Below are positions 1 through 64,000 of a stretch of 64,000 nucleotides of DNA, one piece after another. The first letter of the stretch is position 1. Every line of letters starts with the position of its first letter. The translations under genes were made by a program, and so were the position numbers. The stretch comes from Symbiodinium natans (lineage: Eukaryota; Sar; Dinophyceae; Suessiales; Symbiodiniaceae). The notes under the pieces were generated by a model. That model did not search any database. It was not told the DNA's origin and saw only the letters and a list, made by a program, of their open reading frames with translations. The DNA is taken from the NCBI GenBank assembly GCA_905221605.1, contig CAJNDS010002545.1, positions 40,001 to 104,000 on the forward strand, written 5' to 3'.

Positions 1-2030
1 CCGCGTCGATTCTTCGTCTAACCCACCCAGCCCAGCTTCCCCGGTACCTGCACAGGGGGCAGCCGCTGCCAGGCGCGCTGCTGGTCCAAAATGCTGCGGG
101 TGGCCGGGGTTTAGGGTTTTTGAGGTTTAGGGTTTATAGGGCAATTCCGCCCTTTCCAAGAAGCGAAACGTGCCTCAACCTGCAACAAACCTCCAACCAC
201 GAACGAAGACTGCTTCCTGAAAAAAAACGCTCGCTTCGAAGATCTTCCCTGAAGCTCGAAATTCTCCCCCCCCGTTCAGAAACCCTGAACAGCCGATTGA
301 AACTAAAGCAAGATGAGCCGCCCCAAGCATCCTCGCGCCACCCCGAGACACAAAGAGGGCTACGGGTTCCGGGGTTCGGGTGTAGAATGACTTACGACTT
401 CGAGTTCAACCCCCGAGGCCCAAAACCCTAGAAGCCCGAAGTAAAACAAGCTTAAAGGCTTCAGGCATCTAGGTACGCCGCAAAGCCCGCAAGTCTACCA
501 GGATTGGATAGGATTGGTCAATTGGGCGCACTTGACAGCCCAACCCCTACAGGGTTTAGGGCTGAGGCAGGGTTCTGACAATCTGCACGGTATATACCCT
601 CAAGTGTAGGTAGTGGGTGAGGTAGGCACTCTTCCATTGTTCCTCACCTGATTGATTTATAAAAAAAAGGAACCCCGAACCCCAAAAAGGGCCAAAGCAG
701 GAAAAGGGCTCAAAGCGGGGACTGCAGGGCAACCCGTGGGGGGACCCAGGTCTAAACTGTAGGGATCCAGATGCTGGTTTAAGGTCTTAGGGGGATCCTT
801 ATGCTCTGCATTGCAAGACTCGCTCTGTGATCCTTTTAAGCTGCTCACACCGCTTCGCTGCTTGGAGCCCCCACAACAGGGACCAGGAGGATGCAAAACC
901 CCCCCCCCTGTCGCCAACCTACCTACCAGGCCTTGCCCTTGGCGGCCGTCGCAACACATCATCTTGAGCCATCTTGTGGGAAGGTATCCCAACCATTTTC
1001 GGCAAAATGCAAAGATCCGTGTGGTTCATCTGTGCATGGAGCTGGTGAGTTGATGCTTCTGGCACCACCCTGAACTTTGCCGAGCACGACTCTGGGCATT
1101 CAGGAATGTTTGGCTTGAGAAGTTGTTGTCGTGTCAGCGAGTGCTCAACGTCTTCGTCGCCACACGCTGTTCGCTTGGTACCCATGATATCTCCAATGCC
1201 TTTTTCAATTAGTTGCTTTTCTGTGCATGGAGCTCGCAGCTGCGTGATTGTCGCCCCTGATTTTTTGTCTCGCTAGAACTAGAAATTGCAAGTGCCACCA
1301 GCGCCACCACTGCAACCCGTCTGAGCTTTACAATACTTTTAACATGTGCATCTCCCGCCTATGGGCTAGAATCCGGGATCCCAGCGTTCTACCCAAAGAG
1401 AATACCGAACAACTGCTACGCAGCTTTCCTCTGGTTATCTCAAACGCAGATGGCTTCATTACCAAACCTTTCAGCCCGCGGCCACATTAAGCCCTGAACC
1501 CTTGAAATCCTGCCCGGCGCGTGGCCTGAGAAGTAGAAGCACACTCAGATACACTCAGCCTCAGCTGACCCGCAAGCACCGGTGGCTCCCCAGGGCCTCC
1601 AATACCCCTGAACTAAAAGGAGTATATTCCCTAAAATATAAGAGACAAAAGAGGGTTCCTTCTCTAAGTTAAAGGAATGTTCCTTAATTAAGGGGTCTTG
1701 GAGTCTCTGGGGATCTTCTCGTGGTTTTGACGTGTCTGCAAGGCGCGAGCTTAGCATGTCTCCGGTATGTTTCTCAGGTCCCTCGAGCTTCTTGCAGGGA
1801 GTACATCCCTTCAAAGCAGCGAAACCCAAAAGAACTAAATTTGGCCACAAAGGGTCGCAAAGGAGGCATGGGTCTCTCCGATACTCTATGACATTCTTTC
1901 ACTTCTTGTAAAACAAGAGGAAACGCGGGATGTGCTTGACCTCAGACACTGCGAAGAAGGAGTTTATCACAATGTCGTGAGAAAGGAAGCACAAGGAAAC
2001 CACCGTACGATGTTCCAGATTCTAGCTGCA
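1..2030. other. no gene recognised
   Basis: I see no convincing coding exon here. A weak degenerate TTTAGGG stretch lies near 108-135 and the rest is unique-looking DNA of mixed composition. Open frames on both strands lack protein-like composition and recognisable motifs. Short exons of the downstream kinase tail could be hidden here, because exons in this locus are often under 60 bases. Confidence 0.4.
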
Positions 2031-2328
2031 AACCCTAAACCCTAACCCTAAACCCTAAACCCTGTTTCGGCATGATTGGACTCTTGGACGTTCCTGCAGT
2101 CTTTGTGCAGCTGGCGGGGCTCGAGTTCTGGGCATTGCATGCGCACACCGCTGTCATGTGACATGACAGCATGACTCATGTCCCAGAAAGGAGCGACAGA
2201 AGAGTGAGGGTGCAAGAAAAAATAGGAATTGTAGGGGGACGTTTAGGGCTTCTCAAGGAGTTTGGAGGGATTTGGGCCGACCCTGAAACCGCTCCTGCAA
2301 GCACTCGGACTTCAACACCGGCAAGAGC

Positions 2329-2377
2329 CCCCTAAACCCTAAACCCTAAACCCTAAACCCTAAACCCTAAACCCTAA
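2329..2377. repeat. telomere-type array, CCCTAAA on +
   Basis: About seven near-perfect CCCTAAA heptamers. The unique block at about 2380-2470 follows on the right, and TTTAGGG-oriented repeats appear beyond it at about 2505-2525 and 2573-2612. This left-C, right-G bracketing of a unique block recurs across the first 34 kb. Confidence 0.9.
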
Positions 2378-3068
2378 TTTTTCCACCGCGGCGGATGGCC
2401 CCGAGGCCTGTTTCCGGCTTTGCGAAGCTGGCGCGGCTCTCTACATCCTGCTGAGCCCTCCCTACCACATGGGTTTACGAACAGAAGGGACCCTAGGCTT
2501 TAGGGTTCAGGGTTTAGGGTTTAGGGTGGGGGTTTACGAACAGAAGGGGCCCCTAAAGGAGTCCCCCAATTGTAGGGTTTAGGGTTTAGGGTTTAGGGCT
2601 TAGGGTTTAGGGGAACATAGTCCCCCAAATGGGTGTTTCCGAAAATAAGGGGGTCCCACATCTCTTCAACAGAACATGAGGCCCTTGCATGCCCACGTGG
2701 ACCCCTTGGCAAAGGGCTTAGAGGACACAGGGAGCCGGTGGAGTGAAACTGCAGGGAAGGCAAACGTGAGAAGCTAGACGCTTACGCTTTCGAAAGCAGA
2801 CTTGCGGGAGGGTGCAGGACCTCGAAACCTTGGACTTTGGTGAATATGTACAGGGCGCTCGGCATGTTGTCATCTGCTGCGATGAAAAAAATGAAACATT
2901 AAACCACGATTTACAGGCCTCTGGGCAAGTAAAGTGCATCCCGTACGGCCGATCTCTGCTAGCAGGACTCCCCCTAACCCCTAAACCCTAAACCCCAAAC
3001 CACAAACCCTAAGCCCTCTCCAAAACAAAGCTCCAGATCATGCCGCTGACAAGCCGTGGATCATTCTT

Positions 3069-3126
3069 CCCTAAACCCTAAACCCTAAACCCTAAACCCT
3101 AAACCCTAAACCCTAAACCCTAAACC
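3069..3126. repeat. telomere-type array, CCCTAAA on +
   Basis: Eight perfect CCCTAAA heptamers, followed by a unique block and then TTTAGGG-type repeats at about 3225-3300. Confidence 0.9.
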
Positions 3127-3494
3127 TTCAGAATCTGCCTTCCCGGGGCTGCACCACGACACATCACGAAAACTCGCCGACCGGCGCTCCAGGCGCTTTT
3201 TATGGATCAGGTTTTGGGTTTTTATGGGTTTAGGGTTTAGGGTTCTAGGGTTTAGAGTTTACGGTTTAGGGTTAGGGTTAAGGGTTTAGGGTTTTACGTT
3301 TAATCCAGAGGACGCAGTGTCGGCAAGCTCGTTCTGTCTACTGCCCCGAGCGAGAGTCTGTATGTACAGTCTGCGTCGGTAAACTTGACCTCCACCTATC
3401 AGCTCTCCTACAACTAAAAAACCTGAACCCCAAACTCCATAAACCCCGAACCCCTTAAAAACTCCTCTCCCTTCGAAGGTACCAAGAGGCCGTT

Positions 3495-3569
3495 ACCCTA
3501 AACCCTAAACCCTAAACCCTAAACCCTAAACCCTAAACCCTGAACCCTAAACCCTAACCCTAAACCCTC
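3495..3569. repeat. telomere-type array, CCCTAAA on +
   Basis: About ten heptamers with single-base variants. It is followed by a GC-rich unique block at about 3600-3680 that could be a kinase-tail exon, then TTTAGGG-type sequence at about 3708-3725. Confidence 0.9.
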
Positions 3570-5394
3570 ATAGCGTAAGAGCACCAGGCCCAGAAAGCTC
3601 TCACCGCGCCGCTTTGGGCATCGGCCGCGTGAGCCCGGCGGGCGCCACCGGGCCCTCAGTCTGCACCGGAAAGGTCTCTTGTTTGGAGGTTTACTTCAGT
3701 TCGGTTTTTAGGGTTTGGGGTTTGCAAACTAATTACTATACGCGCTGATGAGCTAAGACAACATTTTAGGACAGGAGCCAGCTTCGCAAGTCAATCGTTT
3801 GCTGGACGTCATTCGAGATTGTGCAGCTCTGGTGAGCGTATGTCCAGGCAAGCCGCTGGATCCACTGTGGTGTCGGTGTCGCGGGAGTCCTGATTGCACA
3901 GATGGGGCTACCGCCATGATTTCCAAAGCTTTTCTTGCAGTCTCTAGGGAGGTACATGGACACGTAGAGCAGCGATGGCTCTCAAACCGAGAAGGTGAGG
4001 AGGATTCCTTCCCGACTCCGTCCTGCTAGCAGGTCTACGAACCCAACAAGCCAACAAGTGGCGTGCCATGAACAGGTCACAGGGGCTTGTGCAGGATCAC
4101 GGGATCAAGACCCCAGAGCTTGAAACATTGCACGGCAAACGCCCCGCAAACACACCATTTTACTGCTTCCGAGTCCATGCAACCCCTAAAGCCTATAAAC
4201 CCAAAACCCCATTCGTGTTCCTTTGCGGCGATGATTGGAAATCTTTCAGACTTGCACCGGAAGCCCCCCAAGAAGGGCGCTACAAAATCTTGGCCCTCCA
4301 GGGAACTGAAGGCCCCCCTTGTTAGGGTTTACAGGCGGCAAAGGAAGTCGAAACCACCCATCCCACTTATAGCTAAACCCCAGTGAACGCACCGGTTCAA
4401 GCGAAGGCGAAGAAAGCACGACCAAAACCGACATCCCCATTGAACGCTGTGGGCGGAAAGCTTGTTGAACAGCACCAAAGCATGGGTACAAACTCAGTTC
4501 CCCGAAGGAACGCTAGGGTCAACCTGGTCCTGACAACCAACTGAGATCAGGTATTCATTTTGGATTCCCCAATGAACGCCAAGGACATTTCAACCCACCC
4601 CCCCCCCCCCCCCCCTTCTTGAGACGGTTTTGGGCCATCCCCCCCTTTCCCCCTTCTCAAGAGACTCAAGAGCACTGTTTCTTGCGCAACCTGCGCTCTG
4701 CTGAGCGACACCTCACAACTTTTTTTTCTGGGCGGTAGCTCCTGTCTACTCATCGGCTCCTGGAGGTACTGAGCCGGGGGACGTGAGCTGTCTGTGGGAA
4801 TGGGGTGTGCAACCTCGCAAGACCAGAAGAACAACAACTGTCCCAGCTAAGCCTTGTCACTGTCAGAAAACATGATAAACGCGCCTATACTCAATATTTC
4901 TGATCCGTTTCCCCCCAATGAACGCCGGGCGGTAACGCCTTCCCTGTTTTTTTCCCCCCAGTGATTTGCATCAAAAACAGTGACCGGTTTAAACTTTCAC
5001 GGTTCACAGTAGGGCTTAGGGTTTAGGGCTTAGGGTTTATTCAGATGTCTTCCCGAACCCAGGTCCTGGTCCGTTTCGCTCTCCATGAAACGAGCCTTCA
5101 AGGAGCGTCATGGTCTGGAATTTGCTGAAGCCACAAGTATAGGAGGGCCCTTAAAAACCTCTGAACAAATATTCCTGACTAGAATCCTCGTAAACCCAAT
5201 AAGTGAAATAAGCGAAAAAATGTAAGATGCCCCAAGGGCCTACCGAGACAAGGTCTCATAGCTGCCACTTGGGACAAGCTCTCAGTGCCCTCAGAATCGG
5301 AAAAGAAGAGGGAGCCGTTTTTTTGGTCTGTAGAGGGCTTCAAAGCGCGGGCCCTTAGCAACCCCAAGCCCCCTTCATCCCTTAATCCTGACCC

Positions 5395-5900
5395 CCTAAA
5401 CGCACCCCTAAACCCCTTAACCCCGATCCCCTAAACCCCTAAACTCCTTAACCCTTATCCCCCCCCCCAAACCCCTCAACCCCTCCATAAACCCTAAACC
5501 CTAAACCCTAAACCCTAAGCCCTAAAACCCTCAACCCCCAAACCCTGGACCCACCCCACCAAGCTCTCCAGGCGCCTGCCGCCGCTGCTCCCAGCGTTGG
5601 TCGCGAGGCCGCGCGGCGGCCCTTGGGCTCAGAATTTGGGAAATTTTCGAAAAGGGGTTTTGGGGGGTTTTAGGGTTTAGGGTTTAGGGGTTTAGGGTTT
5701 AGGGGACAGAGTTTATTTAGGGTTTAGGGTTTAGGGTTTTCAGGGAGGGGTTTAGGGGGTGAGGGCGGCTTAGGGGATTTAGGGGTTTAGGTATGTTAGG
5801 GGATTTCCGGGTGAAGGGGTTGAGGGTTTGAGGGGTTTTCGGGGGTGTAAAGGAGATAAGGGCTTAGGGGTTTAGGTGTTGAAGGTAAGTTTCGGGTTTA
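5395..5900. repeat. degenerate telomere-type repeats bracketing a unique block
   Basis: CCCTAAA and CCCCTAAA variants run to about 5545. A GC-rich block follows at about 5560-5640. TTTAGGG and TTTAGGGG variants run from about 5660 onward. On the minus strand the block could encode a short basic peptide containing RWEQRR, also seen at 17868-17891, but the frame is uncertain. Confidence 0.7.
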
Positions 5901-5947
5901 GGGTGTTTGTAGAGCCTGCATCCAGGACTCGGAAACATGTGAAATGT

Positions 5948-6057
5948 TTCCCTAAACCCTAAACCCAAAACCCCAAACCCTAAACCCTAAACCCTAGAAC
6001 CCTGAAACCCTAGAACCCTGAAACCCTGAAAACCCTAGAACCCTAAAACCCTAAACA
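5948..6057. repeat. degenerate CCCTAAA / CCCTAGAA array
   Basis: Heptamers, then longer units with extra A or G (such as CCCTAGAA), directly left of a unique block at about 6060-6170. The TTTAGGG array at 6176-6244 closes the bracket. Confidence 0.8.
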
Positions 6058-6175
6058 GGGCAGTCCAGGCACCCACTGCTGGAGTCGGAGACCGGTGGCG
6101 TCGGCACTTTCGCAGGGAGCCTGGCCTGCGGAGCACACTGAACTTTCCAAGCCTGGGGCTGCCTTTGAAGGTGGG

Positions 6176-6244
6176 GTTTAGGGTTTAGGGTTTAGGGTTT
6201 AGGGTTTAGGGTTTGGGGTTTGGGGTTTGGGGTTTAGGGTTTAA
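6176..6244. repeat. telomere-type array, TTTAGGG on +
   Basis: About nine heptamers including TTTGGGG variants, directly right of the unique block at about 6060-6170. Confidence 0.9.
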
Positions 6245-6742
6245 GGGCATTAGGGTCTCTTTGCAAGGTTGGGGGATTCCGAAAATAGGGGTACTCTCTT
6301 TGTGGGTCCTTTTGAGGGGATTCTATTCTATTTGGGGTAAAAAAAGGTGCACCCCTATTCTGGGAAATGCCCAGGTGGGCTGCTTTTGAAGGTTGGCAGT
6401 ACTTGCAGGGTAGGGTTTATAAGGTTTAGGGCTTCTGGGGACGTTTAGGGTTTACAAGGTTCTACTTGTAGGGTAAGGTAGGGCTTCTAAGGTTTGGGGG
6501 ATTCTAAGGTTTTGAGGGTTTACAGGATTCTAAGGCGCCCCCCTTGTAGTGAGCAAGCAATCTGGCTTCTTTCACACCCTGTTGGAAGGAAACTTGAGCA
6601 GGGCTCTCGTCCCTGTTCCAGATCTGCTTCCTGTTTCAGATCTGTTTCCTTCTGCAAAGAAACACATGGAGTAGAACACCAGAAGCCAAGTTCTTTTTTT
6701 GGGTAGCCCCTCCAAGTGAAGACCCTAATCCCTAAACCTTAA

Positions 6743-6828
6743 ACCCCTAAACCCCTAAACCCCTAAACCCCTAAACCCCTAAACCCCTAAACCCCTAAAC
6801 CCCTAAACCCCTAAACCCCTAAACCCTC
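6743..6828. repeat. homogeneous eight-base variant array, CCCCTAAA on +
   Basis: About eleven near-identical CCCCTAAA octamers in a row, a different unit from the surrounding heptamers. Uniformity within one array suggests local amplification of a variant unit. The kinase-tail exon at 6857-6898 lies directly to its right. Confidence 0.9.
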
Positions 6829-6856
6829 CCTGAACCCTAGATGGAGCTAGGCTGGC

Positions 6857-6898
6857 CTGCGGCCCCGCACTCGCTGGCCGTCTGCGCACACGCACGAC
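6857..6898 (-). CDS. kinase 1 tail exon (VVRVRRRPASAGPQ)
   Basis: A 42-base exon reading VVRVRRRPASAGPQ on the minus strand, preceded by AG at the acceptor and followed by a GC donor. The matching exon of kinase 2 at 19092-19133 has exactly the same length and reads VVRIRSRPSSAGPQ. The pair of conserved short exons is good evidence that both are coding. The basic Pro/Ser-rich sequence suggests a disordered tail C-terminal to the kinase domain. Its splice partners are not established. Confidence 0.7.
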
Positions 6899-7816
6899 CT
6901 TGCATGGAGAGGGCACCCTTGAGCACCAGCAGCTCATATCCTCCCTATATGGCCTGTAAAGCCTCCCAGCCCTATGTAGACTCTCTGTGAACCTTCTATA
7001 GCGACCTTGTACATTGCGATAAGAGACAAGCCCTGATTACAAATTGGGTCAAGATAGGTCAAGGGAGTCCGAACAGCCTCCGTCTCCCAAGGTGGCAGCG
7101 GCCGCGGTGCAGTATGAGGTTGGGCCTCGCACAACGGTTGTAGATATCTACGCGGTCGAAGGAGGCAAGGAGATTGAAAAGGGTTTTCTGTCCAGTGGGC
7201 AGGCACGGGCACCACAAATTGAAAGCAGGGGTTAATTCGCAATCGGAGATCCGACCATGATACGCCAGCAACCTACGCATGAAGCTTAAGCCCTAAACCC
7301 AAGGCCCTATAAACTCCAAGCTTCTTATGAAAGGCATCATACATAGCCCCCCCAGGCCCATCCTACAGCCCAGGACATCGAACATCGAGGTGCATCCTTC
7401 TTGCGCTTGCAGCAACTGAAACTCAGTGAAACCCTCAACCCCAAACCTCTCAACCTCTAAACCCTAAACCCCTGAACCCCTGAACTCCAGGGCTTTTAGG
7501 CAGGGTGGTCTGGGTGGCGGGTGCCCGGGCGCTTTTGAAGTTTGAGGGTTTTGGGGTGAAACTGGCAGTAAGCAACGCCCCAAGAAACTCTCTAAACCCT
7601 CTAAACTCTATCTAAACCCTAAACCCTGCATCGAAACCCTAAAAACCCTTCAAGCGGGGCGTGCACCTTGTCCCACCCCCAGCCTCAACACCACACCTGA
7701 ACCCAGCTTAACTCACAAGATCCCCCCAACTCTCCCAAACCCTCCCCTAAGTTCAGGAGCGTGTGCATCCCTGGAGCCCTCAACCCCCCAAACCCTCCCC
7801 AACAGACCCGCACGAC

Positions 7817-7893
7817 CCCCTAAACCCTAAACCCTAAACCCTAAACCCTAAACCCTAAACCCTAAATCCTAAACCCTACACCCTAACCCTGAA
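7817..7893. repeat. telomere-type array, CCCTAAA on +
   Basis: About ten heptamers with a few variants, left of the candidate exon at 7915-7967. Confidence 0.9.
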
Positions 7894-7914
7894 ACCCCAG
7901 AGAACCAAGCCGAC

Positions 7915-7967
7915 CTCATGCTCCCGCCGTAGCGGCTCGCTCGGCCGCGCAGGCTCCCTTTCATCAG
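7915..7967 (-). CDS. possible kinase 1 tail exon (Arg/Ser/Gly-rich)
   Basis: Between AG-G at the acceptor and a GT donor the minus strand reads SLRGRASRYGGSMR. CCCTAAA arrays lie on both sides, so this block does not follow the usual opposed bracketing. No paralogous exon was recognised, so coding status is tentative. Confidence 0.35.
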
Positions 7968-7978
7968 ATCCTAAACCC

Positions 7979-8028
7979 TAAACCCTAAACCCTAAACCCT
8001 AAACCCTAAACCCTAAACCCTAAACCCA
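7979..8028. repeat. telomere-type array, CCCTAAA on +
   Basis: Seven perfect heptamers to the right of the candidate exon at 7915-7967. Confidence 0.9.
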
Positions 8029-8465
8029 GAGGCAGTAGTTGTAGGGCTGAGCCGTTGCGCCCTTCATAAAAAAGGGTTCCCCCCCGGCCATAAATAAGGC
8101 TCGTCCTCTGGCCCCCCCGTGTGTTGCAAGAGGTTCCCTCAAACTTAAGGGTGATCCAAGGGCTGACAAGTTCGGCCAGGCCATTTTTTCATAGATGTTT
8201 GTAGGGCTTTGCTTGCAATACTCTCCAAGTGCTGAGAGCTGAACAGGGGCGTCTCCACTCTCAACACACATCCTGCGCAGCAAGCCGAACGAAGCCCCCA
8301 AGAAGCCCCTAGAAGAGTGGTTCACAAGTAGCCAAGCCAAAGCCTTAACCATGTCTGAACATAGCGATACTGAACATACATGTCGAGCCCTACTTATAGG
8401 TACCCATGAACCTGAAAGTAGCGTCGCGACACGGAGGCCATCATCCCCCTGGGGTCCACGCGGGC

Positions 8466-8562
8466 CCAACGCCTCGGCCCACTTCGCCGCCGCAGAGTTG
8501 GCGCGGAGCTTGCCCGAGCGCGAGAGCCTCTCCAACGCGCTTTGCAAAGCCGCTTTGTGCAC
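8466..8562 (-). CDS. putative exon, helical Ala/Leu/Arg-rich
   Basis: After an AG-G acceptor the minus strand reads VHKAALQSALERLSRSG and continues with an Ala-rich stretch containing AAAKWAEAL, with a possible GC donor at the end. The composition is protein-like and amphipathic. It lies on the same strand as kinase 1 and downstream of its last domain exon, so it may be part of the tail or of a separate gene. No family is recognised. Confidence 0.5.
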
Positions 8563-8963
8563 CTGTATGGGGGTTTACGAACATGGGGGAACCCAAATAT
8601 GAGCCCCCAAGTAGTAGGATTCCCTGAAGATGAGGACCCCAAGTACCCCTAATTTCGGAAATCCCCGTATGAGCACAACAAGGACCCATGCCAGCTTGTT
8701 CACTCTTCTTTCCTGGCGGTAGCTAGTGTTCAACAAGCACCAAGCGGCAGGATCAGGAATGCGCCTTCCTAGGGGGGGCTTTCCTCTCCCTCTCCCCAAC
8801 TAATGCCCCATAAGTTAGATCAACCCTCCTCTCTCCTAAGCCCTAAACCCTAAACCCTAAAACCCCAAAACCCAAAATCCCTAAACCCTAAAACCCTAAA
8901 AATACCCAAGCCCCCCCCCCCCCTTCATGTGAACAAAAATTCTGTGGGTCGCCCTCACGGCAC

Positions 8964-11900
8964 CTTCGGAGCAACGTTTCAGCCGAGGGCCGCTTGGCGG
9001 GATCGCGTGTTAGCCTCATGGCATTCAATGCGGTTTGGGGTTTAGGGTTTGGGGTTTGGGGTATAGGGTTTGGGGTTTGGGGTTTAGGGTTTAGAGTGTA
9101 GAGTTTAGTTACGGTTTAGGGCCTCATTCCTCCCCCCCCGACCCACCTTGGGACTCTCTCTGGGCACACCTACTAGTTGCCGAACTGTAGGTAAATCGAG
9201 TCCTAGGCATAGCCTCCTAAGCGCTCCAGAGATGTACCCTGCCCGATGTAGATTTATGTCAGTCTGAAGAGCCGCTCCGTATGACCCTCAACCCTAAACC
9301 CTAAACCCTAAACTCCGAAACCCTAAGCCCTAAACTCCTAAACCCTAAATCCGAAACCCTAAACCCCAAACCCTTGAACCCCGAATGGATGCTGAGTGGA
9401 AAGAAACTCAGAGCCTCTATCATCCTGGCCCTGGGCCGAGCATCCGAAACCCAAATAGGGTTACAAGTGTTTGTAGGGCTTGTAGGGATTTATAGGGTTA
9501 GGGTTGTGGTGACAGTTTTTTGAAAGAGTACCCTAAACCCTAAACCCTAAACCCTTTTAACTCCTTTGGGGAAGAATCCCGACAAGCCCCGCAGTCGCCG
9601 GGCGGCATGGACGAAACGATCTGTGAGAACTCCTGGCCGGAACATGCGCTCGAGCTTCGGGATCTGCCAGGGTTTAGGGTTTAGGGTTTTTAGGGGTGGT
9701 GTAGGGTTTATACCTCAGGGTTTCGTTTTTTTGGGCAGAATAGCCGCCTTGACTCTGTTCTCAGTTAGTGCGAATCTTGAGAGTGTACACTTGGGTCTAT
9801 AGTAAACCCTAAACCCCAAACCCTAAACCCCAAAACCTAAACCCTAAACCCTAAACCCTAAACCCTAAACCCTCGCAGCTTCTTGAGGCACCCTGCGCGC
9901 CTGCGGCCGGAAGGCGGGGATCGGCGCGTACCTTTTTGAAGGGCCAGGGTTTAGGGTTTAGGGTTTAGGGTTTAGGGTTTAGGGTTCAGCATCTCAAGTC
10001 CAAGCATTCACTAGTCAAGAAATTATTACTCCAGAAAAATCCCATCCGCCCGAAGAATCCCACAACCTTAAGAAAAATTTCACTTATGGAACGACCTTGC
10101 CCAATAAAAAAATGACCTTGCCCAATAAAAAATGACCTTGCCCAGTAAAAACATGACCTTGCCCAGTAAAAAAATGACCTTGCCCAGTAAAAAAATGACC
10201 TTGCCAGTTAAAAAATGACCTTGCCCAGAAAAAAATGACCTTGCCCAGTAAAAAAATGACCTTGCCCAGTGAAAAGATGACCTTGCCCAGTAAAAAGATG
10301 ACCTTGCCCAGTAACATTGTTACTGGGCAAGGTCATTTTTTACTGGGCAAGGTCGCTTTTTTTGACGAAACGACCTTGCCCAGTAAAACAATGACCTTGC
10401 CCAGCAAAAAAATTACCTTGCCCAGGAAAAAAATGACCTTGCCCAGTAACTCCATTATATATGAAAGAGAGGTTTAGGGTTAGGGTTTAGGGTTTAGGGT
10501 TTAGGGTTTAGGGTTTAGGGTTTAGGGTTTAGGGTTTAGGGTTTAGGGTTTAGGGTTTAGGGTTCGCGTTTGGAGGGTGCTTTCTGATGGGTGATTGTTG
10601 CTTGTTGTTTGGGCTTGCAGGTTTGGAGGGTTTGCGGAGTGACTTACTGGGATTGGAGAGCTCTTGGAGGTTTGCGGGGCTTCGGGCGCTTTGAGGCATA
10701 GGGTGTTACAAGGCCTATAGAATCCTAAGGGTCCATGTACCTAAATAGGGAATACCTGGGCCTTAACGTACTTCCTATTTCGGGACTTTGGGGCCCAAGT
10801 ATATAAACCCTAAACCCTAAACCCTAAACCCTAAACCCCTAAACCCTAAACCCCTAAACCCCAAAACCCCAAACCCTATAGGAAGCCAAGGGGCTGCCCG
10901 CGGAGCACGGCTGCAATGACATCCTGGCCCCCAGATTTCTAGGGCTTGACACTGAGCACCTGAGCACCTTAAACCCTTGAAGCTCTTCGAATCCCGACAA
11001 ACCCTAGAATCAGTTTTTTTACACGTACGTGTAAAAAAAACTAGTTCTCGGAATCCCGAGAAACCCTGGAAACGCTAGAAACCCTATAAGCCCTAGTACT
11101 TGAAGGATCGGGGGGCACGTATAACGTGGGGATATCAGTGCCCTAAGTAAGGTTACAGCCATAGTTACCCCCCACTTCGAACCCTACTCAGACGTACCCA
11201 TGAACCTCCACAAGCATACCCTTAATCCTATATACCCTTCTAAGCCCTTGAAGCCTAACAACGGCCCCCTAACAACCCTACATACACCTATCAGCTCTTG
11301 TTCAAGCCGAAGATGCCACAAACCCGGAAGCCCGACCTTAAGCCCTGAACCCACCCGTTTAGGGTTTAGGGTTTAGGGTTTAGGGTTTAGGGTTTTAGAG
11401 GCCACCATCCTGCAAGCTCTTGCCCTTGAAGGGCAGCTCCAAGGTCAGAAGCTCCTCAGCACAGCGCGGCAAGGGTTTAGCGGCTTTTAGGGTTTAGAGG
11501 GTTGTTTGGCTTGCAGGGTCTGTTTAGTCTAAAGGGTGTTAAGGGTTGGGGCTTTAAGGGCTTTAAAGGGGTTTAAAAAGGGGTTAAAGCTGCTAAGCTG
11601 TTACAAAAGCCTGGAGTAAAAGGCCACGGGTTCTGATTGCTTCGGCTTCGTGCGTTTGTGCACGGGCAGGTTCATCCCTTGTTGCAGATGACCTGCGAAG
11701 CCAGAGATAAAGCGCGCACTGTCTGTGAAACTCTCTCTCTCTCTCTCGTAAGCATGCGCTCCTAAAGCAGATCCGAGCTGCATAGAGCACGACTCCCAAG
11801 GACCAGATGTCGGTGGTGCTGGTGTACGTCTGCCCTGGAGAGTTTCAGGCACCCGGTCGATTGCATATTCAAAAACCCTAAACCCTATAGCTTAAACAAC

Positions 11901-14900
11901 CCTAAAGCCCTAAAAGCACACCAAACACGAAACCCGCAACAAGAGCAGACGTGAAACAAGTGGCGTCCTTTTGTGCCAACCGGCCCGCCTTCGATCATCT
12001 CCGGAGAGAAGTAGAGGGGCGTGCCGTAGAAGGATTGCAAACACACCGTCTTCCTAAGCAGCGTTTCGCATTTGCAGGGTTCATTAGGTTAAGTTCTGTT
12101 CAGCTTAAGGCTTAAACATCGTGTGAAATGCTCCGGGTGTCTCAGACATCTGTCGCGAGACGCCGAAGTCGCCAAGCTTTATGACGCCCTCATCCGTAAG
12201 GAAGAGGTTCATGGCCTGCCCCGAGGCTACCGTTGGTATCCAGCTTCTGCCAGGGTGTTTCAAGAGTGAAGGAGGGAGCAAGTGGGGACTGTTCGCACCC
12301 GGAGGGCTTTTGAATGCCTCAGAGAGCAAAAAAAGTGCCAACGCAGCCCCCTCCAGCAATTCATCACCAGCTATCCGGGACGGACGCTTAAGTCGGGAGT
12401 GGCGCCTTGATGTCCCGATGCACGATGCCACGGGCGTGGATGTGACACAGGCCCATGAGCACCTCGCTTTCTACTAATCTGATAACAAGATTCTTCCTTC
12501 TAAGGGCAAAAAAAGGATTGGTGTTTTGTTGGGGGGTTCTTAAGCAAGCAAATAATTAGTAGTTTTCTCCCATGGTGGCGATTGCTGCACAAAGGACATC
12601 AAAGTGGTCAAGGACCCCTGACAGTCCTTACTTTTAACCCACCGCACACAGCACGCACAGACAGTTCGGGAACATGAGGAGGGTTCAGGGTCTTAGGGTT
12701 TAGGTTTAGGAGGGAGACCCCTAGAAGGGACCCCTTGATCTTATTGCCCTATATAATGACGACATGTACCTTATGCAGCCCCCCAAGGAGCCCCTAAATA
12801 CCGCCTACATTACCGTACCTTATCAGGCTCCCTCCTTTAGTCCCTTGAGAAAGATCGCGCAAGTTCTCAATGGGTTTTAAACCGTGTGATGAAGGTGAGA
12901 CTGAGAAGTATTTGGTGTTGTTGCTGCAGCAGATAGCTCACAAACAGGCCTGCGCCAGAGTGTCCCACACTTCCTCGTCCCCAAAGGGCTTCCTTTGGAT
13001 TCACCGGCTTTTGAGATCGCAGGACATGTCTCAAGATAATTGAGGTTCAGGGTAGGTGTGTCTATCCGCGAGAATAACCAGAACGCGCTTCTTCATGCAA
13101 TGCAGGCATGGCTGTTATTGGGACAACCTTCGTTTCTACTCGATCCAATAAGCTTGCTCCAGCCGAAGTTCGCCAACTGCCTACTATGCTGCTCTTGAAA
13201 GGCTTGAACATAGGAATGTTGCTCGATGCTCCCGTTTGCTTCGCACTATTCGAGAACCTGGTTTCGACACATCCCCAGAACACGGGGCGGCACTCTTGAG
13301 CATTTTCCATGCAACCACAACCACCCGGAAGCAATGCAACCCAAGCCGGCAACGCACAAAAGCGAAGAAGTAGGAAAATATAAAGCTTTAGCATGTAGCC
13401 TAAACCCAAAACCCAAAAACTACAGCCAGGGTACCAGGATCCGAAGCCCGAAACACCCATACCTCAACGTTCATGCGTACTTGTACGTAGGAAATAGGTC
13501 GAAATAAGGCTATAAGCACAGTTGCCCTACTTCTAAGCACCCATGAACTTCCCAACACGATGCACCCTGAAATGTCGCGGGAGCGTCCCCAGCCGCTTCC
13601 GCTTCTGAAGCTCCCAATGGAGATCGCCACGGTTGGCGTACCTCAGCTAGTATAGATAAAAACATCGTCCTTACAAGGGAAATATAGGAATTATTATCTT
13701 TTTTTATTCGACCAGCTTCACAGCCAAGTTACTCTAGGGGCCCTGATACTTAGAATAGGGTTTTGGGGGTTATTGTAGTATGGTTGTTTTGACCATAAGG
13801 AAATACTATTAGTAAGTATTCCGACCCCTATATTACCCTAAAGAGGATCTAAAGAGGTCCGATCAATCCACACACAAGCTACGATCGGGGCTCAGGGTTC
13901 TGCAGGGTTCAGGGTATAGGGCTCGATGCAGAAGAAGGCATTGAAGCCTTTTGTCCAACCGTACACAGCAAATGCGACGCTAACCTGGGAAAATCCTAAG
14001 GAGCATTCCTTCTATCCTTACTGAAGGGATAATGGTGTCTCTGGGAAAAAATGTCCTGTTCCTCGGCTCCTGGATTCTTATGCTAACCTCAGCTTGCCAA
14101 GACTGGGGTGGGTTGGTTGAGGGTTTAGGGTTTAGGGTTTAGGGTTTAGGGTTTAGGGTTTAGGGTTTAGGGTTTAGGGTTTAGGGTTTAGGGTTCCGGG
14201 TTTAGGGTTTAGGGTTTAGGGTTTAGGGTTTAGGGCAAGAAAGCTCCCCCCCCAAAAAAATCTCGAGCCGAGCATCTCCAGCACGATGTAGAGCGATTGC
14301 GAAGGGAAGTCCCAGAAGTAGCCGTAGCAGCGAATGATGTTCGGGTGGCTCAGCTTCTTCATGACCTGCAAACATGGGGTTTAGGGCTTAGGGCTTAAGG
14401 AGTTTGGGGTTTAGGGCTTAAGGGTTGAAGGAGTTAGGGAGTGTAGGGTTTAGGGTTTAAGGAGATTAGGGTTTAGGGTTTAGGGGTTGAAGGAGTTAAG
14501 GAGTTCAGGGTTTAGGGTTCAAGGAGTTCGGGTGGCTCAGCTTCTTCATGACCTGCAAGAATGGGGGCGGTGTGGGGCTGATCGTTTAGGGTTCAGGGAG
14601 TTTAGGGTTTAAGGAAGGGGCGATTTGGGGCTTATAGGGTTTCAGGAGTGGAGGAGTTTAGGGTTTAGGGTTTAGGGAGTTTTGGGTCTGGTGGTTGAAA
14701 GCAGGCATTTCGGGTGCCTGTGAACAGAACTGAGGATCTCCACACGGGCCTGTGGCAGGAACTGCCTTTGCAGCACGCTTTTTTTCCCTCAGCGTATACA
14801 ATACAATGAAAAATCATGTGTATATATATATATATATAATATGTATATACACATTGTATATACATACTCATCATATGCAATGATATACCAACAATAACAG

Positions 14901-15855
14901 CATATGAGAAAAGTACGAAAATGATATGTGCCCCTCGAGCTATAGTTCGCGAACATGCGCTGCGGCCTGGAATCTTCCGCCCCCCGCGTAACCTTAAAGG
15001 CTCCTAGTCTTAGCAGGGACTGACGGAGTTCGGGTTCTTAAGTGACACCCTTCTAAAGCATCTTCAAGCCACTTCGAAAAGGTCGCGCCTCATACTCGTT
15101 GAGGAGGTCCTGACAAGAAGACATATAGGGCACGAAGCGCCTAGCAAAGGTAGCGTGTTTCTGCGAGCAGAAACTTGACGGAGTTGAGCAACTTTGGTGC
15201 CACCCCCCCCCCCCCCCGCCTCCTGACCCGTCATTACTCTACAGTGATCCCGATCCTTGTAGTCCCCATCCATTCCAAAGATCCCTCGTGGCTTTCGACC
15301 TAGACCTCCCGTGCCATGCCACCCTGGCACCATTCAGAGAACGCTTCGGGGCCCCCCCTGTTGCGAAGCTACGCGACTCGAGTCGAGCTCAGCCAAACTC
15401 GCCGAGGTGGGACCCAAGGATGGCAACAGCACTTGACCGAGGAGTAATCCAGTTTAAAGCCCCCCCCCCAAAAAAAAAAGGTACCCTTTTTGGTTTAAAG
15501 GAGCTTCTGCGGGAACCCACCCCCCCCCCCCCCCCCCCAAAAAAAAAAGGGAAGAAGGGCTGGGTCCTAGAATAACATGCAAAAGTTGCTTACTTTACCG
15601 ACACAAACCGGTCTCCGAGATCAGGCGCCTTGAGGAAGCCCACTTTGCCGTAGATGCTGGGAAAGGACCACCATCAATAGACACTGCTGTGGAAGTTACG
15701 TGGGCTGGAGAATGAGAATAAGGGTTCTAGACCCTAAACCCTAAACCCTAAACCCTAAACCCTAAACCCTAAACCCAACACCCAACTATCCCCTGGGGGC
15801 GCGCCTTGGCCTTGCCCAACTCCGGTGCTCTTCGCCGCTTCAGGACGACAAGCTC
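8964..15855 (-). CDS. kinase 1: NEK-like serine/threonine protein kinase, 14 exons
   Basis: Protein kinase domain, predicted to phosphorylate Ser/Thr. Frame-consistent minus-strand exons, 5' to 3', are 15805-15855, 15089-15109, 14277-14365, 13594-13641, 12950-12992, 12406-12462, 12142-12215, 11989-12053, 11782-11834, 11410-11454, 10898-10923, 9901-9931, 9604-9632 and 8964-9014. They supply VVLK (the likely ATP-binding lysine), KLSHPNIIRCYGYF, the hinge YANRGDL, the catalytic loop HRDIKAMN, LGDFGVSR, YGTPLYFSPE, DIWSLGVVLY and DPAKRPS, so every core catalytic motif from the lysine onward is present. The YGTPLYFSPE segment and LGDFGVSR suggest a NEK-like kinase; the family call is by eye. Donors are GC (10), GA (3) and GT (1), and every acceptor is AG followed by G. 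The glycine-loop exon appears out of order at about 15600-15652. Start codon and tail are not resolved. Kinase 2 upstream on the same strand is a paralogue. Confidence 0.85.
9669..9720. repeat. TTTAGGG repeats at the acceptor end of a kinase 1 intron
   Basis: Short TTTAGGG run about 35 bases on the intron side of the acceptor of exon 9604-9632. The same intron opens with the CCCTAAA-oriented array at 9803-9873. Confidence 0.85.
9803..9873. repeat. CCCTAAA array at the donor end of a kinase 1 intron
   Basis: About ten heptamers (variants first, then five perfect) within about 30 bases of the donor of exon 9901-9931. On the transcript they read TTTAGGG. Confidence 0.9.
9948..9987. repeat. TTTAGGG array at the acceptor end of a kinase 1 intron
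   Basis: Five perfect heptamers starting about 16 bases from the acceptor of exon 9901-9931. On the transcript they read CCCTAAA and could pair with the donor-end array at about 10805-10880. Confidence 0.9.
10085..10452. repeat. minisatellite of about 21 bases (ACCTTGCCCAGTAAAA core) with an orientation switch
   Basis: About seventeen copies of a unit with core ACCTTGCCCAGTAAAA and a variable A-run. Eleven copies run in one orientation, two are inverted at about 10318-10355, and the rest return to the first orientation from about 10369. The first switch forms a 17-base-arm palindrome at 10300-10334. The block sits inside the kinase 1 intron 9932-10897. The repetitive open frames across it are artefacts of the repeat. 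Confidence 0.9.
10472..10564. repeat. long perfect TTTAGGG array
   Basis: About thirteen heptamers, nearly all perfect, directly after the minisatellite and inside the same intron. This is one of the cleanest interstitial telomere-type arrays in the window. Confidence 0.95.
12142..12215 (-). CDS. kinase 1 DFG exon
   Basis: Encodes AMNLFLTDEGVIKLGDFGVS and then RQMS, ending two bases into a Glu codon at a GA donor. The next exon (11989-12053) begins with the G that completes the codon and supplies YGTPLYFSPE. The metal-binding DFG and the activation-segment anchor are intact. Confidence 0.9.
12406..12462 (-). CDS. kinase 1 catalytic-loop exon (HRDIK)
   Basis: A 57-base exon in phase 0 encoding VLMGLCHIHARGIVHRDIK. 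It ends exactly before the residue preceding the catalytic-loop asparagine, which is in the next exon (12142-12215, starting AMNLFL). The donor reads GC and the acceptor AG-G. The paralogous exon at 24523-24578 is spliced at nearly the same place. Confidence 0.9.
14121..14235. repeat. TTTAGGG array
   Basis: About sixteen heptamers with one variant (TTCCGGG) near 14191-14200. It lies on the donor side of exon 14277-14365, in the opposite orientation to the common pattern, so this intron is an exception to opposed bracketing. Confidence 0.95.
14526..14557. repeat. duplicated fragment of a kinase 1 exon start
   Basis: About 30 bases repeat the sequence at 14343-14369, the start of the VMKKLSHPN exon with its acceptor, inside degenerate TTTAGGG repeats. 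It looks like a partial copy left by local duplication and is too short to act as the full exon. Confidence 0.7.
14815..14880. repeat. TA-rich microsatellite
   Basis: TATA/TATG-rich run including a TA dinucleotide tract at about 14819-14838. The open frame across it is low-complexity. Confidence 0.85.
15600..15652 (-). CDS. possible kinase 1 glycine-loop exon, out of order
   Basis: The minus strand reads IYGKVGFLKAPDLGDRFVS after an AG acceptor, with a GT donor. It resembles strands 1-2 of a kinase domain (glycine-rich loop GKV) and would join in phase to ELVVLKRR of exon 15805-15855. That exon lies upstream of it in transcript order, so the arrangement is scrambled. It could be a duplicated exon, an assembly error or a decoy. 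Confidence 0.5.
15731..15776. repeat. CCCTAAA array at the donor end of a kinase 1 intron
   Basis: Six perfect heptamers ending about 28 bases from the donor of exon 15805-15855. Confidence 0.9.
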
Positions 15856-15874
15856 CTGCAAAAGTGGGGTTTTG

Positions 15875-16112
15875 GGGTTTAGGGTTATATAGGGTCTTTT
15901 AGGGTTTAGGGTTTAGGGTTAGGGTTTCGGGTTTAGGGTCTAGGGTCTAGGGTCTAGGGTTTAGGGTTTAGGGTTTAGGGTTTAGGGTTTAGGGTTTAGG
16001 GTTTAGGGTTTAGGGTTTAGGGTTTAGGGTTTAGGGTTTAAGGTTTAGGGTTTAGGGTTTAGGGTTTAGGGCTTAGGGTTTAGGGTTTAAGGTTTAGGTT
16101 TAGGGTTTAGGG
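15875..16112. repeat. long TTTAGGG array with variants
   Basis: About thirty heptamers with scattered TCTAGGG, GCTTAGGG and TTTAAGG variants. It begins about 20 bases on the intron side of the acceptor of exon 15805-15855. It is one of the longest telomere-type arrays in the window. Confidence 0.95.
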
Positions 16113-17220
16113 CACTCCAACGAATGCATGAAGGGGCTCAGCAGCCGACAATATGCCAGAAACTGCTACTTGCACTGTTCCGAGCCTATCTGGCTCATGT
16201 CGTTCCTAAGTGGAGAATCTGTTGCTTGGAGGTTCAACTACTATTTGCTTGAATAATAATCCCTACATTGCCCTTCTAAGGCACAAAAAAGACATATATA
16301 TATATATATACACATATTTTTCATCATATTTTCATTTTTTCTTATTGGGGGGGGGGGCTCTTAAGCAAATAGTAGTCATGGGTGAGAAGGAGCCCTGCGA
16401 AAAGCTCCTCGCTCTTCCTGACCCGCGCCACATGCACAGACGCGGAATCGTTGGACTGAAGGTCCTGAACACAAGGGGGCTGGGCTTTCTTGTGCTGGAC
16501 AGATCATGTGCCACACATGTCTCAGGCATCGCGGCATTCTGTTGGCGTTCCATGCACTCGAGCGCAGAAGGAACTTCAGAGCAAGGGCTGAAAGTAGTCT
16601 TGACAGCGAGCATGTGCTCGTATCCTACATCATCGGCCGCGTGGACAGAAGCTGAACATGTCGAAGGCCTATTTGAAAAACCCTAAGCCCCGAAACCGTG
16701 TAAACCCAGTGTTTGGGGTTGAGGGATTAATTAGGGTTTAGGGCTGATAAGCCCCTATACGCAAAAGAGGCTTCGGGAGAGTTCCGTGCCAACAAGTTCC
16801 TTGCGGAACCGGCGGTCCTTGAGGAGCTCGAACTGCCTTGCGACATATATATACATGTATATATATATATATATATATGTATATACATTTTCTTCATAAT
16901 AATAAGAATAATAGTACTAATAATAATAATATGAATAATAATGATAATAATAAATACTACTAATTGTAAAGATAATAATAACAATTAGGGCACATACTTC
17001 GGATCCCTTATGCAGCCTTAGAAGCAAGAGAACTGTGATGATTCTTATGTCCTAGTAGGGATTATAATGGGAGGTACTCTTATCCCTATTTTAGGACTGT
17101 TAGTATAAGGGGGAACCTCCCAGTGTCAATGTTGTAATATGCCACAGAGTCGAGACCTCTTGCGGAGTGTGGAAAGCGAGTCGGACATGAAGGCCGCGGC
17201 CACAACGCGACTGTCAAGAT
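16113..17220. other. intergenic or intronic, AT-rich microsatellites, no firm gene
   Basis: Contains a TA tract at about 16293-16310, a TA tract at 16855-16880 and an AAT-rich run at about 16898-16985. On the minus strand 16790-16842 reads FELLKDRRFRKELVG after an AG, which could be an N-terminal kinase 1 exon, but nothing confirms it. Confidence 0.5.
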
Positions 17221-17270
17221 GCCCCAGGGTTTAGATCCTAAACCCTAAACCCTAAAATCCAAAAAGTACC

Positions 17271-17291
17271 CCCCCCCCCCCCCCCCCCCCC
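17271..17291. repeat. poly-C tract
   Basis: About twenty consecutive C. Similar C or G homopolymers recur near 4601-4617, 15203-15218, 15521-15538, 43006-43016, 50127-50143, 52768-52787 and 53847-53866. Confidence 0.9.
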
Positions 17292-17324
17292 TAATTTTCC
17301 TACATTACGCTGACCCAGACTTCA

Positions 17325-17402
17325 TCACATTCTCCAGGCTGCTCGCGGTGGTTGAACTCGCCGACGCTGGAGGGCCGGCCCTGCAACCTCTCCACCGCGT
17401 AC
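17325..17402 (-). CDS. kinase 2 tail exon (RPSSVGEF)
   Basis: After AG-G the minus strand reads YAVERLQGRPSSVGEFNHRE and then QPGE. The core RPSSVGEF is matched by RPPSVGEF at 27177-27230, which supports both as coding exons of paralogous genes. The exact 3' end is not fixed. The sequence looks like a disordered C-terminal region. Confidence 0.6.
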   Translation of the reverse strand, partial: VRGGEVAGPALQRRRVQPPRAAWRM

Positions 17403-17867
17403 CTCACAGGATTATTGGGTGTAGGGTTTAGGATGCTGAGTGCCATCACCTGCTTGGGGTTTAGGGCTCTTACTCGGTTTTTCGTACCCCCTGGAACCCA
17501 AAAGTACAACAGACCAATCAAGCTGACAGCCATTTCAAATCCAGGCGGGCCAAGCCCACAACCTTGTGCACTAAACCCAACCCCTAGAACCCTACTAACC
17601 TTGAACCCTAAGCTTAGAACCCAACAACCCTAAAACAATGAAGCTCGAAAACCCTATTCACCCGAAAACCCTAACACCAGAAACCCCCAAAGAAGCCCAA
17701 AGCCCTAAAATCAACAGCCCCCAAACCCACCCAAACCCTAAACCCTAAACCCTAAAACCCTAATTCTCAAACCATATAGTTACAAACCACCCTAAACCCT
17801 AAACCCTAAACCCCAAACCCCAAAGCCCCTAATCCCCTGCGCCAAGGAGCGGCGCCGGGGCGTGGGC

Positions 17868-17891
17868 CAACCGCCGCTGCTCCCAGCGCTC
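17868..17891 (-). CDS. possible micro-exon ERWEQRRL
   Basis: Twenty-four bases between an AG-G acceptor and a GC donor, with a similar RWEQRR-coding stretch at about 5590-5615 in the kinase 1 tail region. It sits between a CCCTAAA-type block on the left and a TTTAGGG array on the right. The frame is uncertain because no second junction confirms it. Confidence 0.35.
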
Positions 17892-17924
17892 CTATCGAGT
17901 GAAGGGCAAACCTGAACCCGGTAG

Positions 17925-18060
17925 GGTTTAGGGTTTAGGGTTTAGGGTCTAGGGTTTAGGGTTTAGGGATATAGGGATATAGGGTTTAGGGCTTTGGGGG
18001 TTCTAGGGGTTTTCTTGTTCAGGGCTTTAGGGCTTATTGGGTTTAGGGTTTCTGGGGCTG
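17925..18060. repeat. TTTAGGG-type degenerate array
   Basis: Heptamers with ATATAGGG and TTTAGGGC variants, on the acceptor side of the possible micro-exon at 17868-17891. CCCTAAA-like degenerate repeats follow at about 18140-18270, before the next exon. Confidence 0.85.
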
Positions 18061-18272
18061 ATCGGACTCAGAAAGAAGGTTTACATGGGGCTGTCTCACG
18101 GCGGCCCGGGCCTCACGAAAAACGAAAAAAAGACAATCCTTCACCCTATAAACCCCAAAAAGCCCCCTAAAAACCCCCTACTAAGCCCTCAATAAAGGCC
18201 CTAAACACCCCAAAAACACCCAAAAACCCTCAAAACCCCAAAAGCCCTCAACAAAACCCCCCCCATCCTCGC

Positions 18273-18360
18273 GCAGGTTCTTGACCGCATGGAGTGGCCC
18301 AGTCGCACCGGGCGGCAGCTCGCGGCCCGGAGGTGGCGTCTCAGGCTCGAGGAGCTTCAC
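18273..18360 (-). CDS. kinase 2 tail exon, Pro-rich
   Basis: Between a CAG-G acceptor and a GC donor the minus strand reads VKLLEPETPPPGRELPPGAT and then GPLHAVKN. CCCTAAA-like repeats lie on the left and TTTAGGG-like repeats on the right, as for other exons of this locus. It is probably a disordered part of the kinase 2 C-terminal region. Confidence 0.55.
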
Positions 18361-18379
18361 CTGCTCTTTTGAGGGGGGG

Positions 18380-18620
18380 CTTAGGGTTTTTAGGGATTTT
18401 AGGGTTGTTAGGGTTTTTTGGGGCTTTTAGGGTTTAAGGGGTTTAGGGTTTTTCGGGTTCGGTTTTTATAGGGCTTACAGGGCTTGTAGGGTTTATGGGT
18501 TTATGGGGTTTACAGGGTTTATGGGGTTTATGGTTTAGGGCAGGGTTTGTCGGCTGTGTAGGGTTTTGCAAGGGTTTAGGGTTTACTGTTAGGGTGCTGG
18601 GTTTGTAGGGTTTAGGGTTT
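18380..18620. repeat. degenerate TTTAGGG / TTTATGGG repeats
   Basis: Loose heptamer to nonamer repeats with GGGGTTTA and TTATGGGG variants on the acceptor side of exon 18273-18360. Confidence 0.8.
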
Positions 18621-19091
18621 AGACTCTAGTTTATATTTAGAGTTTCTAGGGCTTTGAGGGCTTCTAGGCTTTGGCGGGCTTGGGGAAGCAGTTCGTGGCT
18701 TGGGGCCGGGGAGTTTGTCAATTTCACGATGCTGAGAAGAGGCTCGAGAGGCTGCCGGCAGAAAGCTGTCAAAAACAAGGGTTGACGCGCACTCCGAAGT
18801 GCCAAACATGCCTGATGGTTCATGGGCTATACTTATATAATCTTTTATAAGTATAGGGCACCGATGGGCACCGACAAGGGAGGTTACCCTGGACATAAGT
18901 ACCCGCGAATCAGGTTGCAACCGACTGATTCTCACTACAGGTGGAGCTCGCTGACGGATAACCATGAACCCTAAACATCCCTAAACCCCAAAAATCCTGA
19001 ACCCTGAAGCCTAAACCCCAAACCTCCAAGTGCTGTAATTGAAACCCCCCCTCCCCCCTCTCCTGCCCCCCTCCTATTCACTCTGTCGCAC

Positions 19092-19133
19092 CTGCGGTCC
19101 CGCACTGCTGGGCCTCGAGCGGATGCGCACAAC
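19092..19133 (-). CDS. kinase 2 tail exon (VVRIRSRPSSAGPQ)
   Basis: A 42-base exon encoding VVRIRSRPSSAGPQ, flanked by a CAG-G acceptor and a GT donor. The kinase 1 exon at 6857-6898 has the same length and 10 of 14 identical residues, but its donor is GC. Confidence 0.7.
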
Positions 19134-20335
19134 CTGCAGAGATGTCAAGGGACCCAAAGAGCCAATAAACGGCGCCTTATTTCGATCAGAGTGCTTATTC
19201 AAACAGTATAATCCGTAATTCATAGCAAAACAGCAAACAAACAAAAATGGTAACGCGCGGAGCCGCGCACGCTAACGTGACCCGAAGCCCTTCCTACAAT
19301 TGGACCCGAACCGAAGGGTCTGGGTAAGTCCTGGACCGGGTCTTTTTCGCGAGCTACAGGGAGGGGTTGCTGGTTCTAAATTGCAGGCTCGTCTTCTTTT
19401 GGGGGGTCTCCTTTCGTGTACATTCCGCCTGAGGGAAGTCCTGAGGCTAGCAAAAGGCCCTCAAATTCAATCAGACCCCCCCTCCCCCCATATTGAAGCA
19501 TGACCTGGCCTGGTGTCCCTCGTTTCGGGCCACTTCGGCAGGCGACCGATTCTCCTGCGAGCGCCGTGCCAGCGCGCAACATCTGTTCTCAGGTCAGCTG
19601 GAAGCCGAAGCCCACACAGGTCAAAGACTTCACCTCCTAAACCCATAAACCTGCCATAAACAATAAACACCAAACACCCTTAGCTCCTAAAGTACACCTG
19701 AGCCCTTACAGCAGTCATTCATAGCAAGCCCGCGCCTCCCACTTAGCGCACTCTGAGAGAACCTCGGAATGCTTTCTCAAACGCCTGCAGAAAGACCCCC
19801 TCCCCCTCCCTCCCCCTCCCCCTACCACCGCTCGACTTCCTTATCTGGGGGCTTCTTGGCGTCGATCGGCCTGGCAAGAGTGCATTCCTCTTTCTTGTCC
19901 GTGCTGTGGCGCAGCCTACTTGCACATGGACCTCCAATCTTGAGCTCGGCTCATCTATGTTTAGGGTTTAGGGTTTAGGGTGTAGGGGTATATACACTGA
20001 GGATGAGAGCTGTGTTGACAAATGAGTGCTCGACTCGGATTTACGGCTCATTCGACCCCCCCTGCCTGGGCTCTTGGATGTCCTTCGGACGGAAGAGCTT
20101 GCCGAAAGACCTCGGCTCGCTGGTGAAGTGGCTGGGCGCAACCCGACGCAGAACATGAAAAACTGGCTCTCCCTCTCTCTCCCCTTGGGCCCTCTGCTCT
20201 CAGCAAAGAGCTCAACCATGTTCCATTTCGTCATACGGGGGGTCTTCGGGATGGATTTGTGTGATGCAGACCTATTTTGGAGAATGAAGGGATTGTCGGA
20301 TCATCTTGGGAAAGTTCCTTGAAGCCGAGTGGCTC

Positions 20336-26822
<6,487 letters not shown>

Positions 26823-27176
26823 CTGGCAGGGTTCTCTGGTCTTAGAACTGTTCGGGCGTAGGGCTTGCAGGGGTCTGGGGTGATTAGGGTTTAGGGTTTA
26901 TAGGGTTTGGGGATTAGGGTTTAGGGTTTACAAACAGGGTGTTAGGTTTAGGGCTGCTCCACCTCCTCATATCAATGATTCATGATTTGTCATAGGGTCC
27001 ATTTTTGGACGGGACCACTCCCTAAGCCTGACACCCTAAGCATCCCTAAGGCCCACACCATCCTACTTGGAGGTTTCTGGATACTTATAAGTGAGGTAAC
27101 TGTGGTTATAATCATCTTTAAGCTACTTCCAACCCAACTCATACGTAGCCATCAAGCTTCAATTCTACCCGCGCGC

Positions 27177-27230
27177 CTGGAACTGACTCGGGGAGCTGAA
27201 TTCACCCACGCTGGGCGGCCTGAAGGAGGG
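27177..27230 (-). CDS. tail exon of a possible third kinase copy (RPPSVGEF)
   Basis: Fifty-four bases in phase 0 encoding PSFRPPSVGEFSSPSQFQ, with a GC donor and an AG acceptor. It resembles the kinase 2 tail exon at 17325-17402 (RPSSVGEF). It lies upstream, in transcript order, of the kinase 2 glycine-loop exon, so it is more likely the 3' part of another paralogue whose domain would lie further right. I did not find domain exons for that copy between 27 and 35 kb. Confidence 0.5.
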
Positions 27231-27773
27231 CTCTTGGGTTGCAACACTGCAAAGGGCATGGCGAGTTTTTTGAGTCAGTGGTGTTCTTGGAGGTTCATGG
27301 GGTTCGGGGTTAGGGTTTAGGGTTTTGGGTTTCGGGCTACTATAGGGTCTCAATAGTTAGAACAGGGTTTTGGAGGGTGATTGTAGTATAAATATACCGG
27401 GGCCATAAAGGAACACTGCTAGTACTTATTCCGACCCCTATAGTGCTTAGGGGTTCATGGGTTAGAAGTAGGGGCGATCATTGGTCAGATCCTTGTTTCG
27501 GGGCCCATTACCCTACTTAGAGGTACGCAGGAACCCCCAAGTACTGGAATAACGCTTTTTCAAGCCAAACTCGAGAAGGACAAGCGCCACATGCCCGAAT
27601 CACGACCAGTGAAACTGGTGGTGTTCCTGTAGGCCGGCTGCACCCAAACGATGGCATCTGGAGACTGTTAAGTTCTTGTGTTTAAGAGTTTCGTCAACTT
27701 GGGTATGTTGCTCGAGATGTCATTGACATAAAACAGCGCTCTATCACTATTATCAATTCTGCTACCAGTTGAA

Positions 27774-27968
27774 TACACACACATACATACATACATATAC
27801 ATATATATATATATCCTCATATATATATATATATGTGTGTGTGCACTTTAACAAGCATTGCCTACCCAAGCACCCAGGCACACAAAAACACATTTATATT
27901 AACATACATACATACATACATACATACATACATACATACATACATACATACATACATACATACATACA

Positions 27969-27998
<30 letters not shown>
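27774..27998. repeat. ATAC/CATA tetranucleotide microsatellite
   Basis: Short mixed TA and CATA runs at 27774-27840, then about 24 perfect CATA units at about 27901-27998. The open frames reading IHTY and CMYV are artefacts. Confidence 0.95.
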
Positions 27999-28004
<6 letters not shown>

Positions 28005-28659
28005 GACATATAAGTGTCAAGTCAAAGAAGAGCATTCGTGGTGTTGTGGCCAAAGCTTTTGCTATTCTACAGTATCTCTAAGAGCTGACGAACCGTTGTT
28101 GGATTTCAGGGGCAGAAGATATGAGGAGACCAGAGTACGTCGCGCACGCGCTTGGTGTCAAACCCGATCGGGACTGAACAAGCCGGAAGCTTGCAACCAG
28201 GCCCACTTTAGGGTTTAGCGTTTAGGGTTTAGGGTTTAGGGTGTGGGGTTGAGGGTTTTAGTTTTAGGGATAAAGGGCACATGGTACATCTTTGCGCAAT
28301 CCGGGCCTCCCTTGCAGCTTGTCGGCACCATAGCCCGCCGCCTGAATGAGAAGCTCACGGGTCTCAGGGATCAGATACCTCCAGGTCCATTAGTGGGCTG
28401 TCTATACCGTTTATACCAACTCGTCTAATATGGCTCAGCAGTTGTGAGAGAGAGAGTCTCTTTTCCCAATCTACCGCGCATTTACTCAGACAATCCCCGT
28501 CCCCAGTTGCCGCATGCCTACTAATTTCAAAATGCTTTTTGTGATGGTACGCGTACACCCACTGTGGTTGGTACTCGAAATATGAACACGAATTCTGAGG
28601 TACCAGAAGAAAAGGAACAAAGGAACTCATATAAGGGTCCTTTACTCTGGTACGGCCCT

Positions 28660-28870
28660 ACACCCTAAACCCTAAATCCTACACCCTCAACCTCCCTCTG
28701 CAATCCATGGGAGCGTGGACCTCGGCCGCCTCAGCGCCACTGCGACGGGCCATCACCGGCGAAGGCGCATCGGCTGCATCACCGATTACGGGTGTAGTGA
28801 ACCCGGGGTTTAGGGTTTAGGGTTGAGGGTTTAGGGTTTAGGGTTTCGGATTTCGGGTTTAGCGTTTAGG
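28660..28870. other. unique block bracketed by opposed telomere-type repeats
   Basis: CCCTAAA-type repeats at about 28660-28690, a GC-rich block at about 28700-28795, then TTTAGGG-type repeats at about 28805-28870. On the minus strand the block reads Ala/Pro/Arg-rich (for example APSPVMARRSGAEAAEV). It is a candidate exon of the same kind as the kinase exons but has no confirmed partner. Confidence 0.4.
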
Positions 28871-29399
28871 GCTTACGTCAAGCTTTTTGTGGTGGAAGGT
28901 TCTGAGGAGGGGTTGAGGAGAAGATTTGCTTAGAGTCTGGGTGTAGTGACCCTGCAAGCCGCGCCGCTCAGCTTGCGTGATTTCTTTTGGAGGTCTCTGG
29001 GTGGGGTAGGGTTCTGGAGAAGACTTGTGCTCAGAGTCTGAAAGGTGAGGAGTTGGCTTGGAGGTTGGTCCATTGGCGTCCTTGGCTGGTCAGGTTTTTG
29101 GGCGTGCCTGAGCCACAGCGAACGTGTTCTTCAAAGTCGCACAGCGCCCTCAATGCTACACCCTGCACCCTAAACCCTGTAAAATTCCAAGCCAGTACAT
29201 CTGATCCTCCTCTCAACTCGAGCGTACAGCGTTGAGAACTGTCCAAACCCCAAGAGGTGGAGGTGGGGCTGGGGAGTGTTCTGCTGAGTTGAGGGTCGAA
29301 GTCAAGTCTTTGGAGAACTAATTCGGCAAGAAGCATATCATTCAGATTCATGTTGAACTACATATCTGTATGTTTTGATGCGTATGAACACACATGAAT

Positions 29400-30990
29400 G
29401 ATGCATATGCATAGTTATTCTTTGTATACGCATATAAGAGAGGCGCCGAAGGTGAATGATGCACTAGGGTTCAGACATAGGGCTTTGTGCTACATTGTTT
29501 CAAAGCCTCTTGTAGCCTTTGCAAGCTGCAGCTGTGGTTTACTTGAATCGAACTGTGAGGAAAGCCTGGCCTTACAACTCAACCTAAAAACTCGGAAAGT
29601 CTTATAACTTCAAAACCCGACGCTCAACCGGAATGAAGCCATCCTAGTACCTGAGACAGCTTCCGTTTGCCGAGCGCCGAGCGTCGCAGGCATCCAGGTG
29701 CATCCTCGATTTGCAACATCGGGCGGTGGGTCTTCGCAATAGTCTGCTTCAAAACGGGAGATCCGAGACTTTAGGGCCAGTACCTTGACGGTGAGCCTAT
29801 GCCTAGAAGCCCTTCGAAATGGGCTTCTTTCAAGCTCGAGCCACTTCTATCCGAAAACCTGCAAACTTTCACTAGCGACGCACTTCCAACGTCTAACCTG
29901 CCTAACAGTACATGTGGAATTCAGGCGTGGTGAGAGGAGGGAGTGCGTGTTGGTTCTGAGCCAGCCCTTACAGCCGTATCTGACGCAAACCCAGATGCTG
30001 GGCCTTGCAGTAAAGCCTCAACCTGGCCCGAGTGTCAGAGTTCACAAACGCCGGGCCCTTCTAGAAAGGTTCAGCTTCAATTCGGGGCAGGGGGGGCCCA
30101 AATACAGAACAACCTCAACTATAGAAATAGAGGCGCCGCAAACTCTGTAGAGTAGCCACCCCTATATAGGCCCCCGAAAGCCTCCAAACCCAAAAAGGCC
30201 CTGAGCTGTCAGCTTGCGCCGCACGCCAAGTGCCCTGGCAGCATTCTAGGGCAAAATCAGAAAGCACTCGAAGCACTGCAGAATGCTCCGCTTTGCTTTG
30301 ACTTTCTCCCTGGGCTTGTGTCGCAAAAACCGCTGTCAAGCATTCGAAGCATTCGAAGCGCGCAAGATGAGTACCCAAGCCCTTCAACTGGCAGCTCTTT
30401 CGCGCCTATTTTGCAAGTAGTCAAGAAGCAGCAGCGCTCTGCAGCTGCGACTGCACCAGTCCCAGGCTGGCCTCAGAAGAAGGTGAGCCGCTGGTGGAGC
30501 GCGTCCTGTCTCAAGCTTGCTCTTTCGGGTTTAGACTTTTGGTTTCTGGCCACCTACCATCTAAACATGCTTGAAGGCCGTCCTGTCTCTTGCACGCTGC
30601 ATCCCAGCTTGCTCCGACATGGCCGGTCTTGCTCCCCACTGGGCCCAGAACTATGTAGGAGCGAAGAAAGGGTAGCAGGTTGCAAAACAAAACCCTCGGA
30701 GCAATCGAACCCAAAACGCCACAGACTCAGAGCCGAGAACACGCCGAAGTTGAACCAAGTTCTGGACGATGAGCCACGGTTTAGGGATACGGAAACTACA
30801 CACTGCTTATCGATTCTTGCTGAAGCCTGGCGTGCCCTTCCGCGAAAAGCGCTTAACCTCTACACCCGAAATCCCAACGTAAAGCAAAGAACCTTCAATC
30901 CCTACCGTTCAGGGTCTGGTCCCCTGCGTTCGGAAACTCTGACAGGAGTTCATCTGCGACATGATCACTTGTATCCCGCGTTTGCTTGAT
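29400..30990. other. no firm gene; possible exons unresolved
   Basis: Several open frames exist, the longest on the plus strand at 30318-30989. Apart from a Ser/Pro-rich stretch near 30370-30480 ending in GWPQKK, I see no clear coding signature and no domain. Bases 30061-30225 are duplicated at 40111-40285. Confidence 0.35.
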
Positions 30991-31189
30991 TTTCAGTGCA
31001 TGGGTAGTTAGCAGCTGGCTGAAGCACTGAGATTTGGCAGAGCTTTCTGGCTTCGACTTGCAGTCCGACTTCCATAGAGTTTGTGTGGAACACAGCTCAA
31101 TGACTCAAGCAAACGACTCAAGGATGCTCAGAGAGATGCTTCACGATCATTTCCATACGCATCTGTTGATGCGGAAAGTTCCTCACTCC

Positions 31190-31639
31190 CTTCGCCCTTT
31201 GCTCCGCCTCCTTCAGCGCAGCTTGGTTGGCTTTCCGCTGCTTGTCGCGGTAAGTGTTCTGGCGCTTCCGGTCCCGCTCCCGGATGCTCTCCAGCTTCGC
31301 TGCGGCCTACCCAAAACAGGACTTCGCATGGGCAATAAGAAGTGGAGGTTTCCGCACTCCCCACACCTCGTCATCGTCCCGCTCCTTGAGGTCGGCCCTT
31401 TGCTTCTTGAGGCGGGCGCGCTCGGACTGCTTCTTGGCCTTGTGCTCCTTGAACGCGCAAATGATTACTCTAGACATGACATGGGTCGAAACGTCGAGCG
31501 GCCCTGCGTGGGGCCACCCGGCCTTCTCCCACTGCACCGCCTTGGCAAGAAGCCTTTTGTCCTCCTCCGTGCGCTTCTTTGCAGCTGCCTTCGCCTGGCG
31601 AGCAGCTCGCGCCACCTTCCGGTCGGCTGCTTCGGACTC
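31190..31639 (-). CDS. charged helical (coiled-coil) protein, three exons with short introns
   Basis: Three phase-0 minus-strand exons close without gaps: 31541-31639 (33 codons, containing RKVARAARQAKAAAKKRTEE), 31367-31447 (27 codons, containing RARLKKQRADLKERDDDE) and 31190-31306 (39 codons, containing KLESIRERDRKRQNTYRDKQ). Introns are only 93 and 60 bases. The first donor is GC, the second is GT, and acceptors are AG-G. Lys/Arg/Glu/Ala-rich composition predicts long single helices or coiled coil. I do not recognise the family; charged regions of co-chaperones or RNA-binding proteins look similar. A possible upstream exon at 31819-31862 reads LVGRRELPRLLRSK. These introns have no telomere-type arrays. 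Confidence 0.7.
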
Positions 31640-32549
31640 CTTGCCCAGCGTAGACATTATCATAAAACAAGCAATATTCAGCTCCACCTGAGCACTCGGC
31701 CTCACTGCTACACGCGCACAGGTCCTTCGTCGAGCGCGTGGCTGCTCTAGTGCGCCTTTTCGCATGAGGCTCCGGCCAACTCGATGCAGACCCGTGATTG
31801 CGGGATCTCGTCGAGCGCCTTTGGATCGAAGGAGACGAGGCAGTTCACGGCGGCCCACCAACCTCGACAGAGCTCGCTCTGCTTAAGGACAGAATGTTTT
31901 ACCGTTTGAGAATGACTTGTGCTACATGCTGCAATATCGCCGGAGCACGTGTTCAAGCTCTTTCGCCGCAATGGCAGTGGTGCAGAAGCCAAGCTGTAAT
32001 GGGATGGACTGATTTCAATCTGTCCGTTTCTGGAAGGGAGCGCTGACTGAGCAAGCCAATTCCAGAAAACACGCACGGAATCGGCTGAATACGTTGCCGC
32101 TCGACCCACTGCAGACCCTACTGAAGCTGCAGCTGTTGAAACAGTGCTCAGGGCATCACCAAGGCACGATCCCGCAGAGCATAAGCTCAAAGACCTGAGG
32201 GTCGGAGTCTTCAGGATTTCAGGGTTGCACGCTGGCAGATTCTGGCAAACCCCCCTAAAACAGTTAGATGGTATATAAGCTCTTACTCTTACTCTTAACC
32301 CGCCCTGCACCACACCGCAACCAAACGACTCCTCTGAACCCAACAAAGCCCTAAACCCCGTAATCACTCAGAACGGCACCCGGCGGCGGGCCAACAAAGC
32401 CTGAGACGCTCGAAGGTTTCACTGCGGCAAACTGCGGCCGAAACCAAAGAACGATCAATGCCCTAAACCCTTACTCTTAACCTGCCGTGCACCACCAACT
32501 ATGACTAACTTGAAAGCCTCTGCAAGCCAGGAAGTCCCATGGAAAATCA

Positions 32550-32800
32550 GGCCGTAGGGTTTAGGGAGTTCAGGGTTAGGGTTTAGGGTTTAGGGTTTAG
32601 GGTTTAGGGTTCAGGGTTCAGGGTTCAGGGTTTAGGGTCCAGGGTTTAGGGTTTAGGGTTCAGGGTTCAGGGTTTAGGGTTTAGGCTTTAGGGTTCAGGG
32701 TTCAGGGTTTAGGGTCCAGGGTTTAGGGTTCAGGGTTTAGGGTTCAGGGTTTAGGGTTCAGGGTTTAGGGTTCAGGGTTCAGGGTTTAGGGTTTAGGAAC
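32550..32800. repeat. mixed TTTAGGG / TTCAGGG array
   Basis: About 30 heptamers in which TTTAGGG and TTCAGGG alternate irregularly. The two-unit alternation suggests spread of a variant by unequal exchange. Confidence 0.9.
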
Positions 32801-32946
32801 CTTTCAAAGGGAACCCTTTAGGGGAACCACTCAGCGGCTACGATTCTGGATCCCACGGGTCTGAAGTATCAAAGCCTCTGAGCTCCCAAAGCCATAACCC
32901 CCCTTTAACGCAATTAGGGTTTAGGGGGTTTAGGGTGTAGGGTTTC

Positions 32947-33000
32947 AGGGTTTTAGGGTTTTAGGGTTTTAGGGTTTTAGGGTTTTAGGGTTTTAGGGTT
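32947..33000. repeat. homogeneous TTTTAGGG octamer array
   Basis: Six to seven near-perfect TTTTAGGG octamers, a unit distinct from the heptamer arrays nearby. Confidence 0.9.
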
Positions 33001-33856
33001 CAGGGTTTATAAGGTTTAGGGTTTAGGGTTCAAGGTTTAAAGTTCAGGCTTAAACCCTAAACCCCCACAGTTCTCGTCAATAAGCCTCACTAACCTAAAC
33101 CCTTACTCTTAACCTGACCTGTGTCAGCCCGGCACTGAAAGACTCCTATGAGCCTTTGAGACGCCTAAAACCCGCAATGTCTCAGAACGGCGCCCGGAGG
33201 GGGCCCGGCAGCCTGCTCTCCAGGTTATAGGTTTAGGGCTCAGGTGTTTTGAAAGCTCAGAGTTCCGACTTTTTGTGTGTTTAGGTGGCTTAGAATGGGT
33301 TCAGAGAACTTAAACGCGAACCTACTAAACCCATAAACCCGAAATCCAGAACTGCAGGTCTCGCTTGAGTCATTGCATTGTGCCCCGGGCCTTCTTTTGA
33401 AACGCCGCTGGCGTGCAAAACTATAGCGCCCCGATAACTCTCCAGCAGTCCAGGAACGCATAGAACAGTGCCAAACATCCAACACCCAAACTTGCATAAT
33501 CCTTGAACCCAAGAAAGGGTCCCGAAACCCTATAGGCCCTGAACAAAAAATATTCGAAAAAACGCCGTCCCAAAAACGCTTGAATAAACACCATGTTGGG
33601 TCTCTTGAAACTGCTTGGACGACGCGCCTCGCCCGCATTGCCCTCCTGAGCATCACTGTCCTGGGTGACGCAAGGACTTAGGGTTCAGGGTACGCTGGTA
33701 TCACCCTAAACCCAACACCCTAAACCGAAAACCCAATACCCTAAACCCTAAACCCATGTAAACTCGAAAACCCTACACCCCCAACCCGAAGCCCCATCCC
33801 CAACGAGTTGGCCGTCATCTCGCAACATCCCCAACCTCCTACACTGGGGGTTGGGG

Positions 33857-33947
33857 TTTAGGGTTTAGGGTTTAGGGTTTAGGGTTTAGGGTTTAGGGTT
33901 TAGGGTTTAGGGTTTAGGGTTTAGGGTTTAGGGTTTAGGGTTTAGGG
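33857..33947. repeat. perfect TTTAGGG array
   Basis: About twelve or thirteen heptamers, nearly all perfect. It is the last long array before the repeat-poor segment from about 34.2 kb to 48 kb. Confidence 0.95.
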
Positions 33948-34214
33948 GTCCAAGTTTAGGGGTCCAACACAGAATCCCGGATACGCTGCCTGCTCCTCCG
34001 GCATATCGTCTTGCGGCGCCTGACGCGTGTTCTTTGATCGTATTACGATAAGGGTTGAGGGTTCAAGGTGTTGGGACGGGCTTAGGGTTTGGGTAGGGGT
34101 CGGTGTAAGTTAGAGCCCCTAAACCCCTAAAGTTCTTCACAGCCAACAACCCTGAACGCCTAAACCCTGAAGACCTAAACCCTAAACCCTAAATCCCTCA
34201 ACCCCAAAACCTGA

Positions 34215-35010
34215 ACCCTAAACCCTAACAGCGTGGGACTTCTTCGTCTCAATGATGTGCACTTTTCGCACAGGTTTTATTACATTTTGGGTTTTAATTA
34301 TCTTAAAAGGGGTAAGAAGTCCATCAGGTAAGAGGGCTAAACTTATTTTGCATGCTTTCGGGTTTATGATTTTTTTTTGTGATTTTGAATTTTGTACGGG
34401 ATTTGACTACATTTTCAATGCATATATTTTGTGGGCTAGTTTTTGTGATCATGACTTGTTGATATCTGTTATTCTGGGGTCTAGGGGGGTTTGGGGTGTT
34501 CTGCGTAGCAAAGCCATTCTTTTGGCCCGGCTGGCAGTGGCAGTAGTAGCGCCGAATTGGCTTACAGTTTAGGTTTCAGGGTTTAGGATACAAGGGCTGA
34601 GAATTTGGTGGCTTAGGATTCGGAATGCTCATGGGGATTTAACGGGCAGGGGTCGGTGTAAGTAACACTAAGGTAAGACCCCGGATTCTAAGGCGGTATA
34701 ATGTTGTGCACTTGCTGTCAACATATGTCTGAGTGTCCAACGAACTTGCTTGTCAGGAAGGACTCGATTGTGCTGACCTCAGCTGCAATAGCAACCGGCA
34801 CCGAGATCTACTCGGGAAGCCTTATGCAGTCGCCATAAGGTAAAGCACGACACCACCCACAAGAAGGTCTGAGCAGCCTACTCGAGAGCTCAGGCCGTCC
34901 ATTTGTGCGTCCTACACCCGCGGATGGGCAACATGCTGAATGAATGCAGCATGGATAGATGGTCTAACGAGTTAGTGCTCTTGTGCATGCATCGGTGCGA
35001 ACGCTGGTGC
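34215..35010. other. no gene recognised
   Basis: AT-richer DNA with a plus-strand open frame at 34252-34572 that is rich in Phe/Ile. It could be a membrane segment but has no supporting feature. Telomere-type repeats are nearly absent. Confidence 0.4.
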
Positions 35011-35018
35011 ACGTGCAT

Positions 35019-38000
35019 GAATCTGTCCAGGGAAATCGGCTCAAGTTAGCTCAAGGCTTGGGATATACAGGGGCCCTTCAAGGTGAAGTCTTGCGCACCC
35101 GTTTTGGAGTGAGGTGCTTGGCTGGGTCACAATGTTTGTATGCATCACTTGGCTCTGGTTAGTGCCCGCATCAAGACATTGCAACGAAGCCATCCTTTCA
35201 AATGCAAGACGTGTAGAAATTGCGACGAAACCTTCCTCAGGAGTCCCAAACGTGCAGACATTGCAACGAAGCCATCCTTTCAAATGCAAGACGTCTAGAA
35301 ATTGCAACGAAACCTTCCTCAGGAGACCCAAACGTACAGACATTGCAACGAAGCCATCCTTTCAAATGCAAGACGTGTAGAAATTGCAACGAAACCTTCC
35401 TCAGGAGTCCCAAACGTGCAGACATTGCAACGAAGCCATCCTTTCAAAGGCAAGACGTGTAGAAATTGCAACGAAACCTTCCTCAGGAGTCCCAAACGTG
35501 CAGACATTGCAACGAAGCCATCCTTCCAAATGCAAGACGTGTAGAAATTGCAACGAAACCTTCCTCAGGAATCCCAAACGTACAGACATTGCAACGAAGC
35601 CATCCTTTCAAGTGCAAGACGCGTAGAAATTGCAACGAAACCTTCCTCAGGAGTCCCAAACGTACAGACATTGCAACGAAGCCATTCTTTCAAATGCAAG
35701 AAGTGTAGAAATTGCAACGAAACCTTCCTCAGGAGCCCCAAACGTGCAGACGTTGCAACGAAACCATCCTTTCAAATGCAAGAAGTGTAGAAATTGCAAC
35801 GAAACCTTCCTCAGGAGTCCCAAACGTGCAGACATTGCAATGAAGCCATCCTTTCAAAGGCAAGACGTGTAGAAATTGCAACGAAACCTTCCCCAGGAGT
35901 CCCAAACGTGCAGGCATTGCAACGAAGCCATCCTTTCAAATGCAAGACGTGTAGAAATTGCAGCGAAACCTTCCTCAGGAATCCCAAACGTACAGACATT
36001 GCAACGAAGCCATCCTTTCAAATGCAAGACGTCTAGAAATTGCAACGAAACCTGCCTCAGGAGCCCCAAACGTGCAGACATTGCAACGAAACCATCCTTT
36101 CAAATGCAAGAAGTGTAGAAACTGCAACGAAACCTTCCTCAGGAGTCCCAAGCGTGCAGACATTGCAACGAAGCCATCCTTTCAAATGCAAGACGTGTAG
36201 AAATTGCAACGAAACCTTCCTCAGGAGTCCCAAACGTACAGACATTGCAACGAAGCCATCCTTTCAAATGCAAGACGTGTAGAAATTGCAACGAAACCTT
36301 CCTCAGGAGTCCCAAACGTGCAGACATTGCAACGAAGCCATCCTTTCAAATGCAAGACGTCTAGAAATTGCAACGAAACCTGCCTCAGGAGCCCCAAACG
36401 TGCAGACGTTGCAACGAAACCATCCTTTCAAATGGAAGAAGTGTAGAAATTGCAACGAAACCTTCCTCAGGAGTCCCAAGCGTGCAGACATTGCAACGAA
36501 GCCATCCTTTCAAATGCAGGACGTGTAGAAATTGCGACGAAACCTTCCTCAGGAGTCCCAAACGTACAGACATTGCAACGAAGCCATCCTTTCAAATGCA
36601 AGACGCGTAGAAATTGCAACGAAACCTTCCTCAGGAGTCCCAAACGTACAGACATTGCAACGAAGCCATCCTTTCAAATGCAAGAAGTGTAGAAATTGCA
36701 ACGAAACCTTCCTCAGCAGTCCCAAACGTGCAGACATTGCAACGAAGCCATCCTTTCAAATGCAAGACGTGTAGAAATTGCAACGAAACCTTCCTCAGGA
36801 GTCCCAAACGTGCAGACATTGCAACGAAGCCATCCTTTCAAATGCAAGAAGTGTAGAAATTGCAACGAAACCTTCCTCAGGAGTCCCAAGCGTGCAAACA
36901 TTGCAACAAAGCCATCCTTTCAAATGCAAGACGTGTAGAAATGACAACGGAAGCTTCCTCAGGACTCCCAAACGTGCAGACATTGCAACGAAACCATCCT
37001 TTCAACTGCAAGACGTGTAGAAATTGCAACGAAACCTTCCTCAGGAGTCCCAAACGTGCAGACATTGCAACGAAGCCATCCTTTCAAATGCAAGACGTGT
37101 AGAAATGCAAAGAAACCTTCCTCAGGAGTCCCAAACGTGCAGACATTGCAACGAAGCCATCCTTTCAAATGCAAGACGTGTAAAAATTGCAACGAAACCT
37201 ACCTCAGGAGTCTCAAACGTGCAGACATTGCAACGAAGCCATCCTTTCAAATGCAAGACGCGTAAAAATTGCAACGAAACCTTCCTCAGGAGTCCCAAAC
37301 GTACAGACATTGCAACGAAGCCATCCTTCCAAATGCAAGACGTGTAGAAATTGCAACGAAACCTTCCTCAGGAGTCCCAAACGTGCAGACATTGCAACGA
37401 AGCCATCCTTTCAAATGCAAGACGTGTAGAAATGACAACGGAAGCTTCCTCAGGACTCCCAAGCGTGCAGACATTGCAACGAAGCCATGCTTTCAACTGC
37501 AAAACGTGTAGAAATTGCAACGAAACCTTCCTCAGGAGTCCCAAACGTACAGACATTGCAACGAAGCCATCCTTTCAAATGCAAGAAGTGTAGAAATTGC
37601 AACGAAACCTTCCTCAGGAGTCTCAAACGTGAAGACATTGCAACGAAGCCATCCTTTCAAATGCAAGACGTGTAGAAATTGCAACGAAACCTTCCTCAGG
37701 AGTCCCAAACGTACAGACATTGCAACGAAGCCATCCTTTCAAATGCAAGACATGTAGAAATTGCAACGAAACCTTCCTCAGGAGTCCCAAACGTGCAGAC
37801 ATTGCAACGAAGCCATCCTTTCAAATGCAAGACGTGTAGAAACTGCAACGAAACCTACCTCAAGAGTCCCAAGCATGCAGACATTGCAACGAAGCCATCC
37901 TTTCAAATGCAAGACGTGTAGAAATTGCAACGAAACCTTCCTCAGGAGTCCCAAGCGTGCAGACATTGCAACGAAGCCATCCTTTCAAATGCAAGAAGTG

Positions 38001-39051
38001 TAGAAATTGCCACGAAACCTACCTCAGGAGTCTCAAGCGTGCAGACATTGCAACGAAGACATCCTTGCAAATGCAAGACGTGTAGAAATTGCAACGAAAC
38101 CTTCCTCAGCAGTCCCAAACGTGCAGACATTGCAACGAAGCCATCCTTTCAAATGCAAGACGTGTAGAAATGCAAAGAAACCTTCCTCAGGAGTCCCAAA
38201 CGTGCAGACATTGCAACGAAGCCATCCTTTCAAATGCAAGACGTGTAGAAATGCAAAGAAACCTTCCTCAGGAGCCCCAAACGTGCAGACATTGCAACGA
38301 AGCCATCCTTTCAAATGCAAGACGTGTAGAAATGACAACGGAAGCTTCCTCAGGAGTCCCAAGACGAAGCCATGCTTTCAACTGCAAAACGTGTAGAAAT
38401 TGCAACGAAACCTTCCTCAGGAGTCCCAAACGTGCAGACATTGCAACGAGGCCTTTCAAATGCAAGACGTGTGAAGTTGTCTGCTTCCTGATCTTGCGTT
38501 GAAGGAAGGTTTAACTAGCTTTTTCCAGTCTCGATGAACATGAGATGGATGTGACACCTCGGACCCACCCAGCTTGGGGAGGGGAGTTTGGCATACAAGG
38601 CAGGGAGGAGGAGCAATGTATGAGCATAGGCGTTTCGGGGACACACTGGGACATGATGACAGGTGCAACCCTTGCCTGCGCAGCAAGTGCCGCTCTGACC
38701 TGAATCAAAGCCGCCGAGTTTGAGGGTTTATAGGGTCCTAAGCTAAACGAAGCTCCATCGCATCGCCTTTGCAAAGTATCTGTGAACACTGAAACTTGGG
38801 CGGCTGCGAATTGCACGAAGCGGGACAGCAACATCTTGACCTGCCGTATGCAGGATTTGCAAATTCGGCGGGTGTTGTAGGGCTTCGTTTTGGCCAAAAG
38901 CGACTTCGCTGGTGAAACAAAATTCGACTTGGCAACCGTTTTTCAAGGATGAGCAAGGGGATACCCTCCTGGTGCCAGTGGTCCCGATGGTGGATGGATT
39001 TCCCCATAACGGCACAAAACGGCCGTGTCTGACGGGATTCGCTGCCGTGAA
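35019..39051. repeat. duplicated segment, copy A, interrupted by the satellite array
   Basis: Bases 35019-35177 and 38475-39051 together match 39321-40090 (copy B) in order and orientation. The satellite array at 35174-38473 lies exactly between the two halves. Copies differ by scattered substitutions and small indels. Confidence 0.85.
35174..38473. repeat. 82-base tandem satellite, about 40 copies
   Basis: Head-to-tail units of 82 bases, each made of two related 41-base halves that both begin ATTGCAACGAA and share ACGTG near their ends (29 of 41 positions identical in the common forms). A few units carry one-base deletions (near 37105, 38169 and 38250) or shortened forms near 38360 and 38450. 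Because 82 is not a multiple of three, the many 80-residue plus-strand and 62-residue minus-strand frames here are staggered shadows of the repeat. Confidence 0.97.
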
Positions 39052-39320
39052 AGCGTGCGCATCATTTGGGGGCTTTTCTTGTCGTTAAAAAAAGCTTTAG
39101 CATAGAGAAGGTTCTGAAAAGGCTTAGCGTGGGTCCCTATGTAGGGTTTCACTGGCGGGTTGCTAGCGCCTTTGTGCTTTGGAGAGATGTTGCACCTGCA
39201 TGTTTTGGTCAGACGTTGGGGCTTCACAGCCAGGACCCACAGTCGCACACCAGAGCGGCCGGGAGGTGGGGGTGGGGCTGGGGAGTGTTATGTTGAGTTT
39301 GGACGCTTTATAAAGGGTTT

Positions 39321-40090
39321 GAATCTGTCCAGAAAAATCGGCTCAAATTAGCTCAAAGGCCTGGGATCTACAGAGGCCCTTCAAGGTGAAGTCTTGCACA
39401 CCCGTTTTGGAGCGAGGCGCTTGGCTGGGGAACAATGTTTGTATGCATCACTTGGCTCTGGTTAGTGCCCGCGTCAAGACAACTGCTGCTTCCGGATCTT
39501 GCGTCGAAGGAAGGTTTAACTATATTTTCACAGTCTCGAGGAACATGAGATGGACCCCTCGCAGACCCTCACAGCTTTGGGGGAGTTTGGTACAGAAGCA
39601 AGGGAGGAGGAGCAATGTGTGAGTCTAAGCGTTTCTGGCACACGAACCACTGGCACATGATGACAGGCGCAGCCCTTGCCTGAAGAGCCAATGCTGCTCT
39701 CGCCTGAATCCAAGCCGCCGAATTTGAGGGTTTAGGGTCTCAAGCTAAACGAAGCTCCATCGCATTGCCTTTGCAAAGACTACAAATTCCAGCAATCAAA
39801 GCATGCGTTCTCGCCAGAGGTCTGTGAGCACTGAAACTTGGGCAGCTGCAAATTCCGCGAAGCGTGCAAGTAAGAACATGACCTGTCGCGTGCAGGATTT
39901 GCAAATTCGGCGGGCGCTGCGGGGCTTCGTTTTGGCCAAAAGAGACTTCGCTGGTGAAGCAAACGGTTTTTCAAGGATGAGCAAAGGAAATACCCTCCTG
40001 GCGACAGGGTCCCGACGGTGGATGGAAATCCAAGCGTGTCGACCATAACGCTACAACACGGCCAAGTCTAACGCGATTCGCTGCCGTGAA
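39321..40090. repeat. duplicated segment, copy B, without the satellite
   Basis: Matches the two flanks of the satellite array continuously. At the equivalent of the insertion point (about 39480) it reads straight from GTCAAGACAA into CTGCTTCC with no 82-base unit. On the minus strand both copies keep a frame reading RRICKSCxRQV and FAAAQVSV, so part of the segment may be or have been coding. Confidence 0.85.
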
Positions 40091-41500
40091 GAGTTCCCAA
40101 GCCCCGGGCCTGTCTAGAAAGGTTCAGCTTCAATTCGGGGCGGGCGGGCCCACGTGCAGAACAACTCCTATAACTATAGAAATAGAGGCGCCACAAACTG
40201 TAGAGGGGCCACCCCTATAGGCCCCAAAAGCCTCCAAACCCTACAGTTTCCTGAAACCAAAACCTCGCTGAGCTGTCCGCACGCCTGTCGGCGGACCAGG
40301 AGCGGCAGGTGCTGAATGCCCACTTCGCGGACGGCTGATGCCTCCGACTATCGTGGGATAACGAGAACATGCGAACTTTCACTTGCAATCTCTTTGGCAT
40401 ATGATTACAATAAGCTTGTTTTACGATCCTTTCTTACACTGACAGAAGCTGCTGGACAACACATGCCTGGAGTCCAAAGGCGCGTCGGTGGCGGGGCATC
40501 TGGCGGTGACGGCGCGGGAGGACGCATGTTGGAAACTGAGGTGCATAAGAGCATCGACGGATCTGAGATCAACATGCGAGCTTTGCTTTCTGCTTCCACT
40601 TCGTACCCCGTCATGTCAATATCGCCAACATCCCCCTGCATCTCTGCAGCCGCAGGAACGGCAGTCCTCCGGGTGCTGACTCCGCGGCTTCTTAGACCTC
40701 CGAGAACATCCGAAAGCACCGTTTCGCACCACTGCACCACAAGTAAGGGTTGCCGGAAAAATATGCTTTCGCGCGGAAGTAGCAACCGACAGCGAAACAA
40801 AAAACCTTAACTTACCGAAAAGTGGGACTCCGACAGCAAGACAGGCCATTTCCACTTCTTCTTTTCGGGCAGGATGTGTTTGGCGTCCTGCGTGGGCTCT
40901 GTCTTGGGAAGCTTGGGAGGATTTGGGGTTTGTATTTACCCGTTGTGGCAGCCTGGAACAAGATCACTTTGCTGTGAGAACCACTTTCATCATTTCTTTC
41001 TGTCTTCCTTCCGTTTGTCCCTTCCTTCATTCAATGCCGATGAAACTAGTGAGAAAATAGATAGATGTTTTCCAATTCAAGCATAGATAAATGGGGGTTC
41101 GCCTGCCAAAATATAGAGAATATGGCGAAAATAGAAGCTGTTTCTATGGAAGTATCGAGAATCCACCCCCGAAGATAAAAAACAAAGAAATAAAACAAAT
41201 AAATATAAAAGCAACAAAAAAGATGCCAAAAAATAGGGTCCCCCGTCCTTGGCGGTTTGCAGTTCTATGGTCTGGGCTTGGATGGTGGGCCTTTGTCCCG
41301 AAGGGCTTCTGGCCACTCGGGATGCTGTTTCGGGGGGCATTTTTTGGGGGAGCTTTTCTCTGAGAGCCGCGCAAACCCCTGCCCAGGAGATGTGCAGCAA
41401 TAATTATCATGTGGAGGGTCCCTGCATTGTAATTAGGGCTCCGGACCCATCAAGCGGTAGCCGGTCACCTCCCTCAATCCTGCAGTCCCCGCCAACCTAA
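40091..41500. other. possible exons, no gene resolved
   Basis: Bases 40111-40285 duplicate 30061-30225. On the plus strand around 40290-40335 and 40443-40540 there are short protein-like stretches (SADQERQVLNAHFADG and LLDNTCLESKGASVAGHLAV), each with plausible splice-like borders. I recognise no family. Confidence 0.35.
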
Positions 41501-43260
41501 AGCCATCAAACCGCTGAATTACGCCAGCCAGCGAGGGTTTTAGGGCCACTGCCAGAACTTCCAAGAACCGCTAGCCTGCATTGCTGGCGCTGCAGACAAT
41601 ACAACACCGAACCAGCCCAGGGGGCCTGCCAGTGCAGGAGCTTTCCGGGCAAGATGTAGAGTATTTACGGCAGCGCCTTCGGCAATCATGCTTAACTAGT
41701 GTTGCGGTACTCCTTGGTTCCGGACTGTCACGCAATGCTGAGATCAAGATAACTTGTTGAGGCCAAACCCTGCAACCTTAAACCGCCGGCGATGCCAACT
41801 GATGCTGTCTGCACGCAGCCCAGAAGCTCCATAGCCTCAAGAGATCGACAGAGGACAAGGACACAACTTCTCCAACCAAAGGTGAAGATGTACTTGCAGG
41901 GCAAGTTCAGCGTTGACACTAGGTTCAATGAGTGATCACCTTGAGCAATATGGGTCCCTGCAGCACGGCCCGCTAATAATGGAACTTTTCCTACTTCTGA
42001 CTTCTGGGAGCCTGATGTCGCAGCACTGTAGAACGGATCCATTCCCTTATAAACGCTGTTGGAGCGGGAAAAACATTAAATAATTGAACTCCCCGCATCC
42101 AACACGGCTCTAAATTCGGCTGAAGGAAGGCAGAGGCTAGTGGCTAGTGATCGCGACGCCAGTGTGGTACCGACCCCAAGAAAGGACAACAGCACGCAAA
42201 CATCCTCTCCCCTGTCACGTACTCTTGCCAACTCACCAAAAAACCTTTACCATACCTAACCGGCCCGCACTCCCAACAACACCCTTCGCTCCAAACAAAA
42301 CTGGAGTTGTGGCCACAGCGCCTTGACTTGTGATGAAGACAGAAGTCCCAGCCCCATGGCGCCGAAATCAAACACACGCTGTCTTACAACTCTTCGAAGG
42401 CAGTTTGTGCGCAAGCTCTCGAGGGCGAGTCGCAGTTGCTGACATGAGCGTGTGATCGCTAACTGTGCGCTCCCTATCACGGGAACAGCTGAAACAACTA
42501 CAAACATGGACAAAAAACTCGGCAGCTCCAGTACTTGGCCGGGTCATGTGTATAAACGTGCTTGGACCTCGACTCTGATATTATGTTTTCTTCCCGCCGT
42601 CATCGTACACTGCAGCTAGGACGTATGCCTGCTGCGAAAAGAGACGCCTGACCTCGACTGACGAGAGATATTGCGTCACCCCGCAGAGGCTGGATGTCCA
42701 CACAGCTCTGTGCCACAGCGCCCAAAGGCCTCACAGGCTCAGGGCAACACGCATTCAACATGTTGAGCCTCGTTGCGCATGAAACCCGAACGCAGCATTC
42801 GCAGGAACAGACCCAACAACAGAGCATACGCTCCTGTACTTGGACTGCTTCTCTTCTTACTGCGCTTGTTGCTGTTGCTGCTACTCTCGCTTCCCTCTCG
42901 AAAGTTGACTTTCCACTCTTCGGAAGGCTAGCTGACGAGTGACGCCACAGCTGGAAGGCATGCAAGCGCCGCTGCCCTGGGCGCCAGCAGTTTTGGAGTA
43001 TTGGGGGGGGGGGGGGAGAGTTTGTGGTCATTGTGGTGGTGAGTGCAGGAATACTAGATGGGATATACTCCTTGTCCCCCCATCCGCCCATCCGCATCCA
43101 CCACTAAAAGCAGGGCGGAGGTCCATGAAGATATAGCTTCCATGGAATCCGGCCTGAAGAAACACTCTCCAAGACCACAGCCACCTTTCCGGACTCAATC
43201 GCAGAAAGCCCGAACCGAGCCAATGACCCCACAGTCGCGGCTCAAAATTGTCAGCAAACC
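41500..43260. other. no gene resolved; possible membrane segment
   Basis: Open frames on both strands. A plus-strand frame at 42694-42942 ends with a hydrophobic stretch LLTALVAVAATLASL, but no domain or junction supports it. A minus-strand frame at 41728-42042 also lacks recognisable features. Confidence 0.3.
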
Positions 43261-43389
43261 CTAAACCTTATGATGCCAGCGTAGACCCAACAGTGAGAGA
43301 CCACATGGGGACTGGACCTCTGGACGTCCTCGGGGTACAATCTTTGTACTACAAAACTGGTTTGTCGAGCAGCCAGACCGGATGATCTG

Positions 43390-43984
43390 CAAAAACACCA
43401 AAAGCAACGACAGTTTCGCAAGTCGCGAACCCCGACGTCCAAAAATGCCGACAGCGTCGCACGCGGCGAAACCAGGCATCTAAAAGCGATGACAGTAACG
43501 AGGATAGCGACGTCAATGCGCACGGTGCCTATAGCGAGAGCGCGATGTGCAACTCGCGAATAGCAAATCCCCCTTAAGTCCGGCCGAACACAGAGAACCC
43601 ATCAACGAAGGATTCCAAGCGCCCGCCACATTTTCAGGATGCTTAGCGACGCAAGCCTCGAATCACAGGACCCAGGCGGAGAGCACGATTTCCTCCCGCC
43701 AGCACCACAAATCCGCACGTGGCCTAGGCGAGAGGGCGGTTCGACACCATCCACGAAGCAAAAAGCATGTGATGTTTCAAGGCACCGAGAAATCTTCGTC
43801 ACCACCCGCCGCAGTGTGGAAAAAGTACGATGTTCGTCAAATTGCGACCACCACTCGAGGAACAACGTCCGCGTACGGTGCGCACGCGCCCGTGCGCGCA
43901 GCTCAACCCTTTGACTTTGAATGTGTAGGAACCCCAAGTGTTGGCACAATGTTTGGGGAACAAACCCTATACCTTAAACCCTAA
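43390..43984 (+). CDS. possible exons of a low-complexity Ser/Asp-rich protein
   Basis: The plus strand reads KTPKATTVSQVANPDVQKCR and on to QASKSDDSNEDSDVNAHGAY at about 43392-43560. A different frame is open over 43547-43984 and contains KKHVMFQGTEKSSSPPAAVW. Charged low-complexity composition with many Ser is protein-like, but the junction between frames is not resolved and the strand is uncertain. Confidence 0.3.
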
Positions 43985-44321
43985 ACCCTCTACCGAACCA
44001 AGCAGCTCCAGCAAAGTGGCCAAGGATGCCGATGGCGACTACCAGAGTCGGGTCGGAGCCTTGGGGCGTCGGGTGTGGGACGTAGTGTTTGGGGGTTTCA
44101 ATGGGGCTGGGGCGCATCCATGACTTCTGAGGGCCCTTGGGCCCTGGAGGCCCGCAGGCCTTATTGGACTACGACGGGCCAAGCTCCGAATGCCAAGCCT
44201 CATGTAAATATCACAATTTCTCTCAGAGCCCTTAGCTTGAGAATTCTGAGTTCCTGCAAGATCGGGTTTCTTGCGCTGATAGTTGCCGCGGACATGAAAG
44301 AAGCAAAAGATTGACAACATA

Positions 44322-44397
44322 CTGCCAGTGCAAACCATTGCTGAGGTGGTGGACATCGTCGTAGTAGGCCTCGACGGCCTCCCAAGTGCTGGTGATC
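44322..44397 (-). CDS. putative exon (STWEAVEAYYDDVHHLSNG)
   Basis: After an AG-G acceptor the minus strand reads ITSTWEAVEAYYDDVHHLSN and then GLHWQ. The composition is convincingly protein-like. It lies downstream of the coiled-coil gene on the same strand and may be one of its 3' exons or part of a separate gene. Confidence 0.45.
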
Positions 44398-45620
44398 CTT
44401 GGAGGCAGACGTTTAGGGCACAGGGTAGGGGCATCCTCAGGGGATTTAGGGATAAATAAGCAACTCAAGGAGGATGTCATTTGGGGTGTGTACCTGGGAG
44501 CACAATTCCCTGATTAGTGGTTTGTGAACTCTCGGCAATTTGTGGGTGCTACAAAAAGGTACCGAGGGAAAGCATACAGCATACAAATTACGCATTGGAT
44601 TCTGAAACTTTGGAGCTATGCATAGGGCCTCGGCAGGAAAGCACGTCTTAGGACATCACTACATGATCCACTAAAGAGTTCCAAGATGCCCACGTTGTGC
44701 GTGCGTACTGTTTAGCAATCCAGTGCCCGTAGCTCCCATGTAACATCCGGAAAGGGTGGATTCCTGCGCCGGGCCATGCTGAAGTTTCGAATGCCATCAG
44801 CTTTCCTGATTCCTGCGTTTCTGCTTCCACTTGGTAGCCCAGTTACTACTGGTGCTGCCTTGGAACCTTACTTTTGAGGGCGACAGGGAGAGGGCTGCCA
44901 TCTTGTGTGGGGGCCTCATATCTGAGATGTAAAATAACCCCTCCAAAGCCCTGTAAGAGGCTGCCTGTACCGGCAAGCCTGCTGGACCCCCCAGAACCCA
45001 AAAGCAAACCCAAAAACAAACCCAGAACCCAAGCCCCTCTGAAGCCCTAAGCTCTACAGACTCAACCCCAGACCCTTAAACCAATCCCTGACCTTCACCA
45101 GCCCCTTTAGGGTTTGGGGTGCAAAGATTGGTGTAGCAAAGTGTCGAGCTCCCACCGTCGGAAGAATTCCCGGCTGCACGGGAAAGCATAGCCCGACTTT
45201 CACAGAATCTTCTCAGAAAAGGTGAAGGCCTACCTCCACGCGAGAATGAATCTCAAAATGCGAAGTGCTCGAAAAGTGGCTCGAAAAGTTGCACACATAA
45301 AAGCTGAAGGTGGCATTCAGAAGCATGCCGCGTTTGGTTGTCTGCCGCCTTGTTGGTTCAGGCGAGTACCTTGAGATTTAAACACTTGCTGGCTGAGTGC
45401 TTCGAATGCAGCACGGAACGCTCTATTGGCGCCAACCAGTTCAAATCGCGTGTCTCAGGCTGCCTGTTGCTTACATCGCTGACAGCTACTCTTGCGCCGG
45501 CTAGCGGCGACTAGGCTGTTCAATGACCATAACTAATTATGAGCTAAAGCTGCTAACAATTTCCACGACCATACCAAAGAACACTGCCCATGCGCATGGC
45601 GTGCTGTGCCAGAAGGAATC

Positions 45621-47724
45621 CTGGCTTGATTCCGCGCGTCTCTGCATGTCCGTGCATTGCCGACGCAATTTCATCGTCTCCTCACGTTCATCCTGCAGCC
45701 TTGGGCCCACTTTGCTGCATCATGCAAGCTTAGAGGCATAGAGTCATATTTTCATTCCTTTTTGGAAACCTAGACATGACACAGGCCATACAGAGCACAT
45801 CAATATGATAACCTGAAATCAACAACCCACCTATCTGACAAGAACCCCGCAGCTGCTTGGCTTGAACCTCGCCATTCCGATTGCATTGGTCGATCTCCTC
45901 CTTCAGGCGCGCTGCCTTGCCAGTTACAGACTTGACCTGCGTCTCGGATCTATCTAGGCGAAGGGGCTTAGGAGCTAAGAAGGATACCTTTGAGGGAACC
46001 TACTGTGTAAGCACCCTTACGGCAGAAAAAACACAGACAAAGCTCCCACATGAGAACTACGCCACTTCGTTCTTGAGCTGCTCGTTCTCTGTCTTTGCAG
46101 TCTGGCACTGCTCCCGGCACTTCTTCAGCTCCCCCTCGAGCACGGTCACTTCACTTTTAAGCACTTGTCGGGACTGCTCATGTTCCAGAACACTGCGCCT
46201 AAGACGTTCCACCTCTTGTTCGCTTTTGAGGAGCTTTTCTTCTTCATCGCGTAAGTGACGATGTAGCTTGTCAGCCTGATTTGCGGACTCACGGTAGCTT
46301 GTCTGCCACGCCGCTAGATCCTTACCTTGCTGCTCAAGTTCCCGCTCCTGCTTATTCAAGTCACGGTTGCCACGGTCACGCTGATCCTGTGCCTGCTGCA
46401 ATTGAATCCGCAACGTCTCACAATCGGCTTTGGCATCTTTTGCCTCGTCCTGGAACTTCGATGATTGTGTTTTCGCGTTGCACAACGCATCTTGCTGTGT
46501 ATGATAGAGCTCCTTCCAGCTCTTGCAGTCCTCCTTGCTCAATTGCTGTTCGCGTGCGAGGCGGGCAGACTCTGCCTTCAAGCCGGCAATATCTCCTTCG
46601 CACTCATGCAGCTTACGCGTGGCTTCATCGCAAGCTTGCTGAGCCTCCAGCTTGAGAGTTTGGGCCTCCTTCAATCGGCTGCTTTCACTACACAACTTCT
46701 TCTCGAGGTCCTTGCGATCCAGCTCTTCCCTGTCGAGTTTGACTCTCAGCAAGTTGCCGCGTTCTTGAGCGAGACGCTCTTGTGTCACGGCAGCATCCGC
46801 TCTGTCCATTTCCTTTTTCACTTGCTGCTCTGCTGTCTTCTTCTCACGCTCCAGCCGATTCTGCAGCATCACAGCGTTTGTAAGCTGGTCGAAGAATTTG
46901 TCGGCCTCGCTTTTGTGGAATGTGGCATCGTTATTTGCAACTGCGAGTTTTTTTTCCAAGCCTTTAACTTGCTGCTTCAGGCTGGTGACCGTCTCCTGAC
47001 ACTCTTGCAGCTGCGATTTCAATCTATTTTCCGTTTCCTTCCATTGCTGAGAGGACTGCAAATGACGAAGCACCGCAGTCTGCAACTTTGACTCTGGCCA
47101 ACGAAACTTGCAGCAAACAAAGCCGATACCGAGCCCGCTCAAGCCCGAAAGCAGAGTTGCCGGCCATCCCTGCAACGAAACTCCACACGTATCAGCTTTC
47201 GTGGACACAAAACTGATGCCAGCTTGGCCAGAGCGGACTGCAAAGGACAACCATTCCTTGACAGCGTCTAAGGCTGGAGAGCACCCATTTGTAACAGAAA
47301 CTTAACACTGGGTTCTGTGCCTCCGTCATTTTCTCCATCCATGCCTGAAGCCATATCAAAGTGCCAGCTACCGCAGCAGCGCCAACTACCGCAACAGCGG
47401 AGAGGATCTTCCATGGAAGGTGATGAAGGGTTCTCTCCCTGCTCCCTGGAGCTTTCTGCTGGTCTGCAACCAAAATCATGAATGGCTGGCTTGGAGTGCA
47501 AGTTACACAAGCATGCTGAAGGAACTGCCGCAAGCTCTCCGCTGCGACGCCTTCGCACGCGTGAACCTTAGTTGGTGAATGCCCGGCCCATGAACACCGC
47601 AGCGCAGAAAAGCAGTGATCGGAAGTCTTCGCGCATCAGTGCTTGAGCACCGGAATTCCACGACATAGCGCGGACCGTCGTCTACAGCCTCACTCGGGGT
47701 CTCAGTCGGCTCGGGTGTGCCCAT
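45621..47724 (-). CDS. membrane-anchored long coiled-coil protein
   Basis: An ATG at 47724 starts MGTPEPTETPSEAVDDGPRY. A second exon (about 47330-47465) carries a clear transmembrane helix (ILSAVAVVGAAAVAGTLIWL) followed by a basic/acidic linker. A large exon at 46066-47169 (368 codons, unusually long here) starts with a second hydrophobic segment (ATLLSGLSGLGIGFVCC). It then runs about 330 residues of heptad-type coiled coil rich in Glu, Lys, Gln and Leu. Frame-compatible exons follow at 45831-45966 (LRLDRSETQVKSVTGKAARL) and 45621-45699 (LQDEREETMKLRRQC; donor GA). Likely a tether or structural protein anchored in an internal membrane; coiled coils cannot be assigned to a family by eye. 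The first junctions and the 3' end are unresolved. Confidence 0.7.
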
Positions 47725-47796
47725 CTGCCATCGAAAGACACCAGTGCCTGTGATCCCGGGGGAAGAACCAGCGTTCTGGAGCCGAGGTGGTGCATG

Positions 47797-48210
47797 TCAT
47801 ACAACAAGGAATGGTGTCATGCGCTGCTGCGTGTTTGTTTGAAAAATCATGATGCAGGCATTGCGTACCCTTACGATATTGCGGTCAGAAGCCAGAGGTG
47901 CCTCTCTCGCTTCCTCAATTGACCAAGATCCATTTTGCACCTGACGGGACTTGACAAGGGAACTTCCAAACTTGGGGTCTCTTTTGGGGATCCTTACATA
48001 CGAAGTGTGTTGGGGTCTTGAGAAGTTACCATAAGAACCTCTCAAAACAAGCTGAGCACTCTTTATGTCTTGTGTCATAAAGGCCCAACCTTGGTACACC
48101 TGCGGCGATGGCACTCGTTTAGGCGTAGGGCCCTGTTCTCTCACCTTGTTGTCTGATCTTGGAGAGCCAAGCTGCCTCAACCCCACGAAGCCTATACACC
48201 TCAACCGCAT
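47797..48210 (-). other. open frame of uncertain status
   Basis: A 137-codon minus-strand frame just upstream of the coiled-coil gene. Parts such as KRDPKFGSSLVKSRQVQNGS are plausible protein, but there is no domain, paralogue or confirmed junction. Confidence 0.25.
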
Positions 48211-49561
48211 ACCAACGAATACACCTTGAACGCAAAGTCCTACACCCGAAGCGCTAAGCTAAACCCGAAACCCTGAACCCTGAACCCTAAACCCGAAACC
48301 CTAAGCTCTCTTACCCATATAATCCCATACACCTAAGCCTTAAACTCTTAGTCGGCATAGGCGCATCGATTCGCCGGGTTAGGGCTCAAGGCTCAAGGCC
48401 TAGTCAAGAGGCGTGCCTGTGCCAATAAGTCGGGTAAAGTGACAGAGCTTGAGGCGGGCGCTTTAAGCAGTGCGGTGCAGGGCCCTAGCGTATGGAGTCT
48501 AAGGTTTATGGATTGAGTCAACTTCATATTTTCTTACAGTAATGTTATGGGATTCTTTGATGCCCGAAACCCTGAACCCTGCAACCTAAACCTTCCCCCC
48601 CCGAAGCTTCCTAAAGCCTTAGCCCCAAAACCTATAAACTCTGGTTAAACCATGCAAGCCCTACAAACCCTAGACCCTAAACAACCTTCTGGCCAGAATT
48701 CCCTGGCATGCAGATACCGAAAATGCTTAGAGTAAGCCTGAATTGCATATAGATCACGTTACACGCTGTAAGCTCTTTACGCCATGCTTTTCCTCCTGTC
48801 TAGGGCCTTTTGCCAAGGTGTTGATGTGCATAAAGGGGAACAGATACTCGGAAAGGAAGGGGAACAGATACTCGGAAAGGCATGGACGCAGTCGCTTCCG
48901 AAAATGCTCCACCCAGAACATACAAAACACTCAGCAGCCCTAAGCCTGAACCCTAAAACCCTTTAACCTTAAACCCCAAACCCAGACCCATCTTCTTCAG
49001 GCATGTTCATTCGCCTTGGGGTGGGCCGTGGCCCAGAAGGGCTACGGGTTTAGGGTCCAGAGTGGTTTGGAGTTTCTGCAACAAGTAGTTTGGGCCCAGG
49101 GCTGATGCTCAGAAGACATTTTCATGGTGCTTCCCTCGAAAAACAAAAGCTCTCATTGAGTGCGGCTTGCTTGTACCATCTGCCGTGATTCCTGCGATAA
49201 CTCACGAGCTACGGATCGCTAGCGTCATACAAGTTCTTCGTTACAACGTCTTTGCTTCAGTTTGTCGATCTTGCCAGGCCTGTGGTTGTCTCTGGACGTA
49301 GATTTTGGAGTCTCAAGGTCGGAGGCGCAAAGTTGGGCATTTGAAGCTTGCCAGGCTGTCTTTGGGCTGCGAGCAACTTCTCAGAGTATTGTGGATGGCA
49401 CGTTCGCCGAACTTATTCAACGTCGGTATGGAGCATCAAGCCGCACATAAAGAGTACACATGTTGTCCAACACAGCAACAACAACTAGTCTAGTTGCAAC
49501 TCATACGTTGTGCATGCTGAAGGATCGGGCGCAGGCTCCGGTGAGTCGGGCCAGCAAGAGG

Positions 49562-49712
49562 GGACTCAGACGATGAGTTCTTGGAGCTTAAGAATGGCCT
49601 CCAAGAAGCGGAAAAAAGGTCCGACAATTCAGACAATGAATTGTGGGGAAAAAAGTCCGAGGGTTCGGAAGACGAGGACCCAAGAAGAAGCCCAGGACAA
49701 GTTTGCTGATAG
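49562..49712 (+). CDS. possible exon of an acidic Ser/Asp/Glu-rich protein
   Basis: One plus-strand frame reads RGDSDDEFLELKNGLQEAEK and then RSDNSDNELWGKKSEGSEDE, a typical acidic disordered segment. A different frame on the same strand is open over a longer stretch, so the choice rests on composition only. Confidence 0.35.
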
Positions 49713-50299
49713 ACTAACTGCCCCCTGCTTCTGGACAAGTATGCTGACCAACTACTAGTCCCCTGTTCTGATCTAACTGCCCCTTGGTTGAAGTTCGTTT
49801 TTGGGTGCCTTTTCGGCGAGGGGGCTTTGTGAGGTGCAAGCTCGCTTAAACCAAAACCTTGGAAAACGCATCACATACAATTTCGATCTGAAAACCCAAT
49901 AGAGGAAATGTCCCAAGGGCCGACCCAGTTTGGGTTCTCAGGCCGAGACTTTGGCTGCTGCTCGCCCAGCCGAGGGCCCAGTGTCCTGTTTGGGAACGGG
50001 CCGCGGCGGTGGGAGAGAGAGGGGGGGTTGGGGTCAGGGTTATAGGTTTGTAAGGTTATAGCGTTTATAGCTTTTAGGTGTTATAAGGCGTTTAGGTTTA
50101 GGGTTGTGTGATGTCGAGGAACTCGGGGGGGGGGGGGGGGGGGCTGAACTAAGGGGTGTAGAGTTCCAAAAGGTCAAGGTAGGTCTTATGGCGTTTAACC
50201 TTGGCTCCCTAAACCCACAAGGTCGAATGCATTGTTTCCTAGACCCTAAACCCCTTAAATGGGAGTTCAGGGTAGTTTGCCAGGATGGGCCATGATCGT

Positions 50300-50976
50300 G
50301 GGTTTAAGGCACGTAGATGTGGGGAGTAAACGAGTTTATAAGTAGGGTAACTCGGAAACTCTAGTTGTAGTTGGATAGAACCCTATTTATCTGACCCTAG
50401 TTCGAAGTACCTGAACATGTGGTTGCACTTGGGGCAGGAACACCTGCCGAGAGGGAGGCGCATGCCCTTTACCTGGTTGAGGGCCTATAGGGCAAACTGG
50501 AGATGGCATTTGTGCCGCTGGGCACGCCTTTCAAGCTGGGTTTAAAGTTTAGGGTTGAGTGGGTGTAGGTTTAGGGCTTAGGATTCTAGGGTTCGAGTTT
50601 TAGGCTTTTACTGAGAATCTACTGCAATCAGTCGTGGAATCCTTGCATCACCCACCTTCCTTTCTCATATCCCAAAATCTACGCAAACCTTTTACAGGGG
50701 GTGCCCGGGGAAGGGGGGGAAACAAGCCTCCACCAAGTCAACAATCGAGAAGCTTACCTGCAACAATGAAACTTCGCAGAAACTCTGCAAGCATGCGGCA
50801 CAATAAAAGCCGGAGGTTCATGATTAATTGCTGAGAAGTAGGGTTTTAAGTAGGGTAGCTATGGTTCTGACCTTGTTTGGGGGGTTAACCCTAAATCCCA
50901 GCCCCTACACCCTAAATCCTAAACCCGATTTATGATTACCCATGAACCGCCACGCAGATTCCACAGAGCAAGTGCT
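50300..50976. repeat. segmental duplication, copy A
   Basis: Matches 56041-56747 almost base for base apart from small indels. It includes a GC-rich block near 50430-50530, degenerate telomere-type repeats near 50540-50600 and a block near 50630-50830. Neither copy shows a convincing open frame shared through the whole segment. Confidence 0.9.
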
Positions 50977-51179
50977 GAGCTTAGTGGCTTCGGCATGTCG
51001 GTTCTGAACTTTGTTCTTGCAAGGCCCAATGCATCAACAAGTCTCAAGCACACTTAGTACGGTCTTGCCTGCATGCTGTGCCTTTTGGGGCGGTCCTCTT
51101 CCGGCGCTATACCTAGTGCAGTTTACATAGATCTTCTGACGTAGCTGCTAGCGAAGCCCTCTGTGCGAAGGTTCAGCAT

Positions 51180-51330
51180 GTACATAAATTGACAGCATAC
51201 TACCACGCGCACCCAAGTTGAACTGTGGATCTGCAGCTTCGGGTGAAGCGTATCCACATTCGCCTTGATGTTCAGCATTGAGTGACATAATGCAAAAAGC
51301 GACAACTGTGAGCAGCCGTTCCCACGTCAT
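51180..51330 (-). CDS. first exon of a putative secreted or membrane protein
   Basis: The minus strand reads MTWERLLTVVAFCIMSLNAE, a good signal peptide, then HQGECGYASPEAADPQFNLG, and reaches a possible GT donor near 51206. No continuation exon was found with confidence. It lies downstream of the 51.6-52.3 kb frame on the same strand. Function unknown. Confidence 0.5.
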
Positions 51331-51596
51331 CCAGCAAACCCCCCCCATCAAAGCGGAACCTCGAAAACAACGGCTCGTTGATCATCCGCCTCGAGATGCG
51401 TTCTCATGTTTCTTGCCGGAGTGACAACAAGCTACCACAACTTTGTTGTGAAAGCAAAGAACAAAACAAAGGAAGTGCTGACTTCTGCAGACTCACGGGA
51501 GGATCCAGGCAGGTGCCGTCAATGAAGATATTCCACAAACAATACTTCGGGGTTCTAGTTTTCACTTCCTCACAGGCTGGGACCGGAGTCAGAGGC

Positions 51597-52341
51597 TCAG
51601 ACAAAGTTATAGTCCTCCTCGTCTTGTGGAACTGCTGCTTGAGTATTGAGCTGAGCTTGCTCAAAGGCTGGCCCTTCTGCCGCTCCATCTTCCTGAGAGT
51701 CTTGGATGCTGTGCGAAGATACCGTGTTCAAAGACATCTCCATGCCTGCAGACATTGGAGGATTGGCAGCCTCTGCTGTTGGATGTCCGGCAGCTGTTCC
51801 TGCCAGATCTGCATGTGAGGCTTGTGGACGTGTGTCCTGGCCTGGTAAAGGCGCCATAGACAATCTCTCGTTTTTCGCAATGGGAAGAGCTGACAGCAAT
51901 TCAGCGCAGAATTGCTGACAGTTAAACGACCGTATATCGTAGCGTCTGCCAGTGGCGCCGACCATTACCTTCAAAGTATCAACAACCAGCTCCATCTTTA
52001 TTGCTTTGCAGACATCGTAAAATTCCACGCCGGCATGTCCCTCTGTCTGGGCAAGAGTCTTGCTGAGGTTTGTCCAGCTGGAAAATGTGGAAAGACCGCG
52101 CTCTTCAAGACCGTCCTGGGTCCAACTCAAGCGGCATGCCCGAAGACAGCCGCAGGACACATACACAAAGTACAGCTCATCATGCCAAGCGCCAAGTGCA
52201 CGTTCTGTAATCGACAAGAGATGCCCGCCTTCACCGTCTTGTTTGAACACGCCGAGGCGTGTTGTCACCTTGCAGACGGAGGTAATTTCTTCATTGCCCA
52301 CCATGGCAATCGCATGTTCATTAATGTCGTCCGCGGTCAGC
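51597..52341 (-). CDS. protein with an NCQQF motif (possible LRAT/NlpC-type fold)
   Basis: A long exon starts at an AG-G acceptor (52341) with LTADDINEHAIAMVGNEEIT and ends at a TGA stop at 51597. It holds GGHLLSITERALGAWHDELY and, about 85 residues later, YDIRSFNCQQFCAELL, followed by an Ala/Gln/Glu-rich disordered tail. Asn-Cys-x-x-Phe resembles the catalytic NCEHF motif of LRAT/HRASLS-type thiol acyltransferases and related papain-like folds, with a candidate His in the first block. The match is by motif only, so other cysteine hydrolase families or chance remain possible. No start codon was identified; an upstream exon is expected. Confidence 0.55.
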
Positions 52342-53699
52342 CTCGCTGTCTTCTTAGACTTGCAGGAATTCGACGGTAACGATGCCACACAGCGGCTTGA
52401 TTCTGAACCTGAACACCACGCGATGACACTGCCCATGATCACGAATCAATGCGGGCTGAAACTAGAACACGCCGATAGATCGGAGTGTGCACGATGTCAC
52501 ATTCAATGGATTCGTAACTTTAGCAGCTAGCTTCATTGACATAATCCGAAACACAAGGGCCTACAGCTAAGGCTACTTTGACTTATGTCTCTTCGCCTTC
52601 TGAAGCCGATGTGTCCGTGAGCACTTTCTGTAGCGATTGACTCTGACACCCCAAGATCTACCCAAACCTTACCTAAACCAAGTAGTTCCATTCTGGGGGG
52701 ACCAAAATGTTTTCAGCCTTTTGCACTAAACCCTAAACCCTAAACCCCTAAAACCTAAACCCTACCCCCCCCCCCCCCCCCCCCCCACCTCCCCAACCAA
52801 GAAGAAACTACAACTGGGGTCTAGACAAGCCCGAAACTCCCATGCCGCTTGAAGAAAACGTCAAGCCCAAGGCAAGTAGGGTTTAAGAGTTAGGGTTTAG
52901 CAAAGCTGGCCTTGAGAGGCAGAGCCGGGCGCACTGCCATGTCAGCACCACCTGACAAAATGCAACGCTGCATTTGGGGCCCTATAAGCCCTAAACCTGC
53001 AAGCCCCTTCAGCCTGCTTTGTAGGGTAGTATATAACTACACGGCTCCTTGTAGGATCTTCCTATCCTAGCAGATGTTCGCACGGTTGCAGTGAGTTCCC
53101 TGCCATCCTGTAGCCAGGCAGTCAACGATGCTTGCCTGGCTAATGGGATTTAGGGTTTAACTACAGGGGTTATAAGTAGTCAAGGACCTTTCAATCGGGC
53201 TAGGTGCCGCAAGAACAAACGAAGGTACCCGTTTTGGTGTAGTCCGCACTCGAAAGCCAACCCTCGGAGCTTCTAGACGGTTCAAGGGCAAGACTCGGAA
53301 CACAAGAGCCCTAAACCCTGAAGCCTGAACCCAGGCTGACAGAATGAACAAACCTGTGTTCTTGAGGGTTCATGGGTGCTTTTACGCAGGCTTTGTAATT
53401 CCGGACAGAGCAGAACAAAAAACCGGGTGCCCAACTTGACGTTAGAGGGGGTCGACTGTGGGTCTGTTGGGCTCGGAAGAATAAGCGTACGACAAGAACT
53501 GATTGAAGCTGCACTGTAAGCTGTCCGAAATGTCTTCCTAAAAAACAGGCCCCAAGCTCTAAACCCTAAGTCTTAAGCACCGCTATCCGATTTGATTCCT
53601 ATTAACCCTAAGCCCCATTTTAAAGGTGCTAACAAATAGGCCCTAAACACTGTGAAACCCTTAACCCTATAGAGCCACATTTAAGGGTACTGAGCTCCG

Positions 53700-54075
53700 C
53701 ACATTTTGGGCTAAGACCATGGTTTGGCTGCCGCTCGGGAGCTGCTGTGTCCTGTTTGGCGGGTTGGGGTTGAGAGTTTGGGCTTGGGGGTTTGGGGTTG
53801 AGGGTTATGGGTTTAGGGTTTGGGGTTGCTGTTTGGGTGTTGGGGGGGGGGGGGGGGGGGGGGGGTGTTGAGGAACTCTGGGGCCTGAATTGTGGGGGCT
53901 TATAGCTTTAGAAGGTCATGGTTTACTTCGACATGTTCTTGTAAAGCTCTACGGGTTGTGGAAGGGTTCATAAACCCCAACACCCCCGAAGTGGGGGCCG
54001 TTTGGGGCTTAAAGGGCAGGCTGACAAATATGTGCCATCAAGGGAAGCTAATAATCTCAGGGCATCCTCGAGAAT
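53700..54075. repeat. diverged partial copy of the 49.9-50.2 kb region
   Basis: Shares, in order, a stretch near TGTCCTGTTTGG, a long G-tract (53847-53866 versus about 50127-50143), then TTGAGGAACTC-type and GGTCAAGG-type blocks. Divergence is higher than between 50.3 and 56.0 kb. Confidence 0.6.
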
Positions 54076-54861
54076 GGTCTTGAGAGGTCGGGGTTGAGGG
54101 TTTTAAGGGATCTCCGTTTAGGGTTTAGGATTCTAGCTGGGAGGTTGCCAAAAATGGGAGGAGGGGGGTGTCTTGGGCATACAAGGAACCCCGGTTACTG
54201 GCAAAGTCCCATTTCAAGCCAGAAGCTTGTGGCAAAGCGGCCCACAGGAACGACTGACACTTCAACCCGACATCCCAAGACCCTAAACCTCACTCCAGAA
54301 CTAAATAGCCCAGTAACCGTACTCTAAGGAGGGTACCCTTTTTGGGGTTACTTTAACGTAGAATAAGGGAACCTTGAGCCAAAGAAGGCAACAAAAGGGT
54401 ACCACTGGGCTACCAAGCGAAGGTGCACGCCCGGACCTGGTCCCCAAAGCCCCACGACACGGTTTTGCCCACGCCCTCTGCGTCTCATGCAAGCCGCTAT
54501 TTGGGCGGCGGGTCGAGGGGTTACATAAGGTTTAGGGTTTAGTTAGAAACTAGTGAGAGCTTATTGGACCACACCATTCGAAGCTACTTATCAACTTCTA
54601 GACCCTGATGCCTACACCCGACTTGCAGGGAGGAGGTGAGGACGACCCAGGCACGAGTCTGTTCCAAGTAGCGGGGTGGAACTCAGCGACCGGTACCTTC
54701 GCAGAGTCTTCTGCGAAGATCGCGATGCCTGGGTTGTGGGAGGGCTTGCTTCAAACAGCCGCTGGCAGGTTAAGTCTTAAAAAACAGCGCGTGCAGGCAA
54801 ACAACCAAGCTGAAGGAAGCCAAGTGGCAAGCATTGGGGTCGTTTAAAGCATTGCGCAGGC

Positions 54862-55149
54862 TCACTCAGGAATTAGCTTCAGGCACTGCCTGCAGTCTCT
54901 GCTTGCCTCCATGCCATCCTTCAGTGCAGAGAGCAGACCCTCCTTTGGAACCGCCTTCAGGGTCTCCCCGATCGCGGCGCATGCGCACAGCCAATGCCGA
55001 AACAGAAACCAAGCCAAGTCGAAGATCTGGGAGTTGAGGGTCGCTTTTGCCTCGCTCGTCTCGCCCTCTGAGGGTGGAAGGAATGGGCCAAGCAGAGCAA
55101 GCGCGGCGCAGAGCAGGAGCAGACCACCCAGCACACGGCCGCGCGCCAT
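54862..55149 (-). CDS. putative secreted protein, signal-peptide exon
   Basis: From an ATG at 55149 the minus strand reads MARGRVLGGLLLLCAALALL, a textbook signal peptide, followed by GPFLPPSEGETSEAKATLNS and a Cys-containing segment. The frame stops at 54862, though a donor before the stop is possible, and 54620-54730 (NPGIAIFAEDSAKVPVAEFH) may be a following exon. No family recognised. Confidence 0.6.
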   Translation of the reverse strand: MARGRVLGGLLLLCAALALLGPFLPPSEGETSEAKATLNSQIFDLAWFLFRHWLCACAAIGETLKAVPKEGLLSALKDGMEASRDCRQCLKLIPE

Positions 55150-55483
55150 GCTCTCGCAAAGTGAAGGCTTAAGAGCTCCCCCTTGTTGGACCCTTGTTAA
55201 GGGGCACTTCGGAAGTGCAGGGTTCTTGGGCTTGGGGTGTTGGCGTGTTGGGGTTTGGTTCCGAAGCCTGCGTGATCCCGCTACCCCTTAGAGTGTTTTT
55301 TTGGGCTGCAGATTTATGGGACAAGGGGGGGGGTGGGGGGGATAATGCCAAGGACTTCGAGTTTCAAAAATTTTGGGGTTTCAGAGCTTTGCCATTTCGA
55401 ACTGTGCGGTGATACAAAATCTGAGCCCGGAGGGAGAAGGCTTCGGGCTGAGGGTTCTAGGTGGTGTTAGGGTTTCAGGATTA

Positions 55484-55551
55484 GCCCTAAACCCTAAACC
55501 TAAACCCTAAACCCTAAACCCCAGACCCTAAACCCTAAACCCTAAACCCTA
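55484..55551. repeat. CCCTAAA array
   Basis: About nine heptamers with one or two variants. Telomere-type repeats are much rarer here than in the first 34 kb. Confidence 0.9.
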
Positions 55552-56040
55552 TGCCTTACAGGGTTTAGTGGGGTTCCACGCTTCCTTGTGAGTCCACGTG
55601 AGGGTTTGGGGTTTAAGGCGTAAATGCAAGGCACGCGGTACCCACGACACTTCAGCATGCGGCCCCAAACTTCCAGAGACGCCGGGGTCTGAGCCATAGC
55701 TGAGCACGTTAGGTCGGGGGGTTCAAGGGGGGCAGGTACCTGGGGAGCCTTAGGGAAGCTGAGGGAGCCTTAGGGAGTAGGGGGGAGTATGAGGGAACCT
55801 TGGGTTGCATACCCCCCGGAGCCCCCCTCCCTTAAGAACCCTAATTTAGGCGTAGTTGGGGTACATAACAGAAGCTTCCCATATCAACTGGGCCCAAGGC
55901 ACGTCTCCTCCAAAAAAGACCCGTCGCCACGAGGGGTCAGATGCCCATCTTCATCCCGAGCACCGAGATCTGGATGTTTGCCTCTCCAGAGCATTGTAGC
56001 CGCTTGGGGGGCAGGATGGGGACTTATGTGGGGATTGAGG

Positions 56041-56747
56041 GTTTAGGGCACGTAGATGTGGGGATTAGACGAGTTTATAAGGTCTCGGAAACTCTAGTTG
56101 TAGTTGGAGGGAAAATCTACTTATCTGACCTTACTCCGAAGTACCTGAACATATGGTTGCCCTTGGGGCAGGAACACCTGGTGAGAGGGAGGCGTATGCC
56201 CTTTACGGGGTTGAGGGCTTGTAGGGCAAACTGGAGATGGCATTATTGCCGCTGGGCACTCCTTTTGAGCTGGGTTTAAGGTTAGGGTTGAGAGGGTGTA
56301 GGTTTAGGGCTTAGGATTCTAGGGTTTAGGGTTTTAGGCTTTTACTGAGATTCTACGGCAATCAGTCGTGGAATCTATGCATCATCCACCTTCCTCTCGT
56401 CTGACTACATAAGCGAGCCCACCATGGATCTCTCAGGTCCCAAAATCTACGCAAACCTTTTACAGGGGGGTGACGGGGAAGAAGGGGGGGGAAACAAGCC
56501 TCCACCAAGTCAACAACCGACCAGTTTACCTGCAACAATAGAAAACTTCGCAGAAACTCTGCAAGCATACGGCATGATAAAAGCTGGAGGTTCATGGATA
56601 CTGAAAAATAGGGTTTTAAGTAGGGTAGCTATTGTTCTAGCCTCTTTTGGAGGGCTAACCCTAAACCTTAGACCCTAAACCCTAAAGCCTAAACCCGATT
56701 TATGACTACCCATGAACGTCCACGCAGATTCCACAGCGCAAGTACTG
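56041..56747. repeat. segmental duplication, copy B
   Basis: Second copy of 50300-50976. It has a few extra bases, for example a longer G-rich stretch near 56465-56490, and an insertion near 56395-56435 absent from copy A. Confidence 0.9.
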
Positions 56748-57942
56748 TTGGCCCTCCAGGGCCTTCTTGGGCGCACCAGGAACCCGCCGTTGCTTCCCCG
56801 AACCCGTAGGGTTTGGGGTTTATAGGCTTTGGGGTTTATAGGGTTTACAGGGTTTATAGGGTTTACAGGGGTTTATGGTTCACGATATCGGCTAAGCATC
56901 AAGTCAATTGAGACGCAAGCGAAAGGAGCTTGCAAGCGACATAAACACCCAACAAAACGCAGACGCGATCGGGCGTTCTTCGAAGTGATGGTCCTGTTTT
57001 GGGGCCATATGGGGGGCACGAAAAACTAGGGACCCTTAATAGTCCCCAAAGAAGAAGATTCCCCCTCATAATAAGGACCCTAATCGGGCACCCCTAGTTT
57101 GGGGAAATCCTCATTATGAATAGGGATCTGGGTTTTGGGTTTGTACGGTTTAGGGTTTAGTGTTTAGTACCCTTCAAAAAGTGGCCATAACTGTCAACAC
57201 ACCCCGCATACGCAAAAGCAGGAAGACAAGTCAGCTGGTCACGCGTGCGCCTTTCTTTCCCGTCTCGGACCAGGCCTTCCTGGCACGCTGCCTTTGGATT
57301 TAGGGCTTTTGGGCTTGGAGGGTCTTAGGGTTATAGGTGTCTAGACCGGAAAGCCCTGTGATGTACAGTGATCGGGCGCCAGGTTGATCATAAGATCACA
57401 GGCCGGTTCAAGAAGACATGCTCACATGGCTGCAAATTCAGTAGGCTCTGGCTGCGGAGATGCTGCAACCTAAAACCTGAACCTCAAAGCTCTCCACTGG
57501 GAACAAGGCCATGAACTTTGTCTGCTTCCGAGGTCACACAGATTGTATATCTTCGTGGCGCCTTCAGCACCTCAGCAGAGACCATCATCTCCCGCAGGTT
57601 CTCGCCCGGTTGTTGTGGGAGTTTTGGTAGGGCTTAGAAAAGCGGAGAGTCGAGGTATTCCAGGGGACTTGACAAGGATCGCCTGCAAACGCACCCCGTC
57701 AAAGAACTCACCATGCAAGTATGTAAGGTTGGCCCATTACCGTGAAGATCTCATGTCAACTGCCCACCGAGCTACTTCCCTTCTCATTTTCAGCGCTGTC
57801 TCCGTCGCGCAGTGTGAGCGCAGACTGCCGGACTCCATGGCACATTGGCTCGATGAAGCTTGACAGGCACGCCAAAAACAGACGCTCGGCTTGGGAGCGG
57901 GAGACTTCGCACATTGTGCCACGACTGCATCGTGGGTCACTC

Positions 57943-58041
57943 ACATCTCGCCAATGGGCGAGAGTGGGGCAAACCGCCACGGCGTGAGGTGCTCCTGCCG
58001 GCGCCTGCGCAGGGCCTCGCAGATAATCACATGGGAAACCA
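57943..58041 (-). CDS. possible short exon, basic
   Basis: The minus strand reads ICEALRRRRQEHLTPWRFAP and then LSPIGEM, next to a GTGAGT donor-like sequence. It is short and lacks a paralogue, so coding status is tentative. Confidence 0.35.
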
Positions 58042-58624
58042 CATTCTGGGTCACTAGAGAAATATCTTTACCCCGGCAGAAATAAACACTTACGTGAGAT
58101 ACTTGCAGTGGCTCCTTACGCAAGACTTTTCACTAACAGTTCAACAAAACCTTTTCTTCACTTCACCCCGGGGAAGTGACCGTCGAGTGGAAAGTTCACT
58201 AGCCGTATACCGGACCTAAGCCCTATTGCTTTCGATGCACGCTTCTATTCAAAGTCTTGTTGTCTTTTTGAGCAAGCTGTTTCAAAATACTGTTGGCTTT
58301 TTGAGCAGGCTACTTAGGATTCTAGTGATACCGTCTTCAATCACGTAGTTAAGACACGACGCAAATGAGATTCGAACATGGTCTACTATAGTCATCGCAG
58401 GTAGGCATTGCAATATTTACACCTTCAATTTAACGATCAGAAGAACTGAAACACTCGTTGTCGCACAGTAAGGATGCTCATGAGACATAAACTTTCTCAA
58501 ACAATAGCTACTAGGCTCTTGCACAACAATTCTGCTAAAGGTACAATTGAATCGTCGCCCTCTTAAAAATCGTCGCCTCTAACATAAAGAAAAAAGTAGA
58601 ATGCAAAGGGACTAACTTGAATGT

Positions 58625-58760
58625 GATATACAACCCAAATCCAAAAATCCAAATGCCCAAAAACTCAATTCAACATTCCAAAAATTCAAAAATCCAAAAA
58701 CCCAGACTTTCTTGGGAGATTCTCCTTGGATTTTTGTGTTTTTGGGCTTTTGGGTTCTCA
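58625..58760. repeat. AT-rich imperfect inverted repeat
   Basis: A region rich in CCAAAAATCC at 58628-58705 is followed by the approximate complement GGATTTTTGTGTTTTTGGGC at about 58727-58746. It could be a small inverted-repeat element or a foldable low-complexity tract. The neighbouring A-rich DNA to 58960 gives Lys/Gln-rich frames that look artefactual. Confidence 0.5.
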
Positions 58761-59377
58761 AGAGAGATGCTGAAACTTGCAAAAAAAAGGCAAAAGCCAA
58801 AAAAAGTCACACACAAAAGTGCAAAGAATGCAAAACCACACAAAAACTTGCAAACAAAAACAAAGTGCAAACAGAGACAACAGAAAGTGGAACAAACAAA
58901 GAAACACAAGAAAGAAACACGAAAAACACAAACATGTCTGCTTTCAGTCCATTGGGATGCTTTTACAGTACAGAATGTATTAGATGTACATAAAGCCCGA
59001 AAATTCGCCATGACCACGTCGGTTTGTGGTCGAGTCTGTCGCTTCCAAAACATGTAAAATGCGTCCGGATTGTTCTGTTACCCCAAAGTCCAGACATTTT
59101 TGGGAGGTCCTCTGGCAAGGTTTCGAGTTTTGGCATTTTCGACTTTTGCAAGCTAACTTGCGTAGAATGGCAAGAAAATCACATTTAGTCTTAAAATCGG
59201 ACACTGTTCCGAAGAAATGCATGAACTTGCCTTTGTTTACAAAGAATGCATTAGCACTAGTCTCGACTGTGAAAAAACCTCAAGGTCCAAAAGAGCAGAC
59301 ACTGTCTACAAGAGCTTTCACATCTCGAGGTTGATCCATTGGGGGGGGGGAGACCGTATACGTGATATATGTATATA

Positions 59378-59791
59378 TTACACACACCACACCCCGCCTG
59401 AAGCCTTAGGACGATTCACTCTCAGGATGTTCAACCCTGAATCCTTTCTAAAATCCTCACACCACAGGCTCCTTGAACCATTAATCTGAAACCCTGAAGC
59501 CTGTCCATCCTCAAGAACAAACACACCCAAACAGCTCCACCGCGCCGTACTCGAGGCGCCCCTGCCTTCTTCACGGAACGGGGCAAAATCCTCTTGCCGC
59601 GGTGCAGCGGATAGCCGAGCGGCCCCACGTCTGGCGACATGCAAGGAGCACTTCGGGCTGCGGGGTCTCAAGCTCTTAAGCCTTAAAACCCCAGAAAAAT
59701 CCACGTGTTTTGAGACGTAATTCAACAAACCCGGGTTCAGGTGGGCAGCCGCTTTCAGTTCTAGCTCCATGCGTTTGCTCACCTCAGCCAA
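59378..59791 (-). CDS. possible exons of an unrecognised protein
   Basis: The minus-strand frame contains SKRMELELKAAAHLNPGLLN after an AG-G-like acceptor near 59785, and further on RLSAAPRQEDFAPFREEGRG. Both stretches are protein-like. The region between them may be intronic. No domain recognised. Confidence 0.4.
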   Translation of the reverse strand: MAEVSKRMELELKAAAHLNPGLLNYVSKHVDFSGVLRLKSLRPRSPKCSLHVARRGAARLSAAPRQEDFAPFREEGRGASSTARWSCLGVFVLEDGQASGFQINGSRSLWCEDFRKDSGLNILRVNRPKASGGVWCV

Positions 59792-60099
59792 TTTTCACGC
59801 AGCAAGTCGGGCAGACTTACTGGGTGTTCAAATTGAGGTTGTTCAGGTCCAAGTATGCACCGTTAGCACAGCGAAAACAGCCATTCCGAAGCCCCAGCAA
59901 AACGTTAAGTTATAGGACATTTTGCACGTTCATCCATTCTGAACCCTTAAGTTAACGTTAAGGAACTTCTCTCGCTGACATCAGATCTGCCAGAAAAACC
60001 AAGTTGGAGCGTACAAGGGCACTTCCGCCGCAGAAGAAACCCGGCAGAAACCTCCAAGCATCGGAAACCTTCGTCCCTGCGTCAATAACGGCTGAAGTG

Positions 60100-62250
60100 G
60101 GTTTTGGGGTTTAGGGTTTAGGGTTTAGGGTCAGAATATCCTTTCGGGGCAGACTCAGCGCTTGGAGTGCAGCACTGGTTGAAATCTGATCTCTGCCCGA
60201 GTTTCGGGGAAAGCGGGGAGAGGGCGACGGGGAGCCGCTTCTCAGCCGCGTGTCAACCCTAAACCCTAAACCCTAAACCCTAAACCCTAAACCCTAAACC
60301 CTAAACCGTGAATGATGCAGCAGCTGGATCACCAACTCCCCTACCTCTTTTCAGAACAGCGACTAGCCACCCAAGGAGGCCACCCAGATGATGGAAGCCC
60401 AACCCCCAAATCGACCCGAAACAGGGTGGGTTCAGACGAAAACCTCCCAAGAAGGCACAAAAACATGGAAACGTACGAAAAAACCTTTTAGACGGCACAA
60501 ATGATGGAAACCCAAGCCCCGCAAATCGACCCGAACCAAGAAGGTTGGGTTCAGACGAAAAACCTCCCAATAAGGCTCCAAAACCCCAAAGAGGACAAAT
60601 ACGAGGTAGGATCCGGAACCGATCGCCTCGCGGCTGGAGCTCAGAAATGCCCGCAGCTTCCACAGCGCGCCTGGCCACAAAGTCTTAGGGTTGCTGGAGT
60701 TCAGGGTTTAGGGTTTAAGGAGTTCAGGGCATCTTTCAGGAGTTCAAGCGGCCAGCCTTAGGGCTGAAGGAGTGCCGGGTTTAAGGAGTTTAGGGCGCAC
60801 GGAGTTTCAGGACTTTGGAGGGAGGACGCCAGCGCGAGCCCAAAGACTGCAACCTTCCATCGGCTTTAAAGGTTGGCAAACTTAGGGGCCTCAATGCTTG
60901 GAATAGGCAGCCTTTTCTTTGTTTTTTTTTTTTTGGGGGGGGGCGCTGAAAAAAGAATATTCATAAAGGGTCCTAAGGGAAGGCTCCAGTATAGGTTGGT
61001 AACCAGGGATGGCCTCGCTGGCAGCGCCGCTGGCATGAAGCCTGCTTGTTGGAGACACAGTCAGAGACCAACAACGGCTAAAGTGAAGTGGGCTTAGGGT
61101 TTAGGGTTTAGGGTCAGAATATCATTGTCGGGGCAGACTCACCATTGCAGGGTGCAAGCAATCGGAAGCTACCCGAGTGTGTGAGCGCTTGGAGTGCAGC
61201 ACTGGTTGAAATATGTTGAAATCTGATCTCTGCCCGAGTTTCGGGGAAAGCGGGAGAGGGCGAAGGGGAGCCGCTTCTCGGCCACTTGTCAACAGGTTGT
61301 GGGAAAAATGATGCAGCAGCATTTTGTCTGGGAGCGAAGCCCTGCTGGCCCTAGGGCCGAGGAAGCGGCAGGAAGCGGCCGGATTTCGAGAACATTGTCT
61401 TCGGATCCGACGATGCTTCGCCCATTGCCCAATCGAGCAGCAAGGCGCGACACCCCCAGAGCCCAGGCAGCTGTTAGGGCCGAGGTATCTGCCCCGTTCG
61501 AGGCTGTGTAGGAACTGTGCGAAGTGTGCAAAGAACGCGCGCATTGGCAGACTGTAAGCCGGCGACACTTGCAGCCTGAATGTGGGCAAGGAGGGCCACC
61601 CGCAAAGCAGGCGCTTCAAGCAATAAAGCCAGTCCGGTTTCTCGGTCGCAAAAATCGAAGAGAATTTGTCATGTAGTCTATGGTTGTCAGTATGCTTGCG
61701 GCCTGCGGCACTGCGGCCCTCAATCTAAGCGCTCAGCCAGCAACCCAATGACACTTTTTCGACCACATGGGTGTCTCCGATTCGAGGGGGTTCTTGGGGT
61801 CCTGATAAGGGGATCCGAGATTATTCTCGGAAACTCCGAAGGTACAAACCCTAAACCCTACATACACATACACTTCTACATGTATACGTATATCTATATA
61901 TATATATATATATACAGGGTTTAAGGTTTATAAACCCTGACTGTCTGGCTGTAGGAACCGATCGCCTCGCGGCTGGAGCTCAGAAACGGCCGCAGCTTCC
62001 ACAGCGCGCCTGGCCACAAAGTTTTAGGGTTGCTGGAGTTCAGGGTTTAGGGTTTAAGGAGTTCAAGGCATCTTTCAGGAGTTCAAGCGGCCAGTTTAGA
62101 CATTCAGGAGTTTTAAGGCTTTGGAGGGGGGATGCCAGCGCGAGCCCAAAGACTGCAACCTTCAATCGGCATCAAAGGTTGGCAACATAAGGGCCTCAAT
62201 GCTGGACATAGGCTGCTTATTTATATTTTATGTGCTTAGTTTTTTTTGCT
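60100..62250. repeat. mosaic of local duplications
   Basis: Bases 60138-60255 match 61118-61280; 60616-60760 match 61953-62095; 60830-60920 match 62133-62215. Within it, about 60400-60475 and 60500-60575 are tandem copies of a roughly 100-base unit. A perfect CCCTAAA array sits at 60256-60306. Confidence 0.85.
60632..60661 (-). CDS. possible duplicated micro-exon (LRAFLSSSRE)
   Basis: Thirty bases after an AG and before a GC donor read LRAFLSSSRE. The duplicate at about 61969-61998 reads LRPFLSSSRE with the same borders. The splice-like borders match the locus style, but the frame is not confirmed by a neighbour. Confidence 0.3.
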
Positions 62251-63016
62251 TTTTTTGTTTGGGGGGGGGCCTATTATAGTATAAGGGAACATTATTTGTA
62301 CTTCTTCCGACTCCTATAGTATAGGGTTGATGGTTCAGGGCTTAGGGCCTATAGGGTTTGAGGTTTAGGAGTTGTAGGGTTGAGGGTTTGGGGTTCTTGG
62401 TTTAGGGCTTAGGTGGGGTTGAGGGCTTAGGGGACTGCGGCAGGAGTCGTGAAGCCATTCATAAGGGCATACTACTAGAAGGAAATTATTCCGACCCCCT
62501 ATTAAATTCACCACGGATGGCCTCACAGGCAGCGCCGCCGGAATGATGCCTGCTGTATTTTTAGGAATTACAGTACCCAAAAACTTTTATATATATACAT
62601 ATATTATATAAGTATTCCCAAGTATCCCAAGTGCATGGGATTGCTCGCTCGTGCGGAATTGGGCTGCAAATTTGTTTTCTTGACGCTCTTCTTTTGCTCG
62701 CTCGATGTACTTGTAGCGGGCTTACCTGACTCATTGGTATATAGTGAATGGCAAGCTACGCTGTCATATCGAGATGTGCTTTCTAGCAACATCGAGATGT
62801 GCTTTCCAGTAACTTTCCCGTAGCTTTTGCCAGAACTCGTGCAAACAAACTGACAATTGCAGTGCACGCATGCCCCCTGCAGGTACACCTGTAGCTCTTT
62901 TTCCATCGACTCAGCGTGGTTCTACTTCACTCTTGAAGTACTAAGGAAGGAAGAACCAAGAACCGGGCTCAAAGTCCTAAACCTTCGAAGCCAGGGATGG
63001 AGTTGCCTGCTGCAGC

Positions 63017-63662
63017 CGATGGCACCTGCTCTGCTGGCTACTGCAGTCTACTGCGTGCACTGCGCTCTGCTCGCGGCGTCTAACCTCCAAAGAGCTCCCA
63101 ACTCCAGCCTGAGCGCAGGCCATACTAGCGGATGGCAGCACCTGCAGATGTGACGTCCATCGTGCAGCATCTCAAGAAGATGCCCCGAAACCGCGGCACG
63201 CACAGAAGAAACACGGCCATGGCCCACCGTTCCAGCACGACTGGCCTTCACGTAGACAGGGTGCACCGGGTGCACAGCTGGAAGACGCACGGCCTGATTG
63301 AGATGCAACAGGATGACGTGGGCAGATGCGCAGACCAGCACACATCTCCATGCATCCTTACTGAATTCACCAAGAACTGTGATCACATTGACGTGTGCCT
63401 GCCGGTGTGCACAGTGCAAAATCTGGCCGAAACCCCACCCTCCCGAGAATCACGGAGTTGTGAAAGGCAAGCCACAATCGCCAGCTGTTTTGTGCTGGAA
63501 CTGCGGTTAGTCTTAGTCACTTCATTCCAAAGGCCGACACAAAGGTCATGGACCGACCCGCCTTCGCTGGCTGTGCCCAGAGGCGACGCGCCACCTGCTG
63601 CCGCCCAATATGCCCAGCTCTTTAATAAGGTGACAACTCACCTGGGGCCAGCCTGGATGTAG
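63017..63662 (+). CDS. possible plus-strand exons, unrecognised
   Basis: An ATG at 63017 begins MAPALLATAVYCVHCALLAA, which looks like a signal peptide. A separate 176-codon frame runs from 63132 to 63662. Another frame at about 63440-63600 contains LCWNCG and, after two stops, KGHG, which recalls a broken CCHC knuckle. Nothing links these into one gene, and base composition is unlike the repeat-rich left part. Confidence 0.3.
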
Positions 63663-64000
63663 GGCGGCGGAGCAGCCACCTGCCGGAGCCCCGCAGATTT
63701 TTGACACGACACATATGCACACATCTATCCGACTAAACGAGGGCTTCAGTCATCCACATCTCGAACCGACGGTCGCCCGACGGTCCACTGGTGCGCTTCC
63801 GGGCGCGCGGCCTGCACCCCCCAGAGGCGCCGTGCCGCCTGAACCAGATTCAGAGGCGAAGGCTGAGACGCCGAGGCATGGGCTTAGGATGGTCTCATTT
63901 TTTGTGCGCGCGGGGACCTGTCCGACCTGTCCTCCCCCCTTTTGTTTACAGAAGGGCATCGCAAGCGCATCCCAACACTGTACAGCACTGTCGGCGAGGC

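What the first reader, a model, noticed from the sequence alone, without database searches (positions are those of the whole stretch)
9015..10897. Introns that open with TTTAGGG and close with CCCTAAA repeats, able to fold on themselves
In kinase 1, three consecutive introns with frame-fixed borders (10897-9932, 9900-9633, 9603-9015, transcript order) each carry CCCTAAA-on-plus repeats by the donor and TTTAGGG-on-plus repeats by the acceptor. On the minus-strand transcript each reads UUUAGGG near its 5' end and CCCUAAA near its 3' end, which are perfect complements. The kinase 2 intron 26765-26464 has the same plan, and many unresolved blocks from 2.3 to 33.9 kb are bracketed the same way (CCCTAAA left, TTTAGGG right). 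I infer that telomere-type heptamers serve as intron-terminal inverted repeats, either as a stem joining weak splice sites or as the ends of an intron-creating element. Exceptions are exons 14277-14365, 11410-11454 and 23254-23328. I do not know this design as an established system.
Basis: partly seen in the sequence, partly recalled or inferred. Interest (0 to 1): 0.88.

Follow-up and report, generated by a model that had tools for sequence, protein, structure and literature searches.

The report
Telomere-like repeats flank exons, oriented by splicing
In this alga's genome, DNA repeats like those that cap chromosome ends sit inside many introns, mostly pointing one way after an exon and the opposite way before the next; the same intron can exist with or without them, and why they are oriented is not known.

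Summary
The window lies in a 759-Mb dinoflagellate genome (species inferred: Symbiodinium natans). In transcript sense TTTAGGG ('T') tends to follow donors and CCCTAAA ('C') to precede acceptors. In 119 hand-picked exons of other genes, T lies within 50 nt of the donor edge in 15 of 102 edges, C in 0; C lies within 50 nt before the acceptor in 11 of 109, T in 4. Genome-wide, C-to-T matches 90-120 bp apart outnumber T-to-C 134,342 to 47,188; at 0-30 bp, where no exon fits, the order flips (2,282 to 6,284). Most edges (78 of 102; 87 of 109) have no heptamer within 200 nt. The proposed roles are not supported: 4 of 13 copies of one actin intron carry a C array and 9 none; kinase 2 keeps one of the three focal introns without heptamers; only 1 of 5 array-bearing introns elsewhere clearly runs T to C. 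Best reading: interstitial telomere-type minisatellites inside pre-existing introns, oriented by what splicing tolerates (TTTAG|GG resembles an acceptor). The donor-side bias stays unexplained, and by contig the 200-nt bias is not significant (15 v 7).

The parts
9932..10897 (-). kinase 1 intron 1 (966 nt): GC donor, AG|G acceptor; 7 exact T copies about 40-90 nt after the donor, C arrays in the middle and just before the acceptor; holds a 21-bp satellite; no intron at this place in kinase 2
9901..9931 (-). 31-nt kinase 1 exon (YAPIPAFRPQ)
9633..9900 (-). kinase 1 intron 2 (268 nt): 6 T copies near the donor, 3 C copies near the acceptor; intron position shared with kinase 2, which has no heptamer there
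9607..9632 (-). 26-nt kinase 1 exon (EFSQIVSSM)
9015..9606 (-). kinase 1 intron 3 (592 nt, donor corrected from 9603): T, T, then C arrays
8960..9014 (-). kinase 1 exon LTRDPAKRPSAETLLRRCR; low end approximate
26464..26765 (-). intron upstream of the kinase 2 exons found here: one exact T copy near the donor, 4 C copies near the acceptor
20670..21628 (-). kinase 2 intron at the position of kinase 1 intron 2; filled with (GT)n, no heptamer (low end from a tblastn edge)
21629..21676 (-). kinase 2 exon AVLRGRFAPLPNWRPQ, unbroken where kinase 1 has intron 1
20396..20630 (-). kinase 2 intron about 10 nt downstream of the kinase 1 intron 3 position; no heptamer (edges from tblastn)
2030..34228 (.). 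heptamer-dense part of the window; most C..T gaps of 72-162 bp lie here
8569..8666 (.). copy of a ~102-bp near-palindromic element (family 4) with GGGGGTTTACG..CGTAAACCCCC consensus ends
22749..22852 (-). relative of an introner-like insertion (family 1) seen in L123 against an empty site in L122

Best explanation
These are interstitial telomere-type minisatellites lying inside introns that can exist without them, in a dinoflagellate. SHOWN: their orientation is biased by splice site, TTTAGGG on the donor side and CCCTAAA on the acceptor side; they are present in some and absent from other copies of an intron of fixed position; often only one end has one. INFERRED: they are gains rather than losses; arrays start by telomerase patching of breaks or by slippage; and splicing then filters them. 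TTTAGGG holds YYYAG|G, a ready-made dinoflagellate acceptor, so it is poorly tolerated just before the true acceptor. CCCTAAA has no AG and no G, so it is harmless there. GGG runs after weak GC/GA donors may be tolerated or helpful. The T..C pair within one intron is then a by-product of two separate end preferences, not an inverted-repeat element.
For: Edges of exons from other genes: donor 0-50 nt T 15 of 102, C 0 of 102; acceptor -50..0 C 11 of 109, T 4 of 109. The donor bias fades with distance, T:C edges 15:0, 12:5, 9:4, 4:2, then 9:5 at 200-300 nt. Genome-wide C..T to T..C is 134,342 to 47,188 at 90-120 bp and 2,282 to 6,284 at 0-30 bp. Arrays are absent from some copies of the same intron and degrade into variant units at both edges. 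Resolved introns without heptamers show no clear end-to-end complementarity (17 introns, mean 5.65 v 5.42; 2 of 17 at 8 nt or more against 5.9% of control pairs) and no donor-G/acceptor-C contrast: G is at least as common as C within 120 nt of both ends.
Against: The donor bias is the strongest signal and AG avoidance does not explain it; T arrays even contain GT. The acceptor bias alone is weak (11 v 4, p 0.12; 15 v 7, p 0.13). By contig at 200 nt the whole bias is 15 v 7, p 0.13. CTAAC/CTAAA is not enriched at ordinary acceptors, so branch-point mimicry by C arrays found no support. The bias rests on heptamer-rich genes: contigs with 2 or more heptamer edges are 10 net concordant, 0 net discordant, 1 tie, while contigs with one such edge are 5 v 7 (split made afterwards; two of the ten, C218 and C2303, were added after I had seen their heptamers). 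A filter on splicing should act in every gene.
Confidence: 0.42

Rival explanations
1. Remains of an introner or fold-back element whose terminal inverted repeats carried telomere-like seeds (GGGTTTA at the 5' end, TAAACCC at the 3' end), which later expanded by slippage. A symmetrical element gives T at the donor and C at the acceptor in either direction.
For: Introner-like insertions with inverted ends, one with a 6-bp target-site duplication, exist here. A ~102-bp family has GGGGGTTTACG..CGTAAACCCCC consensus ends, at 12 places in the 250 kb searched. In one listed match a C array is followed by such an end before the likely acceptor (C1:387622). It would explain both ends and a median distance of 29 nt from donor model edge to first T (19 edges).
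Against: Of 9 array-end contacts (one array counted twice), 5 have the expected orientation and 4 do not. The focal introns share no core with other introns held. Successive arrays in the window alternate no more than chance (56 alternating, 55 same). Actin copies and kinase 2 have the intron without arrays.
Confidence: 0.22
2. Breaks in introns healed by telomerase on both sides and then rejoined. Each exon then looks like a tiny chromosome, (CCCTAAA)n-exon-(TTTAGGG)n, with no need for splicing.
For: The orientation is exactly that of telomeres facing outward. T..C at 0-30 bp exceeds C..T 2.75-fold. Telomeric insertion at double-strand breaks is described for mammals (PMC7215372, passages). 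I saw no target-site duplication of 3 nt or more at kinase 1 intron 1 (by eye).
Against: Direct head-to-head joins are rare: 6,284 against 47,188 T..C at 90-120 bp, although palindromes may be unstable (recalled). The donor bias fades with distance from the splice site, which a random break site does not predict.
Confidence: 0.12
3. An RNA stem between T and C arrays is selected to bring splice sites together, or to join the two sides of an exon; AG avoidance fixes its sign.
For: The four focal introns fold better than shuffles: z -5.6 (200 shuffles), -6.5 (100), -3.1 (100, one shuffle as good), -5.9 (20).
Against: Pairing alone does not fix the sign, and complementary arrays also face each other across exons. 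Among 34 neighbouring exon pairs, 5 introns hold exact heptamers: one T..C (L084), one C,T,C (L065), three of one kind. The 4 array-bearing actin introns have C only.
Confidence: 0.1
4. Ordinary interstitial telomeric repeats whose apparent orientation is a sampling accident.
For: Contig-level sign test at 200 nt is 15 v 7, p 0.13; single-array contigs are 5 v 7.
Against: Donor T within 50 nt occurs on 11 contigs and C on none. Genome-wide counts flip with spacing.
Confidence: 0.05

Closest known systems
Introner elements with inverted repeats at intron ends (Amoebophrya, PMC7789003; Prorocentrum cordatum, PMC10666404; S. microadriaticum, PMC9860276; passages seen)
   Same: dinoflagellate introns with complementary sequence near both ends, predicted hairpins (Amoebophrya), non-canonical splice sites
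   Different: those are 8-20 nt repeats near the borders with 3-5 nt direct repeats, or copies of element families with 4-bp duplications; here the ends are tandem heptamer arrays with no shared core found, and the intron can exist without them
Interstitial telomeric sequences (human and horse, PMC7215372; passages)
   Same: telomere units at internal sites, some in introns
   Different: that paper reports placement compatible with random insertion; here about 2.4 million (TTTAGGG)3 matches and an orientation bias by splice site
Plant telo boxes (AAACCCTA; PMC3022908; passages)
   Same: the same heptamer; a telomerase-based origin is proposed
   Different: short motifs most frequent in 5' UTRs; no splice-site orientation in the passages seen
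Foldback transposons with tandem-repeat inverted ends (recalled, no call)
   Same: inverted ends made of variable tandem arrays with a variable middle
   Different: no common terminus, core or target-site duplication found for the focal introns

Membership tests
Introner element (TE-born intron) | intron appears with the element; empty site has no intron | tested here: not met
   the actin intron is in all 13 distinct copies matched, an array in 4; kinase 1 intron 2 is present in kinase 2 without array. Kinase 1 intron 1 is absent from kinase 2, so that one case stays open
Introner element (TE-born intron) | target-site duplication / short direct repeats at the borders | tested here: inconclusive
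   by eye none of 3 nt or more at kinase 1 intron 1; short repeats such as GGAG at the array-bearing actin intron may be splice consensus; not counted systematically
Introner element (TE-born intron) | similar copies in many introns | tested here: not met
   search of 250 kb held, heptamers masked: focal introns share no core with other introns; the rest of the genome was not searched for this
Amoebophrya-type introner | inverted repeats at both ends of the same intron | tested here: inconclusive
   met in the four focal introns; 1 of 5 array-bearing introns elsewhere clearly T..C, one doubtful; 0 of 4 array-bearing actin copies
Interstitial telomeric sequence | tandem telomere units away from chromosome ends | tested here: met
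   TTTAGGG is the telomere unit reported for dinoflagellates (PMC11453091, PMC7023079, passages)
Interstitial telomeric sequence | inserted by repair of a double-strand break | not testable with these tools
   no relative genome held
Telomere fusion scar | head-to-head (TTTAGGG)n(CCCTAAA)n join | tested here: inconclusive
   6,284 matches genome-wide at 0-30 bp, more than the reverse order (2,282) but few

The most novel reading that the evidence does not exclude
Telomere-type repeats act as a genome-wide exon-marking code in a dinoflagellate. CCCTAAA before and TTTAGGG after an exon recruit strand-specific RNA-binding proteins, or pair across the exon, and so define short exons whose own splice sites are weak (GC/GA donors).
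Probability: 0.13. Interest if true: 0.88.

Novelty: new variant of a known kind. Interest (0 to 1): 0.6.

Why it matters
At least 2% of this genome (my estimate: 2,369,589 match starts times 7 bases) is telomere-type sequence, and exon-sized C..T matches number over a hundred thousand. Whatever sets that orientation, splicing, telomerase or old transposons, can be tested with transcript data reported to exist. It would bear on how repeats enter introns without harm; PMC7215372 (passages) says it would be interesting to test whether telomeric repeats in introns affect splicing.

Tried and rejected
Intron-creating element: rejected as the general rule, left open for kinase 1 intron 1. One transposon family behind all arrays: masked search of the 250 kb held found no shared core for the focal introns; the GGGTTTA-ended family touches arrays in the expected orientation 5 times and in the other 4. 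General complementarity or skew of intron ends: not seen in introns without heptamers. Other simple repeats with the same bias: too few in the sample to judge. Branch-point mimicry: not supported. Rfam scan of the window at gathering scores: no family. Small-subunit rRNA: not answered. Chaperonin family: 6 matches, not used for edges. Coding test of 60-300 bp gaps: C..T median 5.3 (19), T..C 3.8 (11), p 0.015, T..T 3.95 (12), C..C 3.4 (10); background 4.0, known exons 7.5, so C..T gaps are only partly exon-like and the two strongest exons lie in T..T gaps. An independence fit of the exon-sized pairs (p 0.68; expected 16.9 C..T, 16.2 mixed, 3.9 T..C) is weak, since some same-orientation pairs may lie within one intron.

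Full report
WHERE THIS IS. The window is part of a 759,417,921-bp genome in 2543 contigs. The dinoflagellate spliced-leader word occurs 205 times and its backward control never. The size and a 3,396,986-bp contig fit Symbiodinium natans CCMP2548 (761,619,964 bp, longest scaffold 3.40 Mb, G+C 51.79%; PMC8045281, passages), and the window's G+C is mostly near 0.5. The published scaffold number, 2855, differs.

THE OBSERVATION. The window holds 431 heptamers against 14.8 expected. The three focal introns and intron 26765-26464 carry them as described. Borders are GC..AG|G, common in this group (PMC11453091, passages). The spliced frame reads as the end of a protein kinase through exons of 31 and 26 nt. 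A peptide joined from its exons finds many kinases in the PDB, GCN2 first and NEK1 second; NEK-type is my reading. The third donor is better at 9606. Intron 26765-26464 has a single exact TTTAGGG near its donor.

NOT ONLY THIS GENE. I took exons of actin, kinase, kinesin and dynein found by Pfam models. Five actin-type exons (L048, L049) were added after I had seen their heptamers. In transcript sense TTTAGGG lies 0-50 nt after the donor edge in 15 of 102 edges and CCCTAAA in 0 of 102. CCCTAAA lies in the 50 nt before the acceptor in 11 of 109 and TTTAGGG in 4 of 109. Without the five seen exons the figures, subtracted by me from the same listing, are 12 and 0 of 98, and 9 and 3 of 104. The nearest heptamer within 200 nt fits the pattern in 34 edges and contradicts it in 12 (p 0.0016). 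Taken by contig the result is weaker: 15 net concordant, 7 net discordant, p 0.13. Donor T within 50 nt comes from 11 contigs and donor C from none. Most edges, 78 of 102 and 87 of 109, have no heptamer within 200 nt. Edges are model edges, good to perhaps 15 nt (my estimate).

GENOME-WIDE COUNTS. Two C units followed by two T units 90-120 bp apart: 134,342 matches; the reverse order: 47,188. At 0-30 bp, too short for an exon with its flanks: 2,282 and 6,284. These are match starts, several per array pair, and no other spacing was counted. From the first 100 rows listed I count by eye about 56 distinct pairs in 415 kb of contig C1 for C..T and about 40 in 620 kb for T..C, a ratio near 2. The flip with spacing is what exon bracketing predicts: C..exon..T between introns, T..C inside them. 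In the window, C..T gaps cluster at 72-162 bp (18 of 28) and are somewhat more coding than T..C gaps.

ARRAYS ARE NOT NEEDED FOR THE INTRON. The actin intron after WDDM is found in 13 distinct copies among the loci held. Four carry 5-9 CCCTAAA units up to the acceptor; nine have the intron at the same place without any heptamer; none has TTTAGGG. In kinase 2, a nearby paralogue, the intron matching 9900-9633 has the same exon border and a GT microsatellite but no heptamer. The place of 10897-9932 has no intron, and the third intron lies about 10 nt further on, again without heptamers. So arrays were gained, or lost, inside an intron that stands without them; gain is my inference. Only intron 10897-9932 could have come with its array; by eye I saw no target-site duplication of 3 nt or more there.

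NOT A UNIT. Among 34 neighbouring exon pairs, 5 introns hold exact heptamers: L084 runs T to C, L065 reads C, T, C, and L067, L048 and L049 have one kind. L065 leaves 13 residues unaccounted for and may hide a microexon. In the window, neighbouring arrays alternate 56 times and repeat orientation 55 times. No shared core was found for the focal introns in the 250 kb held.

RNA FOLDING. The four introns fold with z -5.6, -6.5, -3.1 and -5.9 (200, 100, 100 and 20 shuffles). This follows from complementary arrays. It cannot by itself fix which array sits at which end, and the same layout lets arrays pair across exons.

INTRONER-LIKE INSERTIONS ARE ALSO PRESENT. Kinase copy L123 has a 96-bp insertion absent from paralogues L122 and L127, with a 6-bp duplication GCTTCT that gives the GC donor while the element brings the AG; a relative lies at 22749-22852 in the window. 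This resembles the scheme reported for S. microadriaticum, there with 4-bp duplications (PMC9860276, passages). Another family with GGGGGTTTACG..CGTAAACCCCC consensus ends is found at 12 places in 250 kb. Such seeds could have founded the arrays, but array contacts agree in 5 of 9 cases only.

GENE-LEVEL PATTERN. Genes tend to be all or none. Of 69 contigs, 46 have no heptamer edge, among them 0 of 9 and 0 of 8 edges. Eleven have two or more, nine of them at every edge tested (7 of 7, 4 of 4, 3 of 3 twice and 2 of 2 five times). The 11 are 10 net concordant and 1 tied; without the two genes seen beforehand, 8 and 1. The 12 contigs with a single heptamer edge are 5 concordant and 7 discordant. 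This split was made after seeing the data. It argues against a simple filter acting on every gene and may mean that heptamer-rich genes keep old introns.

MECHANISM. I hold most likely a set of telomere-type minisatellites gained in older introns and oriented by what splicing tolerates; TTTAG|GG before an acceptor is a decoy acceptor and CCCTAAA is not. The donor bias remains unexplained by this, so my confidence is moderate.

LITERATURE. Searches, of an open-licence library only, listed no paper whose title or abstract start describes telomere heptamers oriented by splice sites; most hits were not opened. Introners with inverted ends are described (PMC7789003, PMC10666404, PMC9860276; passages seen). 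Roy et al. 2023 in Current Biology, on dinoflagellate introners, I saw only as cited in other papers (PMC11453091; PMC10666404).

Noticed in passing
window 20804-21615: An 812-bp AC/GT microsatellite fills a kinase 2 intron whose kinase 1 counterpart holds heptamer arrays.
   Followed up: partly
window 10093-10449: A 21-bp satellite (GACCTTGCCCAGTAAAAAAAT) with copies on both strands inside kinase 1 intron 1.
   Followed up: no
window 35174-38362: A tandem repeat of 82 bp, about 39 copies, in the heptamer-poor half of the window.
   Followed up: no
L123 877-972 against L122 960-1010: An introner-like insertion with an empty site in a paralogue and a GCTTCT duplication; relative at window 22749-22852.
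   Followed up: partly
L064 1267-1376, L124 1287-1400, window 54306-54418: A second introner-like family with inverted ends TTGGTAGCCCAGT..ACTGGGCTACCAAG; AACC is possibly repeated at its borders in L124.
   Followed up: no
L054, L078, L079, window 17049-17122: A third family with GGGATGTTCCCC..GGGGAACATCCC-like ends.
   Followed up: no
69 contigs sampled: Heptamers are close to all or none by gene; contigs with a single heptamer edge show no orientation bias (5 v 7).
   Followed up: partly
window 50311-50977 and 56050-56747; 60157-62554: Local duplications; the first pair has heptamers at matching places, useful for dating array change.
   Followed up: no
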